A DNA stretch of 64,000 bases. It comes from Pseudomonas sp. ADAK18. Its GTDB lineage: Bacteria; Pseudomonadota; Gammaproteobacteria; Pseudomonadales; Pseudomonadaceae. Location: the NCBI RefSeq assembly GCF_012935695.1, contig NZ_CP052859.1:2087001-2151000 (forward strand), read 5' to 3'. Positions 1 through 64,000 of this stretch are shown here, piece after piece. Each line of letters opens with the position of its first letter. The first letter of the stretch is position 1. The notes beneath the pieces were generated by a model, which was given only the letters and a program-made list of their open reading frames with translations, was not told the origin of the DNA and made no database searches. Both the position numbers and the translations under genes were made by a program.

Positions 1-792
1 TTCGATGGAGCTGTCTACCACGGCCAGGTTTTTGCCGTTGTAGAGGGTGTCGAGCACAGTGACTTCAAGTGAGGCGCTGTTGGTGATCGCGGCTTCCCCC
101 GGTTCCAGGTACACCTGCACGTCGTACTTTTGCGAGAACGCTTTGAGGCGCTGGCAGAAGGCGTCGATGGCATAGCCTTCACCGGTGAAGTGGATGCCGC
201 CGCCGAGGCTGACCCAGTTAACCTTGTGCAGCAGCGCGCCGAAGCGTTCTTCGATGGTGTTGAGCATCTGGTCGAACAGGCCGAAGTCGGCGTTCTCGCA
301 GTTGTTGTGGAACATGAAGCCAGAGATTTGCTCGATCACGGCTTCGATCTTCACCGGGTCCCATTCGCCCAGGCGGCTGAACGGGCGCGCCGGGTCGGCC
401 AGCAGGTAGTCGGAGCTGCTCACTTGCGGGTTGACGCGCAGGCCGCGGGTCTTGCCTTCGCTGCGCTCGGCAAAGCGTTGCAGTTGGCTAATGGAGTTGA
501 AGATGATCTTGTCGCAGTTATCGAGCATCTCCTCGATCTCATCGTCGGCCCAGGCCACGCTGTAGGCATGGGCTTCACCCTCGAACTTCTGCCGGCCGAG
601 CTTGAGCTCATAGAGCGACGAAGACGTGGTGCCGTCCATGTACTCCTGCATCAGGTCGAACACCGACCAGGTGGCGAAGCACTTGAGCGCCAGCAGGGCC
701 TTGGCCCCGGACTGTTCGCGCACGTAGGCGATCTTCTGCATGTTGACCAGAAGCTTCTGTTTGTCGATGAGGTAGTACGGCGTTTTGATCAT
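1..792 (-). CDS. nspC: Carboxynorspermidine decarboxylase (3' end outside window)
   Basis: PLP-dependent decarboxylase that makes norspermidine or spermidine from the carboxylated precursor, a cytoplasmic polyamine-synthesis step. The 264 visible codons start at the ATG at 792 (MIKTPYYLIDKQKLL) and run off the left edge; the family is about 365 residues, so roughly 100 C-terminal residues are missing. K37 in LLALKCFATW is the expected PLP lysine, SLGGGIHFTG is the phosphate-binding glycine loop, and YLEPGEAA is typical of the alanine-racemase-fold group. The partner carboxynorspermidine synthase usually lies beside it and is presumably off the left edge. Confidence 0.93.
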   Translation of the reverse strand, partial: MIKTPYYLIDKQKLLVNMQKIAYVREQSGAKALLALKCFATWSVFDLMQEYMDGTTSSSLYELKLGRQKFEGEAHAYSVAWADDEIEEMLDNCDKIIFNSISQLQRFAERSEGKTRGLRVNPQVSSSDYLLADPARPFSRLGEWDPVKIEAVIEQISGFMFHNNCENADFGLFDQMLNTIEERFGALLHKVNWVSLGGGIHFTGEGYAIDAFCQRLKAFSQKYDVQVYLEPGEAAITNSASLEVTVLDTLYNGKNLAVVDSSIE

Positions 793-1020
793 TTTCAGAG
801 CCTCCGACGGTGCCTGCCAAAAAAGGACACGCATTGTGCCCGCACTTGGTTCAGATCGAAAGGTTAGTGAGCGGATTTTGCGGGCCCAGCTATAAGCTGG
901 CCTGAAAATATGACATCTCGTGGGTCAACGTGCCCACGAAAGACATACTCGCCAGCGCGACTGAGGAAGGGCTTGTCGCCTGATGTTGAAACACAGAACT
1001 ATCAGGCAACAACGATCCCC

Positions 1021-1130
1021 TGTGGGAGCCGTCGAGCTTTAGCGAGGCCGCGATAGCGGTGTGTCAGGCAACATCTTTATTGGCTGTGCCGACGCCTTCG
1101 CGGCCTCGCTAAAGCTCGACGGCTCCCACA
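1021..1130. repeat. 32-bp perfect inverted repeat (REP-like)
   Basis: The arm at 1021-1052 is the exact reverse complement of the arm at 1099-1130, separated by 46 bp. The arms begin tgtgggagccgtcgagcttt. Such sequences are scattered in many copies between genes of fluorescent pseudomonads; copy number here cannot be counted. The rest of the 793-1148 gap shows no convincing gene. Confidence 0.8.
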
Positions 1131-1148
1131 TCCGACTTGCGCAATATT

Positions 1149-1640
1149 TCACAAGGAGCTCGGCCGGGCTCCCAAGGATCTGGCGTGCGTTGCGTGCTCG
1201 TCTTGTATCAGCTCAAACCCGCAGCGCAGGTAAAATGCTGCACCCTCGGGCGTATCCGTGGACAGGCGCACGACGCGAAACTGCCGGGATGCATGTTCAA
1301 GAAGCTGCCCGACCAGTGCGTTTCCAATGTTGCGACCTCTTGAGGCCCGTGCGACATACACCCTGCGTAGCCTGCCAACGTCGGGCCCGGCATAAGGGTC
1401 ATATGACAAACCGCCAACGGCGACCAACTTTCCACTGTCGATGACGCCCAAAAGACACTCACCGGTGCGCTCGAAACGGTTGGCCCCGCTTTCCCACTCT
1501 GCAATCAGCCGCGTCAGAAACCTGAATCCTTCAGCAACCGCGTCTGCTTCCAGTGCCCAAATTGCTTTGGGCAACGCTGAGAGTTTGCGTATCGACAATC
1601 CGTCCGTTGCTTTAGCCACTGTGTATTGACTCAATCCCAT
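1149..1640 (-). CDS. GNAT-family N-acetyltransferase
   Basis: Predicted 163-residue cytoplasmic acetyl-CoA-dependent acetyltransferase, acceptor unknown. The GNAT core is visible as LRRVYVARASRGRNIGNALV (strand 4, then the pyrophosphate-binding loop, here RGRNIG instead of the usual Q/RxxGxG/A), followed by RLSTDTPEGAAFYLRCGFEL near the C-terminus. The ATG at 1640 is preferred over the TTG two codons upstream; neither has a good ribosome site. It sits alone between an inverted repeat and the polyamine-type module. Confidence 0.8.
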   Translation of the reverse strand: MGLSQYTVAKATDGLSIRKLSALPKAIWALEADAVAEGFRFLTRLIAEWESGANRFERTGECLLGVIDSGKLVAVGGLSYDPYAGPDVGRLRRVYVARASRGRNIGNALVGQLLEHASRQFRVVRLSTDTPEGAAFYLRCGFELIQDEHATHARSLGARPSSL

Positions 1641-1673
1641 GCTCAATGGGGTGACTATAACGTTCTCTCGGTG

Positions 1674-2762
1674 TTACGTATTGGTCTTCAGCTTCGTCCA
1701 CAACCGCGTCGCCAACCGCGCGATCGCCGGTGGCAGGTCCTCGACGATGAACAGCTTGTCCATCACGCTTTTGGGCGGGTAAATCGCCAGGTCCTGCTTC
1801 ACCGCCGGGGTGACGTATTCATCCGCCGCGCTGTTGGGGTTGGCGTAATGAATGCTGTTGCTGATATTGGCAATCACCTTCGGCTCAAGCAGGTAGTTCA
1901 TATACGCATAGCCATTCTTCTCATGGGGCGCGCCCTTGGGCATTACCATCATGTCCAGCCACAGGGTTGAGCCTTCGTCAGGAATCGAATAGGCAATCTC
2001 GATGCCATTCTTGGCTTCCTTGGCGCTGGCCGCCGCTTGCACCACATCACCGTTAAAACCAATCACCGCGCAGATGTTGCCGTTGGCCAGGTCGCTGATG
2101 TACTTGGAGGCGTGGAAGTACTGGACGTAAGGCCGGATCTTGAGCAGTGCCTGCTCGGCCTTTTTATAGTCGGCGGGTTCGTGGCTGTGGTGGGGCAGGC
2201 CGAGGTAGTTGAGGGTGATGGGCAGGATCTGCGTCGGGTTGTCGATGATTGCCACGCCGCAGGCACTGAGTTTCTTGATGTTGTTTTCGTCAAAAAACAG
2301 GCTCCAGGAGCGGGTGACGTCGGTATTGCCGAAGATTGCCTTGATCTTCTCGACGTTGTAGCCGATCCCCGCCGTGCCCCACATATAAGGGAGGCCGTAT
2401 TGGTTACCGGGGTCGTTGGTCTCAAGCTTTTTCATCAGCACCGGGTCCAGGTTCTTCCAGTTGGGCAACTGGCTTCGGTCCAGCTTCTGGATGGCGCCGG
2501 CCTTGATCAGTCTGGACAGGAAATGGTTGGACGGGCTGACGACGTCATAACCGGTGTTGCCGGTCATCAGTTTTGACTCCAGGACTTCGTTGCTGTCATG
2601 GATGTCGTAAGTGGCCTTGATCCCGGTTGCCTTGGTAAAACTGGGAAGGGTGTCGTCGGCGATGTAGCCGTTCCAGTTGGAAATATTCACGGCTTCGTCG
2701 GCATAACTGGCTGACGAAAACGCGGCGAGCAATACCGCCAGGGACAGACTGTTGATGTGCAT
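1674..2762 (-). CDS. Polyamine-type ABC transporter periplasmic binding protein
   Basis: 362-residue extracellular solute-binding protein of the PotD/PotF (spermidine/putrescine) family. It has an N-terminal signal peptide ending near ASYADEA and then VNISNWNGYIADD, the conserved opening of PotF-type proteins. The ATG at 2762 has AAAGGTGA a few bases upstream; a GTG nine bases earlier is less likely. The gene follows the FAD oxidase on the same strand after about 30 bp, so the two are probably one transcript. No ATPase or permease lies nearby, so this is an orphan binding protein or one that feeds a distant transporter. Ligand assignment is inference. Confidence 0.88.
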   Translation of the reverse strand: MHINSLSLAVLLAAFSSASYADEAVNISNWNGYIADDTLPSFTKATGIKATYDIHDSNEVLESKLMTGNTGYDVVSPSNHFLSRLIKAGAIQKLDRSQLPNWKNLDPVLMKKLETNDPGNQYGLPYMWGTAGIGYNVEKIKAIFGNTDVTRSWSLFFDENNIKKLSACGVAIIDNPTQILPITLNYLGLPHHSHEPADYKKAEQALLKIRPYVQYFHASKYISDLANGNICAVIGFNGDVVQAAASAKEAKNGIEIAYSIPDEGSTLWLDMMVMPKGAPHEKNGYAYMNYLLEPKVIANISNSIHYANPNSAADEYVTPAVKQDLAIYPPKSVMDKLFIVEDLPPAIARLATRLWTKLKTNT

Positions 2763-2792
2763 TTCAATCACCTTTGTTGAGGTTTTTTTGTT

Positions 2793-4094
2793 CTAGATTT
2801 CTGTCCGGGCCCGGCCCGTTTCCACGCGCATGCGCAACAGGGCGCCGATGTCAAAGAAGGGGCGCGGCGGGAGCCAGCCGGGTTGGGCCCGGTGCATCAC
2901 CGACTGCAAGAGCGGCGAATCGCCTCCCGATGCCCACTCCGCCAGCAACCGGCCCCATAACGTGCCGCGCGCAACGCCCGAGCCATTGCAGCCGGCGATG
3001 GCGTACAGGTTGTTCTCGACTTTCGCGAAATAGGGTTGCCCGCTGCGGGATGCGCTTAAATGCCCGGTCCAGGTGTAGTGGATGTCTTGCTCGGTCAGCC
3101 ATGGAAAACGTCGCTGCAAGCCGAGCACATGGTGCTGCCGACGGTGCAACAGATCGCTGCTGGACAGGTCCTTGGTGCGGTATTCCGCTGTGTTACGGAT
3201 CATCACGCGCCGATCCGGCGTCAGGCGCACCGTTGCGCCGAGTGGCCGAGTGGACAGCACTCCCCAGGGCTCTACGCTGCCGATACTGCGGAACTCCTCG
3301 TCACTGAGAGGGCGGGTGAGGCTGGCGCTCAACTCCATCGGGAAGGTGGCACTGTCATCCAGGCCCACACGTGGGATGAAGGCGTTCAGGCATACCAGGA
3401 CCCGTCCGGCCTCGATACTGGCGTCAAGACCGGTGGCACGAATCCCGCCACTGGCGGTGCGCTCAAGGCGGGTGATATCGGTGTTTTCAAACAGGCTCAC
3501 GTTGGCTGGCAAGGCCTTCAACAAGCCTTTGACGTACTTGGCCGGTTGCAGCAAGGCGTTGCCATTGCCGCACCAGATCGCGGCCTGGTAATGCTCGGTG
3601 CCCAGGGTTTTGTGCAATGGTTCGCCTTGCAGGAAGTGTGCAGAGGCGCCGACCGCCTGCAGCGTCGCCAGTTTGGCATCGACGTGGTCGAGCTTCTCAG
3701 GATCGTGCACGGCAAAAAAATAGCCGCTGTCCCGGAAATCACAGGCAATGCCATGCAGGGCGATGCGTTGGCGCACTTCGTCGCTGGCTGCCCGGGAAAT
3801 CGAGGTGTCGATTTCAAAACCGGCAAACCCTGGACGCCCCATCAGTTCATCGACGGCTGGATGCTCATGAGCAACCACAAAACCCGAATTGCGCGCTGAG
3901 GCGCCCTGGGCTGCGTGTTGACGGTCGACGATCACGATACGTGCCTGGGGGTGCATGTGCGCCAAACTGTGTGCGGCACACAGTCCGGTAATCCCGGCGC
4001 CGATCACCAGCCAGTCGGCTTTCTGCACGCCTGTCAGTCGATCCCGGGCGGGGAGGCTGTCAGTCTGGGCAATCCAGCCACATACGTTTTCCAT
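2793..4094 (-). CDS. FAD-dependent amine/D-amino-acid oxidase (PuuB-like)
   Basis: 433-residue oxidoreductase of the DAO family that includes gamma-glutamylputrescine oxidase. DWLVIGAGITGLCAAHSLA is the N-terminal dinucleotide-binding motif (GxGxxG with VDR following), and ASARNSGFVVAHEHPAVDEL matches the substrate-side region of PuuB-like enzymes. AIAGCNGSGVARGTLWGRLL near the C-terminus is the second FAD-contact segment. ATG at 4094 with GAGG seven bases upstream. It lies upstream of a polyamine-type binding protein and opposite a LysR gene, which suggests uptake plus oxidation of an amine. The exact substrate is unknown. Confidence 0.87.
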   Translation of the reverse strand: MENVCGWIAQTDSLPARDRLTGVQKADWLVIGAGITGLCAAHSLAHMHPQARIVIVDRQHAAQGASARNSGFVVAHEHPAVDELMGRPGFAGFEIDTSISRAASDEVRQRIALHGIACDFRDSGYFFAVHDPEKLDHVDAKLATLQAVGASAHFLQGEPLHKTLGTEHYQAAIWCGNGNALLQPAKYVKGLLKALPANVSLFENTDITRLERTASGGIRATGLDASIEAGRVLVCLNAFIPRVGLDDSATFPMELSASLTRPLSDEEFRSIGSVEPWGVLSTRPLGATVRLTPDRRVMIRNTAEYRTKDLSSSDLLHRRQHHVLGLQRRFPWLTEQDIHYTWTGHLSASRSGQPYFAKVENNLYAIAGCNGSGVARGTLWGRLLAEWASGGDSPLLQSVMHRAQPGWLPPRPFFDIGALLRMRVETGRARTEI

Positions 4095-4211
4095 GAGGTA
4101 CCTCGGCTGTATGCATTGTTCGCATGGTTGAGTTTTTTCTATAGCTGGAATTTATAGGGGCTGTGGTGATACAACCAACGTTATAAAATCATCCAGCTAT
4201 TCGGAAAACGC

Positions 4212-5105
4212 ATGGATAACACCCGCCACGTTCCCTCGCTGCAGGGTTTGCAGGCCTTGGTTGAAGTCAGCGACTGCGCCAGCTTCACCCTGGCGGCGCA
4301 GAAGCTATGCCTGACCCAGAGTGCGGTTAGCCGAAAGATCCAGCAGTTGGAGAGTCACTTCGGTGTGCCGATGTTTGTCAGGACCAGTCGCAGCCTGCGG
4401 CTGACGGCCGAAGGCGAGCAAGTACTGACCAGCGCGCGGAGCATCCTGGCGCAACTGAAGGTGCTGGAAGATCGCCTGTCGCCGCACAAGCGCCCGTTTC
4501 GCATCCGCCTGCATGTGTCGCTGGCGGTGCGCTGGTTGCTGCCCAAACTCAGCGACTTTTATCGCCGCCATCCGGATGTTTCGCTGGCGATCGAGACCGT
4601 TGCCACCGAGGTTGTCGAGCCTGCCAGTGACAGTGATGCGTATATCCGTTACCTGCCCCAACCTGCCCGTGATCCAGGCAGCCTGAGCTTGTTCCAGGAA
4701 GCCTTGGTGCCGGTCTGCGCTCCCGGGCTTGGACCATTGGCGTCGGTGGAGGATCTCGTGCGCTTTGCGCTGCTGCATCGTTCGGCAGACAAGCAGGATT
4801 GGATGACCTGGCTGGCAGCCAACGGTGCCAGGTCACTGGAGGCTTACCGGCATATTCCCTTCAATCTTGATGAGCTGGCGCTTGATGCGGCCGCACGCGG
4901 GCTTGGGGTGGCGATGACGGACATGACGCTGGCAGCGGAGTCGATCGAGCGTGGTCTACTGGTGGTGCCGTTTGGCCGCCCTTTGCAGACGGGCGGCGTG
5001 TATTCGTTGTGCCTGCAACCCTCGGCGGCGTCCCATCCGGCGTGTTCGGTGGTCATGCAGTGGTTCGCTCAGCAAGCGCAGCACAACGTTTCCCTGCCGT
5101 GCTAA
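4212..5105 (+). CDS. LysR-family regulator (GcvA-like), divergent from the oxidase
   Basis: 297-residue LysR transcription factor. The N-terminal winged HTH is clear: SDCASFTLAAQKLCLTQSAV, SRKIQQLESHFGVPMFVR and LRLTAEGEQVL. The effector domain resembles the GcvA group (FRIRLHVSLAVRWLLPKLSD, then FNLDELALDAAARGLGVAM). It is transcribed away from the oxidase and binding-protein pair with a 117-bp shared intergenic region, the usual arrangement for a local activator or repressor. The inducer, probably the amine substrate, is inferred. Confidence 0.92.
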   Translation: MDNTRHVPSLQGLQALVEVSDCASFTLAAQKLCLTQSAVSRKIQQLESHFGVPMFVRTSRSLRLTAEGEQVLTSARSILAQLKVLEDRLSPHKRPFRIRLHVSLAVRWLLPKLSDFYRRHPDVSLAIETVATEVVEPASDSDAYIRYLPQPARDPGSLSLFQEALVPVCAPGLGPLASVEDLVRFALLHRSADKQDWMTWLAANGARSLEAYRHIPFNLDELALDAAARGLGVAMTDMTLAAESIERGLLVVPFGRPLQTGGVYSLCLQPSAASHPACSVVMQWFAQQAQHNVSLPC

Positions 5106-5138
5106 CGTCACGTCTCAAATCACACGCCAAAATCCGCC

Positions 5139-5984
5139 ATGAAAATGCCCGACATAGACGCCATCCAGGCGTTCGTCCTAGTTGCCGAACTCAAGAGTTT
5201 CACCCGTGCCGCCGACGTCATCGGCGGCACTCAGGCGGCAATCAGCCTCAAGATCAAACGCCTGGAAGAAAGCCTCGGTCGCAAGCTGCTGGAACGCACG
5301 CCGCGACAGGTCACCTTGTCGGCCCATGGTCAGGCATTCCTGACCAGTGCCCAGCGCCTGCTGGACAACTATCAGGACGCGCTCAATTGCTTCGGCCAGC
5401 AGAAAAGAACCCTGCGAGTCGGCGTCAGCCATCACATCGTCGGGGCTGATCTCACACTGTGGCTACGGCGTCTGGCGAACACGGATCCGCAGGTGATCGT
5501 TGCCTTTAGCCTGGGTACATCCCGCGACATGCTGGTGAATTACGAGCAAGGCAAGCTGGATGTGGCGATGATCCTGCGCCATGACAACCGCCGCCAGGAC
5601 GGAGAAGTGGTGGGTGTCGAGCGATTTGGCTGGATGGCCTCACAGGAATTTGAACTTCAGCTCGACCGGGCGTTACCGCTGGCGATCCAGCCGGAGCCCT
5701 GCGGCATGCGCAGTATGGTGATGGCGGCGTTGCAGGCGCAGAACCGGCCCTGGGAAGAGGCTTTCGTAGGCAGCGGGATCCTCGCCATTGGCGCGGCAGT
5801 GATGGCCAGGATTGGTATCGGCGCGATGGTGGGGCGCATGGCGCCGAGTGGCTGCGTCGACGTGGAGACGCGCTTCGATCTGCCGCCACTGCCCAATCGT
5901 GACGTGGTGCTCTATACCGCGCAACGGGACGCCCAGGCCAAGGCGCTGATCCGCACCTTGAGCGCCGATATCCCGAGCCTTTGA
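5139..5984 (+). CDS. LysR-family transcriptional regulator
   Basis: 281-residue LysR protein. The HTH is at residues about 5-65 (SFTRAADVIGGTQAAISLKI, KRLEESLGRKLLERTPRQVT), followed by a short effector domain. It starts at ATG 5139 only 33 bp after the previous LysR gene, so the two may be co-transcribed although they are different subfamilies. Two LysR genes in tandem is uncommon. The target is unknown; no divergently placed enzyme gene is adjacent. Confidence 0.9.
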   Translation: MKMPDIDAIQAFVLVAELKSFTRAADVIGGTQAAISLKIKRLEESLGRKLLERTPRQVTLSAHGQAFLTSAQRLLDNYQDALNCFGQQKRTLRVGVSHHIVGADLTLWLRRLANTDPQVIVAFSLGTSRDMLVNYEQGKLDVAMILRHDNRRQDGEVVGVERFGWMASQEFELQLDRALPLAIQPEPCGMRSMVMAALQAQNRPWEEAFVGSGILAIGAAVMARIGIGAMVGRMAPSGCVDVETRFDLPPLPNRDVVLYTAQRDAQAKALIRTLSADIPSL

Positions 5985-5985
5985 A

Positions 5986-6111
5986 CTAGAAGATCAAGCG
6001 CCCGGCCCAGGCCAATAACAGTGCCAGGCTGCCGATGCCCAGGAGGGAGACGAAGAGGGCGGCGAAGTGGATGAACAGGGCGGTCAGCGGCGGTGTCCGG
6101 CGCGATTCCAT
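5986..6111 (-). CDS. 41-residue inner-membrane small protein
   Basis: ATG at 6111 is preceded by AAGGAA at good spacing. The product MESRRTPPLTALFIH... ends in one long hydrophobic helix (about residues 10-37) with a basic N-terminus, so it is a predicted single-span membrane protein. It ends one base after the stop of the convergent LysR gene. The reading frame stays open upstream to 6264 but that extension lacks a ribosome site. Function unknown. Confidence 0.6.
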   Translation of the reverse strand: MESRRTPPLTALFIHFAALFVSLLGIGSLALLLAWAGRLIF

Positions 6112-6235
6112 GGCGGGCTTCCTTGAGTGTCCGGGAAGCAAAAGTATGGGCAGCAGCCCGGCGCACAAACAGACGCTGCGGGCTATTTCAATGATAAGCA
6201 AAATGTAAGGCAAGGCTTGAAGCACTGTTAGGCTG

Positions 6236-6540
6236 CTACTTCCGTAGCCTGTCTTGAGCCTCACCGGGCAAGCGCAAATTCCGGGTCATAAGGCTGGCCC
6301 GACTTGAGCACGGCGTAAACAAAATGCAGCAGCTTGCGAATCGCACACACGTACCGAGCCGATTTTGAGATGGTCGAGCGCCCCTTAGCTGGCCTGAGTC
6401 ATGGCGCTGAGGGTTAAGCCCAGCAGCCGCAACCAGTTTGCGAGGATCGTCGTACTTACGTAGATCGCCCAGCTCGGCCAGCAGCCGCTCAATCCAGACG
6501 GAGCGACAGTCGAGATACAAGCAGCTGTCTAGAGGGAGAC
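6236..6540 (-). pseudogene. IS110-family transposase, C-terminal remnant
   Basis: Reading minus, VWIERLLAELGDLRKYDDPR and KLVAAAGLNPQRHDSGQLRG match the transposase_20 (RuvC-like/helix-hairpin-helix) end of IS110/IS116/IS902 transposases. The frame then breaks: the characteristic end (RKLLHFVYAVLKSGQPYDPE then FALAR and stop) is present but in a different frame. The first two thirds of the gene are missing. No transposase function is expected. It marks an old insertion between a LysR and a TetR gene. Confidence 0.75.
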
Positions 6541-7179
6541 CTAGGGGGTGACGCCGCGCAGCACCAGGTCACTGATAAACCCTAGCCAATCCTTTTGCTG
6601 GCTTTTGTTCGCCAGATCTTCCCCGAGAAATGAACTAAGGGTGTGCTGGTTGGAGTTGTAGAAGTAACACAGCGAGGCAATCATCAAATACACGTGCTTG
6701 ATGTCGACGTCCTCGCGAAATAGCCCCTGAAGCTGACCGGCCTCGATAATCGGCCGAAGCACCCCAACCGCTTCACCGGACAACCGGCGCAGTTCGCCGG
6801 ACTGCTTGGCATGCTTGCCCTTGTGCAGATTTTCGATGCTGAGGATGGCGACGAACTCGGGATGCTTGACGTAATAGTTCCAGATAAACGCCACCAGGTC
6901 TTGCAACGCCTGGACCGGCGCACTCAGGTCGAGCTTTAGCTTGCCTTCGGCCTTGTTGAACTGCTCGTAGGTGTGCTCCAGCACGCAGACAAACAGATGC
7001 TCCTTGCTGCCGAAGTAGTAATAGAGCATGCGGTCGTTGGAGTCGGCTTCTCGGGAGATGCTGTCCACCCGCCCGCCAGAGTAGCCGTCACGGGTGAAGA
7101 CCTTGATCGCCGCCTGGAGAATCCGCGCGCGCGTCTGGTCGGCTTGCTGGGCGCGAATGCCGGTCTTCTTGATCACCAT
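6541..7179 (-). CDS. TetR-family transcriptional regulator
   Basis: 212-residue regulator from the ATG at 7179 (MVIKKTGIRAQQADQTRARI); the frame is open further upstream but that part is not TetR-like. The HTH runs over RILQAAIKVFTRDGYSGGRV to SNDRMLYYYFGSKEHLFVCV. The ligand-binding domain is of the type with IWNYYVKHPEFVAILSIENL (TetR_C_like, RutR-type neighbours). It is divergent from the gamma-glutamyltransferase gene, 161 bp away, and could control it; this is inference. Confidence 0.88.
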   Translation of the reverse strand: MVIKKTGIRAQQADQTRARILQAAIKVFTRDGYSGGRVDSISREADSNDRMLYYYFGSKEHLFVCVLEHTYEQFNKAEGKLKLDLSAPVQALQDLVAFIWNYYVKHPEFVAILSIENLHKGKHAKQSGELRRLSGEAVGVLRPIIEAGQLQGLFREDVDIKHVYLMIASLCYFYNSNQHTLSSFLGEDLANKSQQKDWLGFISDLVLRGVTP

Positions 7180-7340
7180 CGGGGCTGTGTCCTGCACGGC
7201 GTAAAGGCCGCGAATATAGCATGGGCCTGATTGGGGCCGTTCCGTCACCGACAGGCTCTGTCATAAAAACGCCATGGTGCTTGGGCATTGGATCCTGGAA
7301 GGGCTACTTTTAACGCTTCAAATAACTAGAGTATCCACGG

Positions 7341-9065
7341 ATGAACTACCAACCCTTTACCCGAACATTGATAGCCACGGCGCTGGTGCTGACCGTCAGC
7401 GGTGTGCAGGCGGCGTCCCAGGCCCCGGTGGGTGGCGAAAACGGCATGGTAGTCACGGCCCAGCACCTGGCGACCCATGTTGGCGTCGATGTGCTCAAGG
7501 CTGGCGGCAACGCCGTGGATGCGGCGGTGGCAGTGGGTTATGCCCTGGCCGTGGTTTACCCGGCCGCCGGTAACCTGGGCGGTGGTGGCTTCATGACCGT
7601 CCAATTGGCAGATGGGCGCAAGACCTTCCTCGACTTCCGCGAAAAAGCCCCGTTGGCGGCCACTGCCGACATGTACCTGGACAAGGCAGGCAATGTCGTC
7701 CCCGACCTGAGTTCCAAAGGGCACCTGGCCGTTGGCGTACCTGGTACTGTGTCGGGCATGGAGTTGGCCCTGAGCAAATACGGCACCCTCAAACGTGCTC
7801 AGGTGATTGCCCCAGCCATCAAGCTGGCGGAAAGCGGCTTCGAACTGGAGCAGGGTGATATCGACCTGCTGCACACCGCCACCGACGAATTCAAAAAGGA
7901 CCAGGACCTGCGCGGGATCTTCCTGCACAACGGCGAGCCGATGCAGGTTGGCCAGAAACTGGTGCAGAAAGACCTGGCAAAAACCCTGCGGGAAATCTCC
8001 GCCAAGGGTACCGACGGCTTCTACAAGGGCTGGGTGGCCAAGTCGATTGTCGACTCCAGCCAGGCCGGCAAAGGCATTATCACCCAGGCTGACCTGGACA
8101 AGTACAAAACCCGCGAACTGGCGCCCATCGAGTGCGACTACCGTGGTTACCACGTAGTCTCCGCGCCGCCACCGAGCTCCGGCGGTGTGGTGATCTGCGA
8201 GATCATGAACATCCTTGAAGGCTACCCGATGGCCGAACTGGGCTATCACTCGGCCCAAGGGCTGCACTATCAGATCGAGGCCATGCGTCACGCGTACGTC
8301 GACCGCAACAGTTACCTCGGTGACCCGGACTTCGTGAAGAATCCGGTCGCCCACCTGCTGGACAAGGACTACGCCGCCAAACTGCGGGCCGCCATCGCGC
8401 CGCAAAAAGCCGGGATTTCCCAGGACATCAAGCCCGGCGTCTCTCCCCATGAAGGCAACAACACCACCCACTATTCCATCGTCGACAAGTGGGGCAACGC
8501 GGTGTCGGTGACCTACACCCTCAACGACTGGTTCGGTGCCGGCGTTATGGCCAGCAAGACCGGGGTAATCCTCAACGACGAGATGGACGACTTCACCTCC
8601 AAGATCGGCGTGCCGAACATGTACGGTTTAGTCCAGGGCGAAGCCAACGCCATCGCCCCGGGCAAAACCCCGCTGTCGTCCATGAGCCCGACCATCGTCA
8701 CCAAGGATGGCAAGGCCGTGATGGTGGTCGGTACGCCCGGTGGCAGCCGCATCATTACCGCCACCTTGCTGACCATCCTCAATGTCATCGACTACAAGAT
8801 GAACATTCAGGAGGCCGTGGATGCACCGCGCTTCCACCAGCAATGGCTGCCTGAGGCGACCAATATCGAGACGTTTGCCCTGAGTCCCGACACTCAGAAA
8901 ATCCTCGAAGGCTGGGGCCACACGTTTGCAGGTCCTCAGGATGCCAACCACCTGGCGGCAATTCTGGTCGGCGCACCGTCCCTGGATGGCAAGCCGGTGG
9001 GCAAAAACCGCTTCTATGGCGCTAACGACCCACGGCGCAATACGGGATTGTCCTTGGGTTATTAA
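7341..9065 (+). CDS. ggt: Gamma-glutamyltransferase (glutathione hydrolase)
   Basis: 574-residue periplasmic N-terminal-nucleophile hydrolase that cleaves or transfers the gamma-glutamyl group of glutathione. A signal peptide (IATALVLTVSGVQAASQAP) precedes the mature enzyme. Autoprocessing is expected at NNTTHYSIVDKWGNAVSVTY; T375, the first Thr of TTHYS, is the nucleophile and new N-terminus of the small subunit. GTPGGSRIITATLLTILNVI is the conserved oxyanion/glycine region. It is a stand-alone gene divergent from a TetR gene. Confidence 0.95.
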   Translation: MNYQPFTRTLIATALVLTVSGVQAASQAPVGGENGMVVTAQHLATHVGVDVLKAGGNAVDAAVAVGYALAVVYPAAGNLGGGGFMTVQLADGRKTFLDFREKAPLAATADMYLDKAGNVVPDLSSKGHLAVGVPGTVSGMELALSKYGTLKRAQVIAPAIKLAESGFELEQGDIDLLHTATDEFKKDQDLRGIFLHNGEPMQVGQKLVQKDLAKTLREISAKGTDGFYKGWVAKSIVDSSQAGKGIITQADLDKYKTRELAPIECDYRGYHVVSAPPPSSGGVVICEIMNILEGYPMAELGYHSAQGLHYQIEAMRHAYVDRNSYLGDPDFVKNPVAHLLDKDYAAKLRAAIAPQKAGISQDIKPGVSPHEGNNTTHYSIVDKWGNAVSVTYTLNDWFGAGVMASKTGVILNDEMDDFTSKIGVPNMYGLVQGEANAIAPGKTPLSSMSPTIVTKDGKAVMVVGTPGGSRIITATLLTILNVIDYKMNIQEAVDAPRFHQQWLPEATNIETFALSPDTQKILEGWGHTFAGPQDANHLAAILVGAPSLDGKPVGKNRFYGANDPRRNTGLSLGY

Positions 9066-9145
9066 GGCCGCCGAGCGTAGGGGCGAGGATGCTCGCTCCT
9101 ACAATATCCGCGCTTTGCAGCGGAATATTTTTTGAAATCAAGGGG

Positions 9146-9174
9146 TTGCAAGCCTCGGCAAATGAGTACATAAT
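9146..9174 (+). promoter_or_regulatory. Possible sigma-70 promoter upstream of tRNA-Cys
   Basis: TTGCAA (9146-9151) and CATAAT (9169-9174) are separated by 17 bp on the strand of the tRNA. The distance to the mature tRNA is about 130 bp, so a processed 5' leader would be needed; a nearer promoter is possible. Confidence 0.4.
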
Positions 9175-9305
9175 TGCGCCCATCGAACGCACTGAAGCAG
9201 AAAAAACTTCAATGTTTTCAATGATATAGAGTGGTGGCAGGTTTTACGTAGCCCACTCAAGTTTGTATGCGGTGAGTGTCAGCTTTAGGGACATTGACCG
9301 TTTGA

Positions 9306-9379
9306 GGCCGAGTAGCAAAATGGTTATGCAGCGGATTGCAAATCCGCCTACGCCGGTTCGATTCCGACCTCGGCCTCCA
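9306..9379 (+). tRNA. tRNA-Cys (anticodon GCA)
   Basis: 74-nt cloverleaf with CCA encoded. The acceptor stem GGCCGAG pairs with CTCGGCC, the anticodon loop is ATTGCAAAT with anticodon GCA, and the T-arm is GCCGGTTCGATTCCGAC. Its 3' half is the attachment site of the island that begins here. The 5' part is chromosomal and the 3' part has been restored by the incoming element. Confidence 0.97.
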
Positions 9380-9399
9380 CTCTTAAAAGCCCCGTAGAT
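9333..9399 (+). repeat. attL: left copy of the 67-bp island attachment repeat
   Basis: Starts in the anticodon arm of tRNA-Cys and runs through the first half of its terminator. It is identical over 67 bp to 32250-32316, after which the two copies diverge in the terminator loop. Repeats of a tRNA 3' half flanking an integrase gene are the standard scar of tyrosine-recombinase integration. Confidence 0.93.
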
Positions 9400-9420
9400 C
9401 AGTGATCTACGGGGCTTTTT
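9385..9420 (+). terminator. Rho-independent terminator of tRNA-Cys
   Basis: Near-perfect 17-bp stem: AAAAGCCCCGTAGATCA pairs with TGATCTACGGGGCTTTT around a one-base centre, followed by T residues. A sequence-variant copy lies after attR at 32302-32337. Confidence 0.9.
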
Positions 9421-9442
9421 ATTGCCTGCGTTTTGACGATCA

Positions 9443-9472
9443 CTTCCGCAATTTTTTGATTCGCTTCCGCAA
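9443..9472. repeat. Paired CTTCCGCAA repeats just inside attL
   Basis: CTTCCGCAA occurs at 9443-9451 and 9464-9472, a 21-bp (two helical turns) period. The same core TTCCGCA recurs near the other end at 32138-32144 and inverted at 32201-32207. Position and spacing fit integrase arm-type binding sites; this is inference. The rest of 9400-9886 shows no other convincing gene or site. Confidence 0.5.
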
Positions 9473-9886
9473 CGTGGCGTTTGTCGCCTAATTGAAGTGT
9501 CATTATTGGCATGAGTAGTATCTGCTTGCGTTGGGCTCTGGAGATCGAAAACTACCTCTAAAAACGCGGGCGAGCCGACTCACCTATCTATCCGGTCTGG
9601 TTGTTCATCAGCCGCCTATTCTGATTTAAAGAGAGTCGTTACCAGGCGTCGCTTCTGACCCTAATCAGCCTGCAAGCTGAATTGCTTTGCATTTCGTTTG
9701 GTCCGTACGACTTCAACCTACCGCTCGAGCTTGTTTCATTACGTTCCTTCATTGCGATATCATCGAGCCATGATGAATAACGAGCATAGCTGGGTATCAT
9801 GCTCCCGTGCTCATAAAAACCATGATAAAAATCCGTGGCTTCTTTTATTTATTAGCATTCTTGAAGCTGTGCGTGGGGTGGCCAAA

Positions 9887-12454
9887 ATGGACGATTTTGA
9901 AAATAGTTATAAGGACGCGGTCGAAGCCGGTCAGCGCAATCTCCGAGCATCTAAGTTATTGAGTAACTGGTGCTTTCATGCTGAATTCGTCAGGTCTCCT
10001 GGTAGAGGAATGATTGAAGCTGAAACCAACCTTCCAATTGGGCACATGGGTGTCCAATGCAAGTTCTCCAAAATGAATTCGATGCAGGCATGGCTGTTAG
10101 AAGATGCTGCTTACGATTTTTATAAAAATAACTGTAAAAATTGTGACAAGCGAGTTCCAGTAGGTATCCCTAATATTATGGATTTTATTGGTCCTAGGGA
10201 GAAGGTTGCCGAAAATCGGAGAAGAGTACGCCAGGAAGAGGAAGCGCTAAGAAAGCAGAAGCAGTCCCATCGACAGGATGAGCGATCCAAACTTCGTTAT
10301 AAGCTGACTCTAGAAGAAACTTTTGTTTTAGACTTATTGGATGAGCTTGATCGAGAAGGAGTTGCAAGAGACGATCCACGCCTGGAAGAGCTTGCAAACC
10401 TTGCCCCTGAGACGTTTAGTAGGAAAATTGTTCAGCAACTATTACCAATAGTACTAAACGAAAACCTGCCGTACTCGATACCTGCCGCAAAGGCTATGCT
10501 TAAAGCCTCTTTAGAACCTGATGAGAAAGTTTCGGTGGCCGTCCGCCTGATAAGCTCTTATGAGATGTCATCAGCGGCTATTGATGTGATTTTGTCGGGC
10601 GCGGAAAAACTTTCAAACAACGACTTAAGAATGATTGTGCACCGCTTTGTATCGATAGCTTTAGAACCTCCGCCTAGCTCTAGCTTTGGGCGCAACCATA
10701 GAGTGATAATAAATGCTGTGCCGTTTCATTCGCTCTTCCAGAAGAGATATTCTGAAATTTGCGGCGAGATCGATCTGCTGCTGAACGATACTAATCCAGG
10801 AGCAATTGGAGGGGGCGTTGCGATTATACTCGCCTCTGATAACGCTGAGTTGCTTAAAAAACACGCTAGAAAAATCATCTCCACGTTAATGCGAAGGCGT
10901 ACCCTGCTGCCGAGCGAGCGGCGAGACAGTAGTGCGATCTATTATCTCCGGGAAGCAGCTTCGAAGCTCCTGGAAATTTTTCCAGATCTGGCGGATACAA
11001 TCATCCAGTCGTATCTCGCTGATAATGATAGTGTCGGTAGAGAAGAAGCTAGTAAAATCTATAGGTCTGTTCTTAAAAGTAACTATCGGGAAGTGGCTAA
11101 AATAGGAGATGCACAAAGAATAGCATTTAAACGACTGCTTTGGATTGCAATGCAAACTCCAGAGGATGGTATGAGCGACGCCGGGCAGTTCTTCAGGCAC
11201 TCCTGGGATGAATTCTCTAAACTTGGATCTGAGTTCTTTTATGAGTTAGTGGGCGCTGCGGCTACTCTGAGTCAGAGATATGAAGATGTGGATGCAGAGC
11301 GCCCTCTGGAGTTTTCAAGTGAAGTGCTTGAGGAAATGGATAGGCGAAATAGGCGTGCATCGATTGAAAATTTGCAGGCGGCTCTGATTGAATGGGCTGC
11401 AATTGGAGCGAAATCTAAGGGGCGCGAAGGTGTAGAGGATTTTCTCAAGTTATATAGAAATTTACCCCAAGAGCAGGCGCAAATGCGCGGTAAAATGATA
11501 TCGCACTTTTCAAAATTATTAAGCGGGGTTGAGAGCATTACACTAGTGCTCTCAGATTGGTATCGTGCCCTCATGGACGAAAGTGCAGTCGTCCGCTGCA
11601 GTGCAGTACAGGCGTGGGAGAAGGTGCCGTACGCTCTGGTGAAGAACTTCCCTGATCTATTCCTTGAGTCAATTTCTGTCTTGCTGGCAGACCCATACGT
11701 AATTGTTCATCGAGCAGCCGTGCGTACTCTACGACATAGGCCATTTCCCAAAGAGAAACGGAATTTTATCAATGGTGGGCTTTGGAATTTAGTTTTGCAT
11801 TACTCCAAAAAGGGTAAGCAGGAAGAATTCGTTGTCGACTGTTTAGACGCGCTTGTATTTCTTTGTCTTTCACCTGAGGAAAAAAAGGGAAGTATCGGAA
11901 GTTTCATTTCTGGTATTTTGATTGATTTGGAGGGGCATGCCCTTTACCACGCCATTGATCGGTTACATTATGGGTTCGAAGATGTTCCTGGGTTCGTCAA
12001 GGTGGCGCTGAAGTCAATTCAAAGTGGATATACTCGCTCCATCTCTATTGACGACTGTGCGTCTGTTATTTTGAAAACTTCACACTTTGAATTAAAAGGC
12101 TGTGTGGATGAGATGAGAAATGCTTTTTTTTCTCTTAAGCCATTCAAGCCAAATAATTTTTTCGAGTCTCTTCTATACTCAGCGGCGCTGAGTAAGGCTG
12201 GGGAATATGCAGTCGTAAGTACTTGTCTAAGAGAGTTAATTACAAGCATTCCAGCGGAAGCTCGCAACGAGCAATGGCGACTTGAAGTCGATTTGGTAGC
12301 GACAGCTTCCGATATAGAAAATGCCATAGAGACTGGAAATGAGCTCGGGGAGCTGATTGAAAGTTGGGGTAAGACTGTTATTAATCTGGAGTGTGAGAAT
12401 GAAGAGCGATCCAAACTTAGAAATATTCCGCCGAGTTTTTTCTTCGAGGATTGA
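9887..12454 (+). CDS. Large helical-repeat protein with Cys/His cluster (first gene of cargo pair)
   Basis: About 855 residues from the ATG at 9887 (MDDFENSYKDAVEAGQ); the frame is open back to a TTG at 9698 but the extra 63 residues look non-coding. The N-terminal 110 residues hold C29, H31, H53, C58 and a CKNC pair at C83/C86 in YKNNCKNCDKRVPVGIPN, a likely zinc or iron-sulfur site. A charged helix at about 105-140 follows, then some 600 residues of helical hairpins resembling HEAT/ARM repeats (VVRCSAVQAWEKVPYALVKN, VIVHRAAVRTLRHRPF). No catalytic motif or P-loop is visible. It overlaps the following nuclease-like gene by 56 bp, so the two are co-expressed. AT-richer than the host chromosome. 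I do not recognise the family; a sensor or scaffold role in a defence system is inference. Confidence 0.8.
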   Translation: MDDFENSYKDAVEAGQRNLRASKLLSNWCFHAEFVRSPGRGMIEAETNLPIGHMGVQCKFSKMNSMQAWLLEDAAYDFYKNNCKNCDKRVPVGIPNIMDFIGPREKVAENRRRVRQEEEALRKQKQSHRQDERSKLRYKLTLEETFVLDLLDELDREGVARDDPRLEELANLAPETFSRKIVQQLLPIVLNENLPYSIPAAKAMLKASLEPDEKVSVAVRLISSYEMSSAAIDVILSGAEKLSNNDLRMIVHRFVSIALEPPPSSSFGRNHRVIINAVPFHSLFQKRYSEICGEIDLLLNDTNPGAIGGGVAIILASDNAELLKKHARKIISTLMRRRTLLPSERRDSSAIYYLREAASKLLEIFPDLADTIIQSYLADNDSVGREEASKIYRSVLKSNYREVAKIGDAQRIAFKRLLWIAMQTPEDGMSDAGQFFRHSWDEFSKLGSEFFYELVGAAATLSQRYEDVDAERPLEFSSEVLEEMDRRNRRASIENLQAALIEWAAIGAKSKGREGVEDFLKLYRNLPQEQAQMRGKMISHFSKLLSGVESITLVLSDWYRALMDESAVVRCSAVQAWEKVPYALVKNFPDLFLESISVLLADPYVIVHRAAVRTLRHRPFPKEKRNFINGGLWNLVLHYSKKGKQEEFVVDCLDALVFLCLSPEEKKGSIGSFISGILIDLEGHALYHAIDRLHYGFEDVPGFVKVALKSIQSGYTRSISIDDCASVILKTSHFELKGCVDEMRNAFFSLKPFKPNNFFESLLYSAALSKAGEYAVVSTCLRELITSIPAEARNEQWRLEVDLVATASDIENAIETGNELGELIESWGKTVINLECENEERSKLRNIPPSFFFED

Positions 12455-13871
12455 GGTTGCGGCTGCACTAGAGGGCGCTTTGAAACCATCACAGCCTGAG
12501 ATTGAGCTACTTAAGGTGGCTTGCCTAAATTTTGAAGCGGTACTTTCAGAGCTTGATAAAGGGGCGGTCGAAGATCAGTATCGGGCGTATTGTACTGCGG
12601 TTTCCATATTTACCCCTTTGGCGGAGTGGAAACATAGTGTACGTAATGCTGTGCAAGACTCCCAAAGGTTTCTTAGTTCTGCAAAGCTAAGATCGTCGGA
12701 AATCGATCCATCCTTGAGTTTTGCTGCTAATGAGCGGCTAGTTATTTTTTTAGAGAAGATCGAGTGCCTAAAAGAGGTTGGCGAGTTGACTACTATCCAA
12801 AGGTACTTGAAGTGTTGGAGCTTACCACTACTTCTCTTTTCCAATCTACGCCATCGAAATGGACAGGGCCTTCGCGTTCCGAATCTTAATGGAAGCTCAA
12901 AAAAACTTGAGAAACTCGAGTCGACTGTAGCATTTTTGAAGTTTGATATCGACGGGGAGCCTGCAAAAAATTGGAACTATCTTAAACCAGGAACAGCTTA
13001 TGATCTCACAGTTGAAGTGAGGGTTTCACATTGGCCAAAAGGTGCAGGTGCTCTTTCGCTGAGGCCTGTAACGATAGATGTCCGGGAGCAGAGCTGGCTA
13101 CCATCCTTTAAGTTTAATGAGCCTAAGGGCGGTGGCCCGTTTTCTCTTACTGGTACGGGACGTGCCGTTCTGGAGGTAGCCCAATCGTTCGGATCGAGAC
13201 CATACGAATTTCTTTATGCTGCAGAGTTCGACGATATGAGTAAATGTCTCGATGTGGCAGTTGTAGGGCATCGCCGTTTGTTGCTTGAAGGCGTAGACGT
13301 GGTTTCTGATCCATTAAGTGGGTTCTCTAGTGTCGATCGGCACCTCCTCAGTATTAGAAATAGGTTGAGAGCTTACCCTGGCTTGAACTCTGATGACTTA
13401 TCTAATGCGATGATTGTCCTTGGTGGACTTGGAAATATTGCTGGCCAAGCTTTGAAAGATGCAACGTTTGAGGTCGGTACGTCGGAGAGAGCTTTCCAAA
13501 AAAAATCTACTGAAATACTTCGGAGCCGTAGTGATATTGGTGAAGGTCTACAGGGGCACCTTGAAGCGGCAGGCGGGATTACCGATCTAACATTTCGGAA
13601 TATTCCGATAGAGTTAAAGGTCGAACACCGAAAAACCCTGTTCCCTAAAGATTTTTCTAATTTTTTTAATCAAACTGCCTTATATGCAATCGGCTTGGGA
13701 AAACGCATTGGTATCCTGTCTGTCCTTGACGTATCTCCAAAATCTACACCCGTAGGTATTATTGAAGATGATATTCAAGTTTTTGATCATCAGGTCGGTC
13801 ATTCGTCAGTTGTGATTGTTGTGGTAGTTGTGCGTGGGGGTTTTCCTAAACCTAGTTCATACTCGAGATAG
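12399..13871 (+). CDS. Putative PD-(D/E)XK nuclease-domain protein (second gene of cargo pair)
   Basis: 490 residues from the ATG at 12399, which has GGAG seven bases upstream; the frame is also open to a TTG at 12357. Three parts can be seen: a helical N-terminal 160 residues; a beta-rich middle (about 175-295, LKPGTAYDLTVEVRVSHWPK and following); and a C-terminal domain in which GGITDLTFRNIPIELKVEH gives D396, E405 and K407 in the D-(X)8-ExK arrangement of PD-(D/E)XK nucleases, followed by the helix FNQTALYAIGLGKRIGILSV that often carries a conserved Gln. The gene overlaps the end of the upstream helical-repeat gene. It could be the effector of the pair. The nuclease call rests on motif spacing only. 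Confidence 0.72.
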   Translation: MKSDPNLEIFRRVFSSRIEVAAALEGALKPSQPEIELLKVACLNFEAVLSELDKGAVEDQYRAYCTAVSIFTPLAEWKHSVRNAVQDSQRFLSSAKLRSSEIDPSLSFAANERLVIFLEKIECLKEVGELTTIQRYLKCWSLPLLLFSNLRHRNGQGLRVPNLNGSSKKLEKLESTVAFLKFDIDGEPAKNWNYLKPGTAYDLTVEVRVSHWPKGAGALSLRPVTIDVREQSWLPSFKFNEPKGGGPFSLTGTGRAVLEVAQSFGSRPYEFLYAAEFDDMSKCLDVAVVGHRRLLLEGVDVVSDPLSGFSSVDRHLLSIRNRLRAYPGLNSDDLSNAMIVLGGLGNIAGQALKDATFEVGTSERAFQKKSTEILRSRSDIGEGLQGHLEAAGGITDLTFRNIPIELKVEHRKTLFPKDFSNFFNQTALYAIGLGKRIGILSVLDVSPKSTPVGIIEDDIQVFDHQVGHSSVVIVVVVVRGGFPKPSSYSR

Positions 13872-13997
13872 CTAAATTATATTGTGCTTGCGTAAATGCC
13901 TAATACTTTCAGCGCTAATCACTCTAGTAGGACTTTGATAAGTCTGAAGGGCTGCTTTTGTCCGTTTTTACCGATGGTGATAAATTCGCATAGTTGG

Positions 13998-15062
13998 TCA
14001 TTTCGTGGGTTTAACAATTTCACCAATTCTCCGATATACTTTCTTGGTCATTTCCTCAGTGGAGTGGCCCAGCAGGCGGCTTGCGTGCGTTAGTTCGATC
14101 TCGCTGGCAGCTTTCGGCCGGATGTCCTTGAACTGAAACTGCCGAATGGTGGCGGCCAGTACCGGGTCACCATCAGTCGCGGCCTTGATTGCTGCCTTCT
14201 CCCGTGCGTCGTCCCACCGATTGCGCAGCATCTGCTGGCTCATTCGAAGCCCTGACGCATTGGTGATCAGGGTTGAGGCCCTAATACCATTGATGGATCT
14301 GCGCTCCTGCAGGTCATCGATAAAGGTGCTCAGCCCGGACTGTACGCCTGCATCCTCCAAACGAAGGCGTAGACGCTTTTCAGTTTTGCCCTGACCAATC
14401 AGCAAAAAGCCGTTGTTCAAGTCGGTGGCTGCGATCTTGAGCACATCGGCGGGGCGTTGGCCTGTCAGGTAGGCAAGATCCATCGCGTCCTTGAGCTCCT
14501 GTACCGCCTCCGCGTATACCGCGTTCCATACGGTTTCACCGGCATAATAGTCCCGCGGCTTTTCCTTGTTGCGGCGAACACCAAAGCAAGGATTCGCTTT
14601 TTCAGTCAGGCCCCATTCACGTGCGATGGTGAACACATGGGAGAGCAGGGCGATCTCACGGTTGGCCCTTACCTTAGCTGTTCTAGCATCGCGATATTGA
14701 GCCACTACCTGGGGTGTAATCGACTCAATGGGCGCGCTCTCAAATGCTCTTCTGAGCTGCTTGAGTTCTTTACGGTTGTCGGACTGAGTACGAATGGACT
14801 TGCCTGGGATGATTTCCTTTTCATACCGGTCGAACACGTGGCCCATCAGGTGGTTGGGTTTAGGTGGTGCCTTGCGTTCAAGTCTGGCCCATTCTACTTT
14901 GGCCTGGTCGAGGTCTGTGCCCAGCGGGATTTCCTTCCGTTTACCGTCGGCAGTCCTGCCATCGTAGTAATACGATATCCAAACCTTTCCGGTTTTTCCC
15001 TTCCGGATGCGCCGTATCATCCGCGGTGGCAGATCTCGATTTGCTGTGCTTTTCTGGCGCAT
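13998..15062 (-). CDS. int: Tyrosine-type site-specific integrase
   Basis: 354-residue phage integrase that recombines attP with the tRNA-Cys attB. The N-terminal part carries the beta-strand DNA-binding segment (GKVWISYYYDGRTADGKRKE) seen in phage integrases, then the SAM-like core-binding domain. The catalytic domain shows the first Arg in YLTGQRPADVLKI, the box II Arg in FKDIRPKAASE (Lys replacing the usual His two positions earlier), His in RLLGHSTEEMT and the nucleophile Tyr in KKVYRRIGEIV. It ends convergently against the left cargo pair, 126 bp away. Start ATG 15062 lies three bases after the upstream DUF4224 gene, so the two are coupled. Confidence 0.93.
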   Translation of the reverse strand: MRQKSTANRDLPPRMIRRIRKGKTGKVWISYYYDGRTADGKRKEIPLGTDLDQAKVEWARLERKAPPKPNHLMGHVFDRYEKEIIPGKSIRTQSDNRKELKQLRRAFESAPIESITPQVVAQYRDARTAKVRANREIALLSHVFTIAREWGLTEKANPCFGVRRNKEKPRDYYAGETVWNAVYAEAVQELKDAMDLAYLTGQRPADVLKIAATDLNNGFLLIGQGKTEKRLRLRLEDAGVQSGLSTFIDDLQERRSINGIRASTLITNASGLRMSQQMLRNRWDDAREKAAIKAATDGDPVLAATIRQFQFKDIRPKAASEIELTHASRLLGHSTEEMTKKVYRRIGEIVKPTK

Positions 15063-15065
15063 AGA

Positions 15066-15302
15066 TCAACTCACATTCGAAAGGTCGAGCGTCCAGGTTT
15101 CGGCGACTGCGTTAGACGCCGAAGGCTTAACGCCTGCAAGTTTCAGCCGAGCGTATACCCGACCCACGATTGGGCGCCGGGCACCGGTTAGAACGAACTC
15201 CCAACGGTTGTCAGTTAGCCATTGGATTTGTTTGTATGGGAGCAGATAGCCAGTGATAGTTGTCAGCTCTTCCTCGGCGAGGGTTTCGCTTTGTATTTCC
15301 AT
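15066..15302 (-). CDS. DUF4224 family protein upstream of integrase
   Basis: 78 residues; begins MEIQSETLAEEELTTITGYL and contains PIVGRVYARLKLAG, features of the DUF4224 proteins that commonly precede integrase genes in Pseudomonas prophages. It is immediately upstream of int and probably co-transcribed. An accessory or excisionase-like role is suggested by position only. Confidence 0.75.
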   Translation of the reverse strand: MEIQSETLAEEELTTITGYLLPYKQIQWLTDNRWEFVLTGARRPIVGRVYARLKLAGVKPSASNAVAETWTLDLSNVS

Positions 15303-15375
15303 GAGGTGGTCCTCACCGCGTTTGGCGGCAGAAGGTGGCCAGCCGCTCGCCGGCAGGCATTTAGGAGGATGAGGG

Positions 15376-15780
15376 TTAGGCTGTTTCGACTTTGATTTGA
15401 GAGGTGATCCAATCGCGCATGCGAACCCAGCGTTGTTCCGGCGTTTCTGCCTGCCAACTGGCTTCGTCGTTCATGAAAACGATCTCTGATGCCATGGCAG
15501 GGGCGATATCAAAGGCCTCGCCTACGGCCTCTCGGTCGTCCGGATCAAGCGCCTTCATATCGACGCCACGTTTCGCCCCTAGCGCGCCGATGGTGCAGAA
15601 CTCACCATCAGCTTGCAGCGAGTCTGCGATAAGACGCTTAGCCGGCATCGCCTCCAGTGCATCACGCAGTTCAATCAAGAAGGCCTGCCCGCGCTTACCC
15701 TTGAGCGCAGAATTGACAGCTCCCCTCCAGCAGACCAGATCCCATCCGCTGTAATCATCGCTATATCCGCTGCGGCTCAT
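15376..15780 (-). CDS. Phage early hypothetical protein
   Basis: 134 residues from the ATG at 15780, which overlaps the stop of the upstream gene as ATGA, so translation is coupled. Sequence signs such as WRGAVNSALKGKRGQAFLIE and EFCTIGALGAKRGVD recall small unnamed proteins of Pseudomonas prophage early regions. No functional motif seen. Confidence 0.75.
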   Translation of the reverse strand: MSRSGYSDDYSGWDLVCWRGAVNSALKGKRGQAFLIELRDALEAMPAKRLIADSLQADGEFCTIGALGAKRGVDMKALDPDDREAVGEAFDIAPAMASEIVFMNDEASWQAETPEQRWVRMRDWITSQIKVETA

Positions 15781-16046
15781 GGCGTCACCTCCCGGCGCGC
15801 CCACCAGCAGACCGGGCCGTCGTCAGTATCGTGGATAGAAAGACAGAACCAGTCCTCACCATCAGGCCGGTTAGGCTCCCAGTAGCTGCAGTCCGGGTCG
15901 CCCGATTTGAAATAGCGCTCAGAGATCTCATCGTCCGCGTTTTCAATGCCCACCATCTTCACTGTCAGACCTTGCTTGGCGAGCCATTGCTTACACTTGT
16001 CGCCGTCACCCTCATCGAACGGTGGTAGGTCTGCGTGCCAGAACAT
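15777..16046 (-). CDS. Phage early hypothetical protein
   Basis: 89-residue acidic protein (FWHADLPPFDEGDGDKCKQW; DWFCLSIHDTDDGPVCWWAR), coupled by ATGA to the next gene. Trp and Asp rich, no known domain recognised. Part of the minus-strand early operon leading to the integrase. Confidence 0.7.
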   Translation of the reverse strand: MFWHADLPPFDEGDGDKCKQWLAKQGLTVKMVGIENADDEISERYFKSGDPDCSYWEPNRPDGEDWFCLSIHDTDDGPVCWWARREVTP

Positions 16047-16104
16047 TCCGTTCTCGTCTCTCCGGACGAGTTGGTGGCTTATCAGGCCTACACGATCCAG
16101 GCGC

Positions 16105-16590
16105 TCAATCTCTGCGAGCAGTAGCGCGGCTGACCTTTACGCAGTCTTCTGAATCCATCAGGTAATTTTCCTGGGATAGTCGTTCCTGCTCAGCCTCAAT
16201 GGCTGCAATCAATTGCTCAGGTAGCACCACCGCTACCGGCGCGGGTTCGCCCCGGCACAGGCACAGGCCCAGGCGCTGCGCAGCGTCGAGCGAGCCGTAA
16301 ACGAGCGGCGCATTTGCCAGTGTGGCCCGGGGCTGCTGCTTCAAGGTTTCGATCTGTTCGTCACGTTGATTTAGCAGCTGTTGCAGGGCGTCACGCTCCA
16401 GTCTCAGGATCTGGGCGCGCTTGAAGTTCTCCCCGCTGAGCGCTGTCCACTTTTCAATTTCTCCGGCCAGGTACGCTTCACGCGCCTGCCCCTGCTCAAT
16501 CTTCTGGTTGAAGTCACCGGCGTGAACCCAGAAACCTTTCCTCTCTGATGCCCCGACACCTTGCTGCGTCAATCGCTCCACGTCGCTCAT
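16105..16590 (-). CDS. Phage hypothetical protein with coiled coil
   Basis: 161 residues; a helical central part (REAYLAGEIEKWTALSGENF to LNQRDEQIETLKQQ) is predicted coiled coil, and the C-terminal part has LPEQLIAAIEAEQERLSQEN. Its ATG at 16590 overlaps the stop of the upstream gene (ATGA). Typical of small Pseudomonas prophage early genes; function unknown. Confidence 0.72.
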   Translation of the reverse strand: MSDVERLTQQGVGASERKGFWVHAGDFNQKIEQGQAREAYLAGEIEKWTALSGENFKRAQILRLERDALQQLLNQRDEQIETLKQQPRATLANAPLVYGSLDAAQRLGLCLCRGEPAPVAVVLPEQLIAAIEAEQERLSQENYLMDSEDCVKVSRATARRD

Positions 16591-16898
16591 ACAGCCTCTC
16601 TCGTTACCAGATCATGGGCACTCACAACCGTCATGCCGAGGCGTTCGGCGATCAGGACTTCCAGGCGGGCACCTTTTGAATGCTCCCAGCCGGGCAGGGT
16701 GGCCACGGTGTCGCAGTCCATCAGGGCGGCAATGTCGCGGCGCATGCAGTCGTTCCAGGTGCCGCCGCCGGGGTTGAGTTCGGCGGGATTGGTGACGGTG
16801 TGGCCGCCGGCGCGCAGGTTCGTGGTCATGGCGTGGAAGGCGGCGAAGTTGAGGTCGGGCAGGCCGGTCATTTGATCTCTTAGGTGAATTTTCCGCAT
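16587..16898 (-). CDS. DUF4406-type (nucleoside deoxyribosyltransferase-like) phage protein
   Basis: 103 residues. NPGGGTWNDCMRRDIAALMD and CDTVATLPGWEHSKGARLEV, LIAERLGM are the recognisable core of DUF4406, a fold related to nucleoside 2-deoxyribosyltransferases that is frequent in prophages. First gene of a four-gene minus-strand early operon in which two junctions are ATGA overlaps (16587-16590 and 15777-15780). Activity is unproven. Confidence 0.75.
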   Translation of the reverse strand: MRKIHLRDQMTGLPDLNFAAFHAMTTNLRAGGHTVTNPAELNPGGGTWNDCMRRDIAALMDCDTVATLPGWEHSKGARLEVLIAERLGMTVVSAHDLVTREAV

Positions 16899-16982
16899 TT
16901 AATAACGCCTCGATGGCGGAAGTGGTTTTCGTGAGTTATCTTTCGTTTGAATTAAAACCTTAACCTGCATAGGCATATAAAA

Positions 16983-17336
16983 TTGAGTTTCCCCCCAGCG
17001 CCACCACCACCTGGATCATCTAGTAACCTTGCTCAAGCGCTTGGATTTTCTGTGAATCCAATCGTTAAAGGACAGTGGTTTAAAGATCAAACGATGCGTC
17101 TAGATGGATGGCAGTTCCAGAATTGCAGATTTGACAGTTGCATGCTTCATGTCGCAACGACTTCAATTCGTTTAGATCGTTGCTATATCGATGAGCATAC
17201 TTCGATAATATTCGAAGGTATGATTTTGAATATTGTGCGGTTATTTCACGTGCGAAATAATTACATGAAAAATCAATTTCCTTATTTTGCACCGACGTAC
17301 CATGAAGATGGCACTATCTCCATTGGGGCTGCTTAA
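16983..17336 (+). CDS. Hypothetical protein (117 residues)
   Basis: Open from a TTG at 16983; Pro-rich start (SFPPAPPPPGSSSN), then alternating hydrophobic strands (WQFQNCRFDSCMLHVATTSI, RLDRCYIDEHTSIIFEGM) resembling a short right-handed beta-helix. AT-rich and opposite in direction to the phage early operon. It ends one base before the ATG of the next gene, so the two form an operon. Start uncertain, function unknown. Confidence 0.6.
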   Translation: MSFPPAPPPPGSSSNLAQALGFSVNPIVKGQWFKDQTMRLDGWQFQNCRFDSCMLHVATTSIRLDRCYIDEHTSIIFEGMILNIVRLFHVRNNYMKNQFPYFAPTYHEDGTISIGAA

Positions 17337-17337
17337 T

Positions 17338-17931
17338 ATGAGCGTTGAAGGAAAGTTCGAAACGACAGTTTCCCTTACCCCTCAAAAAAGCCAGATATTT
17401 ACAGTCGGTTGTCTAGTTTTGTCCGGCGTCAGTTTGTTAGCTAGCTGTGCCTTTCTATGGCATGGTAAGGCTGGATGGGAAGTGCCTCTCGCGGGATCAT
17501 TTGTATTCGGGGTGGGAGGTTTCGCGTGCTGGCTTCTATCCCATCGTAATTCAGAATTGTCTGGGGGTAGATCTACTCAGCTGACCGCTGATGAAAAAAG
17601 CATGACTCTGAGATTTGATCCGCGGAATCAGCCTACAAAGCAAATGCTGCTAATGTTTGCCACACATGCTGAGTCTATAGCTTTTAGAGAACGCCTACCG
17701 CACTCCCGTGGTTTGCTCGATGATTCGGGCAATGTAATCAAAGATTCTGAAGTAGAGGCAAATCTTCAAATTGAGAAACTAAACATGGTCGTCATCGAGC
17801 AGGCTGAAAAGCTAGACCGTCTAGCTTGTGGAATAAAATCGGATGCCCCAGGTTCGGGAGGAAGTATCTCTGCTCCGATGTATACCGGCGAAGAACCGGT
17901 CGAAGGTGTGACTTTAACGAGTGGAGTTTAG
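17338..17931 (+). CDS. Membrane-anchored hypothetical protein
   Basis: 197 residues from ATG 17338 (MSVEGKFETTVSLTPQKSQI). Two transmembrane helices lie close together near the N-terminus (about residues 21-39 and 47-66), followed by a cytoplasmic region of about 130 residues that ends with a coiled-coil-like stretch (EVEANLQIEKLNMVVIEQAE) and a Gly/Ser-rich tail. Directly follows the beta-rich 117-residue gene. Not recognised. Confidence 0.65.
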   Translation: MSVEGKFETTVSLTPQKSQIFTVGCLVLSGVSLLASCAFLWHGKAGWEVPLAGSFVFGVGGFACWLLSHRNSELSGGRSTQLTADEKSMTLRFDPRNQPTKQMLLMFATHAESIAFRERLPHSRGLLDDSGNVIKDSEVEANLQIEKLNMVVIEQAEKLDRLACGIKSDAPGSGGSISAPMYTGEEPVEGVTLTSGV

Positions 17932-17961
17932 CTAGTAGAGCGCCCTTTATTGCTGGCGTGA

Positions 17962-17980
17962 TTCGTTGATATGGGGTATT
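17962..17980. repeat. 19-bp direct repeat, copy 1
   Basis: ttcgttgatatggggtatt, repeated exactly at 18205-18223, each time 25-45 bp before a start codon with a good ribosome site. A related form (cgatatgggttat) lies at 23066-23078 before the MazG-like gene. Possibly a shared promoter or operator element. Confidence 0.55.
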
Positions 17981-18004
17981 GGTGCGACTCACAAAGGAGC
18001 CGGT

Positions 18005-18184
18005 ATGGATACGAACAAGCTGCTCAAAATTCTGATTGCCACCAACTTGCTCACGCTGATTTTGGCGGGAGTGTCTGCGTACTACGCCATGGATGCCCGG
18101 GACATTGCCGATGACGCCTACTCGGCAGCGGAGTCCGCCAGTAGTCACGCGAGCAATGTTGAGGACATCCTCAACAGCCGGTGA
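18005..18184 (+). CDS. 59-residue membrane small protein
   Basis: ATG 18005 with AAAGGAGC upstream. MDTNKLLKILIATNLLTLIL then AGVSAYYAMDARDIADDAYS: one N-terminal transmembrane helix followed by an Ala/Ser/Asp-rich helix. Shares its upstream 19-bp element with the next gene. Function unknown; small membrane proteins in cargo regions can be toxins or immunity factors, but nothing here proves that. Confidence 0.6.
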   Translation: MDTNKLLKILIATNLLTLILAGVSAYYAMDARDIADDAYSAAESASSHASNVEDILNSR

Positions 18185-18204
18185 CTTGTTCAGGTGTTGG
18201 TGTT

Positions 18205-18223
18205 TTCGTTGATATGGGGTATT
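18205..18223. repeat. 19-bp direct repeat, copy 2
   Basis: Exact copy of 17962-17980, 39 bp upstream of the ATG at 18263. Confidence 0.55.
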
Positions 18224-18262
18224 ACGGGTGACCGGCATGGAGCTGGATCAAGGAGATGGCAG

Positions 18263-18796
18263 ATGAAGGTTCGGGTTGAGACAGAAGATCTGGTCGCCTA
18301 CCTAAAAGGCCTGGCCGCTGCATCGATGCTTGTTGTGAGCATGTCAGGACCCGTCTTTGAAATTGGTAGCACAGTGAAATCTACCTATGACTTGGCCCAT
18401 GTTGCAGAAACTCATCAGGAGTTCTTTGGCAAGGGACCCTATTGGATAGAAAGCAAAGCTGGCATGGAGTGGAAGGAGACCCAGTTGCCCGACCCAGTCT
18501 TTGCAAACTACGCAATGGCCTTTGCCGTCCATGCAAAGCTTGCTCGATCTAGTCGCATAATCGGAGGTTACGAAGGCTTGCTGGTGTCCCTCGCGGATTT
18601 TGAGGTTATTCATAAATCTGACCCCAAAACGAATGGAGGGGTAGGAACGCTGCTGATAAAGCAGCCACTGGAAACAGCTGACCTTCAGAAACTCCGAGAC
18701 ATTCTTCTGGCTCAATCAGTGCTATTTACAATTAACGACGGTAGTGGTTACTTCAATCCCATGAACACCTTTATGGGGAACGGATTGCATTCGTAG
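18263..18796 (+). CDS. Hypothetical protein (177 residues)
   Basis: Starts at ATG 18263 behind AAGGAGATG. An N-terminal hydrophobic segment (AYLKGLAAASMLVVSMSGPV) may be a membrane anchor or signal. The remainder (EFFGKGPYWIESKAGMEWKE, YAMAFAVHAKLARSSRIIGG) matches nothing I recognise. Its 3' end overlaps the convergent gene at 18771-19115 by 26 bp. Confidence 0.6.
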   Translation: MKVRVETEDLVAYLKGLAAASMLVVSMSGPVFEIGSTVKSTYDLAHVAETHQEFFGKGPYWIESKAGMEWKETQLPDPVFANYAMAFAVHAKLARSSRIIGGYEGLLVSLADFEVIHKSDPKTNGGVGTLLIKQPLETADLQKLRDILLAQSVLFTINDGSGYFNPMNTFMGNGLHS

Positions 18797-19115
18797 GCTC
18801 GATGATCTCGTCGCCGGGGTCTTTCTGGATGGCGAGAAGGCTTTTGTTTTGGAATTCCCGCGCCACGTTTTGAGATATCTCGATTTCGTGGCGCGGCGGA
18901 TTCAGTAGAGGCTGGCACTTCGCAGCGCCCATCGCGTGCAAGTGATGAATCATCAGCGTCATTGCCTCGCCCTGCTCAGTAATGCCTGACCACTCCATCA
19001 GGTCGGCCAGCGCCTGCCGCGTTCCGGGGCGGACACGGAGTCTCAATTCCTCTTCGGCTGCCGCCACACGCTTCCTGGCAGTTTTGGCCGACCGTTCCTG
19101 TACTGACTTGGCCAT
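18771..19115 (-). CDS. Prophage hypothetical protein, possible ribbon-helix-helix type
   Basis: 114 residues, basic N-terminus (MAKSVQERSAKTARKRVAAA), then ELRLRVRPGTRQALADLMEW and EQGEAMTLMIHHLHAMG, a strand-helix-helix pattern resembling small phage DNA-binding proteins. Ends convergently against the preceding plus-strand gene. Confidence 0.6.
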   Translation of the reverse strand: MAKSVQERSAKTARKRVAAAEEELRLRVRPGTRQALADLMEWSGITEQGEAMTLMIHHLHAMGAAKCQPLLNPPRHEIEISQNVAREFQNKSLLAIQKDPGDEIIEPTNAIRSP

Positions 19116-19184
19116 GGCCTACCTCTTCTATTCCGCTGGCCGGCAGTGCGAGCCAGGTTTGACGTTTACGTTGCTGAGTGCGGG

Positions 19185-19517
19185 CTATGCGGCGCATGAA
19201 GTGCTGCCTTGGCGCGCTTTCGGGTAGTCGATGTCGTGGTTGGCGATGATCCGCTCAAAGGCTTTGTTGCCTATTGCCAGTTTTCCGCAAGCCTGCCGTC
19301 GGGTTATGCCCAGTTCCAGGAAGGCACGGATCCGTTCGGCGTACTTCGCGTCTCGGGCCTCGATTTGTTCCTGCCGGTGCCTATCGCTTGCACCGCCCCG
19401 GGCTGGTTTCTTGAAGGTAATCTCGTTCAGCTTGGCGTGCTTGTAGACGTTCCTCCGGCTGATGCCGAGGGCTGCGGCCGCTTCTGACTGGGTGTGGGTG
19501 CCGCTTAACTGGCGCAT
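19185..19517 (-). CDS. Helix-turn-helix phage protein
   Basis: 110 residues from ATG 19517. Two HTH-like segments: TQSEAAAALGISRRNVYKHA near residues 9-28 and LGITRRQACGKLAIGNKAFE in the C-terminal half, with a charged linker (DRHRQEQIEARDAKYAERIR). Looks like a phage regulator or a small-terminase-like DNA binder; which one cannot be decided. Its 5' part is overlapped in another frame by the truncated small-family gene at 19381-19757. Confidence 0.65.
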   Translation of the reverse strand: MRQLSGTHTQSEAAAALGISRRNVYKHAKLNEITFKKPARGGASDRHRQEQIEARDAKYAERIRAFLELGITRRQACGKLAIGNKAFERIIANHDIDYPKARQGSTSCAA

Positions 19518-19757
19518 ATGCTCTATCAGCTTTAGGCGGGCCTGCTCTCTGACATCGAGGGCAGCCTAGCCACTCCCTGCTTGATATGCCCACGTTCTCG
19601 CCAATGGTGTGCAAGGCGCCGCGTACGTTATCTCCGGCCACGTCATGGCCCAGGCTCTCGACGAGTAGGGTCAGGTCCATCATTGCGGCTTCCAGGGCGA
19701 GTTGGTTTTCGTAGATACGTTCGAGGGTGTCGGGGAGGGAGTATCCAGGGGAGGGCA
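19381..19757 (-). pseudogene. Truncated member of the ~70-residue small protein family (copy 1)
   Basis: From ATG 19757 the first 60 residues (MPSPGYSLPDTLERIYENQL, ALEAAMMDLTLLVESLGHDV, NVRGALHTIGENVG) match the family members at 25657, 43143 and 43531. After GENVG the family C-terminus is replaced: the frame reads on out of register into the downstream HTH gene, giving about 60 unrelated residues. This suggests a deletion that fused the two genes. Confidence 0.65.
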
Positions 19758-19801
19758 TGGCTCCGGCTCCATTCGATGGCATGGAGAGCGTAGCAGCAGG
19801 C

Positions 19802-19828
19802 AAAAAAAATGGCCCGTAATGGGCCTAA
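19802..19828 (-). terminator. Terminator, minus strand
   Basis: Read on the minus strand: GGCCCATTACGGGCC followed by ATTTTTTTT. A second GC hairpin (GCCCGGC/GCCGGGC) lies at 19910-19928, just after the stop of the gene ending at 19950. Confidence 0.75.
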
Positions 19829-19949
19829 AGGGAATTCTGCAAAGGAGTAGGGGCAATTTGCGCCCTATCCTGTGAACGGCGGGTGAAAAGGATGTCGTAG
19901 AAACAAGAGGCCCGGCGCTGGGCCGGGCTCTGGCAGCTAAGCTGTATGC

Positions 19950-20315
19950 TTATGCGTGTATGAATTTTGCTGCAGTGAAAGCAATAACGGCCAAGGCGAT
20001 CGCTGTACTGATAAACCACTTTGTTTGGGAGGTAAAGCCTTCCGCGATAGCCGTTTTTAGATCCGCGATATCAGTTTTTGAAGCGGTCGTCTTTTCGAGA
20101 GACTCGAGCTTTGTTTCCACGCGTACGAGCTTCTCCCGTATTTCTTGGGATACTTTCTCAAGTGCAGCTACGCGCTGTTCCAATGCACTTCCTCCTCCGT
20201 TGCCACCAGAATTGTCTCCGCCGCCGCCTCCCTTTCGATCGTCTCCGTGCGGGGCGGCTCTGCGGAACTCCTCACGAAGATAGCTCACACTACTCTTTAA
20301 GTCATTCTCCTTCAT
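19950..20315 (-). CDS. Prophage membrane-anchored coiled-coil protein
   Basis: 121 residues from ATG 20315, which overlaps the upstream gene end by 14 bp. Charged N-terminus, Gly-rich linker (about 28-42), coiled coil (ALEQRVAALEKVSQEIREKL, VRVETKLESLEKT) and one C-terminal transmembrane helix (FISTAIALAVIAFTAAKF). The arrangement resembles tail-anchored proteins common in Pseudomonas prophages; role unknown. Confidence 0.72.
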   Translation of the reverse strand: MKENDLKSSVSYLREEFRRAAPHGDDRKGGGGGDNSGGNGGGSALEQRVAALEKVSQEIREKLVRVETKLESLEKTTASKTDIADLKTAIAEGFTSQTKWFISTAIALAVIAFTAAKFIHA

Positions 20316-20565
20316 GACCTGTCTCCTCGCCAATTAGGGAGCCTAGTTTTTCAGCCGCCTGGTCCATGAATCCGATAAATTCGTTTAATTTTTCCCAGGA
20401 AACTCCAGCTGCCTCTTTGACGACGGGGTCATTGCTTTCCATCAACACACCTGAAAGGCTAATCAGCCCTGAACCTAGTCTGGCAATGGCGCTGTGGTAT
20501 GACGCCATTACGGTCAATAGCTCCTTTGCAGTTACAGGCTTGTTCTCTTTCTCGTTTAAATCCAT
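20302..20565 (-). CDS. Prophage hypothetical protein
   Basis: 87-residue mostly helical protein (MDLNEKENKPVTAKELLTVM; SWEKLNEFIGFMDQAAEKLG) translated just ahead of, and overlapping, the tail-anchored coiled-coil gene. No recognised domain. Confidence 0.65.
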   Translation of the reverse strand: MDLNEKENKPVTAKELLTVMASYHSAIARLGSGLISLSGVLMESNDPVVKEAAGVSWEKLNEFIGFMDQAAEKLGSLIGEETGHEGE

Positions 20566-20726
20566 AAAAAGTATCCTGCCTTGGTCTTCGAGGCGCCATT
20601 TCGAAACAACTCTCTATCCAAAGTCATCCCTCGGATTTCGCCGTTGTTCCGGCGAATTCTGCAAAGCAACTGGGCTCTTGTGTCGAGCGCGGCCGTCACA
20701 GCATCCCGCTGCGCCAAACCACGCGC

Positions 20727-20954
20727 CTACTCGGGTTTGCTTCGTGTTATTCGTCCGACCTTGATCTCATCCGCATAACCCACCAGCCTGTCAGCTTCCT
20801 CATAGAGCGTACCCACCAGCCCCATCAATGCTATGGCATCGGCATCGCTGAGCTTTTCCGCGAACTTGACCAGATCGACACAGGACCGCTCAACGTTGGA
20901 TGCGATAGCTTTAAGATCGCGACGCAGTTGCTGGTTGGGCTTGGTGAGGGGCAT
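20727..20954 (-). CDS. Prophage hypothetical protein
   Basis: 75-residue helical protein (MPLTKPNQQLRRDLKAIASN; SDADAIALMGLVGTLYEEAD). It begins eight bases after the repressor gene ends and so is probably expressed with it from the lysogenic promoter. Confidence 0.65.
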   Translation of the reverse strand: MPLTKPNQQLRRDLKAIASNVERSCVDLVKFAEKLSDADAIALMGLVGTLYEEADRLVGYADEIKVGRITRSKPE

Positions 20955-20962
20955 AAAGGCTC

Positions 20963-21721
20963 CTACAGATCTCCACCGCGCCAGATCACTCGGCCAAGTA
21001 TACGGTGCTCGTAGATCTCGCCGTCCGGCAAGCCTTCATCGCCGTACATGATCTTGTTCGGGTTATCGCTTCGGATGATCCAACCACCCAGTTCGGACTT
21101 CATCAGGCGCTTAACGATGGCGCCGTCAAGGTTCCCCATGACGAAGATTTGGCCATCCACCGGCTCAACTTTAGATTTATCGACCAGCAGAACGTCGTGA
21201 TCACTGATCGTTGGCCACATGCTGTCACCGTGGGCATAGATCACATCGAGGTTTTTGGGTGAAACGCCCTTGGCGCGCAGCCAATCCCGCTTGAATGCCA
21301 GAACGTTACGTAGAACAACGTGGGTATTGTCGTAGCCGTGTCCGGCTGCTGCTTTAGCGTCATATTGATTGATGAACGCGAATTTTTCCCAGTCTGTTGA
21401 TTCTTCTGTTCCTGGACGGAGGGGCACGATATCAGGTGTAAAAGCTGGGCTTGCTTGATAGTTAGAAAGGGGGCCTGCAGCTTTAGGGATGCTCCCGTAC
21501 TGAAGCCACTCAGTTCTCACTTTGAGTTTGGATGCGAGAGTTTGCATGTTAGCGCGCCCAGGCATTGACTCTCCGTTGAGCCATTTGCTGACAGCTTTTT
21601 CTGTAACTCCGGCAATTTTGGCGAGCTGCTTTCCTCCTCCCCACGCAGGAATGCCATTGTCCTCCATGGCTTCTTTAAGCCTGGAGATGAAAGCACTGCG
21701 AATATCTTCTGTCTGTACCAT
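20963..21721 (-). CDS. CI-like phage repressor with S24 autoprotease domain
   Basis: 252 residues from ATG 21721 (MVQTEDIRSAFISRLKEAME); a start at 21766 is also open but would place an operator repeat inside the gene. The HTH is GGKQLAKIAGVTEKAVSKWL. The C-terminal LexA/S24 domain has the catalytic Ser in AHGDSMWPTISDHDVLLVDK and Lys in GAIVKRLMK; KAAAGHG before it provides a likely Ala-Gly self-cleavage site. It maintains the quiescent state and would be inactivated during SOS. Confidence 0.9.
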   Translation of the reverse strand: MVQTEDIRSAFISRLKEAMEDNGIPAWGGGKQLAKIAGVTEKAVSKWLNGESMPGRANMQTLASKLKVRTEWLQYGSIPKAAGPLSNYQASPAFTPDIVPLRPGTEESTDWEKFAFINQYDAKAAAGHGYDNTHVVLRNVLAFKRDWLRAKGVSPKNLDVIYAHGDSMWPTISDHDVLLVDKSKVEPVDGQIFVMGNLDGAIVKRLMKSELGGWIIRSDNPNKIMYGDEGLPDGEIYEHRILGRVIWRGGDL

Positions 21722-21745
21722 GAGTTCAATATCGCACGTGCTTGC

Positions 21746-21784
21746 ATGTACTTTCAGTTCCGACATATTATGTACTTACAGTTC
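21746..21784. promoter_or_regulatory. Candidate CI/Cro operator: 15-bp direct repeats
   Basis: atgtactttcagttc (21746-21760) and atgtacttacagttc (21770-21784) differ at one base and are 24 bp apart, in the region between the divergent repressor and Cro-like genes. Confidence 0.6.
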
Positions 21785-21808
21785 ATTTATCTGGTCGGAA
21801 GGCATTCG

Positions 21809-22048
21809 ATGAGCGCACTCAAGAAATCAATCACCAAAGTGGGAGGGGTTGCTAAGGCCTCGATCATCTGCAACGTGAGCCGACGTGCCATTTACAAATG
21901 GCTCGCAGCTGAATCCTTGCCTCGTACTGAGTACTCGGGAGAGACCCGCTATGCCCATTTATTAGCGGATGCGTCGTTTGGGCAGTTCACAGCTGAATGG
22001 CTGCTCTCAGAAGCGATGCCTGGACAAACCATGAAACTTGCCGGCTAG
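21809..22048 (+). CDS. Cro/YdaS-like phage regulator
   Basis: 79 residues from ATG 21809 (MSALKKSITKVGGVAKASII). CNVSRRAIYKWLAAESLPRT is the HTH recognition segment typical of Cro/YdaS-type antirepressors. It is transcribed opposite to the CI-like gene across the direct-repeat operator, the classical lysis-lysogeny arrangement. Confidence 0.85.
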   Translation: MSALKKSITKVGGVAKASIICNVSRRAIYKWLAAESLPRTEYSGETRYAHLLADASFGQFTAEWLLSEAMPGQTMKLAG

Positions 22049-22088
22049 CGAACATTTGTGTCTGCCGGTCCATTGGTCTGTTTAAGCC

Positions 22089-22337
22089 ATGGCGTATGGA
22101 TTGATCGGATTGAAGCAGCAAATGCAAGGAGAGGCCATGCAAGGCCTTTCCCAGCTCTCTCAGCAGCAACAACAGGCCAAACAGGCAGAGGACCAAATGA
22201 ATCAGCAGGCCAAGGCCAATACCAAACAGGGCCAGGTTGGCATGGCTACCACCGGCGCTATGGTCGGGTCGTATTTCGGTCCAATCGGTACGGCAATTGG
22301 TGCAGGGGTTGGCTTCATCGCAGGGTCGTTTATGTAG
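22089..22337 (+). CDS. Small phage virion-type protein with glycine zipper
   Basis: 82 residues: Gln-rich helix (LKQQMQGEAMQGLSQLSQQQ) then a Gly-zipper membrane-inserting end (GAMVGSYFGPIGTAIGAGVG). Such proteins occur beside internal virion / DNA ejection proteins of podovirus-like Pseudomonas phages. Probably a survivor of a deleted structural module. Confidence 0.6.
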   Translation: MAYGLIGLKQQMQGEAMQGLSQLSQQQQQAKQAEDQMNQQAKANTKQGQVGMATTGAMVGSYFGPIGTAIGAGVGFIAGSFM

Positions 22338-22362
22338 CGCCTCTAGGGTCAGCAACTCACGG

Positions 22363-22986
22363 ATGAAGTTGGTGCTCGATAAGGGAGATGTTACCCCTGA
22401 AGTCGCTGAGGGCTTACTTTTCAGTCGCAAACCAAGCGAGGTCCGGAGTCTGTTTCAGAGCCTGGATACAGAGGGAAGGCAAGCTGCCCGTGCGACGATC
22501 ATTCAAAAGCTTCTCAGAGATTCACAAGGCGTAGATGGGCTGTCTCCGGATCGATTCCTGAATAATCTGAGCAAGATGCCGGCTCAGACAAACGTCTTTT
22601 TCAGGGATGCCGATCGCCGGCAACTTGAAGGGTTGCGCCAGGTTTTAGACGCCACCCGGCGTGCCGGACAAGCTGGCGTCATGACAAACACCGGCCAGCA
22701 GAACTACAGCATCGGCGGGTTTGCAGCTGCTTCCGCCGCAGGTCTTAAAGCAATCCCTATCGCTGGAGCTATTGGTGGGTTTGCCCGTCTTTACGAGAGC
22801 GCACCGGTGCGGAATGCCCTGATTCGCCTTGCTGAGAACCCTAATACTGGTGCCTCTGCCGCGTCGGCGCGAGCGTTGGCAGCGAGGTTTTCACCTTATA
22901 TCCAGGTATTGCAGTCCAGTGGAGGCGACGACGATCACGCTGAGGTCACTGCTCCAGTAAACACGGCAGTGGGACCACGTGGTTAG
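22363..22986 (+). pseudogene. C-terminal fragment of a phage internal/DNA-transfer protein
   Basis: 207 residues from the ATG at 22363 (MKLVLDKGDVTPEVAEGLLF). The sequence looks like the end of a longer structural protein, with an Ala/Gly hydrophobic segment (IGGFAAASAAGLKAIPIAGA) and a disordered tail. The frame upstream overlaps the previous gene out of register, consistent with a large deletion. Family assignment is tentative. Confidence 0.5.
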
Positions 22987-23091
22987 GTGATGGTAAGGAG
23001 CCCCGGCTCTCATGAGGGGTCGTGCACGAGGTCTCACGAGGTGGCCGAATGATGGTAGATTCTAACGATATGGGTTATCAGCGGAATCGAC

Positions 23092-23463
23092 ATGAGTGAA
23101 GCGGCGAATCAAACCGACAAACTTCATCTGCTCAAGCAGAAGGTGGATGCTTTTTCCAAGGCGAGAGATTGGGAGAAATTTCATACTCCTAAGAATCTAT
23201 CCATGGCTTTGACAGTTGAGGCATCGGAGCTGATGGAGATTTTCCAATGGCTTGATCCTCAGGAAGCCTTCACGGATCTAAGCGCCAAGAAAAAGACGGC
23301 TGTTGAGCATGAGGTAGCCGATATCTTCATCTACCTGCTGCGTTTTTGCTCCGTAACAGGGATCGACCTGATCGGTGCTGCTGAGGAAAAGCTGAAGCAC
23401 AACGCTGAGAAATACCCAGCTGAGCTGGTCAAAGGACAATCCAAGAAGTACACGGAGTACTGA
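23092..23463 (+). CDS. MazG-like nucleotide pyrophosphohydrolase
   Basis: 123 residues. LTVEASELMEIFQWLD and HEVADIFIYLLRFC supply the ExxE and ExxD metal-binding pairs of all-alpha NTP pyrophosphatases (MazG / dCTPase / RS21-C6 type). It removes pyrophosphate from a nucleoside triphosphate in the cytoplasm; which nucleotide is unknown. The stop codon shares bases with the ATG of the next gene (TGATG at 23461-23465), so it is translationally coupled to an HNH nuclease, suggesting a joint role such as dealing with modified phage nucleotides (inference). Confidence 0.88.
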   Translation: MSEAANQTDKLHLLKQKVDAFSKARDWEKFHTPKNLSMALTVEASELMEIFQWLDPQEAFTDLSAKKKTAVEHEVADIFIYLLRFCSVTGIDLIGAAEEKLKHNAEKYPAELVKGQSKKYTEY

Positions 23464-24491
23464 TGAATCAGCTGTTTATTTTTACCGCTGGGAAGGCTAT
23501 TGCTCGAGCTCATATCAGCGACTCGATCTCAAGCCCCGTCTCGTTTTTAAAGCTGGACGCTGCCCTTCCTCCAGATGAAGCCTCGTACGTAAAGTCTCTG
23601 CTACCTGAAGGTAATGGATTCTTTGCGTGGGGCGCTGTTCCTGGCGAGAAGAACATACCGACGTGGGAGGAAATGAGCGAAGGGGACATAGTCCTCACTG
23701 CCTATGACAACCACTACCAGTACGTTTCGTCTGTATTGTTCAAGCTGCATAACCGGGCTCTTGCAGAAAGTATCTGGGGACTGGACGCAGAAGGGAAAAC
23801 TTGGGAGTACATGTACATCCTGAGTGAGCCTAAGCCCGTCCGCATGCATGTGGCATCCGAGCCCGCAATCAATTACCTGTACAACGGTTATCGAGGGTTC
23901 ACTCAGATTAAACGTGATCGCCTCGGTCGGATTGATGATGACTACGGAGACCTCAACAGCTTTGTCGCAACGGTATTTGGGGTGAGCATACCGCGGCCGA
24001 TAGTCCCTGTTGAGATACTGGTCGCTGAGCAAGAGGCGGAATCAGAGGGCACCTTTGACCCCGATAGCGTCATCGATGAGCGTAAGAAAGTCTTTGCGGC
24101 GATCGTAAGGCGAAGAGGGCAGCCGAAGTTCAGAAGTGAGCTTCTGGAAGCCTATGAAGGGCGTTGTGCTGTGACAGGCTGCACCGTTGAAGCTGTCCTA
24201 GAAGCGGCTCACATCAAGTCATACGCAGGCGACAAAACGAATCACGTCACAAACGGAATACTGTTGAGGGCAGACATTCACACCCTCTACGACCTGGGTA
24301 AGCTGAAGATTGACGAGAAGGGGGTAATTCACCTTTCTGGGGATCTTAAGGACTCGATATATGGAGTCCACGACGGTGAGAAAATTAGCTTGCCTAAAGG
24401 ATCCAAGAAGGCGCCGAACTCCAAAGCACTGAAGCAAAAATTCAGTGCCGGCACGGCGTCATCGGATAGGCAGGCGGTAGTCACTGCATGA
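23463..24491 (+). CDS. HNH endonuclease with N-terminal PUA/EVE-like domain
   Basis: 342 residues. The N-terminal ~170 residues (FFAWGAVPGEKNIPTWEEMS, EGDIVLTAYDNHYQYVSSVL, and a later LAESIWGLD...TWEYMYIL) have the layout of EVE/PUA-superfamily modified-base readers. The C-terminal HNH_2 domain shows C235 and C239 in RCAVTGC, H250 in AAHIKSY, N264 in NGILL and H273 in RADIHTLYD. This is the architecture of modification-dependent (type IV-like) restriction enzymes. It overlaps the MazG-like gene start-to-stop. The reader domain is less certain than the nuclease. Confidence 0.82.
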   Translation: MNQLFIFTAGKAIARAHISDSISSPVSFLKLDAALPPDEASYVKSLLPEGNGFFAWGAVPGEKNIPTWEEMSEGDIVLTAYDNHYQYVSSVLFKLHNRALAESIWGLDAEGKTWEYMYILSEPKPVRMHVASEPAINYLYNGYRGFTQIKRDRLGRIDDDYGDLNSFVATVFGVSIPRPIVPVEILVAEQEAESEGTFDPDSVIDERKKVFAAIVRRRGQPKFRSELLEAYEGRCAVTGCTVEAVLEAAHIKSYAGDKTNHVTNGILLRADIHTLYDLGKLKIDEKGVIHLSGDLKDSIYGVHDGEKISLPKGSKKAPNSKALKQKFSAGTASSDRQAVVTA

Positions 24492-24611
24492 GGATGCGAG
24501 AGCGTCTGGGCAATTGTGCTGACTTGACTACCCGTTTGTATTCGACCTGACCACAGATTGCATCCGCTCGGGACGGGCTAAACCCTGCCCCTTAACCAAA
24601 CGCTAGGCTCC

Positions 24612-25322
24612 TTGCCTCAGATTCGAAAGTACTCTCCTATGTTAAAGGCACTTCTTGTTCTAATCGGTGTGCTGTGTTTCGCAGTCCTAATAGCGTGGCT
24701 TGGCAAACCAGCATGGCGCGAGGCCATTGAAAGCGCATCTTCTGTTTTCTCTTTGGTCGCGAGCGTTGCAGCTCTCACAGTCTTTGCTCAGTTTTATGTG
24801 ACGTTCACTCAATCCAATGAGGCTATAGCCGAGAAGGATCGCTTAGCTAGAGCATTGCTTGTATCTAGAATTACCGCGCTTTCAGCCGAAATCATCTCGA
24901 ACATTCAGGTTTGCAACCTTTTGCAAGGTGATAAAGATCTTTATCAGTCCGGCACGACGGTTCCCGGTATCAAATTTCAATTTTTTGTAGCGTCTGACCT
25001 GATTCGTTCAGGCGAAATCACACACCACAAACTTCGCGCAGAATTAATGTCGCTGATCATGCAAATGGAAGTACTTAACTCAATAATTGAACGGAGTGCG
25101 TATCAAATGAGCTTTCGCGGAGCGTTTGGTCAAGAGGGCCGGGAGGCCATGAACAAGTCTATGGGGGCATCAATTCACTTGCTGCTATCCAAAGCCTCTC
25201 TGATAAGAGTCCAGCTTGCCGCGACTCAGCCACTCATCGAAGAGTTGCTTCAGGATCCAAACAAGTACGCAGATGAGGAATACCTGCGAAGCAGATTGGT
25301 GCCCGACGGGCTGATTCGTTAA
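24612..25322 (+). CDS. Two-helix membrane hypothetical protein
   Basis: 236 residues from TTG 24612, or 227 from the ATG at 24639. Two N-terminal transmembrane helices (ALLVLIGVLCFAVLIAWLGK; FSLVASVAALTVFAQFYVTF) and a helical cytoplasmic domain. This resembles the generic membrane proteins with a two-helix hairpin seen in bacterial cargo regions. It follows the MazG/HNH pair by 120 bp. Not recognised; an associated effector is possible but unsupported. Confidence 0.6.
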   Translation: MPQIRKYSPMLKALLVLIGVLCFAVLIAWLGKPAWREAIESASSVFSLVASVAALTVFAQFYVTFTQSNEAIAEKDRLARALLVSRITALSAEIISNIQVCNLLQGDKDLYQSGTTVPGIKFQFFVASDLIRSGEITHHKLRAELMSLIMQMEVLNSIIERSAYQMSFRGAFGQEGREAMNKSMGASIHLLLSKASLIRVQLAATQPLIEELLQDPNKYADEEYLRSRLVPDGLIR

Positions 25323-25496
25323 GCCAGAAGCAATTCATGTCTTCGTTCGCTAGCCTAACTGGCTGTTCCACAATAGGCCTACCAGCTTCGCTGGCAGACG
25401 CCTCTTAACGCGTGCGTTAGGGCCGTTCGGGATCGAAGCTGGGTACGCGAACGGCAGCTTCTGGCCGCTCTCTGTCGGTCATGGTTACGAAACGTG

Positions 25497-25590
25497 CTGG
25501 TCAAGCTCGATGCAAATGACTGGTCAAGTGCAATGCAAACGAGTGGTCAGTACCGATGCAATCAGGTGGTCAAGTGGAGTGCAATTTCGC
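25497..25590. repeat. Four tandem ~23-bp repeats, IS21-end-like
   Basis: Units share TGGTCA, a spacer of about five bases, then RATGCAA or a variant: tggtcaagctcgatgcaaat, tggtcaagtgcaatgcaaac, tggtcagtaccgatgcaatc, tggtcaagtggagtgcaatt. Multiple terminal repeats of this sort mark the ends of IS21-family elements, but no istA/istB is present, so this is probably a solo end. No gene is seen in 25323-25656. Confidence 0.6.
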
Positions 25591-25656
25591 AAGCATCAGA
25601 GGACTACACCGGGGCTTTACGCTCTGATCATGATCACACGTAGGTAATCACGATGC

Positions 25657-25866
25657 TTAGTCTGGCGCCATGAGGACAGCCAGGGTCAGCTTGATGAACT
25701 CTTCGTTCCGGTCGAGGGTGTCCAGGGCCCCGCGCACGTTCTCGGCTACTTCAGTGCCACCTTGCTGCTCAACCCAGTTGGTAAGCTCCATGATGGAAGC
25801 CTCGATGGCGAGCAGGTTTTCGTTTAGCTTGGAAAGTAGAGAAGGGAGCAGGTCTGAGTTTGGCAT
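25657..25866 (-). CDS. Small helical protein family, copy 2
   Basis: 69 residues from ATG 25866, with GGAGGAAC upstream. MPNSDLLPSLLSKLNENLLA then IEASIMELTNWVEQQGGTEV and NVRGALDTLDRNEEFIKLTL. Predicted two or three helices, acidic, cytoplasmic. Clear relative of 43143-43352 and 43531-43749 and of the truncated 19381-19757. No function known. Confidence 0.72.
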   Translation of the reverse strand: MPNSDLLPSLLSKLNENLLAIEASIMELTNWVEQQGGTEVAENVRGALDTLDRNEEFIKLTLAVLMAPD

Positions 25867-26042
25867 CGGTGTTCCTCCGTGGAGTAAACAGCGTAGCACT
25901 TGGGCCGAAAGCGCCTCGTCAAAGCTCGCTTTGCGAACAAGCTCTGGTGATCTAGGGGCAGCGCAATGGTCATGGCCGAAATCGGATATGATGGCCTTTT
26001 GTTTCTTCTGGTCCCACGGACTTGGCGATAAGGAATCGCACC

Positions 26043-26432
26043 ATGAAAAAACCGGTGGCTGCCGCGGTCGTTCATCTCGATGGGAAAGTCCTCATCACAC
26101 GTAGGGCCCCTGGTGAGAAACTAGCGGGCTTGTGGGAGTTTCCAGGCGGAAAGCTTGAACACGAAGAAACTCCTCAGGAATGCATCACCCGCGAGTTACG
26201 TGAGGAGCTTGGTGTTGAGTCCGTTGCCGGCGAAATTCTCACTTCCACTGCGTACACCTACCCCGGCGGCACGATCGAACTGATCGCCATCATGGTCACG
26301 TTGCAATCTACCCAATTTACCTTGCAGGTCCATGACCTGTTTGAGTGGGTGCGGCCTCAAGAACTCCTGCAGTACGAACTTGCTCCTGCCGACATCCCAA
26401 TTGCCGAGGAGATCATCCGCAAATATGGCTAA
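26043..26432 (+). CDS. MutT-like NUDIX pyrophosphohydrolase
   Basis: 129 residues from ATG 26043. The NUDIX box is complete: GGKLEHEETPQECITRELRE followed by ELGV. WEFPGG and the overall length match MutT-type (8-oxo-)dGTP diphosphatases. Substrate is unproven; CTP/5-methyl-dCTP-type MutT enzymes look similar. It overlaps the ATG of the downstream HNH nuclease, mirroring the MazG/HNH pair 2 kb upstream. A chromosomal mutT normally sits by secA/argJ, so this is an accessory copy. Confidence 0.9.
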   Translation: MKKPVAAAVVHLDGKVLITRRAPGEKLAGLWEFPGGKLEHEETPQECITRELREELGVESVAGEILTSTAYTYPGGTIELIAIMVTLQSTQFTLQVHDLFEWVRPQELLQYELAPADIPIAEEIIRKYG

Positions 26433-27249
26433 TTTCACTCCCCCAGCCCCTGGTTCTAACCTCAACAACGACGATCTGGTGCTTCAGTTTCTTTGCAGTC
26501 CTCAAGGGGGAATGCGTAGGTCGAATCGGACCAACACACTTGTCATTGTTTCGAATCATGTGGCGTCAATTTATGACGATCGCTGGGTCGATGACGTGTT
26601 GCATTACACCGGTATGGGCCAGCTTGATCACCAGTCGCTTGAGTTCAACCAAAACAGAACACTGAACGAGTCGCGCACCAATGGAGTGGCCGTCCATCTG
26701 TTCGAAGTCTTTACTGCCAAGACCTATACCTACATTGGTGAGGTAGTGCTGGCTGACGAGCCGTACCAAGAGAAGCAGCCTGACGTAGAAGGGCGGGATC
26801 GTTTCGTTTGGGTTTTCCCACTGCGCCTAAAGTCGGGTGCTCCTCCGGCGATTCCAGATGCCACGCTGCAGCAACTAAATCAGCTCAAAGAGAAGCAGGC
26901 TCGAAAGTTGAGTGACGCCGAGGTTGAGGTACTTGCTCGGCGACAGGGGCGGGCAAATGTTGGGAAGCGTAGCGCCAAAGTTACGCAGCATCAGCGTTCA
27001 CAATGGGTGGCGGAGCATGCTAAGCGAAGGTCCAAGGGGCGATGTGATTTATGCCAGGAAGCTTCGCCGTTCAACAGGAAGGATGGGACACCTTATCTCG
27101 AGACACACCACATCGAGTGGCTCGTACATGGTGGAGCCGATACGGTGGAAAACACGGTTGCACTTTGCCCCAACTGCCATAGAAAAATGCATGTGCTTGA
27201 CGACCAGGGTGACAAAAAGCTGTTGGTAGCACGGCTAGGCGCCCACTAA
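26425..27249 (+). CDS. HNH endonuclease with SRA/PUA-like N-terminal domain
   Basis: 274 residues from ATG 26425, inside the end of the NUDIX gene. The N-terminal domain (GMRRSNRTNTLVIVSNH; VLHYTGMGQLDHQSLEFNQN; VHLFEVFTAKTYTYIGEVVL) belongs to the YDG/SRA-like readers found fused to HNH nucleases. The C-terminal HNH domain has C207/C210 (RCDLCQE), H228-H229 (ETHHIEW), and C248/C251-H252 (LCPNCHRKMH), a zinc-structured classical HNH. Likely a restriction enzyme for modified DNA. Confidence 0.85.
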   Translation: MANFTPPAPGSNLNNDDLVLQFLCSPQGGMRRSNRTNTLVIVSNHVASIYDDRWVDDVLHYTGMGQLDHQSLEFNQNRTLNESRTNGVAVHLFEVFTAKTYTYIGEVVLADEPYQEKQPDVEGRDRFVWVFPLRLKSGAPPAIPDATLQQLNQLKEKQARKLSDAEVEVLARRQGRANVGKRSAKVTQHQRSQWVAEHAKRRSKGRCDLCQEASPFNRKDGTPYLETHHIEWLVHGGADTVENTVALCPNCHRKMHVLDDQGDKKLLVARLGAH

Positions 27250-27264
27250 TTAAAGGAGCTGTAT

Positions 27265-27330
27265 ATGGACGAGGTATACTGTCACCTACTCCGTTCATGG
27301 AGATTAGCTAATTGTTTATCTACCGGATGA
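27265..27330 (+). CDS. Possible 21-codon leader peptide
   Basis: ATG 27265 is preceded by AAGGAG at ideal spacing; product MDEVYCHLLRSWRLANCLST then G and stop. It lies between the HNH gene and the STAND NTPase gene (27480). It may be a leader ORF or the stump of a lost gene. No other gene is seen in 27331-27479. Confidence 0.3.
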   Translation: MDEVYCHLLRSWRLANCLSTG

Positions 27331-27479
27331 TAGAAAATGAGAAGCGACTTTATGCGATCTTGATCCGGAAATGTATACGTGGCATTTGAAACAGCAGCTT
27401 CGGTCGCTGGATGACCGACCTTGTTCAAGTCAGTCGATTTTATTGGTAGAAGCAATTAGATAATTATTTCGGGCTAAAA

Positions 27480-30400
27480 ATGAACCTAATTAGTGTTGCT
27501 CGTGTTCTGTTAGCTGCCGGCAAGGCATTTCTAAAGAGTTCTAAGGCATTAAGGGCCGAAAGAGAAGCAGGGAGAAATCCTGAAGGTGTAAAAGCCACTG
27601 ATGATTCAATATTGGATGATGCGATTCAGCGCTTATCAGGTGGGCGGCAAAAGGATTCGCTTAGTAAAAATATTATTAATTCTTCAGCACATTTTTTTAT
27701 TACTCCTGAATACCTTGATACACCAAATGTTGTGGGCTGGCTTAGCGATGACACCGTGAAGAATGACCTCAAAAAAGCCGCGCGCCTGCATGCACTTGGA
27801 TCCGTGGTTCCCAAAGAGTTATGTGATCGGCTTCAAGATCGATATAGCAAAACTGCTTTAGCAGGGGCACAAGAGGCTGCTAGCATCGTGTCAGGTACGA
27901 TTTCAATTCTGGCGGAATCCATAGTCGCAAGAGTAGAGGACTCTGGAACGGCTGGTTTAGTTGGAAGTTCCCATCGGGAACTCTCCAACCAAATGCAGAG
28001 TGTTCAAGATCTATTGGAAGTAGGTACTCGTCTCACGCCGCAGAAAGCTGAGCAATTTATTGGCGTTGCACTTGAGAACAATATAGCTTGGCTGTCACAG
28101 GCGTTTGGCAACAAAAACAAAGCGAGGAGCGCATTTGGCCAGGCGCTTAGCCCTGGTGATGAGTCGATTACTCGCACGATCGATCGTAAAGACCTAAGAG
28201 CCAAAGTTTCGGACCTTGTTTTTTGTGCGCCTGATGCTACTGTTACAGCGCTTTTAGGTGCTGATGGTAACGGTAAGTCTTGGATTTTCGCGCAAGCTTG
28301 GATTCATCAACCGAGCCGGACTTTGACTGTAGTCATGGTTCCAGATGATATCAATGGTCAACCTTCTCCTGAGTATTGTCAGGATCTTCTGATTTCAAAA
28401 ATTCTTACACAGACAAAGCAAACACCAACACAGAAGTCGAAAGAATTGTGGCTAAATATTTTTCAGTATTGGGAAAGTTTGCCTGATACTGTGGCGCCTC
28501 GCTTGGTTTTACTTATGGATGGTATTAATCAGCGAGAAAGTGTCGACTGGATTCGATTCATCGATACAATGAGTGAAATATTAGCCCCGGTTGGCGGAAG
28601 GCTTGTTTTGAGTTGCCGGCGAGTATTCTATCGCGATCGCTTGGAAAGCAAACTCCTGAGCAGAGTAGTCTCAGTCGAGGTGCCTGAGTGGACTGATGCA
28701 GAGTTAGATGAACTTTTAACTGCTCGAGGAACATCTATTTCTGTACTCGACGCTGAGATGGTGCGTACTCTCCGTAATCCTAGGATTTTCGGAGTCGCAG
28801 CGACTCTATTCAATACTGAAGAAATTGAAGCGTTTGGCGAATTAAGTATTAGTCGTCTACTTTTTGAGCATATTCGAAGCGGTAACGCCGCTGAAGGCAC
28901 AAAAGTTTCCGACAAACAATTTAAAGCAGACATCTGCGCGCACGCGGAAAATATTGTGCAGCGTCTCAAACTTCAGAATCACGAGGATTTCAACGAGTTT
29001 GACATGCCTATGCTAAAGGCTGGCGGGCCAAATCAGTCCGTTTCTGAAAAGTTCATTATCACGTCGGCCGGGCGTTTTTTTGAAGTGGCAGAAGAAAATC
29101 CTAATAGATATATCTTGAAGGATGAAGGGCTACCTCTGGCTTTGGGCCTTACCTTAGTAAGGACAGCACGAGAGGCATTAAGAAAAAATAAAAGTGTTGA
29201 AGATGCACTTTCTAATATTCTTGAGCCTATTAGTGCGCTTGATCGAACCAGTGATATTTTAATGGGAGCTATTCTCGCCGCAGTACTTGAAAAGTCAGAT
29301 TTAGAGGTAATAAGTCCGCTGGTGAAGTGTTTTGTTATGCTTCAGAATATTGACTCATTACACTATTCAGAATTCCGAAGTCTATTCGCTCGTAACCCTA
29401 AAGCATTCATAGCTTCTTTAGAGGATTCCTCTCTTTCGCGTAACGCGGTATCGAACCTCTCTTGGCTTACCCGCGCTGTTAGTGAATTACGAGGCAGTAC
29501 AGAATTTGAGATACAACTATCGGCTAGTATTCACCGCTGGCTGAGCACATATTCACTAGCCTCAGAACGTATGGTTTTCCAATCAAATACCGCAGAGCAA
29601 GCAGAAGAACGAGAAAAAAAGTTGGTTGAGCGCGAGAAAGAGCTTTCCGCAATCGTTATGTCGTTATCAGATGTCGAGAGTCGTCTTCTGAACAGTATGA
29701 TTCGGATCGATCATGGCGACTATAGCCAGCTTAATATGCTTGCCTTTCGTGCTTTAGCTGGGCGGCCGCTCGCCCCATACGCTGAGAGCTTACGCAACTG
29801 GTGTTTAGCGACCTCGCTTAATGGTGGCTTTCGGAGTCAACACAACGATTTTGATGACCTGCTGCACTTCAATTTGGTTGACTGGGAATCTACCCGTGAT
29901 GCTCTACGCGAGTCCGCAAAACTGCTTCGGCAAAGTGATGTTTCAAAAGTGGGAAAGTGGGCGCTGGTTTATGTGTTGCGCGCCACTGGCGAGAGTATCG
30001 ACTGGGAGGAAGGGGACTCAATTGCGGAAGCGCTGATTGGAGATCGAGAGCAAATCGCAGGATGGCGAAGAGTCGAGGATTTTTGTACTTCAGATCCTTG
30101 CGATCCGTTATCAAAAAAGCCGGATAATATTGAAGCTACCGCAAAAAAATATAGAGCACTTAATCCGGCCACTCTAAGCCAGAGTAGAGCTTCTACTCTG
30201 GATGATCACTTTTTCTCGATGGCCAAACCAGGCCTTGCACGTTTTAGCCCAGACGCGGCTATCGAAGTTTTGCGAGCTTTGGCAGATCAGGTTTTGACTC
30301 GAAAAGAGATCGAGTTCCGCTTGGCTGCTTTTTCACTAGAGGGTCATACTGTAGGCTTAGAAAGTCGCGTTGCAAGCCTTTATGTTGAGAAAGCATCGGA

Positions 30401-32084
30401 AATAGCCCAGGCAGCACTGGATGCAGGCGAGGATAAAAATAACGAAGCATGGATCGCTGCACAGAACTCTCTTCTTATTGCCTTTCCTCATATGAATGGT
30501 GAAGAACAGTTTGGTGCTTGGCTAAATCATCCTGCAGATAAAGATATACTTCGGGATATTTGTAGTTTATTGCTTCCGATAGACGAGAACACATTGGAGC
30601 GTTCGCTGGTTAAGGCCGTAGAGGAGAATAATGAGATTCTTCAATATCGCATTCTTAGCTTTGCCGAGCACTCAGCTAGCAGCCTCAGCATAATTACTAA
30701 AAATACTGTAATTTCATTACTGAAGTCGACAGACTATCATGTTCGTTTAGCTATCATGTCTCTTACACAAGCAACTTCGGATCCAGTACTACTTTCAGGG
30801 CTCGTTCAATCAGGATGGAGTGCGCCTTCCCTTGACGAGGCGTCTCAAAAACTCGAAATATTTTATGGCTCCCAGGCCCTTGTTCTTGCTGCTGAATATG
30901 GATCAATTTCAGTCGAAGAATGCCTCGATCGAATCGCGATTTCAGCTTACGAATTAATGGCTGATAGACTTGGTTCTAGTGCAGTACTTGCGATTTCAGA
31001 ACGTCTAAATACGGCCATATTCAAAGCTGCAGAATTTAAAGTGACTAGTAATTTGCCAAGGATTGAGCAAAATATTGGAGGCATTTACTTGCCGGGAATT
31101 GTTGAGGTTTCTGAGCGAAAGTCACAAGAGGATTTATTTGAACGTTTAGAGCGATTTGCTGAAACCAGTGAGGCCTGGTATAAGCGACAAGAACATAATA
31201 GGTCCGTGTTTGATCGTTTTGAGCGTGAGCTGGTAATGGCGGGAGCTCAGCTTATTGTTAGATCCGTTACTATTCAATTGATGTCATCGATAGAAAAGTT
31301 TGTGCCAGCGATCATCGATCGCTGGTGTGAGTGCTTCCAAAAACTAGACAATGAAAGGCTCAGCAATGTGCATAATATAGCCTGTCTTGTTGCTGAAACT
31401 ATCTCAAAAAGAAACATGAAAGCTGGGCTGGTTTTATATCAACGCCTGAACGATGTTTATCCCAGTGTTCTTGTTACAATAGGGAAAGCTAAAGTTGAGC
31501 TTAATGCTGTTAGTGTTTGGAGGGCTGCCGAGGCAGTTGACGTTAAGTCTCTCTGCTTCACTCGTCTCGATAGTGCCGGCAATGATCATGAACTAGCGAT
31601 GGAGGTATTGGCGGCTATCGAAGCTAAGAGAGAGGTGTTCCTTCATGATTATGTCTTTGACCGTAGACAGCGCCTAGAACCAGCACATCGAGCCCGAGCT
31701 GCAATGGTAGCGGGTTTCTCACCAGATGAAGCTTGGGCGTTAGAAACTATAAATCTCTTGAAAGACGAATGTGGTTTTCTACAACAGGCATATATTGCGG
31801 CTAAATACGTAATGGATCGTCATCAATGGTCCCGTCATTGGGCTTATAAAATGCGGACGGCAAAAAGTTCAGTCGAACTTTGGCGATATATGGTATTGCT
31901 GTCAAAAATAGCAGATGGTCGTTTCGACTTGTCTGAAATATACGGCGATACACCTAGTGCTCTTGTCACACGCTTCGGTCCTACGTTTAATCGCAAAATC
32001 CGTAATCGGGTAGGAAAGTGGAAGAGTAAAAGAGAGTCAAAGCTATTTGGTATGCGTGCCCCAAATGTGTCGGTTGTCATTTAG
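27480..32084 (+). CDS. Giant STAND-type NTPase (1534 residues)
   Basis: Residues 1-230 are a helical N-terminal region of unknown type. An NTPase core follows: Walker A variant GADGNGKSW at 260-268, Walker B LVLLMDGINQ with D347, and a sensor-like strand RLVLSCRRVF at about 374-383. The rest (about 450-1534) is almost entirely helical with HEAT/TPR-like hairpins, ending in a basic tail. This order (effector-like N-terminus, P-loop switch, long repeat sensor) is that of STAND/NACHT-like proteins, including antiphage Avs proteins, though I cannot place it in a known Avs type. It sits against attR as a single gene, AT-rich. The ATG at 27480 lacks a strong ribosome site. No obvious nuclease or protease motif is visible in the N-terminal part. 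Confidence 0.8.
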   Translation: MNLISVARVLLAAGKAFLKSSKALRAEREAGRNPEGVKATDDSILDDAIQRLSGGRQKDSLSKNIINSSAHFFITPEYLDTPNVVGWLSDDTVKNDLKKAARLHALGSVVPKELCDRLQDRYSKTALAGAQEAASIVSGTISILAESIVARVEDSGTAGLVGSSHRELSNQMQSVQDLLEVGTRLTPQKAEQFIGVALENNIAWLSQAFGNKNKARSAFGQALSPGDESITRTIDRKDLRAKVSDLVFCAPDATVTALLGADGNGKSWIFAQAWIHQPSRTLTVVMVPDDINGQPSPEYCQDLLISKILTQTKQTPTQKSKELWLNIFQYWESLPDTVAPRLVLLMDGINQRESVDWIRFIDTMSEILAPVGGRLVLSCRRVFYRDRLESKLLSRVVSVEVPEWTDAELDELLTARGTSISVLDAEMVRTLRNPRIFGVAATLFNTEEIEAFGELSISRLLFEHIRSGNAAEGTKVSDKQFKADICAHAENIVQRLKLQNHEDFNEFDMPMLKAGGPNQSVSEKFIITSAGRFFEVAEENPNRYILKDEGLPLALGLTLVRTAREALRKNKSVEDALSNILEPISALDRTSDILMGAILAAVLEKSDLEVISPLVKCFVMLQNIDSLHYSEFRSLFARNPKAFIASLEDSSLSRNAVSNLSWLTRAVSELRGSTEFEIQLSASIHRWLSTYSLASERMVFQSNTAEQAEEREKKLVEREKELSAIVMSLSDVESRLLNSMIRIDHGDYSQLNMLAFRALAGRPLAPYAESLRNWCLATSLNGGFRSQHNDFDDLLHFNLVDWESTRDALRESAKLLRQSDVSKVGKWALVYVLRATGESIDWEEGDSIAEALIGDREQIAGWRRVEDFCTSDPCDPLSKKPDNIEATAKKYRALNPATLSQSRASTLDDHFFSMAKPGLARFSPDAAIEVLRALADQVLTRKEIEFRLAAFSLEGHTVGLESRVASLYVEKASEIAQAALDAGEDKNNEAWIAAQNSLLIAFPHMNGEEQFGAWLNHPADKDILRDICSLLLPIDENTLERSLVKAVEENNEILQYRILSFAEHSASSLSIITKNTVISLLKSTDYHVRLAIMSLTQATSDPVLLSGLVQSGWSAPSLDEASQKLEIFYGSQALVLAAEYGSISVEECLDRIAISAYELMADRLGSSAVLAISERLNTAIFKAAEFKVTSNLPRIEQNIGGIYLPGIVEVSERKSQEDLFERLERFAETSEAWYKRQEHNRSVFDRFERELVMAGAQLIVRSVTIQLMSSIEKFVPAIIDRWCECFQKLDNERLSNVHNIACLVAETISKRNMKAGLVLYQRLNDVYPSVLVTIGKAKVELNAVSVWRAAEAVDVKSLCFTRLDSAGNDHELAMEVLAAIEAKREVFLHDYVFDRRQRLEPAHRARAAMVAGFSPDEAWALETINLLKDECGFLQQAYIAAKYVMDRHQWSRHWAYKMRTAKSSVELWRYMVLLSKIADGRFDLSEIYGDTPSALVTRFGPTFNRKIRNRVGKWKSKRESKLFGMRAPNVSVVI

Positions 32085-32137
32085 GCGCTGCATAGCAGAT
32101 CTATCTGATTTAAAGCCGGGGCGATTCAGGAAATCAG

Positions 32138-32207
32138 TTCCGCAATGCAATCTTGGTGTCTTGGCCTGCTTGACTTACAGCAATTTTATGACGGGGCAGG
32201 TGCGGAA
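32138..32207. repeat. TTCCGCA repeats just inside attR
   Basis: TTCCGCA at 32138-32144 and its reverse complement at 32201-32207, matching the paired copies inside attL. Candidate arm-type integrase sites at the right end. Confidence 0.4.
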
Positions 32208-32249
32208 CGGTATCCTATTTAAGTGGCTGTTAAATAATAAAAAATACGT

Positions 32250-32316
32250 GGATTGCAAATCCGCCTACGCCGGTTCGATTCCGACCTCGGCCTCCACTCT
32301 TAAAAGCCCCGTAGAT
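32250..32316 (+). repeat. attR: right copy of the 67-bp attachment repeat
   Basis: Exact copy of 9333-9399. It contains only the 3' half of tRNA-Cys; the sequence 5' of it is unrelated, so it does not encode a tRNA. Confidence 0.93.
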
Positions 32317-32337
32317 TAGCGTCTACGGGGTTTTTTA
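32302..32337 (+). terminator. Terminator copy after attR
   Basis: Stem CCCCGTAGA/TCTACGGGG around TTAGCG followed by T6. It is the original chromosomal tRNA-Cys terminator displaced by island insertion, differing from the left copy in the loop. Confidence 0.85.
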
Positions 32338-32736
32338 TTGCCTGCTGGAAAGTGTCATCGTGCCAAAATTCTCTATTTCATTATTTCGCGGTGCGTACCA
32401 ACGGCGCCGGAAAGATACGTCAGAACCGCGCAACAAGTCCTCGGCGCTATACAGCCATTCACTGCAAGCCATCTCCTGCGAGGTTTCGGTCACCGGAGGC
32501 GGGGAAGGGGTTACGTGTTACTGGTCTGGCGCCAGATTTGTGTGTGCTACGGCGTTGTCTGATCTGGCCGTCTTGCAGTTCCTCGGATGAGGTTCATATA
32601 CACGCTTAGGCAGATTAGCGGCCACGGAAGGCCTTTGTACGGATCGGAGCTTTTGACCTTGGCGATTCCGTATGCTTAATTGATCATCACTTTTCTAAAA
32701 AACCAATTTTAATAACTATTTATGAGGTAAACAGGC
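32317..32736. other. Gene-poor stretch outside attR
   Basis: Apart from the terminator above, this 420-bp stretch holds three overlapping short open frames (32338-32609) in three frames with no ribosome sites and no recognisable sequence. I see no supportable gene. Confidence 0.5.
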
Positions 32737-33393
32737 ATGAAAAAAATTGCCTTCTTCATTCTTCTATCCGTCATTACGCCGGTTTGCTTTTCAAAAAATA
32801 ATGATGTGGATATTGGGAGTAATGCTATTCAAAGTTCCAATCCCGTTTCTGTTGGTTTGGATTTGGCAAATCTTACGTTTAAAGAAAGTATTCAATCTAT
32901 TTATAAGCTGGCCGGCATTGATGCGGTTTCATCGGGCGAGAAAACCTTGTTTGGGTATGAAAGGACAGAAAGCTCTTCGCCTGGTTTTTTGAATTACAAT
33001 GGATTGGCTCTTGCCGGTGAGTTTGAAGATATGAAAAACAAGATAGTTTTTCATTTTTCTGAAGATGGGGAAGTCCTATCAATGTATGAGTTGAGGATTT
33101 ATTCACAGTCACAGAACAGCCAGTTCGCTGGGGCGATCCAGAAGAAGATGGGTGCACCGTCTGTTACAAAACTCAGCACGGATGATGAGAGTGGCGTTAA
33201 CTTCAAACAAACGGTATGGGCAAAAGGCGATGTTGTTTATTTTCTTTTGCAAGAGTTGGATAAAACTGGTATCAAAACCTCGAATTTAGCAGTGTTTGAA
33301 AATAGTGATAAGAATTTTTATAAACTGCTTGGGCAAAAGGGTTATGCCATTGATCCCACATCACTTATTAATGAAGCGTTAAAGCTGCGTTGA
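32737..33393 (+). CDS. Secreted hypothetical protein
   Basis: 218 residues with a signal peptide (MKKIAFFILLSVITPVCFSK). The mature part (SVGLDLANLTFKESIQSIYK; KIVFHFSEDGEVLSMYELRI; LYSQ-like strands) is alpha/beta and probably periplasmic. AT-rich, like the island but outside attR, so it may belong to an older insertion. Preceded by TGAGGTAA at the right distance. Not recognised. Confidence 0.72.
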   Translation: MKKIAFFILLSVITPVCFSKNNDVDIGSNAIQSSNPVSVGLDLANLTFKESIQSIYKLAGIDAVSSGEKTLFGYERTESSSPGFLNYNGLALAGEFEDMKNKIVFHFSEDGEVLSMYELRIYSQSQNSQFAGAIQKKMGAPSVTKLSTDDESGVNFKQTVWAKGDVVYFLLQELDKTGIKTSNLAVFENSDKNFYKLLGQKGYAIDPTSLINEALKLR

Positions 33394-33574
33394 GAGATAC
33401 TTTCAGGTTTTATTTTTTAATAGCTCATTGTCAATCAATATAAAAACCAAGAAGTCCATGAGGCTGAAGGTTTAAATTGATATCTACAACCCTGTGCCGG
33501 TGCAATGCCATCTGGGACACCCTTACAGTCAACGTTACGAACCGATGGCTCGCATGGGCTAGGGAAAATACTGT

Positions 33575-34189
33575 CTAAACCACCGACTTTTGAATGTGAT
33601 GATCAAATCTATCTAGATAATCGGGCATGCTGATTTGTCCTAGATCTACCGCTTTAGCGCCGCCGGCTGCAATAAAGGTCACATCCGTGATACCCACGAC
33701 GTTCAGGATCAGTTTCAAATAGTGGGTCGCAATGTCACGCTCTCTAATCGGGGAGTCGTCGGTGTATACACCTCCCGAGGCGAGCAGCACCGTTGCCTTT
33801 TTGCCGGTCACCAGCCCTTTACCATCAAAGCCCAAGGTCAGGCCTTTACGTACCACGTGATCCACCCACGCCTTGAGCGCCGCAGGGACATTATAATTGT
33901 AGACCGGCGTTGAAATAACCACGTGATCGGTTTCCAGCAACTCGGCCGCAAGTTCATCGGATAGCTGCAACACGCTTTTCATTTCAGGCGAATGTTGGGT
34001 TTCTGGGGTGAAGTAAGCCTGTAACCAGGGGGCCGTCACGAACGTAAGTGGAGTGTCCGTCAGATCCCGTATTTTGATGGTGCCGCCTGGGTGTGCAGCT
34101 TCCCACGCGGCCACAAATCGGCGAGTGAGCTGCCGGGAGATTGAAGCATCCCCACGTGAGCTGGTTTCAATGGTGAGAAGCCTGGACAT
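33575..34189 (-). CDS. azoR: FMN-dependent NADH:quinone/azo reductase
   Basis: 204 residues from ATG 34189 with AGGAG eight bases upstream. Flavodoxin-like AzoR family: [20 protein letters not shown] binds the FMN phosphate, [20 protein letters not shown] is the conserved FMN/dimer loop, and [13 protein letters not shown] completes the site. Reduces quinones and azo dyes with NADH. Divergent from a LysR gene 139 bp away that probably regulates it in response to electrophiles (inference). Confidence 0.92.
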
Positions 34190-34328
34190 GAAAGTAACTC
34201 CTGCGCGGTAACGCGGCGGTGTGTTTTGCGTTGTCGCCTTAGGCGATGTACGACACACTCTACCCAAAGCAATCCATACGCAGGAGTGATTTAAATATGA
34301 TCGAGTCCATCTGTTTAAGTGATGGTTT

Positions 34329-35228
34329 ATGATCGGAAATCTCAGCTTGGATCAGTTGCGGATCCTTGTAACCATCGCTGATACAGGCAGTTTCTCGGCA
34401 ACGGGACGTCACCTGCGACGTGCTCAATCTGCCATTAGCCAGTCGATTGCGACACTTGAGTCAGTGCAAGGTGTGAGGCTGTTTGATCGCAGCGGCCATC
34501 GTCCAACGCTCACTGAGGTCGGTAGAGTGCTAGTGGTTCAAGCGCGCGCGGTGCTGGCGAGCGCTGCCCAGTTTGAAGCCATGGCCGCGAGTACGGCAGC
34601 AGGGGTTGAGCCGGAGTTGGCTCTTGCCATAGACCCTTTAGTCCCTAGCGCACCGCTCATCGAAAGCCTGCGCGCTCTTCGTGAGGCATTTCCGCATCTG
34701 GCAGTGAGTTTTTCTACAGAAGGCTTAGGCGGCGCAGAGCGCCGATTACGCAACGGCGGTGCGGCACTGGCACTTTGTACATTGATTCCGACAGTGCCCG
34801 ACGATGTCACGGCACTGCCGCTGCTCAGCGTCGACTTGAGGCCAGTCGTGGCCAGCGGGCATCCCCTGGCTACGTTAGGCCGTCGGGCAACAAGCGCAGA
34901 CCTCAAGCCCTATGTGCAACTGGTACTTTCCGATCCGGTTTCTCCCGACGGCCCCAGCTATGGGGTGACGGGCAGTCACCAGTGGCGGTTTGTAGATTTG
35001 GCACGGCGGCTGGATTTTTTGCTCGCCGGGTTCGGTTGGTGTCGAATGCCAGAGCATCTGATTGCAGATCATCTGGCTTCAGGACGCCTCCTACCCCTTG
35101 AGTTAACCGCCGAGCTTCAGCGCACACCGGACACACTCACGATCTACGCAGCGCACATGCAAAATCGCTCTTTAGGGAAAGCAGGCCGATGGCTTCTGAA
35201 TGATCTGACTCGTCGTCTGTGCGTGTGA
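34329..35228 (+). CDS. LysR-family regulator divergent from azoR
   Basis: 299 residues. HTH region [20 protein letters not shown] to [20 protein letters not shown]; effector domain with [18 protein letters not shown]. Divergent arrangement with the azoreductase indicates local control; the inducer is unknown. Confidence 0.92.
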
Positions 35229-35474
35229 TGATACGAAGACGACTAACGCCAGCGGTTTGGTTATCTCGTGGGCCAAAGGGTAGATATTCACGTCTTCTGC
35301 ATCTGCATCAAACGCTTCGCCCCTTACTAATGAATGGCCGATGGTCGCGACGGTGAGCGTCTGTCAGTCATGGGCGATCCAGGACTGATAGCGCTTAGGG
35401 GCAGGGCATATGGCTAGGGGAGTGTAATCCTGTGCTGATCAAGGGGGGCTCCTCACTCGGCATCAGGTGCTTTG

Positions 35475-35672
35475 TTATTTCTTGGCGCGATTCAGCTCTT
35501 CCAGTCTTCCGCTTTCAAGTAACTCCTTGTACTTCATTGCGTCATTTTTATTGTGATAGACACCTACGATAGCCTCGCCTTGGTATACGTCCCACATCTC
35601 CACTACCGAGCCCGCTGTTTCGTGGGACATTCCATTTCCTTCTCGCAGTTTTATGGTGATATTCATATTCAT
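35475..35672 (-). CDS. Small hypothetical protein (65 residues)
   Basis: ATG 35672 with GGAG upstream. MNMNITIKLREGNGMSHETA; EMWDVYQGEAIVGVYHNKND; ends RLEELNRAKK. A beta-beta-alpha pattern with an acidic helix. No family recognised. The 246-bp gap before it contains no clear gene. Confidence 0.55.
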   Translation of the reverse strand: MNMNITIKLREGNGMSHETAGSVVEMWDVYQGEAIVGVYHNKNDAMKYKELLESGRLEELNRAKK

Positions 35673-35871
35673 ACACTCCGATTTGAGGGGGAAAATATAA
35701 CTCGAAGGGTTGAGTGACAACCATACTGTTTGTACTGCCAGTGGTTGGAACGGTAGGCGCCAGGCCGACCAGAGAGGGCTTTAACCGCATATGGCTTTTT
35801 CCTTTTCAGCCAGCCGGACGCAGCACCGGTGCGTCAGCCCTAGCGCACCGGGTCTGCGTGAAACACATACG

Positions 35872-36636
35872 TCAAGATTCACAATGCCGAACAAACGGGC
35901 TGTGAACCGGGGCTTGAGGTTTCAAAACCTGGCTCTCGGTGAAATCCTCATCACGATTAAACGAAACCAGTGGCCAGTCGCCCCATTGTTGAATCTTCGC
36001 TTGGTAGTCACCTACTGCTCGCTTCAATTCATCTCGTTGTTGTTCAGCTTGATCTGCGAACAGTCCGCCCCGAACACCATGGATCAAATGCGGTTCCAGC
36101 ACTTCAAACCCAATGTAATGCAGCGAATACATCACTGGCCATAACAGCAAGCGCATATCACCGTCACGACCATTCGGCGCACAGGCTTGTGCCGATGCTC
36201 CCGCTGTGGAGACAAGCAAAGCTCTTTTCCCTCGCATCACGCCGTTCTGATGTCGCTTACTGCTCTGATACAGACCTCCATAGACAAACACTCGATCCAT
36301 CCATCCCTTCAGTATGGCTGGAGCTCCAAACCACCAGAAAGGGAAATGAAGAATCAGTGCGTCCGCTTGGAGCAGCAGGTTGATATGGCGCTGGGTCGTG
36401 GGTGGCAATTGCTGACGTTGCCAATGGTGTCGCTGCTCCTGCATCGGGTCAAACTTGTCGGCATCTTGCCTATGTTCGTAATGCCAGCTACCTTCGCGCG
36501 GGTCGAAGTCTTCTGTGTACAAGTCGAGAACGGTGACTTCATGCCCCCGTTCCATCCAGCTTTGCCGTGTAATTTCGGCCAGATGGGCGTTGAAGGACTT
36601 CTTCTCCGGATGAGCTAAAACGATCAGTATTCGCAC
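35872..36636 (-). CDS. NAD(P)H:quinone oxidoreductase, flavodoxin-like
   Basis: 254 residues from GTG 36636, which has GAGGAG seven bases upstream. RILIVLAHPEKKSFNAHLAE opens the NQO1/KefF/MdaB fold; ALILHFPFWWFGAPAILKGW is the conserved flavin loop; VYGGLYQSSK and LVSTAGASAQ complete it. Two-electron reduction of quinones or nitro compounds is expected. Divergent from an HxlR regulator. Confidence 0.88.
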   Translation of the reverse strand: MRILIVLAHPEKKSFNAHLAEITRQSWMERGHEVTVLDLYTEDFDPREGSWHYEHRQDADKFDPMQEQRHHWQRQQLPPTTQRHINLLLQADALILHFPFWWFGAPAILKGWMDRVFVYGGLYQSSKRHQNGVMRGKRALLVSTAGASAQACAPNGRDGDMRLLLWPVMYSLHYIGFEVLEPHLIHGVRGGLFADQAEQQRDELKRAVGDYQAKIQQWGDWPLVSFNRDEDFTESQVLKPQAPVHSPFVRHCES

Positions 36637-36714
36637 GACATTTCTCCTCAAGTGACGTCGTGATGCTGTGCCTGGTCAATCATCCTGGCAATTACGTACT
36701 TTGAGGTAACTACC

Positions 36715-37080
36715 ATGGCTTTTCCTGGGGATGTTTATGTCAGCAACTGCTCCGCTCGTGATGCATTGGAGCTTATTTCCGGCAAGTGGGTGATGTTGAT
36801 ATTGCCTGCCCTGACTCACCAGCCGATGCGTAACGGTGAGTTGCTTCGTCGGATTGGGGGTATTTCCCAAAAAGTATTGACGCAGACACTGAGGCAACTC
36901 GAACGCAATGGCTTGATTGAGCGGCGGGAATTGGCGAAGAAGCCTGCCCACGTGGAGTATCGACTGTCCGTTGTGGCGTGCTCACTGGTCGATACGCTGA
37001 CTGCGCTCGATCGCTGGGCCGAGCATCATTTTCCAGTTCTGGATGCTGCCCGTGAACGGTACGACGCCGCGCATCCATGA
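36715..37080 (+). CDS. HxlR-family transcriptional regulator
   Basis: 121 residues, winged HTH of HxlR type: CSARDALELISGKWVMLILP; MRNGELLRRIGGISQKVLTQ; TLRQLERNGLIERRE. C12 near the start is in the position used for redox or electrophile sensing in relatives such as YodB/QorR; this role is inference. Divergent from the flavodoxin-like quinone reductase and likely its regulator. Confidence 0.9.
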   Translation: MAFPGDVYVSNCSARDALELISGKWVMLILPALTHQPMRNGELLRRIGGISQKVLTQTLRQLERNGLIERRELAKKPAHVEYRLSVVACSLVDTLTALDRWAEHHFPVLDAARERYDAAHP

Positions 37081-37224
37081 GGCATTTTTCGATCTGATCT
37101 GACCAGGATCGGAGGCTGATGCGATGGGGCTTCAGGGCAGCGGAGGCGCGATTTTTGCACTTCTGTTTTTGCTGTCCTAGGCTGTGGTTGTGAGTGAACC
37201 GTCAACAAGGAGCGTGGGCGAAAT

Positions 37225-37683
37225 ATGGAAGTTTTAACTAAAGACGCGCTTGTTGGCGCGTGGGCATTGCTTTCCTTCACTGAAACCAACTCAACAACCG
37301 GGGTAGAGTCGTTTCCCATGGGGCCTGATCCGCAGGGCATCCTTTTGTATACAGCTGATGGCTATATGTCTGCGCAGCTTTGCACTACGTCCCGCGACGG
37401 GTTTCGGTCAAATGATATGTACTTGGGAACCGGCGCGGAATACATGGCCTCTGGCAAAACCTATCTCGCTTATAGCGGGCCTTACCATTTCGATGAGAGA
37501 ACAGGCGTTCTCGAGCATGAGATGGCGGTCAGCTTTTTTCCAAACTGGGCCGGGCAACGACAGGTGCGCAGCGCAAGCCTTTATGAAGACTTACTTTATT
37601 TGGCGACAGTTACACCCATGTCGTTCAATGGATCGATGAAAACAGCTCAGTTGGTTTGGCGTCGGATCAGCTCCGGGCGGTGA
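37225..37683 (+). CDS. Lipocalin-like domain protein
   Basis: 152 residues, ATG 37225 with AAGGAG upstream. LVGAWALLSFTETNSTTGVE, then GILLYTADGYMSAQL and YSGPYHFDE...VLEHEMAVSFFPNW are hallmarks of the lipocalin-like family (Lipocalin_5). No signal peptide, so cytoplasmic. Binds an unknown small molecule. Confidence 0.82.
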   Translation: MEVLTKDALVGAWALLSFTETNSTTGVESFPMGPDPQGILLYTADGYMSAQLCTTSRDGFRSNDMYLGTGAEYMASGKTYLAYSGPYHFDERTGVLEHEMAVSFFPNWAGQRQVRSASLYEDLLYLATVTPMSFNGSMKTAQLVWRRISSGR

Positions 37684-37784
37684 ACTGCGGATGTAGATGC
37701 GGGCTCTGTTGGCCGATTGGCGCGAAATTCGAATGTAATTTCAAGCGGGCAGGGGCCTGATCCCATTCAGGCCCCGGTGGGCTA

Positions 37785-38561
37785 CTAGGCGGTGGGTCTG
37801 ACGCGGAAGGCCAGGTACACCGGGCCGAACGGGAAGGTGCTGACCTCCAGCTCATCCAGTGGGTTGAGCGTCCGGGTACGGGAGCCGGCGTTGCTGTAGA
37901 TCACATGACTGGCTGACACCGCAATGTTGATCTTGCCGGCAGCAGCCTGGATCAACGTGACCTTGAACCCTTCTGTCACATCGTCACCAAGTGTGAGAGT
38001 GACGTCGGTGTTGCTGATCACCAGGATCGACTTGCCCGAGTCCGCCATCGTCAGGGCCTGGCTGGCGGTGATCGAAACGTTGGGGTGCACGTGGCCACCG
38101 GCGTGGTAGCTGACCATCCGTGGATCGGCGAAGACCCGTGCGAAGGTACCGATGTAGTTGACGCTGGCACGCATGTCATCAAATTGCTCGATCACATAGG
38201 TGCCCACGCTACCCGACGCTTCGCCATTAGGGTCCAGGACCCATTTGCGGCCCACCAACAGCCCGATCTGGGTGTTGGCACGCACGCCGGCACGCATCTC
38301 TTCGAGAAACAACTGACTGATTTGCCCGCCACCGTTGCCCTGGGCATAGGTGAATCGTGCAATGGAGTGACTGTCCCCCGTGGGGCTGCCCTGGGTGGTA
38401 TCGACCCGGTAATCGACGAAGTCCGCCGAGACGATGGTGGTCGTGGTGTTGGCGTTCGGAGCCCAGTTGAAATTCAGAACCCGCCCGGTTTTCACCTGCT
38501 CCAGCGAGGTGGTGGTCTGGGTGGTAGTGGTGGAACCTGACTGCTCCAGATCATTAGCCAT
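37785..38561 (-). CDS. Hypothetical protein, Thr-rich N-terminus
   Basis: 258 residues from ATG 38561, which has AAGGA eight bases upstream (a second ATG nine bases earlier is too close to it). Low-complexity start (SGSTTTTQTTTSLEQ), then a beta-rich protein; the end (ILVISNTDVTLTLGDDVTEG; INIAVSASHVIYSNAG) resembles short tail-fibre-like or sugar-binding beta domains. No signal peptide. Not recognised. An inverted repeat with no T run lies beyond the stop at 37752-37775. Confidence 0.6.
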   Translation of the reverse strand: MANDLEQSGSTTTTQTTTSLEQVKTGRVLNFNWAPNANTTTTIVSADFVDYRVDTTQGSPTGDSHSIARFTYAQGNGGGQISQLFLEEMRAGVRANTQIGLLVGRKWVLDPNGEASGSVGTYVIEQFDDMRASVNYIGTFARVFADPRMVSYHAGGHVHPNVSITASQALTMADSGKSILVISNTDVTLTLGDDVTEGFKVTLIQAAAGKINIAVSASHVIYSNAGSRTRTLNPLDELEVSTFPFGPVYLAFRVRPTA

Positions 38562-38669
38562 GTTGCTCATCCTTAAGTGAAATGGGGAGTGGAGTGCAGG
38601 TCGAATTTACCCTGAAACGGATAAGCCTGTCCTTGAGATGCATTACTCCACGTGGTTTCCAGAGGCGGC

Positions 38670-39968
38670 TTAGGGGGCCGCAGGCAAGGCCGCAAACTCG
38701 AGCGTGACCGTGAAGCGTTGTTGTTCGATGGCGACGTCTATGTGCCAGCCTAATTTGGCGCACAACTGGCGCATCAGTTCCAGTCCCAGTCCGTAGCCGA
38801 AATCGCTGGATTCTTGTGTCTGCTTGGCCTCTCTGATGTGATTGGCTATGCGTAATTGAGGGTATTTGAAACTGATTTCCACGTTGCCCTCTTCAGCGTA
38901 TTGCAGGGCGTTGCGCAGGAAGTTGCCGATAACGATGCGGCATGCGGTGGGGGGCAGGCGACAAGGTTCGTTGTGGATGTCGATAATCAGCTCGATGTCC
39001 CGGTTGCCGATCAGGTAACGGTGTTTTTGAATCAGCTCGCCCACCAGTTCGCTCAGGTCGATGTCTTCCTCCGGCAGCGGCTCGGGGCTTTCGCGGCTCA
39101 TCCACAGTAAGGTCTCTGCGATAAGTTGCATGTTCAGCACCGAGCGTTCGATACGCTGCAGGGGGGATGGCAGGACGCCGCCGGACTGCAGGGCCAGCAG
39201 TTCTATATTGGCCTTGAGCACCGCCAGCGGGGTGCGCAGTTCATGGCTTGTGTAGCGCAACAGGCGGCCTTCACGCAGGCTGGCTGCCTGCACCTGTTTC
39301 ACACTTTGGGCCAGGGCGTCGGCCAGAATGTTGAATTCCTTGAAGCTGAAATCAGGACGCTGACCGGACACGTCCGGGTTCTTCAGCGTGGTGGACCACT
39401 GGGCCAGCCGTCCCAGCGGCCGGACCAGCCACCAGACCAGCAGGGCGATGATAACCAGTGCCGGAACGAACACCGCCAGGCTGATGAAAGTGATTCCGCG
39501 CAGTTCCTGGTCGAAGTACGCATCAGACAGCGGCGTCTCGACTTCGCCGCCTTCTTCATGGTCGTGGTCGACGTCGAACATATAGAGGGTCTTGCCGTCC
39601 CCCAAGGCCTGGGTGAGGATCACCCGGACTTCCGAATCTTCGTCATCGGAGTCCAGGTCGCCGAAGACATGGACAGCGCCGAAGGACAGGCTCGGTGGTG
39701 TGTCCACCACCTGACGGATACTCTCCGGCAACGCGTCCTTGCCAATGACGCCGGTATAGAAGTAGTTGTGCGGCGGCAGCGTGGTTGGGTCCTTTTTGTA
39801 GTGCCTGACGAAATATTGGGCTTCTTCTTCCATCATGGCGCTGGCGGTGTAGAGCAGGCCGCGCACGGTGTATATGGGCAGCAGCTTGCTGTAAATAATC
39901 AGAACCACGGCGATCAGCAACAAAAAGCTGCCGCTGATCACCCACTTCAGGCTCAGGCCGTTACGCAT
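38670..39968 (-). CDS. Two-component sensor histidine kinase
   Basis: 432 residues. Transmembrane helices at about 8-28 and 160-182 bracket a periplasmic sensor of about 130 residues that is strongly acidic and contains VDHDHEEGGEVE (about 133-144), which could bind a metal or polycation. HAMP-like segment, then the dimerisation box RYTSHELRTPLAVLKANIEL with the phospho-acceptor H242. The ATPase domain has NFLRNALQYAE (N box) and FGYGLGLELMRQL (G box). Its ATG overlaps the end of the response regulator by 8 bp, forming one operon. Confidence 0.92.
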   Translation of the reverse strand: MRNGLSLKWVISGSFLLLIAVVLIIYSKLLPIYTVRGLLYTASAMMEEEAQYFVRHYKKDPTTLPPHNYFYTGVIGKDALPESIRQVVDTPPSLSFGAVHVFGDLDSDDEDSEVRVILTQALGDGKTLYMFDVDHDHEEGGEVETPLSDAYFDQELRGITFISLAVFVPALVIIALLVWWLVRPLGRLAQWSTTLKNPDVSGQRPDFSFKEFNILADALAQSVKQVQAASLREGRLLRYTSHELRTPLAVLKANIELLALQSGGVLPSPLQRIERSVLNMQLIAETLLWMSRESPEPLPEEDIDLSELVGELIQKHRYLIGNRDIELIIDIHNEPCRLPPTACRIVIGNFLRNALQYAEEGNVEISFKYPQLRIANHIREAKQTQESSDFGYGLGLELMRQLCAKLGWHIDVAIEQQRFTVTLEFAALPAAP

Positions 39969-40635
39969 GTGATGTCAACTGTATGCCGACGCCAGGAAGG
40001 GTATGGATCAGGGGCTGGCCGAAGGGTTTGTCCACGGTCTTGCGCAGTCGATGCATGTGTACTTTGAGGTTGTTGCTGTCCGGTGGCTCGTCGCCCCAGA
40101 TGGTCGTTTCGAGACGTTCTCGGGTGACCGGCTCGGGGCTGGCGCGCATCAGGCACTCCAGCAAGGTCCAGCAGATGGGAGACAGATGCAGCTCCTGCCC
40201 GGCGCGACTGACTTTGCGGGTGGTCAGTTCCATGACCAGGTCGTCGACCTGAAGACGACTGGCCTGGCCGCTGCGCCGCATGCTCAACGCGCGAATTCTG
40301 GCCACTAGTTCTGCCAGTTCGAACGGCTTGACCAGGTAGTCGTCGGCCCCCGCAGCAAAGCTGGCGAGCTTGTCCGACAGCGCATCCAGCGAGGTGAGCA
40401 TCAGGATGGGCGTCTGACTGCCTTGCTGGCGTAACTGTTCGCACACCTGTTGACCGTCCAGCCGCGGCAACATGATATCCAGGAGAATGACATCGTAGTG
40501 CTGCTTGAGCGCCAGGCTAAGGCCGGCCTGGCCATTGCTGGCGTGGTCGCAGCCGATGCCGCTGATTTCCAGGTACTCGATGACGGTAATGGCCAGATCA
40601 AGGTTGTCCTCGACCAGCAGCAGGTGAATATGCAC
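39961..40635 (-). CDS. OmpR/PhoB-family response regulator
   Basis: 224 residues. Receiver domain with acidic pocket VEDN, phospho-acceptor D53 in VILLDIMLPRLDG, T81 and K103 (LVKPFE). The C-terminal winged helix is present (ERLETTIWGDEPPDSNNLKV; HRLRKTVDKPF). Paired with the downstream histidine kinase. Divergent small membrane genes at 40774 are plausible targets. Confidence 0.93.
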   Translation of the reverse strand: MHIHLLLVEDNLDLAITVIEYLEISGIGCDHASNGQAGLSLALKQHYDVILLDIMLPRLDGQQVCEQLRQQGSQTPILMLTSLDALSDKLASFAAGADDYLVKPFELAELVARIRALSMRRSGQASRLQVDDLVMELTTRKVSRAGQELHLSPICWTLLECLMRASPEPVTRERLETTIWGDEPPDSNNLKVHMHRLRKTVDKPFGQPLIHTLPGVGIQLTSHA

Positions 40636-40773
40636 GGGAACGTCCCCTTGGACACTTGTCGCTCAGAGGTCCGAAGGATAGCGGATGTCGGACTGCTTTC
40701 TGTTGATGTTTACCTGATGTTAACCCTTCGCTGTTTAAGCTGAGGCTCTTCTTATCCAGAGCTCGTCACAGTC

Positions 40774-40947
40774 ATGAACCTGTCTTCGATGGTCAAAGGA
40801 ATCCTGTTGGCCTTGATTTTCCTCGGCCTGATGGCCGGCGTCCTGCCGTCGGGAGCGCAGTTGGTGCGCATGGGAGGGAGTAGCTGGTTTCTGGTTGGCC
40901 AGAGCGCCGAGCGGGCAGGGCCGTATTATGTCGCCAGTGCGTTCTGA
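40774..40947 (+). CDS. 57-residue secreted or membrane small protein
   Basis: ATG 40774; MNLSSMVKGILLALIFLGLM then AGVLPSGAQLVRMGGSSWFL. N-terminal hydrophobic helix with a possible cleavage after SGAQ. Located 138 bp from, and divergent to, the response regulator, and overlaps the next gene by 20 bp. The location suggests it belongs to the two-component system's regulon. Confidence 0.6.
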   Translation: MNLSSMVKGILLALIFLGLMAGVLPSGAQLVRMGGSSWFLVGQSAERAGPYYVASAF

Positions 40948-41248
40948 TGACGTCGGCGTCAGCTACGCCAATCAATTGATGTTGTGTGTGGTGCTGATTA
41001 TTTGTGTAACGGTTTCACTGGGTACGTACATCGTTCGCCTGAATGCGCGTATTGATAAAGCGCGAGAACTGTCGCCGGTGTATCTGTTTGAGTGTGGCAA
41101 GGACGGCGGGGCTTTTATCGTCTATCCCGATGGCAGGCGCCGTAGCAGTGACCGCTGTCACCCGACCCAGGAAGGTGGAGGCGAGGGGGTTACGCGGCTC
41201 GTCAATGAGTCGCAAGAAATGCCCCTCACGCCCACGAAGGTGGGTTAG
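40928..41248 (+). CDS. Single-span membrane protein of the same small operon
   Basis: 106 residues from ATG 40928: transmembrane helix (LMLCVVLIICVTVSLGTYIV), a following short coiled segment, then a domain with two cysteines (LFECGKDGGAFIVYPDGRRR; DRCHPTQEGG). Overlaps the 57-residue gene, so co-translated. Function unknown. Confidence 0.6.
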   Translation: MSPVRSDDVGVSYANQLMLCVVLIICVTVSLGTYIVRLNARIDKARELSPVYLFECGKDGGAFIVYPDGRRRSSDRCHPTQEGGGEGVTRLVNESQEMPLTPTKVG

Positions 41249-41376
41249 TGATGAATCACCCAGCCGGCTATTCAATTTTTAGGTAACGATTGACAGTCCT
41301 CTCGCCCCCGGCCCCAATCTATCCCGGCTATCCGAAGTGAGGCCGCATACAAAGCCATCCGAAAAGGGAAAAGGGC

Positions 41377-43086
41377 ATGGGTGTTTTCGATTACAAGAGC
41401 ATGACGGGCGAGCACGCAAAGGCGCTGCTGAACGACGCCTTGGCTTTATCCGAGTACGCTTATGACTCCACCGGCCAACCTCTGGCAACCGGTGGCTGGG
41501 CACCTATCGGTGCGCAAGCTTTGGGTGTGACCCAGAAAGTGGACAAGCAAGGCACCTTTTGGGGCGAGACAGCATTGGCGCCTTCTGCCAACGTCGAGGT
41601 GCTGGGACAATACGATAGCGCTGGCAAACTAGTTGCCATGGGGATCGCGTTCCGCGGTACCTCCTTTGGTTTGACTCTGGATGGCCTGGGCGACGTGGCC
41701 AGCGATCTGGCCGCCGCCGTACTCCCCGGGTACGCCACCGACTACGCCAAACTGGCCTTTAACACCCTGCTGGATAACGTCGCTATCTATGCCAAGAGCC
41801 AAGGATTGACCGGCAAGGACATCCTGGTCACTGGTCATAGCCTTGGCGCACTGGGTGCCAACAGCCTGGCGACCTTGAGCCGCGATCATTGGGACGGCTT
41901 CTATCAGGATGCCAATTACGTAACCTTTGCTTCACCCACTCAAAGCTCGGGCGATACCAAGGTCTTGAATATCGGCTATGAAAATGACCCGGTGTTCAAG
42001 GCCATCGATGGCAAAGGCATCAATGTCTCGGCGCTCTTGTGGGGTAACGATAGGGCTTGGGACTCGGCTGCCAACAACCTCGTCAGCTTTACTGATAACT
42101 ACGCCTCGGCCTCGGCGCATTTTCCCAACAGCCTTAACTGGGGCGTCGCCAAAGCCCACTCTCTGGACGGTTACACCCAAGGCCTGGGGCGTATCGCGGC
42201 CTCAGACTTCTACGACCTGACCAGCAAGGATTCGACCATCGTTGTCTCCAGCCTGTCAGACGCCACGCGTGGAACTACCTGGGTGCAAGACTTGAATCGC
42301 TACGCTGAAAAGCACACCGGCAATACCTTCATCATCGGCACTGAGGGCAACGACCTGCTCAAGGGCGGGGCGGGCAATGACTTCCTGGAAGGTGGCGCAG
42401 GCAACGATCGGTTCCGCGATGACGGTGGTTACAACGTCGTGCTGGGCGGCAAAGGCGATAACGTCTTCGAACTGCAAAAGCCTCTGGCTACCTTCAGTTT
42501 TGCCAACGATGGTGACGGCACGCTGTACATCAACGACGCCTATGGCGGCATCAGTCTGACCCGGGATATCGGTGCGCTGGTGAGCAAGGAAACCTCCTAT
42601 ATCCCATGGACTTCCATCCCATGGGGCTCACATGACATCACTTATCAGGTGACCGGCAACGGCCTGCTGGCCGGAACCGATTTAACGCAGTACGCGAGTT
42701 CGGCCAAAGGTGATGCCAGCAACAACGTCCTCACCGCCCATGCCGCCGGCGACTGGCTGTTTGGCCTGGACGGCGATGATCACCTGATTGGCAACCAGGG
42801 TAATGACGTGTTTGTCGGTGGGGCCGGCAACGACTTGATGGTCTCGGGAGGCGGCAGCAATACCTTCCTGTTCAACGGGTTCTTCGGCAACGATCGGATC
42901 GAAGGCTGCCAGGCCAGCGATAAGCTTGTGTTCATGGGTGTTCCGGGCCTGGGGCAAGACTACGATTACCGCTCCCATGCCTCGACGGTTGAGGACAACA
43001 CCGTACTGTCCTTTGGCGAAAACTCTGTGATGCTGGTGGGCGTAGGTATGACCCAACTGAATGGCGCGGGGATTTTCATTTCCTGA
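41377..43086 (+). CDS. Secreted family I.3 lipase / polyurethanase
   Basis: 569 residues, no signal peptide, typical of type I secretion. The catalytic domain has the nucleophile elbow GHSLG with S155 and H261 in AHSLDGYT; the acid is probably D204. Ca2+-binding RTX nonapeptides follow at about 321-345 (GTEGNDLLKGGAGNDFLEGG) and again near 475-490 (GNQGNDVFVGGAGNDL). The C-terminal end with hydrophobic residues (GAGIFIS) is the usual secretion signal. Length is closest to PueB-like polyurethanases rather than the 476-residue LipA. The secretion genes are not in the window. Confidence 0.93.
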   Translation: MGVFDYKSMTGEHAKALLNDALALSEYAYDSTGQPLATGGWAPIGAQALGVTQKVDKQGTFWGETALAPSANVEVLGQYDSAGKLVAMGIAFRGTSFGLTLDGLGDVASDLAAAVLPGYATDYAKLAFNTLLDNVAIYAKSQGLTGKDILVTGHSLGALGANSLATLSRDHWDGFYQDANYVTFASPTQSSGDTKVLNIGYENDPVFKAIDGKGINVSALLWGNDRAWDSAANNLVSFTDNYASASAHFPNSLNWGVAKAHSLDGYTQGLGRIAASDFYDLTSKDSTIVVSSLSDATRGTTWVQDLNRYAEKHTGNTFIIGTEGNDLLKGGAGNDFLEGGAGNDRFRDDGGYNVVLGGKGDNVFELQKPLATFSFANDGDGTLYINDAYGGISLTRDIGALVSKETSYIPWTSIPWGSHDITYQVTGNGLLAGTDLTQYASSAKGDASNNVLTAHAAGDWLFGLDGDDHLIGNQGNDVFVGGAGNDLMVSGGGSNTFLFNGFFGNDRIEGCQASDKLVFMGVPGLGQDYDYRSHASTVEDNTVLSFGENSVMLVGVGMTQLNGAGIFIS

Positions 43087-43142
43087 CCTGACCCAGGGGG
43101 ATACATCGAGCACAAGACTGGTCGCTGCTGCAATCCAGTGGA

Positions 43143-43352
43143 TCAGTCTGGCTCCATCATCAACGCGATACTCAGGTCTATGAACGCCTGGTTATGGGTG
43201 AGCGTTTCAAGGGCTCCATACACATTCGTGACGGTGTCTACGGAGCCGCGATCACCGACCCATTTGGCTAATTCTTCGATAGCAGCGGCCAATGCGAGTT
43301 GGTTTTCGTTGAGCGCTTTGAGTAATGGGGGGATGACATCTTCATGTCTCAT
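43143..43352 (-). CDS. Small helical protein family, copy 3
   Basis: 69 residues from ATG 43352 (MRHEDVIPPLLKALNENQLA; ALAAAIEELAKWVGDRGSVD; VYGALETLTHNQAFIDLSIA). Shares the NENxLA-x3-AI-EL and ALxTL core with the copies at 25657 and 43531. Immediately downstream of, and convergent with, the lipase gene. Confidence 0.72.
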   Translation of the reverse strand: MRHEDVIPPLLKALNENQLALAAAIEELAKWVGDRGSVDTVTNVYGALETLTHNQAFIDLSIALMMEPD

Positions 43353-43530
43353 GGATAGAAACCGGCGAAGGGGAGCTCATGAGTTGAGGTGATTAATGGC
43401 TGTACAGATTCAGCCTTTTCGTCGAGTGAGCACTGTTCCTTCAGCCACGGCAGTCTGCATTGCAAATGATTACTGATCAATCAGATGGCGACGAAGTGTA
43501 AAGGGAAGAATACAAAGGTTACTTTGGCAG

Positions 43531-43749
43531 TTACTTGTCGCGAGCGTCCATCTTGAGTTTCTCCAAGGCCTGTTTTACGTGCCCAACGTTTTTCCCGATC
43601 GTAGATAGCGCTTCACGAACGTTTTCACCGACAGCCTCGTCGCCCTGGCGCTCGATCGCAAGGGCCAATTCCATGATCGCAGCCTCCAAGGCAAGTTGGT
43701 TTTCGTAGATTTTTTCGAGTACAGCAGGGAGTGAGTGCTGGTTAGGCAT
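43531..43749 (-). CDS. Small helical protein family, copy 4
   Basis: 72 residues from ATG 43749: MPNQHSLPAVLEKIYENQLA, LEAAIMELALAIERQGDEAV, NVREALSTIGKNVG and a Lys-rich tail. Nearly identical in its core to the truncated copy at 19381-19757. Charged, helical, no membrane segment. Function unknown. Confidence 0.75.
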   Translation of the reverse strand: MPNQHSLPAVLEKIYENQLALEAAIMELALAIERQGDEAVGENVREALSTIGKNVGHVKQALEKLKMDARDK

Positions 43750-43966
43750 AGTGCCGATTCCATTCGAGGATGGGGTCAGTTTAGCAGGCAAAGAAAAAAA
43801 GTCCGCGCCGGGCTGGCTTGTACTTTGGAAGGCTACTCTCTGGCAACTGATGTGCGCCATCCATTGAGAAGTGTGCTCGACGGTGAGGCGGATGTGAAAG
43901 GGAAAGGAGAGGGCGCCCGTTCAGGGGCGGCCTCCCGAAATTTCAATTTTAGGGTATCGGCCGCAA

Positions 43967-44935
43967 ATGACAGATCTGATTGATTTCAAATCCATAGTGA
44001 TGGCGGCGCAGCGGATAAATGGATCGGTGATTCGCACTCCGACTGTTTCGAGCGCTCTATTGGCCGAGAAGATTCAAAAGCCTGTGTTTCTTAAGCTCGA
44101 AAACATGCAGGTTGGCGGTTCGTTCAAGGCGCGCGGCGTGCTCAATAAGTTCTCGGCATCCCAAGACGATTTAAGCAGCGCAAAATTCGTAGCGGTAAGC
44201 GGGGGCAATTTTGGGATTGCGATAGGAGAGGCCGCAAAGAGCTTCGGCGTGGATATAACTGTCATCGTGCCTCAAAGTGCGCCGTCGTCTTCGATTGAAA
44301 GAATTCGCTCCTCTGGCAGTTCTGTCATTGTTGAATGTGATGTTTACGCTGCATTTGCCCGGGCCAAAGCTTTGGAGGACGAGGGGTATCTGGTTATCGA
44401 CGATTGCAGCGACACGCTGATAGCTGAGGGCCACGGAACGCTTGCTCTTGAGTTCATTGCCGATTGCCCTTCACTCACTGACGTCTTTCTTGCTGTCGGA
44501 GGCGGGGCAATGCTGGCAGGAGTGGCTACAGCACTAAAATCTATCAAACCCGATATCCGTATTTGGGGCGTAGAGACTTTCGGCGCGAACTCCATGTACC
44601 AGGCGCTGCAAGCCGGCAAACCAATTGACGTCGAGATTAGCTCGATCATCTCAACGCTTGGTGTCCCGATCATCAGTGAAGTAATGCTTTCTCATGCTCA
44701 ACACTATGTAGAGGAGATAGTGATCGTATCTGACAAGGAGGCTATCAATGGCATGATTTCCTTCGGGGAAGACGCAAGGCAATGGGTGGAGCTCGCGTCT
44801 GGGGCCCTAATACCCGCAGTAGTTGCTACAGCGCCCAGGCTCCCTGTAGATGCTGTCATTGGCCTCGTCGTATGTGGCGGGAACATATCGCATGAAGACA
44901 TGACGAAATGGGCGGCCTACTCGCGAAAATCCTGA
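43967..44935 (+). CDS. PLP-dependent threonine/serine dehydratase-like lyase
   Basis: 322-residue fold-type II PLP enzyme. GGSFKARGVLNKF contains the Schiff-base lysine; AVSGGNFGIAIGEAAKSFG is the substrate loop (usually SxGNH/F), VGGGAMLAGVATALK the phosphate loop (family GGGGL), and VVCGGNIS the C-terminal pyridine-side motif. Closest by appearance to hydroxyectoine/threonine dehydratase relatives; substrate uncertain. Stand-alone gene. Confidence 0.85.
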   Translation: MTDLIDFKSIVMAAQRINGSVIRTPTVSSALLAEKIQKPVFLKLENMQVGGSFKARGVLNKFSASQDDLSSAKFVAVSGGNFGIAIGEAAKSFGVDITVIVPQSAPSSSIERIRSSGSSVIVECDVYAAFARAKALEDEGYLVIDDCSDTLIAEGHGTLALEFIADCPSLTDVFLAVGGGAMLAGVATALKSIKPDIRIWGVETFGANSMYQALQAGKPIDVEISSIISTLGVPIISEVMLSHAQHYVEEIVIVSDKEAINGMISFGEDARQWVELASGALIPAVVATAPRLPVDAVIGLVVCGGNISHEDMTKWAAYSRKS

Positions 44936-45048
44936 TTATTGCGATGACGGCAGGGGACCGCTCGTGGAGCAAGTACCGATCATTTTGCGTCTGACATTCG
45001 TGATGACGTACTGTGCTTATCTATCTCTAACCTGTAGTGGTGTTATCC

Positions 45049-45357
45049 ATGTTCGATGAAGTCCGGCTTGTCGTCATTATCAACACCCAGCCAGGTCGAG
45101 GTTCGGACCAGTTGGCTGCTTTTGAGAAGCTGGCGCCTTTGGTCAGGTCTGAACAGGGATGCATTCAATATGACTTGCACCCTGTAGTCGGTAACAGCGA
45201 CAGCTTTGTCTTGATCGAGAAGTGGGCCTCCAGGAAAGCACTCGATGCTCATCATCTGGCACCTCATATGCTGGAGGCCGCCAAGCACAACCCAACGTTC
45301 CGAGCCGGGCCGGCTACGGTTTTGCTTTTGGAACCGGCAGTATCCTCCTTAAAGTAA
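45049..45357 (+). CDS. Antibiotic-biosynthesis-monooxygenase (ABM) domain protein
   Basis: 102 residues from ATG 45049. LVVIINTQPGRGSDQLAAFE, RSEQGCIQYDLHPVVGNSDS and FVLIEKWASRKALDAHHLAP are the dimeric alpha+beta barrel signature of YgiN-like quinol monooxygenases. Ahead of a short-chain dehydrogenase on the same strand. Confidence 0.86.
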   Translation: MFDEVRLVVIINTQPGRGSDQLAAFEKLAPLVRSEQGCIQYDLHPVVGNSDSFVLIEKWASRKALDAHHLAPHMLEAAKHNPTFRAGPATVLLLEPAVSSLK

Positions 45358-45475
45358 CCGTGCCTGTTTAACGATTGGCTCTGATAGGAATAGGCAATGC
45401 TGGAAGACAAACCGGCATAGGTGCCCGGGTTTTCGATAGATACCATGGCGCTCTACCGACTTATTGGAGTTCGCC

Positions 45476-46309
45476 ATGAACAGCAGGAAAACCCTATTCA
45501 TCACAGGGGTGAGCAGTGGCTTCGGCCAGGCGCTGGCACAGGAAGCTCTTGCGGCAGGCCACTGCGTCATCGGTACTGTGCGTAATCAAGCGGCTTTGCA
45601 GGCCTTTGAGGCGCTGTCTGTGGATCATGCTCATGGGGTGATCCTGGATGTGACTGACTTTGCCCGGATCGACAGCGTAGTAGCGGCCGTTGAAGCCACA
45701 CACGGCCCGGTCGACGTGTTGGTCAACAACGCAGGCTACGGTCATGAGGGCATCTTCGAAGAATCGCCGCTTGAGGAGATGCGTCGCCAGTTCGACGTCA
45801 ACGTGTTTGGCGCGGTAGCGGTGATCAAGGCGTTCGTGCCTTATTTTCGTAAGCGTCGTGCCGGGCACATCCTCAATATCACCTCCATGGGTGGCACGAT
45901 CACGATGCCGGGGATCGCGTACTACTGCGGGAGCAAATTTGCTCTCGAAGGTATCTCCGATACGCTGAGCAAGGAACTGCTGCCTTTCAATATCTTCGTG
46001 ACCGCAGTGGCGCCGGGCTCGTTTCGCACTGACTGGGCCGGTCGTTCGATGCAGCGCACCCCACGGAGCATTGCCGACTATAACGCCAGCTTCGACCCGG
46101 TGCGCAAAGCGCGCGAAGAGAAGAGCGGCAAACAGCTTGGCAACCCGCAGAAGGCTGCACAAGCGATGTTGCAGGTGATTGCCAGCGAGGCACCACCGGC
46201 CCATTTGCTATTGGGCAGTGACGCACTGGGGCTGGTACGTGACAAGTTGAATCGTGTGCTTAGTGAGATTGATCAATGGGAAGCGCTGACCCGTTCCACC
46301 GACGGTTGA
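45476..46309 (+). CDS. Short-chain dehydrogenase/reductase
   Basis: 277 residues from ATG 45476 with GGAG upstream. NAD(P) motif FITGVSSGFGQALAQ (TGxxxGxG), structural NNAGYGHEG, catalytic Ser around ITSMGG, and Tyr-Lys in YYCGSKFALEG (YxxxK as YCGSK). Oxidoreductase of unknown substrate. The AraC gene 22 bp downstream is co-directional and may regulate it. Confidence 0.9.
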   Translation: MNSRKTLFITGVSSGFGQALAQEALAAGHCVIGTVRNQAALQAFEALSVDHAHGVILDVTDFARIDSVVAAVEATHGPVDVLVNNAGYGHEGIFEESPLEEMRRQFDVNVFGAVAVIKAFVPYFRKRRAGHILNITSMGGTITMPGIAYYCGSKFALEGISDTLSKELLPFNIFVTAVAPGSFRTDWAGRSMQRTPRSIADYNASFDPVRKAREEKSGKQLGNPQKAAQAMLQVIASEAPPAHLLLGSDALGLVRDKLNRVLSEIDQWEALTRSTDG

Positions 46310-46331
46310 GCCGCTAACAAAGAGGACGTCA

Positions 46332-47270
46332 ATGAATCAGGCCGACTTATGCACCTCACGCATGGTGCAGTTGATGGAAAAGCTTGCGCCCGTTGAGGGC
46401 TACAATCTCAGCGCGCTGGAGGACATCCGGTTTTTGCGTTCGAATCGGCCACTGACTCGCACGCCGGTGCTGTATGACCCGGGTATCGTGATCCTGTGCC
46501 AGGGGCGCAAGCGCGGCTATCTGGGCGATGACATCTACGTCTATGACGCCCAGCATTACTTGGTGGTGTCCGTGCCGGTTCCGTTCACCATGGAAACCGA
46601 CGCCAGCGAGATGCAGCCGATGCTGGCGGTTTACATGCGTCTGGACTTACAACTGGCCAGCGAGTTGATGTTGCAAGTGGATGAAGCGCTCGGGCCAAGT
46701 GATGCCCAGCCCAAGGGCATGTACGCTTCGCCGATGGACGATTTGCTGCGGGCTTCGACGCTGCGCTTTCTCGAGGTGATGAGTCGTCCGGGCGAAGCGC
46801 AAATACTGGGGCCGTCACTGGTGCGGGAAATCTACTACCGCATCCTGACGGGCGAGCAGGGTGGCTCGATGCGTGCCGCGCTTAACCGTCAAGGTCACTT
46901 CGGCAAGGTCACTCGCGCGATCCGCAAGATTCACAGTTGCTACCAGCAGCACCTGGATGTGGAGTCCCTTGCCCAAGAAGCAAACATGAGCGTGCCCAGC
47001 TTTCACCTGCACTTTCGTAGCGTGACGGACTCGTCGCCGATGCAGTACCTGAAGTCGACGCGCTTACACCAGGCGCGGTTACTGATGCTACGCAATGCGA
47101 TGAGCGCGTCGACGGCGGCGTTCAATGTAGGCTATGAAAGCGCCTCGCAATTCAGCCGCGAGTTCAAGCGCTTCTTTGGGCGAACACCTCACGCAGAGAT
47201 CGAGTGGATGAAGGCGACCTATGCATTGCCCGCGCCGTCCACGCCCTCTATGTACGTTTCCTCGCATTAG
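46332..47270 (+). CDS. AraC-family regulator with N-terminal sensor domain
   Basis: 312 residues. The N-terminal AraC_N domain (LTRTPVLYDPGIVILCQGRK; YLVVSVPVPFTMETDASE) is followed by two HTHs (DVESLAQEANMSVPSFHLHF; NVGYESASQFSREFKRFFGR). AGAGGA ribosome site before ATG 46332. Likely controls the upstream short-chain dehydrogenase. Confidence 0.92.
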   Translation: MNQADLCTSRMVQLMEKLAPVEGYNLSALEDIRFLRSNRPLTRTPVLYDPGIVILCQGRKRGYLGDDIYVYDAQHYLVVSVPVPFTMETDASEMQPMLAVYMRLDLQLASELMLQVDEALGPSDAQPKGMYASPMDDLLRASTLRFLEVMSRPGEAQILGPSLVREIYYRILTGEQGGSMRAALNRQGHFGKVTRAIRKIHSCYQQHLDVESLAQEANMSVPSFHLHFRSVTDSSPMQYLKSTRLHQARLLMLRNAMSASTAAFNVGYESASQFSREFKRFFGRTPHAEIEWMKATYALPAPSTPSMYVSSH

Positions 47271-47285
47271 CGATTTTTATAGGTC

Positions 47286-49340
47286 TCAGTTCTTTTTCAG
47301 GTGCTCCCACAAAAACTGATAAACCAGGGCATCCATGTTCGCTGACTGGGCGTTAGTCGCAGCGCCGCCGTGTCCGCCTTCGATGTTCTCGTAGTAGGTC
47401 ACGTCTTTCCCGGCTTCAATCATCTTCGCTGCCATCTTGCGGGCATGCCCCGGATGCACACGGTCATCGCGTGTGGAAGTCAGGAAGAGCACTGGCGGAT
47501 AGACCTTGCTCGAATCGAACAAATGGTACGGCGAGAACTTCTGGATGTAGGCCCACTCGTGTGGCTGATCCGGATCGCCATATTCGGCCATCCACGAGGC
47601 ACCCGCCAACAGGTGGCTATAGCGCTTCATATCGAGTAATGGCACCTGAACCACGACCGCACCGAAAAGCTGCGGATACTGGGTCAGCATATTGCCGGTC
47701 AGCAGCCCGCCGTTGCTTGCGCCTTGCACACCCAGGTGCTGGGGCGACGTGACTCTGCGATTGATCAGGTCCTGTGCGACAGCCGCGAAATCTTCGTAGG
47801 CGCGTGGACGGTTTTCTTTCAGTGCCGCCTGATGCCAGAGCGGACCGTATTCGCCCCCACCACGGATATTGGCAACCACGTAGACGCCGCCCTTCGATAG
47901 CCATGCACGGCCCAGGCCACCAGAGTAGTAAGGCGTCAGGGAGACCTCAAAGCCGCCATAACCGTAGAGCAGGGTAGGCGTGGTGCCGTCCGCTTGCAGA
48001 GCCTTTGGGCGTACCAGGAAGTACGGCACTCGGGTGCCGTCGGCGGAGGTGGCGAAGTGCTGTTCGGCGAGCATAGTGCTCGAATCGAAGAACGTCGGCA
48101 TGGTCTTCAGCACATGCGGAAGATGGCCGATCTCGGCCAGAGACAGAGACGCCGGGGTCAGGAAGTCGGTGGTGTTGAGCCACACCGCGTCGCTCTCGTC
48201 AGGGTCCACCGCGTAGACATCGACTGAGCCGACGTCCGGTACCCCGTCGAATCCGCTGCGCTTGAATCCAGTCTCGCTCGGGGTCAGTACGCTGAGGCTG
48301 TTCTTGACGTCATCAAGTACGTTCAGTACCAAGTGATTCCTGGTCCAGGTACTGTCGACCAGTGAAGTACTGTTGGTTGGCGTGAACAGAGTCTCGAAAT
48401 GGCGCTGGCCTGCGAGGAAGTCATCAAGCCTGATCGCCAATAACGAACCGGACGCATAGACCGTCCCCAAGTCCCAGTCATCGCGCAGCTCCAGCAACAG
48501 CCAGTCCTTGTGTACTGACTTGTTGGCTGAGTCGGGCGCGTCGATCCTGGTCAGTTTGCCGTCCTTGCTACGCAAGTACAGTTCGTCGCTGTAAAACGCC
48601 AGCGCACGGCTGACGAAATCACGCTCATAGCCAGGCGTGTGATCGTGCACGGCATAGACATATTGATCTTCAGGCTGGCCTTCGTAGACAAGGCTGGCAG
48701 CGCTGAGCGGGGTGCCGCGTGTCCACTGTTTCACGATGCGTGGATAGCCCGACCGGGTCAACGTGCCCTCACCGAAGTCGGTGAAGACGTAGAGAGTGTC
48801 CACGTCGATCCAGCTTGTTCCGCCCTTGGACTCGGGTAATTGGAAGCCGTTTTTTACCCACTGTTTGTCGACCAGGTCGAACTCACGAACGACATGCGCG
48901 TCGGCACCCCCACGGGACAGTGTGATCAGGCAATGACGGTAGTCCGGCGGCAGGCAGTCGGCGCCGCCCCAGACCCAGTTCTCGTCTTCGGCCAAATTCA
49001 GGGCATCTATGTCGAGCACTGTCTCCCACTTCGGCTCGGGTTTGCGGAACTCGTCCAGCGTGGTTCGGCGCCAAAGGCCGCGCTGATGAGTCGCATCGGT
49101 CCAGAAGTTGTAATAGTGCGTGCCGATTTTCTGCACATAGGGGATCTTGACGTCCGAATCGAGCACTGCCAGTAGCTCGGACTCGGTTTGTTTAAAGGTA
49201 TCGGACTGTGTAAGACGGCCTTGGGTGTTGGCATTCTGGGCGCGTACCCAGTTCAGGGCCTCGGTGCCCTCAACGTCTTCAAGCCACAGATAGGGATCCT
49301 CTGCCGAGGCGGTGAGACTGGTTTTGGAGGTAAAGGGCAT
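47286..49340 (-). CDS. Prolyl oligopeptidase family (S9A) serine peptidase
   Basis: 684 residues. An N-terminal beta-propeller (opening EDPYLWLEDVEGTEALNWV) covers a C-terminal alpha/beta-hydrolase. Catalytic Ser in VQGASNGGLLTGN, Asp in STRDDRVHPGHA and His in NIEGGHGGAA. No signal peptide, so cytoplasmic. Cleaves short peptides, probably after Pro. The ATG at 49340 begins MPFTSKTSLTASA. Confidence 0.93.
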   Translation of the reverse strand: MPFTSKTSLTASAEDPYLWLEDVEGTEALNWVRAQNANTQGRLTQSDTFKQTESELLAVLDSDVKIPYVQKIGTHYYNFWTDATHQRGLWRRTTLDEFRKPEPKWETVLDIDALNLAEDENWVWGGADCLPPDYRHCLITLSRGGADAHVVREFDLVDKQWVKNGFQLPESKGGTSWIDVDTLYVFTDFGEGTLTRSGYPRIVKQWTRGTPLSAASLVYEGQPEDQYVYAVHDHTPGYERDFVSRALAFYSDELYLRSKDGKLTRIDAPDSANKSVHKDWLLLELRDDWDLGTVYASGSLLAIRLDDFLAGQRHFETLFTPTNSTSLVDSTWTRNHLVLNVLDDVKNSLSVLTPSETGFKRSGFDGVPDVGSVDVYAVDPDESDAVWLNTTDFLTPASLSLAEIGHLPHVLKTMPTFFDSSTMLAEQHFATSADGTRVPYFLVRPKALQADGTTPTLLYGYGGFEVSLTPYYSGGLGRAWLSKGGVYVVANIRGGGEYGPLWHQAALKENRPRAYEDFAAVAQDLINRRVTSPQHLGVQGASNGGLLTGNMLTQYPQLFGAVVVQVPLLDMKRYSHLLAGASWMAEYGDPDQPHEWAYIQKFSPYHLFDSSKVYPPVLFLTSTRDDRVHPGHARKMAAKMIEAGKDVTYYENIEGGHGGAATNAQSANMDALVYQFLWEHLKKN

Positions 49341-49463
49341 CTTGGACTTCTCGGAAATTTTAAAGATATCAGACTAGGCGCAGGCTGTTTTTGCTTTCCG
49401 GTGGCGGCGCAGGGCAGCGGCAAAGTGTACTCCCTGATTCACCCGCAGCTGTACGGGGCCAAG

Positions 49464-49609
49464 TCAATCTGCCCAGCGTCTGTGTGTGGGCCGGGTTCGG
49501 CAGCGGCTTGCGCAATCTGTTGCGCGAGCCGCGTTGTTTGAGGGTGTTCAACCTTTCCATGGCAGGGCTGTTGGTGCTGTCGCTGTACCCGATGTTTTTC
49601 GCAGGATGA
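49464..49609 (+). pseudogene. LysE/RhtB exporter C-terminal remnant
   Basis: GQVNLPSVCVWAGFGSGLRN, then LLREPRCLRVFNLSMAGLLV and LSLYPMFFAG match the last third of LysE-family amino-acid exporters (VNLPSxxVWAxFG; FNxxMAxLL). The first two thirds of the gene are absent, so this is a stump beside the peptidase gene. Confidence 0.7.
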
Positions 49610-49618
49610 AGTGAGGTT

Positions 49619-49702
49619 CTAGACCGGCGAAATGGTAGCGAGCAAGCCAATTGCGATGGTCAGCGCTAAAAATCCAAATAGAAAAAATGCCATCTTAGCC
49701 AT
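49619..49702 (-). CDS. 27-residue membrane microprotein
   Basis: ATG 49702 is preceded by GGAGG. Product MAKMAFFLFGFLALTIAIGL ends LATISPV: one transmembrane helix. The strong ribosome site supports translation; function unknown. Confidence 0.5.
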   Translation of the reverse strand: MAKMAFFLFGFLALTIAIGLLATISPV

Positions 49703-50002
49703 AAGGCCTCCGAAAAGAAGGGACGACAGGAGGGTTCCAGTCGCGCTCCACGGGCGTATCGGGAGTGGGTTTATTATCGCTGCTCGCTGGGGTGCGATAC
49801 AGATGCAGGTGATGAAGAAAAAAGCGTATCAGATGCTCAGGCGATGCCTCAGCGACGGGGCTTGGCCTGATCCTGATAGTTACCCATCAGTGTCTGTGTC
49901 GGACAGTCAGCCTCACGGTGAACTGGAGATTTAAGGCGGGGGGCTTCGGGCTTGTCTATTCTTAACCCGCTCTGGGCAAGATCGATGGCGTGGGGATGAG
50001 TG

Positions 50003-50089
50003 ATGGGCAAAACACTGGGGGCGCTATCGTTTTTGTTGACCCTGGCCTGGGTCTCTGTCGTCATTGCGGTGATGACTTACTTTTCTTAG
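50003..50089 (+). CDS. 28-residue membrane microprotein
   Basis: ATG 50003 with GGGGA upstream. Product MGKTLGALSFLLTLAWVSVV ends IAVMTYFS: a single hydrophobic span. It lies 70 bp before the glyoxalase-fold gene. Coding status moderate. Confidence 0.4.
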   Translation: MGKTLGALSFLLTLAWVSVVIAVMTYFS

Positions 50090-50158
50090 GCAGGGTATTT
50101 TCGCAGACACGCTCTATTAGAGGCCTGTTTTTTCCCAAGTGGCAGTTGGAGAATCCAT

Positions 50159-50638
50159 ATGATCAGCAAGAACACTATTTGTCTCTGGTATGAGGGTACC
50201 GCGTTGGATGCGGCGACCTTCTATGCTCGTACCTTTCCCGACAGCGTCGTGGGCGCCGTTCATCACGCGCCTGGCGAGTATCCGGCGGGCCAGGAGGGCG
50301 ATGTATTGATGGTCGAGTTCACAATCATGGGCATCCCTTGCCTCGGGTTGAACGGCGGGCCGGTGTTCAAGCACAACGAGGCGTTCTCGTTCCAGGTCGC
50401 AACCGACGACCAGGCTGAAACAGACCGCTTGTGGAATGCGATTGTCGACAACGGTGGTCAAGAGAGCGCCTGCGGCTGGTGCAAGGACAAGTGGGGGCTG
50501 TCGTGGCAGATCACGCCGCGCGTCCTAATGGCAGCAATAACCAGCCCGGATCGAGCGGCCTCCAAACGCGCCTTCGATGCCATGATGGAAATGGGAAAGA
50601 TCGATATCGCTAAGATCGAAGCGGCCCTGGCGTCGTAG
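50159..50638 (+). CDS. PhnB/VOC-type (glyoxalase-fold) protein
   Basis: 159 residues. ICLWYEGTALDAATFYARTF, then HHAPGEYPAGQEGDVLMVEF and CLGLNGGPVFKHNEAFSFQV are typical of the PhnB-like VOC family often annotated as 3-demethylubiquinone methyltransferase. WGLSWQITPRVL is the conserved closing strand. Enzymatic activity is uncertain. Followed after 35 bp by a GFA gene. Confidence 0.88.
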   Translation: MISKNTICLWYEGTALDAATFYARTFPDSVVGAVHHAPGEYPAGQEGDVLMVEFTIMGIPCLGLNGGPVFKHNEAFSFQVATDDQAETDRLWNAIVDNGGQESACGWCKDKWGLSWQITPRVLMAAITSPDRAASKRAFDAMMEMGKIDIAKIEAALAS

Positions 50639-50673
50639 GTATTTCGAGCGTGTGATGTGGGAGGAGCTGCAAC

Positions 50674-51066
50674 ATGGACCGATACACGGGCGGCTGCCTG
50701 TGCGGCGACGTCCGGATTGAGGCGACGGGGGCTCCCTACCGGGTCGGTCTTTGTCACTGCCTTGAGTGCCGCAAGCATCATGGGGCGCTTTTTCACGCGT
50801 CTGCGGTGTTTCCGCAGGACGCGGTGACGATCAATGGCGCAACACGTGACTACGCCGGACGGTTTTTCTGTCCCCGCTGCGGCTCGTCCGTTTTCGCCCG
50901 CACCGACGATGAAATCGAAGTGAACCTGGGATCTCTGGATGCCCCGAACCAACTGATACCAACCTACGAAAGCTGGATCGTCCGTCGCGAATCCTGGTTG
51001 CCGCCGTTTCCGCTCATCAGGCGATACGAGGGCGATCGTGACGCTACGGGGCGCTTGGAGGAGTAG
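50674..51066 (+). CDS. GFA-family (glutathione-dependent formaldehyde-activating-like) zinc protein
   Basis: 130 residues. Zinc ligands are visible as GGCLCGDVR, LCHCLECRKHHG and FFCPRCGSSVF. Members of this family often catalyse or assist thiol adduct chemistry; the true reaction is unknown. Co-directional with the VOC gene; the pair may share a transcript. Confidence 0.88.
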   Translation: MDRYTGGCLCGDVRIEATGAPYRVGLCHCLECRKHHGALFHASAVFPQDAVTINGATRDYAGRFFCPRCGSSVFARTDDEIEVNLGSLDAPNQLIPTYESWIVRRESWLPPFPLIRRYEGDRDATGRLEE

Positions 51067-51174
51067 GTGCGCTTGAGTGGCGTGGCCCAGCCAGGAAGGC
51101 AGGGAAGATCAGATACCTCGCTCAGCCCAATTAGCAGGTGGTAGAGTCTCGCGACTTTATTACGAGGGAACGTT

Positions 51175-51576
51175 ATGAGGGCTTTAATCGGAGCGTTATT
51201 GCTAGTTGCCATCAGCGGGTGTTCTACATCACCCATATCTACCGAAAATGCTGACCCAGTACCCGCCCCAAGGTTGTATGCGTTCACCGAAAAGAATGCG
51301 GCTCAGTTAGTGGTGACCAGAGATTCGGGGATCTATGGTTCTGAGGTCCGCTTTATCCTTAATATCGATGGTAAACCTGCTGCTGAGTTTCACCCGGGCG
51401 AGGTCGCCAGATTTGGCTTGGCTCCCGGTAAGCACATTCTTGGGGTGTCGAAATACATGCTTTTTGGACACTCAAGAATCATCGAGTCAGAAGTTGAAGT
51501 GAAACCGGGAGATCTGGTTCGTCGTAGAATTTCCCAGCATGGCAGCAGTTTTTCTTTCACTCCGACTGCCTACTAG
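51175..51576 (+). CDS. Small lipoprotein
   Basis: 133 residues; lipobox VAISGC with C16 acylated. The mature part (AAQLVVTRDSGIYGSEVRFI; LAPGKHILGVSKYMLFG; EVEVKPGDLVRRRI) is a beta-sandwich of the type with a PEGA-like PGKH loop. Periplasmic, membrane-anchored; function unknown. Followed by a hairpin CCGCT/AGCGG and T6 near 51594-51612, probably its terminator. Confidence 0.78.
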   Translation: MRALIGALLLVAISGCSTSPISTENADPVPAPRLYAFTEKNAAQLVVTRDSGIYGSEVRFILNIDGKPAAEFHPGEVARFGLAPGKHILGVSKYMLFGHSRIIESEVEVKPGDLVRRRISQHGSSFSFTPTAY

Positions 51577-51653
51577 AACTCAACGGGAATGCCCGCTATT
51601 GAGCGGTTTTTTGTCTGGGAAAAGTGATGAGGCTGCCACCTGTACACCCAGCT

Positions 51654-51686
51654 ACGAGAAGCCCGCATCGGGTGCGGGCTTCTCGT
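51654..51686. terminator. Bidirectional hairpin between convergent genes
   Basis: Perfect 14-bp stem (ACGAGAAGCCCGCA/TGCGGGCTTCTCGT) around TCGGG, between the lipoprotein gene and the convergent secreted-protein gene. Confidence 0.75.
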
Positions 51687-51718
51687 GAGCTGTAGCGTTT
51701 GATTTCAACAATCAGCGA

Positions 51719-52174
51719 TTATTTGGCATCGTTCCAGTGCAGATTCAGATCCTGAACAGCCCCGCCTTTAAGTTCAACGACACTCCGATGTTCGTGACCA
51801 TTGCGAGTCCCGACAATCACATACTTTCCGGGTGCTAACTGAACGTAGACAATGGGGCCGACCTTGCTCAGCGTCAGCAGTGAGTGCCCCTGCATATTCT
51901 GAATCGCGATATCGACATCAGGCACGTATTCATTACCTGGACCGGTGGAAAAGGTCAGGTGGAGGGTGTATCCCTTGGCCTGCTGAATGGCTCGCGACTC
52001 GTCCAGACCAATACCACCGGACAGATAGGCAATACCGTTTTGCTGTTGCTGCTCAAGTTGCACGGCTGACGTATCGATCGGCTCACTGCTGGTAGCGTGC
52101 GATACCATTGCAGGGAACCCCGACAGCACGACCAGGGCGGCTCCAGAAAACGCAAGTAAGCGTAAGGACTTCAT
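51719..52174 (-). CDS. Secreted protein with carboxypeptidase-regulatory-like domain
   Basis: 151 residues from ATG 52174 (AGGAG upstream). Signal peptide MKSLRLLAFSGAALVVLSGF, mature start near HATSSEP. A domain of strands with YVQLAPGKYVIVGTRNGHEH resembles the beta-sandwich regulatory domain. Conserved GIGLDESRAIQQAKGYTLHL. Function unknown. Confidence 0.72.
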   Translation of the reverse strand: MKSLRLLAFSGAALVVLSGFPAMVSHATSSEPIDTSAVQLEQQQQNGIAYLSGGIGLDESRAIQQAKGYTLHLTFSTGPGNEYVPDVDIAIQNMQGHSLLTLSKVGPIVYVQLAPGKYVIVGTRNGHEHRSVVELKGGAVQDLNLHWNDAK

Positions 52175-52259
52175 GATGATGACTCCTGGGTTCTTACAGA
52201 ACCCATGTATGGATGCCACCACTTAGTGCAATGCCATAAAACGGTGGTATCCCGATTTG

Positions 52260-52276
52260 AGTACCCCCCTAGTACT
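52260..52276. promoter_or_regulatory. Candidate regulatory inverted repeat AGTAC-N7-GTACT
   Basis: Read on the minus strand AGTACTAGGGGGGTACT, about 90 bp upstream of ATG 52174. AGTAC arms flank a C6/G6 run. Possibly the operator of the secreted-protein gene. The rest of 52175-52516 holds only a GC hairpin near 52357-52390. Confidence 0.4.
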
Positions 52277-52516
52277 GTTGATTCCTCAGGCTACAAAAAG
52301 TTTATATTTCGCCGATTGGTTGTTTTGATACCCCTCGGGTGATGGCTTCCACGAAGCAAAAAGCCAGCGGGCGGGCTGGGCTTTGTTACGAGGCTTGGCG
52401 GGTGCTCATTTCAATAATCTGGTCATCCCCATCGCACTTTTTTTCATTTTCTCGATCTATGTCTGTCCCGATCACGCTAATTTCCTGCGTGGGCAGAAGA
52501 ACCAGATTTGGTGTCG

Positions 52517-53266
52517 ATGGATCGTACGTTGCCTGTTTTTGTCACTCGATGGATGCGTCGGCCGCTCGTGCTGGTTGCAGTCTTCATGCTCTGCACCCTC
52601 GGTTGCAGCCAGCAGCAGGGGCGCGATATCGCCAGGCAGTTCAGTGATGGCAAGCCTGATGAGTTCTTCCAAACCAGCGTTGATCGTATGGCTACCCTGG
52701 GCATGCACGACAATCTGCAAAGCCTGTACTTGCTAATGAGCAAGCTCTATCTGCGTAACCCTAGCCAGTGGCGTCAATCGGGTTATCCAGATGCTGTCAG
52801 CGCTGCTCGGGAAGTCCGCCAGGCCATCGAACTTCGTCGACCATTGCCTGCCCTAGGGGAGCGTCGCGATCTAGAGGCCCTGAGCTATTCCTTAAGCCCT
52901 GAGTTTCGCGGCGACCGGGTTGGGGCCTTTATCTACGCAATCGGCAGCATGCTCGTTACCGCACACGGCGGGCGGACCGAGTTTTATATGACGAACTCGA
53001 TCAATCCGCAGTTCGTTAGCAATGCTGCGCGTAATATCGAGAAGGCTACTTGGCTGCTCAGCCAGCGTCAGGATGCCAATGGGGTTTTATTGTTGTTCTC
53101 CAATGAGATATCGGAGGAGGCCAGCAACCTCAGTTTCGCCGTTGAGTTCGGCAAGATAGTCGCGCGCCTGGACCTGTTGACCCAAATGCTCGATGAGCGT
53201 TACCGACGCGTTGCGCTCAATTACGCGCAAAGTTTGCTGTTGATGAACTTCCTGCCGGTGCAGTAA
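52517..53266 (+). CDS. Hypothetical lipoprotein
   Basis: 249 residues from ATG 52517. Long positively charged n-region, hydrophobic core, lipobox CTLGC with C30. Mature part is helical: FFQTSVDRMATLGMHDNLQS, LYLLMSKLYLRNPSQWR, and an end IVARLDLLTQMLDERYRRVA. Predicted outer-membrane-anchored helical protein, not recognised. Confidence 0.78.
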   Translation: MDRTLPVFVTRWMRRPLVLVAVFMLCTLGCSQQQGRDIARQFSDGKPDEFFQTSVDRMATLGMHDNLQSLYLLMSKLYLRNPSQWRQSGYPDAVSAAREVRQAIELRRPLPALGERRDLEALSYSLSPEFRGDRVGAFIYAIGSMLVTAHGGRTEFYMTNSINPQFVSNAARNIEKATWLLSQRQDANGVLLLFSNEISEEASNLSFAVEFGKIVARLDLLTQMLDERYRRVALNYAQSLLLMNFLPVQ

Positions 53267-53561
53267 CGATCTGTGCAGACAAGCGTTTTTGATCGGGTCT
53301 CAATTGCGCAGATGCAGGTTCAGGACGCCGTAGGAGGGAGTTGCGGAGCAGGTTTCAATATTGCGGAGCAAAGAATAAGGGCCTGCATCAGGTTTCCCCG
53401 GCAAGTCCTTGATATAGATGGTGCCGAAGCTGGAATCGAATCATTCATAAGTAATTGAAAATTAACTATTTTATTAGTGTTTTTTGGCGATCCCCCGGCG
53501 TTTGTAACGGGTTGGTAGACAGGCGGCCCGTCGTAGATCAATCAACTGAAAGGTTTGAGAA

Positions 53562-53651
53562 ATGCACGTCCCCTCGCAACGTTTCACCGGCAAGACTGCT
53601 CTCGTCACCGGTGCGAGTCTGACCGTCGATGGCGGTTATCCGGCCTGGTAG
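53562..53651 (+). pseudogene. Short-chain dehydrogenase reduced to its two ends
   Basis: 29 codons, MHVPSQRFTGKTALVTGASL and TVDGGYPAW. The first half is the SDR N-terminus (FTGKTALVTGA), the second is the SDR C-terminus (SLTVDGGYPA); everything between is deleted in frame. Convergent with xylH. No function expected. Confidence 0.8.
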
Positions 53652-53724
53652 GGGCGGGCTTTAAATCAGGTGGCAGGCCCCTGGCGCGCCACCGTATTTT
53701 GGGTCAAAAGCTTCCTGTTGTCGC

Positions 53725-54861
53725 TCAGCGACGGCTACTGCGGGTGCTGACATCCACCCAGACAGCAAGAACCAAAATGCTGCCCTTGACGATCATCTGC
53801 CAGTAGCTGTCGACGTCGAGCATCGACATGCCGTTGTCCAGGCTGCTGATCACCAGCGCTCCGAGCAGTGCGCCGTAGACAGTGCCCGAACCACCGCGCA
53901 TGGAGGTGCCGCCGATGAAGCAGGCAGCGATGGCGTCCAGTTCGCCCATGTTGCCGGCGGAGGGTGAGCCGGCAGCCAGGCGTGCGGTATTGACCAGGCC
54001 GGCGAGAGCGCACATCACGCCCATGATGCCGAAGATCCACAGTTTGACTGCCTGCACGTTGATACCGGACAGGCGCGTGGCTTCCATGTTGCTGCCCACC
54101 GAGTAGATGCGTCGGCCGAACACGGTTTGGCTGGTCACGTAGCTGAAGACACCGAGCAGCACCAGCAGAAGCAGTACGGGCACGGGAATGCCATCGTAGC
54201 TGTTGAGGGTGTAGACGAAGCCCGCCAGCACCAGGCCGATCAACACTACGCGTACGGTGTCGCGCAGCATCGACGGCACCGCCAAGCCATGTAAGGCGCG
54301 GTTGCGGCGTTGGCGCCAGGTCAAAAACAAGGTCAACCCGAACAGCAACACACCCAGAATCACCCCGGCCAGCGTCGGCAGGTAGCCTTGGCCGACGTAA
54401 ACCAGCTCGGCCGACACTGGCGCAATCGTGGTACCGCCAGTGATGCCCAGCAGCACGCCGCGAAACGCCAACATCCCGCCCAGGCCCACGATGAACGAAG
54501 GGATGCGCAGGTACGCGGTCATGTAGCCGTTGCCCAGGCCAATCAGCAAGCCGCAGAGCGCAACGATGGCGAGGTTGAGCGGCAGTGGCACGTGGTAGAC
54601 CACATCGAGAATAGCCGCGACGCCGCCGAGCAAGCCCAACATCGAGCCCACCGAGAGGTCGATTTCGCCACTGATGATCACCAACACCATGCCGCAGGCG
54701 AGAATGCCGGTGATGGACATCTGCCGCAGCAGGTTCGACAAGTTGCGTGGCGTCAGGAAGCCACCTTCGGTCTGCCAACTGAAAAACAGCCAGATCAGGG
54801 CAACGGCGAGAAACAAGGCGAGTATTTTGTAGCGCGTGAATAGCTGTTTGACCTGCATCAT
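53725..54861 (-). CDS. xylH: D-xylose ABC transporter permease
   Basis: 378-residue inner-membrane permease of the RbsC/XylH class with about ten hydrophobic spans, including LVIISGEIDLSVGSMLGLLG, the hallmark of this class, and GSVLGAL-like GTVYGALLGALVISSLDNG. It abuts xylG (stop TAA directly before ATG), so is co-translated. Moves pentose from periplasm to cytoplasm with XylF and XylG. Confidence 0.94.
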   Translation of the reverse strand: MMQVKQLFTRYKILALFLAVALIWLFFSWQTEGGFLTPRNLSNLLRQMSITGILACGMVLVIISGEIDLSVGSMLGLLGGVAAILDVVYHVPLPLNLAIVALCGLLIGLGNGYMTAYLRIPSFIVGLGGMLAFRGVLLGITGGTTIAPVSAELVYVGQGYLPTLAGVILGVLLFGLTLFLTWRQRRNRALHGLAVPSMLRDTVRVVLIGLVLAGFVYTLNSYDGIPVPVLLLLVLLGVFSYVTSQTVFGRRIYSVGSNMEATRLSGINVQAVKLWIFGIMGVMCALAGLVNTARLAAGSPSAGNMGELDAIAACFIGGTSMRGGSGTVYGALLGALVISSLDNGMSMLDVDSYWQMIVKGSILVLAVWVDVSTRSSRR

Positions 54862-56418
54862 TTACGCAGACTTCCGATCAGTATGGTCATGCCCGTTCGG
54901 CTGGCTAAGTGCTGCGGCGAGCACCTGCTCCTGGGTCAGTTCATGGTTGATAAAATCGCCGCGCAGCTGCCCTTCGCCGATCACCAGCACTCGGTCAGAG
55001 ACGCCCAGGACCTCGGCCAACTCCGATGACACCATGATGATTGACACGCCTTCGGCGGCCAGTGCCCCCATCAATTTATAAATCTCGTATTTGGCGCCCA
55101 CATCCACACCGCGGGTGGGTTCGTCGAGGATCAGCACGCGAGGTTGGGTCAGCAGCATTTTGGCCAGTACGGCTTTCTGCTGGTTGCCTCCGGAGAGGCT
55201 GGTGATGGGCAGGAAAGGGGTCGCCGTCTTCAGGTGCATGCGCTGGATTTGCTGCTGGATGCTGCCCAGTTCCGCTTCGGCGTCGATGCGCGTGAGGTGG
55301 GAAAAATTATCCAGTACCGCGAGCGTGATGTTCTGCCCGACGCTCAGGTCCGGGACGATGCCCTGGCGTTTGCGGTCTTCGGGAACCATGCACAAACCGG
55401 CGCGAATGGACTTCAGCGGTGTGCGGGTGTCGATGGGTTTGCCATCCAGCCAGACTTCGCCTTCGTAGCGGCCGGGGTAGGAACCAAACAGCGCTGACAC
55501 CAGCTCCGTGCGGCCGGCACCGACCAGCCCGGCGACGCCGAGGATTTCGCCGCGCCGCAGGGTGAACGAGATATCGTCCACCCGCTTGCGGCTTGGGTTG
55601 TCGACATCGTAGCAAGTGATGTGACGTGCCTCGAACACCACCTCGCCGATCTCATGGGGTTCGGTGGGATATAAATTGCTCATCTCACGGCCGACCATCT
55701 GGGTGATGATGCGGGACACATCCATGTCGGCCATGGCGGTGGTGGCGATGTGTTTGCCATCGCGGATCACCGAAATGGTGTCGCAGATCGCCGACACTTC
55801 ATCGAGCTTGTGTGAGATGTAGACGCAGGCGACGCCCTTGGCTTTGAGTGTGCGGATGATGTCCAGCAGCACATCGATTTCCGAGCGGGTCAGCGCCGAT
55901 GAGGGTTCGTCGAGGATGAGCAGGCGCGCCTTCTTGTTCAGCGCCTTGGCGATTTCCACGAGTTGCTGGTAGCCGCCACCGTATTGCGAAACGGGCAGGG
56001 CGACGTTCATGTCGGGCACGTTCAGTTCGCGCATCAGCGCTTCGGCACGGTGCATCATGGCGGGGTAGTTCATGCGTGCGCCGGGCAGTGTCAATTCGTG
56101 CCCCATGAAGATGTTTTCCGCAACGCTGAGGTCGGGCACCAGCGTCAACTCCTGGTGGATGATGACGATGCCGGCCGCTTCGGTTTCGGCAATAGAGTTT
56201 GCCCGCAACGGCTTGCCGTCCCAGAGGATTTCACCCTCCCAGGTGTCGCATGGATAGACGGCCGACAGTACTTTCATCAGGGTCGATTTGCCGGCCCCGT
56301 TCTCGCCACACAGGCCAACGCATTCGCCAGGCTTGATCCTGATATCGATACCATTTAGCGCTTTGACGCCATCGAAGGCTTTGACGATGTTGTTCATTTC
56401 AAGCAAATAGTCGGACAT
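54862..56418 (-). CDS. xylG: D-xylose ABC transporter ATPase (dual-domain)
   Basis: 518 residues, two ABC modules. The first has [14 protein letters not shown] and [15 protein letters not shown] with Walker [12 protein letters not shown]. The second has the degenerate [12 protein letters not shown]-loop usual in sugar transporters of this class and [15 protein letters not shown] with [11 protein letters not shown]. Cytoplasmic energiser for XylH. Confidence 0.95.
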
Positions 56419-56509
56419 GACGAGTACTCATTCCACAGCGAAAAAGCGAGGTGATAGGCACGCTCCTTGCGAGCGCCGCCTTCGGCAACGCCCGCAGGAA
56501 ACCGTACGG

Positions 56510-57511
56510 TTACTGCCCGGCGATTTGCGCTTTGGTATAGAACCCGTCTTCTTCCAGCACGTTGATGTTGTCTTTGGTCAGTGGCGTTGGTTTGAGCAGG
56601 ATGCTTTCGACCTGTTTGCTGCCGTTGTCGTACTGTGAGTTGTAGGCGGGTTTCTCGTTACGCACCAGTTGCACCGACAGCTTGGCAGCCTCGGTGGCTA
56701 GCAACTTCAGTGGTTTGTAGACCGTCATGGTCTGGGTGCCGGCGATGACGCGCTTGATCGCCGCGAGGTCGGCGTCTTGCCCTGAAACCGGTACTTTACC
56801 CGCGAGTTTTTGCGCGGCGAGGGCTTGAATCGCACCGCCTGCAGTGGCGTCGTTAGAGGCCACGATGCCGTCGATTTTGTTGTTGTTAGCGGTCAAGGCG
56901 TTCTCGACGATGCTCAGCGCTTCGGTCGGGTTCCATTCCTTGACCCATTGCTGGCCGACGATTTTGATGTCGCCTTTGTCGATCGAAGGCTGCAGCACTT
57001 TCATTTGGCCTTGACGCAGGATCTTCGCGTTGTTGTCAGTCGGTGCGCCGCCGAGCAGGAAGTAGTTACCTTTAGGCTGGGCATTCAACACGCCTTGGGC
57101 CTGCATTTCGCCGACTTTTTCGTTATCGAAGGAAATATAGGCATCGATATCGGCATTCAGGATCAGCCGGTCGTAGGACAGCACTTTGACGCCCGCTTTT
57201 TTCGCTTCGGCAACGACGTTATTCAATACCGTGGCATTGAACGGCACGATGACAATCACATCGACGCCGCGGGAGATCAGGTTTTCGATTTGGGAGATCT
57301 GGCGCTGTTCATTGGCATCAGCCGATTGCACATAAACCTTGGCGCCCAATTGTTCGGCGGCCGCAGTGAAGTAGTCACGGTCACGCGCCCAGCGTTCGAG
57401 ACGCAAGTCGTCGATGGAAAAGCCGATTTTCGGATGAGCCGCATCGGCCATGGCCGAGTTGGACAGCAGTGCCAGAACGCTGGTGAGTACAACGGTTTTC
57501 AGGTGTTTCAT
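56510..57511 (-). CDS. xylF: D-xylose-binding periplasmic protein
   Basis: 333 residues; signal peptide ending SNSAMADAA, then HPKIGFSIDDLRLERWARDR, the XylF start. VIVIVPFNATVLNNVVAEAK and VPVSGQDADLAAIKRVIAG are the class I periplasmic-binding fold. Transcribed before xylG, 91 bp apart. Confidence 0.95.
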   Translation of the reverse strand: MKHLKTVVLTSVLALLSNSAMADAAHPKIGFSIDDLRLERWARDRDYFTAAAEQLGAKVYVQSADANEQRQISQIENLISRGVDVIVIVPFNATVLNNVVAEAKKAGVKVLSYDRLILNADIDAYISFDNEKVGEMQAQGVLNAQPKGNYFLLGGAPTDNNAKILRQGQMKVLQPSIDKGDIKIVGQQWVKEWNPTEALSIVENALTANNNKIDGIVASNDATAGGAIQALAAQKLAGKVPVSGQDADLAAIKRVIAGTQTMTVYKPLKLLATEAAKLSVQLVRNEKPAYNSQYDNGSKQVESILLKPTPLTKDNINVLEEDGFYTKAQIAGQ

Positions 57512-57706
57512 GATGGTGAGTCCCTTTTATTGTTGTTTAGACGCACTTCTGGACCTGGAACGTACTGCGCATGGAACTGTAGAGCGTTCTTGAGGGGATG
57601 AACGTAGAGGTTTGTCGCGAGAATGTCACCGCGCACTCACGTCAGCGCCTTGAGCAGGGTAGACCTGACGCATGGCGTGCATTCCCTCGACGATCGACTC
57701 CCGCAT

Positions 57707-59023
57707 TTATGGGTAGATGAAGCGGTTCACCACGCCTTCGAGCATCTCTTGGCGGCCACTCACCGCTTGTGGGTTCAGCTCATGGCTGAAAGCATGTTCG
57801 GCCAGCGACTCCAGGCTGAAATCGCCTCCGAGCACGGCCTGTCCCAGCGATTGGTCCCAACCTGCATAGCGCTGGGTCTTGAAGCGCTCGAGGGCGTCGT
57901 CCTGGAGCATGGTCGCCGCGCGTTCCAGTGACAGCGCGAGTACATCCATCGCCGCAACGTGGCCGTAGAACAGGTCCACTTCGTCGAGGCTTTGACGGCG
58001 CACTTTAGAGTCAAAGTTGTAGCCGCCTCCTTTGAACCCACCGGCCTTGAGCACCTCGTAGGTGATCAGCGTCAGCTCTTCGACACTGTTGGGGAACTGG
58101 TCGGTGTCCCAGCCGTTCTGCGGGTCGCCGCGGTTGGCGTCGATGCTGCCGAAGATGCCGAGCGAAGCGGCGGTGGCGATTTCGTGGTGAAAGCTGTGGC
58201 CGGCCAGTGTGGCGTGGTTGGCTTCGATATTGACCTTGATTTCTTTCTCCAGGCCGAACTGGTGGAGGAAGCCATACACGGTGGCGCTGTCGTAGTCATA
58301 TTGGTGCTTGGTCGGCTCCTGTGGCTTGGGCTCGATAAACAGCTCGCCAGTGAAGCCGATTTTGTATTTATGCTCGACCACCATGCGCATGAAACGCCCG
58401 AGTTGCTCGCGCTCGCGCTTGAGGTCGGTATTGAGCAGGGTCTCGTACCCTTCGCGACCGCCCCACAGTACATAGCTGGAACCCTTGAGGCGCTGGGTGG
58501 CGTTCATTGCGCTGAACACCTGCGCTGCCGCATAGGCAAACACTTCCGGGTTCGGATTGCTGGCGGCGCCGGCGGCAAAGCGTGGGTTGCTGAAGCAGTT
58601 GGCCGTGCCCCATAACAACTGGATGCCGGTCTCTTCCTGATGGCGTTCAAGTTGATCGACCATTTGCGCGAAGTTGTTGCGGTACTCCTTCAGGCTTGAG
58701 CCTTCAGGGGCGACATCGGTGTCATGAAAACTGTAGTAGTCGATACCCAGCTTGGAGAAGAACTCGAACGCCGCTTCGGCCTTGCCTCGCGCCATTTGCA
58801 TCGCATCCCCGGGTTGTTGCCACGGACGCAGGAAGGTGCCTGAGCCGAACATGTCGCTGCCTGGCCAGACGAAGTTGTGCCAGTAACAGGCGGCCATTCG
58901 CAGGTGTTCGCGCATTGGCTTGCCGAGGATGATCTTGTTGGCATCGTAATGACGAAAGGCCAGGGCAGAGTCGCTATTGGGACCTTCATAGCGGATTTTT
59001 TCGACAGCGGGAAAGTAGGGCAT
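57707..59023 (-). CDS. xylA: Xylose isomerase
   Basis: 438 residues from ATG 59023 ([20 protein letters not shown]); E. coli XylA has 440. [16 protein letters not shown] contains the catalytic His (FHDxDxAP); [20 protein letters not shown] supplies metal ligands, with [16 protein letters not shown]. Converts D-xylose to D-xylulose in the cytoplasm. First gene of the minus-strand xylAFGH cluster. No xylulokinase is in the window. Confidence 0.96.
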
Positions 59024-59091
59024 CGCAAGATCCTTGTTGTTATGAGCGCAGGTTAACCTTGCCCCCGATACTAGCAACGGCCATGTGCCAA

Positions 59092-59129
59092 TCGATTATG
59101 AAAATCACCAAACCCGAGTTCGATTTTGA
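59092..59129. promoter_or_regulatory. Candidate XylR operator: direct repeats TCGATT(A/T)TGA
   Basis: Two direct copies at 59092-59101 and 59120-59129, 28 bp apart, in the xylA-xylR intergenic region. XylR-family AraC regulators bind direct repeats, so this is a reasonable site. Confidence 0.5.
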
Positions 59130-59187
59130 GTAGTGGGAGGGGCGTTTTGCGTGCATAGTTTGCCGACATCTTGCAAGGAGACGCCCC

Positions 59188-60369
59188 GTGAAAACCGTCC
59201 CGCCCGCGCACCGGATCGCCCTGCTGTTCAACGGCAACAAGATTTACGACCGCGGCATCATCACCGGGATCGGCAACTACTTGAGCAGCACGCGGGTGTC
59301 GTGGGATTTGTTTCTTGAAGAAGATTTCGTTTACCGGCTGAAGGGGATCGAGCGCTGGCACGGCGACGGTATCATTGCCGACTTCGACGACCCGGCGATG
59401 GGCCCGGCGCTGGCGGGCATCCATTTACCGGTGGTGGCGGTGGGCGGGTCTTATGAAGATGAACGCGCTTACCCACAGCATATTCCTTACGTGGCCACCG
59501 ACAATTTCGCCCTGATCAAGCTGGCGTATGAACACTTGATCGAGGCGGGGTTGACGCGCTTTGCCTGTTTCAGCCTCCCCGAAGCGGCTATCAATCGCTG
59601 GGCCCAGGAGCGGGAAAAAGCCTTTCGTCGACTGCTCCAGCGCGATGGCCTGCCAGTGGAGATCTATCGCGGGCTGGGCACTAGCGCACCACTATGGGAT
59701 ACGGCAGTTGAGCAGCAGATCGCCTGGTTGCACAGCCTGCCCAAACCGATCGGCATCATTGCGGTCAGTGACGCCCGTGCTCGTCAGTTGCTGCAAGCCT
59801 GCCTGACGGCTGGCATCCCGGTGCCGGAACAAGTTGCCCTGATCGGCATCGACAATGACCCACTGACCCGCACACTGACTCGCGTGCCACTCAGCTCCGT
59901 GATGCAGGGCACCGAAAAAATGGGCCGCACCGCTGCGCGTTTGCTCCATCAAATGTTGCACGGCATGCCCTCGGCAGGCAGTCAGATCCTGGTGCCGCCG
60001 GAAGCGGTCAACGTGCAGACCTCAAGCCTGCATCAACCTTTGGGTCATCCCTACGTCATGCAAGCGCTGCACTTCATTCGCCAATACGCCTGCCAAGGCA
60101 TCAAAACCGCCCAGGTCGCCAGTTATGTCGGCGTCTCGCGTTCCTCGCTTGAGGCACATTTTCGCAGCGAACTTAACCGCAGCGTCCACGACGAAATCCT
60201 GCGCTTCAAACTTACTGCGGCGGTTGCCAGCCTGACAAATAGCGGCTCAGGTATTGCCGATATTGCCTATGACTGCGGGTTCAAGTCGGCGCAGTACCTG
60301 CATACGGTGTTCAAGCGCGAGTTTGGGTGTACGCCGAGGGAGTATCAGGTGGGGCGAGGAGGGGGGTAG
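59188..60369 (+). CDS. xylR: Xylose operon activator, AraC family
   Basis: 393 residues. The N-terminal sugar-binding domain is of the LacI/PBP type (IALLFNGNKIYDRGIITGIG; HIPYVATDNFALIKLAYEHL; VALIGIDNDPLTRTLTRVPL), unlike most AraC proteins; two C-terminal HTHs are IKTAQVASYVGVSRSSLEAH and IADIAYDCGFKSAQYLHTVF. This fusion is characteristic of XylR. ATG at 59188 with AAGGAG. Divergent from xylA. Confidence 0.95.
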   Translation: MKTVPPAHRIALLFNGNKIYDRGIITGIGNYLSSTRVSWDLFLEEDFVYRLKGIERWHGDGIIADFDDPAMGPALAGIHLPVVAVGGSYEDERAYPQHIPYVATDNFALIKLAYEHLIEAGLTRFACFSLPEAAINRWAQEREKAFRRLLQRDGLPVEIYRGLGTSAPLWDTAVEQQIAWLHSLPKPIGIIAVSDARARQLLQACLTAGIPVPEQVALIGIDNDPLTRTLTRVPLSSVMQGTEKMGRTAARLLHQMLHGMPSAGSQILVPPEAVNVQTSSLHQPLGHPYVMQALHFIRQYACQGIKTAQVASYVGVSRSSLEAHFRSELNRSVHDEILRFKLTAAVASLTNSGSGIADIAYDCGFKSAQYLHTVFKREFGCTPREYQVGRGGG

Positions 60370-60482
60370 CGCGGTGTGCTTGTATGCCAATCAAAAAGGC
60401 ACCGCATCGCGCGACACCTCTCGGGTTCCGTCAAGGCGCGTTATCTGTCGGGTGCCTGCCAGCAAGTTACCTTGTGAGCGAA

Positions 60483-61865
60483 CTACAGGTTGTTGTCGAA
60501 GCGAAATGAGGCTCCGTAAGCCGAGTCGGGTAAATAGTTGCTGCCATCGGCCCTCAGCCTGGACCTGAAAGTCCCACTCTGCGGTTGGGTTCTGTAGAGG
60601 CCGCGTTTTTGGAGTTCGGGAATGATCAGCTCCACGAAATCTTCAAGTGTGCCGGGACTGACCAAGGGATTGATCATGTAGCCGCTGGTGCCGGAAATGC
60701 GTGCGTGCTCTTCGATCTTGTCGGCGACCTGTTGCGGGGTGCCCACTAGAATCAAGTCGCTCCCACGGGTGACGTTGGCAAAGCGCTGTTTGACGTCGCC
60801 GGCTGTCAGTGGCTTGCCACTGCCATCGGGGCGCATGACATAGGACGTCAACCCTTCGGTATGGGTCGACAGTGCATCGCTGTCGGCGTAGCGGCTGATG
60901 TCGATACCGGTGTCGCCCGCATAACTGACGAGTTGTGCCTGAAGATGGTAGTTGCTTTGCAACGCATCATATTTACGCTGGGCTTCAATCTCGGTTTTGG
61001 CGGTGACGATACGCAGCACGGTCAGGGACTTTACATCCTCCCGCTGACGGCCTCGTGCTTGTGCCTGGGTCCAGATGTCCTCCAGGCCCTCGCGGATTTC
61101 CTGAGGGTTGGATTTGGCGATGAAAATCAGCTCGGCGTGCTTCGCCGCAAACGCGCGACCACGACCCGACCAGCCGGCCTGGATCAGCAGGGGGGTGCGC
61201 TGCGGTGACGGGGAGGTCAAGTGCGGCCCGGCCACCCGGTAATGTTCCCCGACGTGGTTGATTGGCCGCACCCGATCACCCCGCGCGTAGAGCTGGCGCG
61301 CCTTGTCCGCGACCACGGCATCATCGGCCCAACTGCCCTCCCAGAGTTTGTACACCACATCGAGAAATTCTTCGGCACGTTCATAGCGATCATCGTGTTT
61401 GATCATCTGCTCCAGGCCGAAATTACGCGCGGCGCTGGACAGATAAGAAGTCACGATGTTCCAGCCCACGCGGCCATTGGTCAGGTGATCCAGGGTGCTG
61501 AAACGCCGGGCATGGGTAAAGGGGTGTTCGTAGCTGGTGGTGACCGTGACACCGAATGCAAGGTTCTCTGTTACCGCGGCCAGGGCCGGAATGATCATCA
61601 ACGGGTCGTTGGCCGGTGCTTCCACGGCCCATTTCATCGCGGCATCGGCATTGCCGCCAAAGACGTCGTAAAAACCCAGCACGTCGCCGAAGAACAGCAT
61701 GTCGAGGTTAGCTTGATCGGCAATGCGCGCCAGGTTCGTCCAGTACCCCAGAGAATTGATCGCCAGCCGCTCGTCGGCCGGGTGCGTCCAGAGGCTCGGC
61801 GCACCGCCGCAGCCCACACTGGCTTGCTCGTAGAGTGCAAACAATAGAGGTTTTGGATCAGCCAT
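60483..61865 (-). CDS. LLM-class FMN-dependent monooxygenase (NtaA/SnaA/DszA type)
   Basis: 460 residues from the second ATG (61865), which is better spaced from AGGAG than the ATG just before it. LARIADQANLDMLFFGDVLG, PLMIIPALAAVTENLAFGVT, TTSYEHPFTHARRFSTLDHL, GRVGWNIVTSYLSSAARNFG and RTPLLIQAGWSGRGRAFAAK are class hallmarks. Oxidises a sulfur, nitrogen or other organic substrate with reduced FMN from a separate reductase. Follows a binding-protein/permease pair, suggesting uptake and oxidation of the same compound. Confidence 0.9.
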   Translation of the reverse strand: MADPKPLLFALYEQASVGCGGAPSLWTHPADERLAINSLGYWTNLARIADQANLDMLFFGDVLGFYDVFGGNADAAMKWAVEAPANDPLMIIPALAAVTENLAFGVTVTTSYEHPFTHARRFSTLDHLTNGRVGWNIVTSYLSSAARNFGLEQMIKHDDRYERAEEFLDVVYKLWEGSWADDAVVADKARQLYARGDRVRPINHVGEHYRVAGPHLTSPSPQRTPLLIQAGWSGRGRAFAAKHAELIFIAKSNPQEIREGLEDIWTQAQARGRQREDVKSLTVLRIVTAKTEIEAQRKYDALQSNYHLQAQLVSYAGDTGIDISRYADSDALSTHTEGLTSYVMRPDGSGKPLTAGDVKQRFANVTRGSDLILVGTPQQVADKIEEHARISGTSGYMINPLVSPGTLEDFVELIIPELQKRGLYRTQPQSGTFRSRLRADGSNYLPDSAYGASFRFDNNL

Positions 61866-61901
61866 CATGGCTCCTGAAAAAGTAGTCGAAGGGAAAGCGG
61901 G

Positions 61902-62747
61902 TCACCGTGGATTCTTGAACCCTTTGCCGAAATGTCGCTCAAGACGCACCTGTATCAATTCCAGGCCAATGGAGAGCAGCCAATAGATGACGGCCGCGGT
62001 GGTGAGCATTTCGATATAGCGATATGACGACCGACCATAGGACTGCGCCAGAAACATCACTTCCCAGACACCCATGACTGAAATCAATGACGAGTCCTTG
62101 AGCATTGAAATGAATTGACTGGTTGTCGGTGGAATGATCGTGCGCATCGCTTGCGGCAGAACGATGTGTAGAAACGTCGCCGTCGGCCCAAGACCCAGCG
62201 CCATCGCCGCTTCGCGTTGGCCGGGCGCTACGGCCATGATGCCGGCGCGAAAGATCTCGCTCAGGTAAGCCCCATAGTTCAGCGAGAGGGCAATGATGCC
62301 CGCGCTGATTGCACCGGGAACCACACCCAGTTGCGGCAGCCCCAGATAAATCAGCAGTATCTGAATCAGCAGCGGCGTACCGCGAAAAAAAGAGGCATAG
62401 AAACTGGCAATACCGAACGCCACCGCACTCGATGACAAGCGTGCCAGTGCCGTCACGAAGCCAAGAAGCAGCGACAGCCAGATCGAGCAAAAGCACAGAA
62501 ACAGCGTCAGTGCGGCGCCCTGCAGAAAACCATTGGGCCCCAGATGCAGGCCAACCAGGTTCGGCCATTTCTCCAGAATGATCGAGAACTTCAGATCGAA
62601 GCTCATGAAAAACAGGGCACACACTCCAAGCAGTGCCGCCCACGTCAGATACAGGCGCGTGCGAAAGCCAAAAAACTGGATCAAACGGCGTGGCTCGGTT
62701 TTGGATAGAACATTCGTCTTGGCTGGGTGTGGATTAAGGGCAGTCAT
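61902..62747 (-). CDS. Polar amino-acid-type ABC transporter permease
   Basis: 281 residues from ATG 62747, which overlaps the binding-protein stop as ATGA. Several transmembrane helices and the EAA loop (GQREAAMALGLGPTATFLHI) mark a His/Glu/Gln/cystine-type permease. Joins a periplasmic binding protein upstream; the ATPase is missing from the window, so the system may use a shared ATPase. Confidence 0.92.
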   Translation of the reverse strand: MTALNPHPAKTNVLSKTEPRRLIQFFGFRTRLYLTWAALLGVCALFFMSFDLKFSIILEKWPNLVGLHLGPNGFLQGAALTLFLCFCSIWLSLLLGFVTALARLSSSAVAFGIASFYASFFRGTPLLIQILLIYLGLPQLGVVPGAISAGIIALSLNYGAYLSEIFRAGIMAVAPGQREAAMALGLGPTATFLHIVLPQAMRTIIPPTTSQFISMLKDSSLISVMGVWEVMFLAQSYGRSSYRYIEMLTTAAVIYWLLSIGLELIQVRLERHFGKGFKNPR

Positions 62748-63565
62748 TGGCTGATATCGGCGCCGATCCACTTTTGGGAAATTTTGCTGAGCGTCCCGTC
62801 GGCCTTAAGCTGAGTCACCACCTGCGTGACTTTGGTATTCCATTCGGCATCGCCTTTTTCGATGGCCACGACGTTGGGCTCTGCATACAGCGTGTCGCCG
62901 GCAATTTTGAAGCGAGGGTCCTGGGCAATACGTTCGCGGGCAGTGATGAGGTTGGTGACCATGGCATCCAGACGAACACCTGTGCCGAGCGCCAGGTCCT
63001 GGAACGCCACGGTTTCATTGTCGTAGGGTGCTACCTGGACCTGGTCGAACGGGTAGATCAAAGGCTTGTCCTCGGCCCCCTCAATCACCAGATCCTTGTT
63101 CAAATACGCTTCGTAGGTGGAGGCGCTGATTACGCCGACTTTTTTACCCGAGAGATCCTTCGCCGAGGCGATGCCATTGTCCTTGGCGTTCACTACGATG
63201 ACTGCCGGAGATTGGTAATACTCGACCGGGAAATCGAACACTTCAGCGCGGGCTTTGCTTGGGGTCATTGAGCAAACGCAGATGTCATAACGTCCACTCC
63301 AGCGGCCAGCCGCGATCACATCCCAGGACGGGGTCTCCAACTTGAGTTTTACCCCAAGCCGTTGCGCGACAGCCTTGGCAACATCTACGTCAAACCCATC
63401 CAACTGATTCTGCTCGTTGAGGAAGGAGAACGGTGGATAGTTTTCCATCAAGACACCGGTGAGCTCGCCTTTTTTCGTCACACGATCAAGCGTGGAACCG
63501 GCGAGCGCTACGGAGCAGGTAGCAAGCAAGGCAAGGCCAAGCGGCAGAAGGGCAGTTGTTTTCAA
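62744..63565 (-). CDS. Amino-acid/cystine-type periplasmic binding protein
   Basis: 273 residues with signal peptide (MKTTALLPLGLALLATCSVA). GVLMENYPPFSFLNEQNQLD and GFDVDVAKAVAQRLGVK are the SBP_bac_3 signature, with SMTPSKARAEVFDFPVEYYQ and ISASTYEAYLNKDLV. First gene of the operon with the permease and the LLM monooxygenase. Ligand is unknown; sulfur-containing amino acids are a fair guess from the context. Confidence 0.92.
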   Translation of the reverse strand: MKTTALLPLGLALLATCSVALAGSTLDRVTKKGELTGVLMENYPPFSFLNEQNQLDGFDVDVAKAVAQRLGVKLKLETPSWDVIAAGRWSGRYDICVCSMTPSKARAEVFDFPVEYYQSPAVIVVNAKDNGIASAKDLSGKKVGVISASTYEAYLNKDLVIEGAEDKPLIYPFDQVQVAPYDNETVAFQDLALGTGVRLDAMVTNLITARERIAQDPRFKIAGDTLYAEPNVVAIEKGDAEWNTKVTQVVTQLKADGTLSKISQKWIGADISQ

Positions 63566-63697
63566 GGCGAGTACTCAGACGGTGATATAAAAAACACCGT
63601 TAGATTTAAACGCACTATAAAACCTATGTGTAATTGTTTAATGGAATAAGAAACTTGTATCGGGCTATAACGAGTGGCTGATCTTGAAGGGCGTTTT

Positions 63698-63872
63698 GTA
63701 GCCGCTGCCGAGGTACGAGGCTGCGATGGGCAAGACGGTATCTACAGGGGCTGTGTCCATCACCTGTAGCCGCTGGCGCAGCCTGCGATCGGCTGCGTAG
63801 CAGTTGCCAGGTCTTGAAACTGCTGAAGGTCCTTCGGCCCTTATCGCAGCCTCGTGCCTCGGCAGCGGCTAC
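63698..63872. repeat. 30-bp inverted repeat with internal third copy (REP-like)
   Basis: 63698-63727 and 63843-63872 are inverted copies with one mismatch, starting gtagccgctgccgaggtac; a partial direct copy begins at 63766. This is the kind of abundant intergenic repeat found in P. fluorescens-group genomes. No gene is seen in 63566-63926. Confidence 0.75.
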
Positions 63873-63926
63873 AGCGGGCCAAATCTACAGGACAACCGAA
63901 CGTCCAGAAGCATTCTGGCCGCTGGG

Positions 63927-64000
63927 TTACAGCGGTGTCAGCACATTCATCACGGTGTCTAGGGCCACGCGGGTATCGTCCAGTTGCACCAGCGAGGCAT
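63927..64000 (-). CDS. C-terminal end of a gene entering from the right edge
   Basis: 24 residues visible, ending ASLVQLDDTRVALDTVMNVL then TPL and TAA at 63927. Too short to identify. Confidence 0.6.
   Translation of the reverse strand, partial: ASLVQLDDTRVALDTVMNVLTPL

Follow-up and report, generated by a model that had tools for sequence, protein, structure and literature searches.

A candidate second family under the Olokun name, with a putative Lamassu-type nuclease domain, on a tRNA-Cys island of Pseudomonas sp. ADAK18

The founding paper of the Olokun defence system is that of Millman et al. in 2022, and genome surveys count Olokun by profile models. Neither a mechanism of Olokun nor a division into two families was described in the parts of the literature covered here, mainly those of freely readable papers. 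The members that score highest against the PADLOC models, among them L021/G047 and E. coli JML285 (L049), consist of neighboring genes A and B, in that order. Their A protein has 574–580 aa in two complete cases, and their B protein, of approximately 570 aa, carries a nuclease-like motif at its N-terminus, in which D50 and K70 are invariant in 7/7 rows and the middle acidic residue, read by eye, is not conserved. In Lamassu, LmuA is encoded beside the SMC-like LmuB and LmuC, as seen in the two loci that were checked. Lamassu effectors are described as attacking host and invader alike (PMC10586767).

We analyzed an overlapping gene pair in a stretch of 64,000 nucleotides (the window) from Pseudomonas sp. 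ADAK18. PADLOC (PADLOC-DB 2.0.0) labeled both genes Olokun, at 184.7 bits for OloA and 146.2 bits for OloB. An earlier note on this DNA had been unable to match the pair to a named system, and this statement is not supported. That note had named an unambiguous hit to an established defence family as grounds for rejecting its proposal, and the PADLOC match to Olokun formally provides one. The window pair shares the A-then-B arrangement of the high-scoring members, and the same two models recognize both pairs. However, the scores against the OloB model were 540–690 bits for the high-scoring family and 143–188 bits for the window's family (these ranges omit genome G494, which has only a 34.6-bit fragment), and the window OloB scored about one quarter as high as the high-scoring members. 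BLASTP detected no similarity between the window-type and high-scoring OloB, and hhalign comparisons of both genes with the high-scoring pair gave probabilities of 0.7% and 0.3% (0.5% or less in a further comparison). Plain membership in the high-scoring family was rejected, because neither BLASTP (OloB) nor hhalign (both genes) detected kinship. The nuclease-like motif is N-terminal in the high-scoring OloB, whereas it is C-terminal in the 490 aa of the window OloB. The window OloA, at 855 aa, is longer than the high-scoring A protein, in which we saw by eye no counterpart of the four-cysteine (Cys4) head of OloA. In the OloB profile, positions 1–176 correspond to the nuclease-like region of the high-scoring proteins, yet they aligned with the non-nuclease N-terminus of the window OloB, whose nuclease domain aligned at positions 261–551. 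Judging from the scores, the PADLOC OloA and OloB models appear to behave as chimeras, and the window pair may represent a second family under the Olokun name.

We see an even chance that “Olokun” covers two unrelated two-gene systems of the same logic, of which the one in the window couples a Lamassu-type nuclease to a metal-headed HEAT sensor and not to an SMC protein. The term “undescribed” used in the earlier note fails for the label, and is possibly right for the protein family, because the high-scoring Olokun proteins show no kinship to the window pair by BLASTP (OloB) or hhalign (both genes). It is also conceivable, although rather unlikely in our view, that the window pair is Olokun as experimentally tested, and that the pair with the N-terminal motif was wrongly merged into the models. 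Both models are indeed matched over most of their length, and DNA matches place the window-type family in 6 of 5,426 E. coli genomes, so that it could be the tested Olokun; against this stand the score ranges given above and the lengths of the models (556 and 596 positions), which are better fitted by the proteins of the other family. That family is also the commoner one in E. coli, with matches in 14 of the 5,426 genomes, although different queries make this a rough comparison. If the PADLOC models do span two unrelated pairs, survey counts would mix two systems wherever the models merge both, and laboratory results on one would be wrongly transferred to the other.

No convincing match for OloA or OloB was found in Pfam or NCBIfam, and a sequence search of the PDB found no solved relative of either. 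In the OloB alignment (254 rows, 252 distinct), E363, Q367, D396, E405, K407, and Q425 were present in 254/254 rows and Y429 in 253/254. The earlier note had read D396-x8-E405-x-K407 as the spacing of PD-(D/E)XK nucleases, and these positions were correct; OloB has the D and (D/E)-x-K residues of this superfamily together with the flanking E/Q motifs. The order of helices and strands along the predicted structure fits an alpha-beta-beta-beta-alpha-beta nuclease core, in a model with a pTM of only 0.57. Going by its motifs, the C-terminus of OloB appears to be a PD-(D/E)XK domain, with a predicted fold. When the whole model was searched against PDB folds, none of the 50 rows listed was a PD-(D/E)XK nuclease by title, which is not evidence against a nuclease fold; these rows were filled by the Ig-like and helical parts. 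The eukaryotic Integrator subunits 7ycx chain G and 8rc4 chain d, which we take to be INTS7 and INTS4, aligned with a high rmsd and with the OloB nuclease domain outside the alignment, and this likeness is probably just a common arrangement. In a viral fold library, an Mrr-type restriction endonuclease was a weak match to OloB at rank 19 (E 0.024, probability 0.72), and most of the other matches were weak and had no names.

The C-terminal domain of OloB aligned with the LmuA variant PDLC03853 (hhalign 97.1%, E 6e-11, 176 columns); the two have the same nuclease motifs and end similarly, in (P)G...PS. The nuclease domain of OloB is thus very probably homologous to the C-terminal nuclease of this variant. 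OloB, compared with LmuA over the C-terminal domain only, carries a predicted Ig-like middle domain, and its partner is a predicted HEAT-like solenoid, whereas that of LmuA is SMC-like. An SMC or LmuA-like identity of OloA was rejected (0.4% in hhalign against LmuA; no match to LmuB models), and no SMC-like LmuB neighbor was found among the six other island ORFs scanned. With this nuclease in common, it can be tested directly whether Lamassu and a HEAT-scaffold system have swapped effectors. If such swapping is true, one effector domain would serve two different detection machines, an SMC sensor and a metal-headed HEAT sensor.

In the OloA alignment (133 rows, 130 distinct), the four cysteines of the N-terminal cluster were retained in at least 132/133 rows (C58, C83, and C86 in 133/133; C29 in 132/133, with one gap). 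The cluster had been proposed as C29/H31/H53/C58/C83/C86, and the cysteines bear this out, but the histidines are not invariant (H31 in 120/133 rows; H53 in 130/133). Because they are missing in some rows, only Cys4 is robust as a motif, and the two histidines, although frequent, can be dispensed with. OloA therefore has four conserved candidates for metal ligands, in a head where the confidence of the structural model is low, and the Cys4 head probably binds metal. Residues ~241–811 are predicted to form a helical superhelix resembling HEAT/ARM solenoids, such as importin-type proteins and the scaffold subunit of PP2A. These proteins have no solid sequence relation to OloA, and the shared repeat arrangement says nothing about function.

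Table 1. Features of the gene pair and its island (positions within the window)
Feature	Position	Strand	Remarks
tRNA-Cys	9306-9379		
Left att repeat, 67 bp	9333..9399	.	tRNA-Cys 3' part and following bases; perfect copy of 32250-32316
OloA-like gene	9887..12454	+	855 aa from ATG; N-terminal Cys4 (C29, C58, C83, C86), then predicted helical-repeat solenoid
Cys/His cluster codons C29...C86, putative metal site	9971..10144	+	Conserved Cys; AlphaFold confidence low here
Overlap of oloA and oloB	12399..12454	+	56 bp, different frames
OloB-like gene	12399..13871	+	490 aa from ATG; predicted helices 7-138, Ig-like beta-sandwich 175-298, PD-(D/E)XK ~310-490
Nuclease motif codons E363...Q367 / D396 / E405-x-K407 / Q425xxxY429	13485..13685	+	Row conservation; LmuA alignment
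Tyrosine integrase of island	13998..15062	-	
Right att repeat, 67 bp	32250..32316	.	Perfect direct repeat of 9333-9399

Both genes are intact in the window (Table 1). A longer oloA starting at TTG 9698 was unsupported by the lengths of the homologues (851–858 aa in 111 of the 120 listed) and by the aligned starts, as 129 of the 133 rows begin no more than three columns from the window Met. The TTG at 12357 was likewise unsupported as the oloB start (homologues of 486–494 aa in 114 of the 120 listed). Chance ORFs were excluded, because 222 homologues of OloA and 306 of OloB were detected at E ≤ 0.001; the homologue listings comprised the best 120 of 222, of 306, and of 410, with at most 8,000 candidates scored per search. 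The GC content was 44.7% for oloA and 45.0% for oloB, compared with 59.2% in window positions 1–9300, 51.9% in 14000–30000, and 56.4% in 33000–64000. These values and the measured overlap agree with the earlier description of the pair as AT-richer than the chromosome and overlapping by 56 bp, and its placement between attL and the integrase of a tRNA-Cys island was upheld once the att repeats, tRNA, and integrase had been located. The island, whose ends are marked by the perfect direct repeat, is 22.9 kb in size. A query of the joined flanks found no exact empty site among the listed rows, which covered 99 genomes of the genus; in these rows, the matches besides the window's own ended between the junction and ~60 bases beyond it, and therefore the right flank is not common to those genomes. 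The results of promoter and terminator scans were no better than the chance level.

The gene order oloA-oloB is kept across several phyla. The overlap was also 56 bp in 12 of the 13 other loci measured and 23 bp in the thirteenth; of 17 loci, the count left out L005 and L016, which are truncated by the ends of their contigs, L014, whose oloA lies in two frames, and L013, where this gene is interrupted. The two genes are thus neighbors elsewhere, as the earlier note had proposed to check, and its picture of a helical sensor- or scaffold-like protein and a PD-(D/E)XK-motif protein on an island fits a pair that is co-inherited on mobile islands, sometimes beside defence genes. In some related loci, known defence genes adjoin the pair. 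The flank scan covered 89 of 154 ORFs, those nearest the pair, and listed the commonest 25 of 65 and of 108 families. Integrase domains occurred in 6 of these 89 ORFs. In the flanks, judging by the commonest 25 of 65 PADLOC families, most families turned up a single time, so the pair is not bound to one element.

We consider it fairly likely that the pair is a mobile defence module, with OloA as the sensor or scaffold and OloB as the effector nuclease. As we infer its antiphage role, the OloA solenoid with its putatively metal-binding head would serve as both sensor and scaffold, on which OloB would be docked by its helices and Ig-like sandwich in an inactive state. A sign of infection sensed by OloA, such as a phage protein or nucleic acid, would lead to the release or assembly of OloB, which would then cut DNA with its PD-(D/E)XK domain of the LmuA kind. 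The gene overlap might permit translational coupling and so fix the proportion of OloA to OloB. A restriction-like machine, with OloA directly recognizing foreign or modified DNA for immediate cleavage by OloB and without an abortive response, seems less probable to us. PD-(D/E)XK motifs are common among restriction-type enzymes, the Cys4 head would suit such a role, and one source calls a distant relative of OloB “Restriction endonuclease”; nevertheless, the nearest nuclease relative found belongs to Lamassu, with its reportedly indiscriminate effectors, and no DNA-recognition domain was identified in the pair. We find it improbable that the pair is a toxin-antitoxin or addiction module that stabilizes the island, with OloA neutralizing the OloB nuclease: although the gene overlap, the putative nuclease, and the location on an integrated island would fit, a neutralizer of 855 aa is unusually large, and the defence genes beside some related loci also argue against it. 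Equally doubtful is a role of the OloB nuclease in DNA repair or in maintenance of the mobile element, at which the integrase domains in the flanks and the integrase beside the window pair might hint, but which accords poorly with flanks that do not tie the pair to one element and with a patchy spread: among 199 same-genus genomes, full-length oloB was found in one, the window's own, and a broken piece in one other.

Against the defence module favored here, no relatives of OloB were detected at E 1e-5 among 50,697 phage records, and two pattern-based searches of viral contigs yielded none that could be confirmed. Among 72,556 plasmid records, three gave matches, all of them weak and partial. 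A 240-aa ORF was rejected as a conserved third gene, with no match to it in window positions 13871–20000. This ORF lies after the pair in two Serratia loci, one Yersinia locus, and one E. coli locus.

The window's OloA/OloB pair, an 855-aa helical-repeat protein followed by a 490-aa protein with a PD-(D/E)XK motif, is encoded in two different reading frames that share 56 bp. The G+C contents of oloA and oloB are 44.7% and 45.0%, respectively, versus 59.2% for the chromosome to the left of the island in which they lie. These details, namely the span of the two genes, the overlap, the low G+C content, and the tRNA-Cys island with its integrase, had been described in an earlier note made from the sequence alone, and all were confirmed. 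The same note had described a Cys/His cluster in OloA, of which the four cysteines are conserved (C58, C83, and C86 in 133/133 aligned rows and C29 in 132/133), but the histidines are less so (H31 in 120/133 and H53 in 130/133).

Features of the island and its boundaries (window positions)
Feature	Position	Strand	Remark
OloA gene	9887-12454	+	855 residues; first of pair
OloB gene	12399-13871	+	490 residues; second of pair
Island-bounding repeat	9333-9399 and 32250-32316		67 bp, perfect, tRNA-Cys 3' region
Tyrosine integrase	13998-15062		
CI-like repressor	20963-21766		
HNH endonuclease domain protein	23463-24491	+	Pfam HNH_2, 45.4 bits; PADLOC HNH
HNH protein	26332-27249	+	type IV restriction-like match; right end of island
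1534-aa ORF	27480-32084	+	next after preceding HNH protein
tRNA-Cys site	9306-9399		

Homologues of the two genes are consistently neighbours, as the note had proposed checking: oloA lies immediately 5' of oloB in 16 of 17 loci, and the remaining locus is a contig fragment. Both genes are complete in 13 loci; they share 56 bp in 12 of these and 23 bp in the distant locus of genome G165. The identities of OloA and OloB covary (r = 0.97 for 78 pairs without the distant locus, and 0.99 for 91 pairs with it). Among 14 loci, the nearest relatives of the window's OloB are in Geomobilimonas (72.2%), a Calditrichia MAG (69.6%), and Sulfurospirillum (69.6%), followed in other Gammaproteobacteria by Marinobacter (66.3%), E. 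coli, Serratia, and Yersinia (about 64%), and Aliivibrio (56.2%). Of 199 genomes from this genus, the window's own is the one with a full-length oloB, and one more has a broken piece. This patchy, cross-lineage distribution, with the nearest relatives outside Gammaproteobacteria, fits horizontal spread. In the flanks of related loci, integrase domains were found in 6 of 89 scanned ORFs, other PADLOC families are also present, and DSR1-like genes flank the pair in four loci (two Serratia, one Yersinia, and one E. coli). OloA/OloB is a real, conserved, and mobile two-gene module.

The C-terminal third of OloB contains E363, Q367, H387, D396, E405, K407, and Q425 in all 254 aligned rows (252 distinct, including the window's own) and Y429 in 253, so that the D396/E405/K407 motif noticed earlier is invariant. 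As modelled by AlphaFold2 from a 98-row alignment (mean pLDDT 83.1, pTM 0.57), E363 and Q367 are on helix 363-375, D396 immediately precedes strand 397-399, E405 and K407 are on strand 402-409, and Q425 and Y429 are on helix 416-432, which is followed by a strand. This predicted succession of helices and strands fits a PD-(D/E)XK core.

The same domain matches the PADLOC model PDLC03853, a variant of the Lamassu protein LmuA, with 37.4 bits. When it was aligned with six LmuA proteins retrieved with that model, hhalign gave a probability of 97.1% (E = 6e-11, 176 columns), and the E/Q, GG-x-D, E-x-K, QTxxY, and closing PS motifs are aligned in both. In both of the LmuA loci checked (2 of 6), lmuC, lmuB, and lmuA are consecutive; lmuC of the second was recognised by BLAST to that of the first. 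As judged from these alignments, the OloB nuclease is Lamassu-type. The matching nuclease is C-terminal in this variant, whereas LmuA effector domains are described as N-terminal, with variable C-termini, in a review (PMC10586767). Loci L042 (genome G615) and L043 (genome G319) carry the PDLC03853 variant with a C-terminal PD-(D/E)XK-type nuclease domain.

The founding paper of Olokun is reportedly that of Millman et al. from 2022. The earlier note had matched the pair to no named system, which does not hold: PADLOC files both genes under Olokun (OloA, 184.7 bits; OloB, 146.2 bits), so the pair is not unnamed. With the OloB model, the window's family scores 143 to 188 bits (the window, G165, and four further genomes), and another, high-scoring kind 541.9 to 688.4 bits (one genome in one search and five in another); the second search also gave a more divergent protein of the latter kind (298.6 bits) and, from another genome, a fragment of 34.6 bits. 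The high-scoring OloB is about 570 aa long, with a nuclease-like motif close to its N-terminus; in a 7-row alignment, D50 and K70 are invariant and, on reading by eye, the usual middle acidic residue is absent. Between the two OloB kinds, the best BLASTP E value was 0.013, for a single comparison, and the hhalign probability was 0.7% for OloB and 0.3% for OloA, remaining at ≤0.5% with larger alignments and with the OloB domains run separately. When the proteins were cut into pieces, identical profile columns aligned to regions that do not correspond between the two kinds. By protein kinship, the window pair is a family distinct from the top-scoring one, and the simplest reading of the scores is that both families went into the PADLOC Olokun models. 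DNA-level matches were found in at least 6 (window's kind) and at least 14 (high-scoring kind) of 5,426 E. coli genomes, these being lower bounds because the queries came from other species.

In the accessible parts of the literature searched, no report of two families under this name was found. Olokun is tabulated there among systems with "unknown" mechanism (PMC12926258) and under nuclease activity (PMC10855318), is said to lack thorough characterisation so far (PMC12592470), and is named in surveys (PMC10121019; PMC12629846); in those parts, it appears by name only.

Three features support a scheme in which OloA would be a sensor or scaffold controlling OloB as the effector: the tight association of the genes, their overlap, and the presence of one large helical component and one nuclease component, both with predicted folds. 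Because its nuclease is akin to LmuA, OloB may stay inactive until triggered. Metal binding, complex formation, a trigger, and a DNA target would be parts of this scheme, and we infer that the module is very probably a defence system.

In E. coli PSJ-29 (L020:12001-20838), the pair adjoins a tRNA-Thr and an integrase; next come an ORF of 240 aa and a DSR1-like SIR2 gene. The latter two recur 3' of oloA/oloB in three other loci, two from Serratia and one from Yersinia, with 81-90% and 80-97% identity, respectively. In Aliivibrio sifiae (L013:32-10047), an insertion of nearly 9 kb splits oloA, and oloB matches over its whole length.

The 1534-aa ORF of the window's island had no match in Pfam, PHROG, PADLOC, or PDB. 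Six plasmid records match 87-88% of its length with 25-35% identity, and two weaker plasmid matches (23.5% over 37%) are annotated as NACHT domain proteins. Together with the HNH protein preceding it, this ORF is possibly a second, STAND-like defence module. The tRNA-Cys site is possibly a hotspot of integration in the genus: in several of its genomes (e.g., G677, G691, G707, and G711), a second copy of the att-like stretch lies ~9-53 kb from the first.
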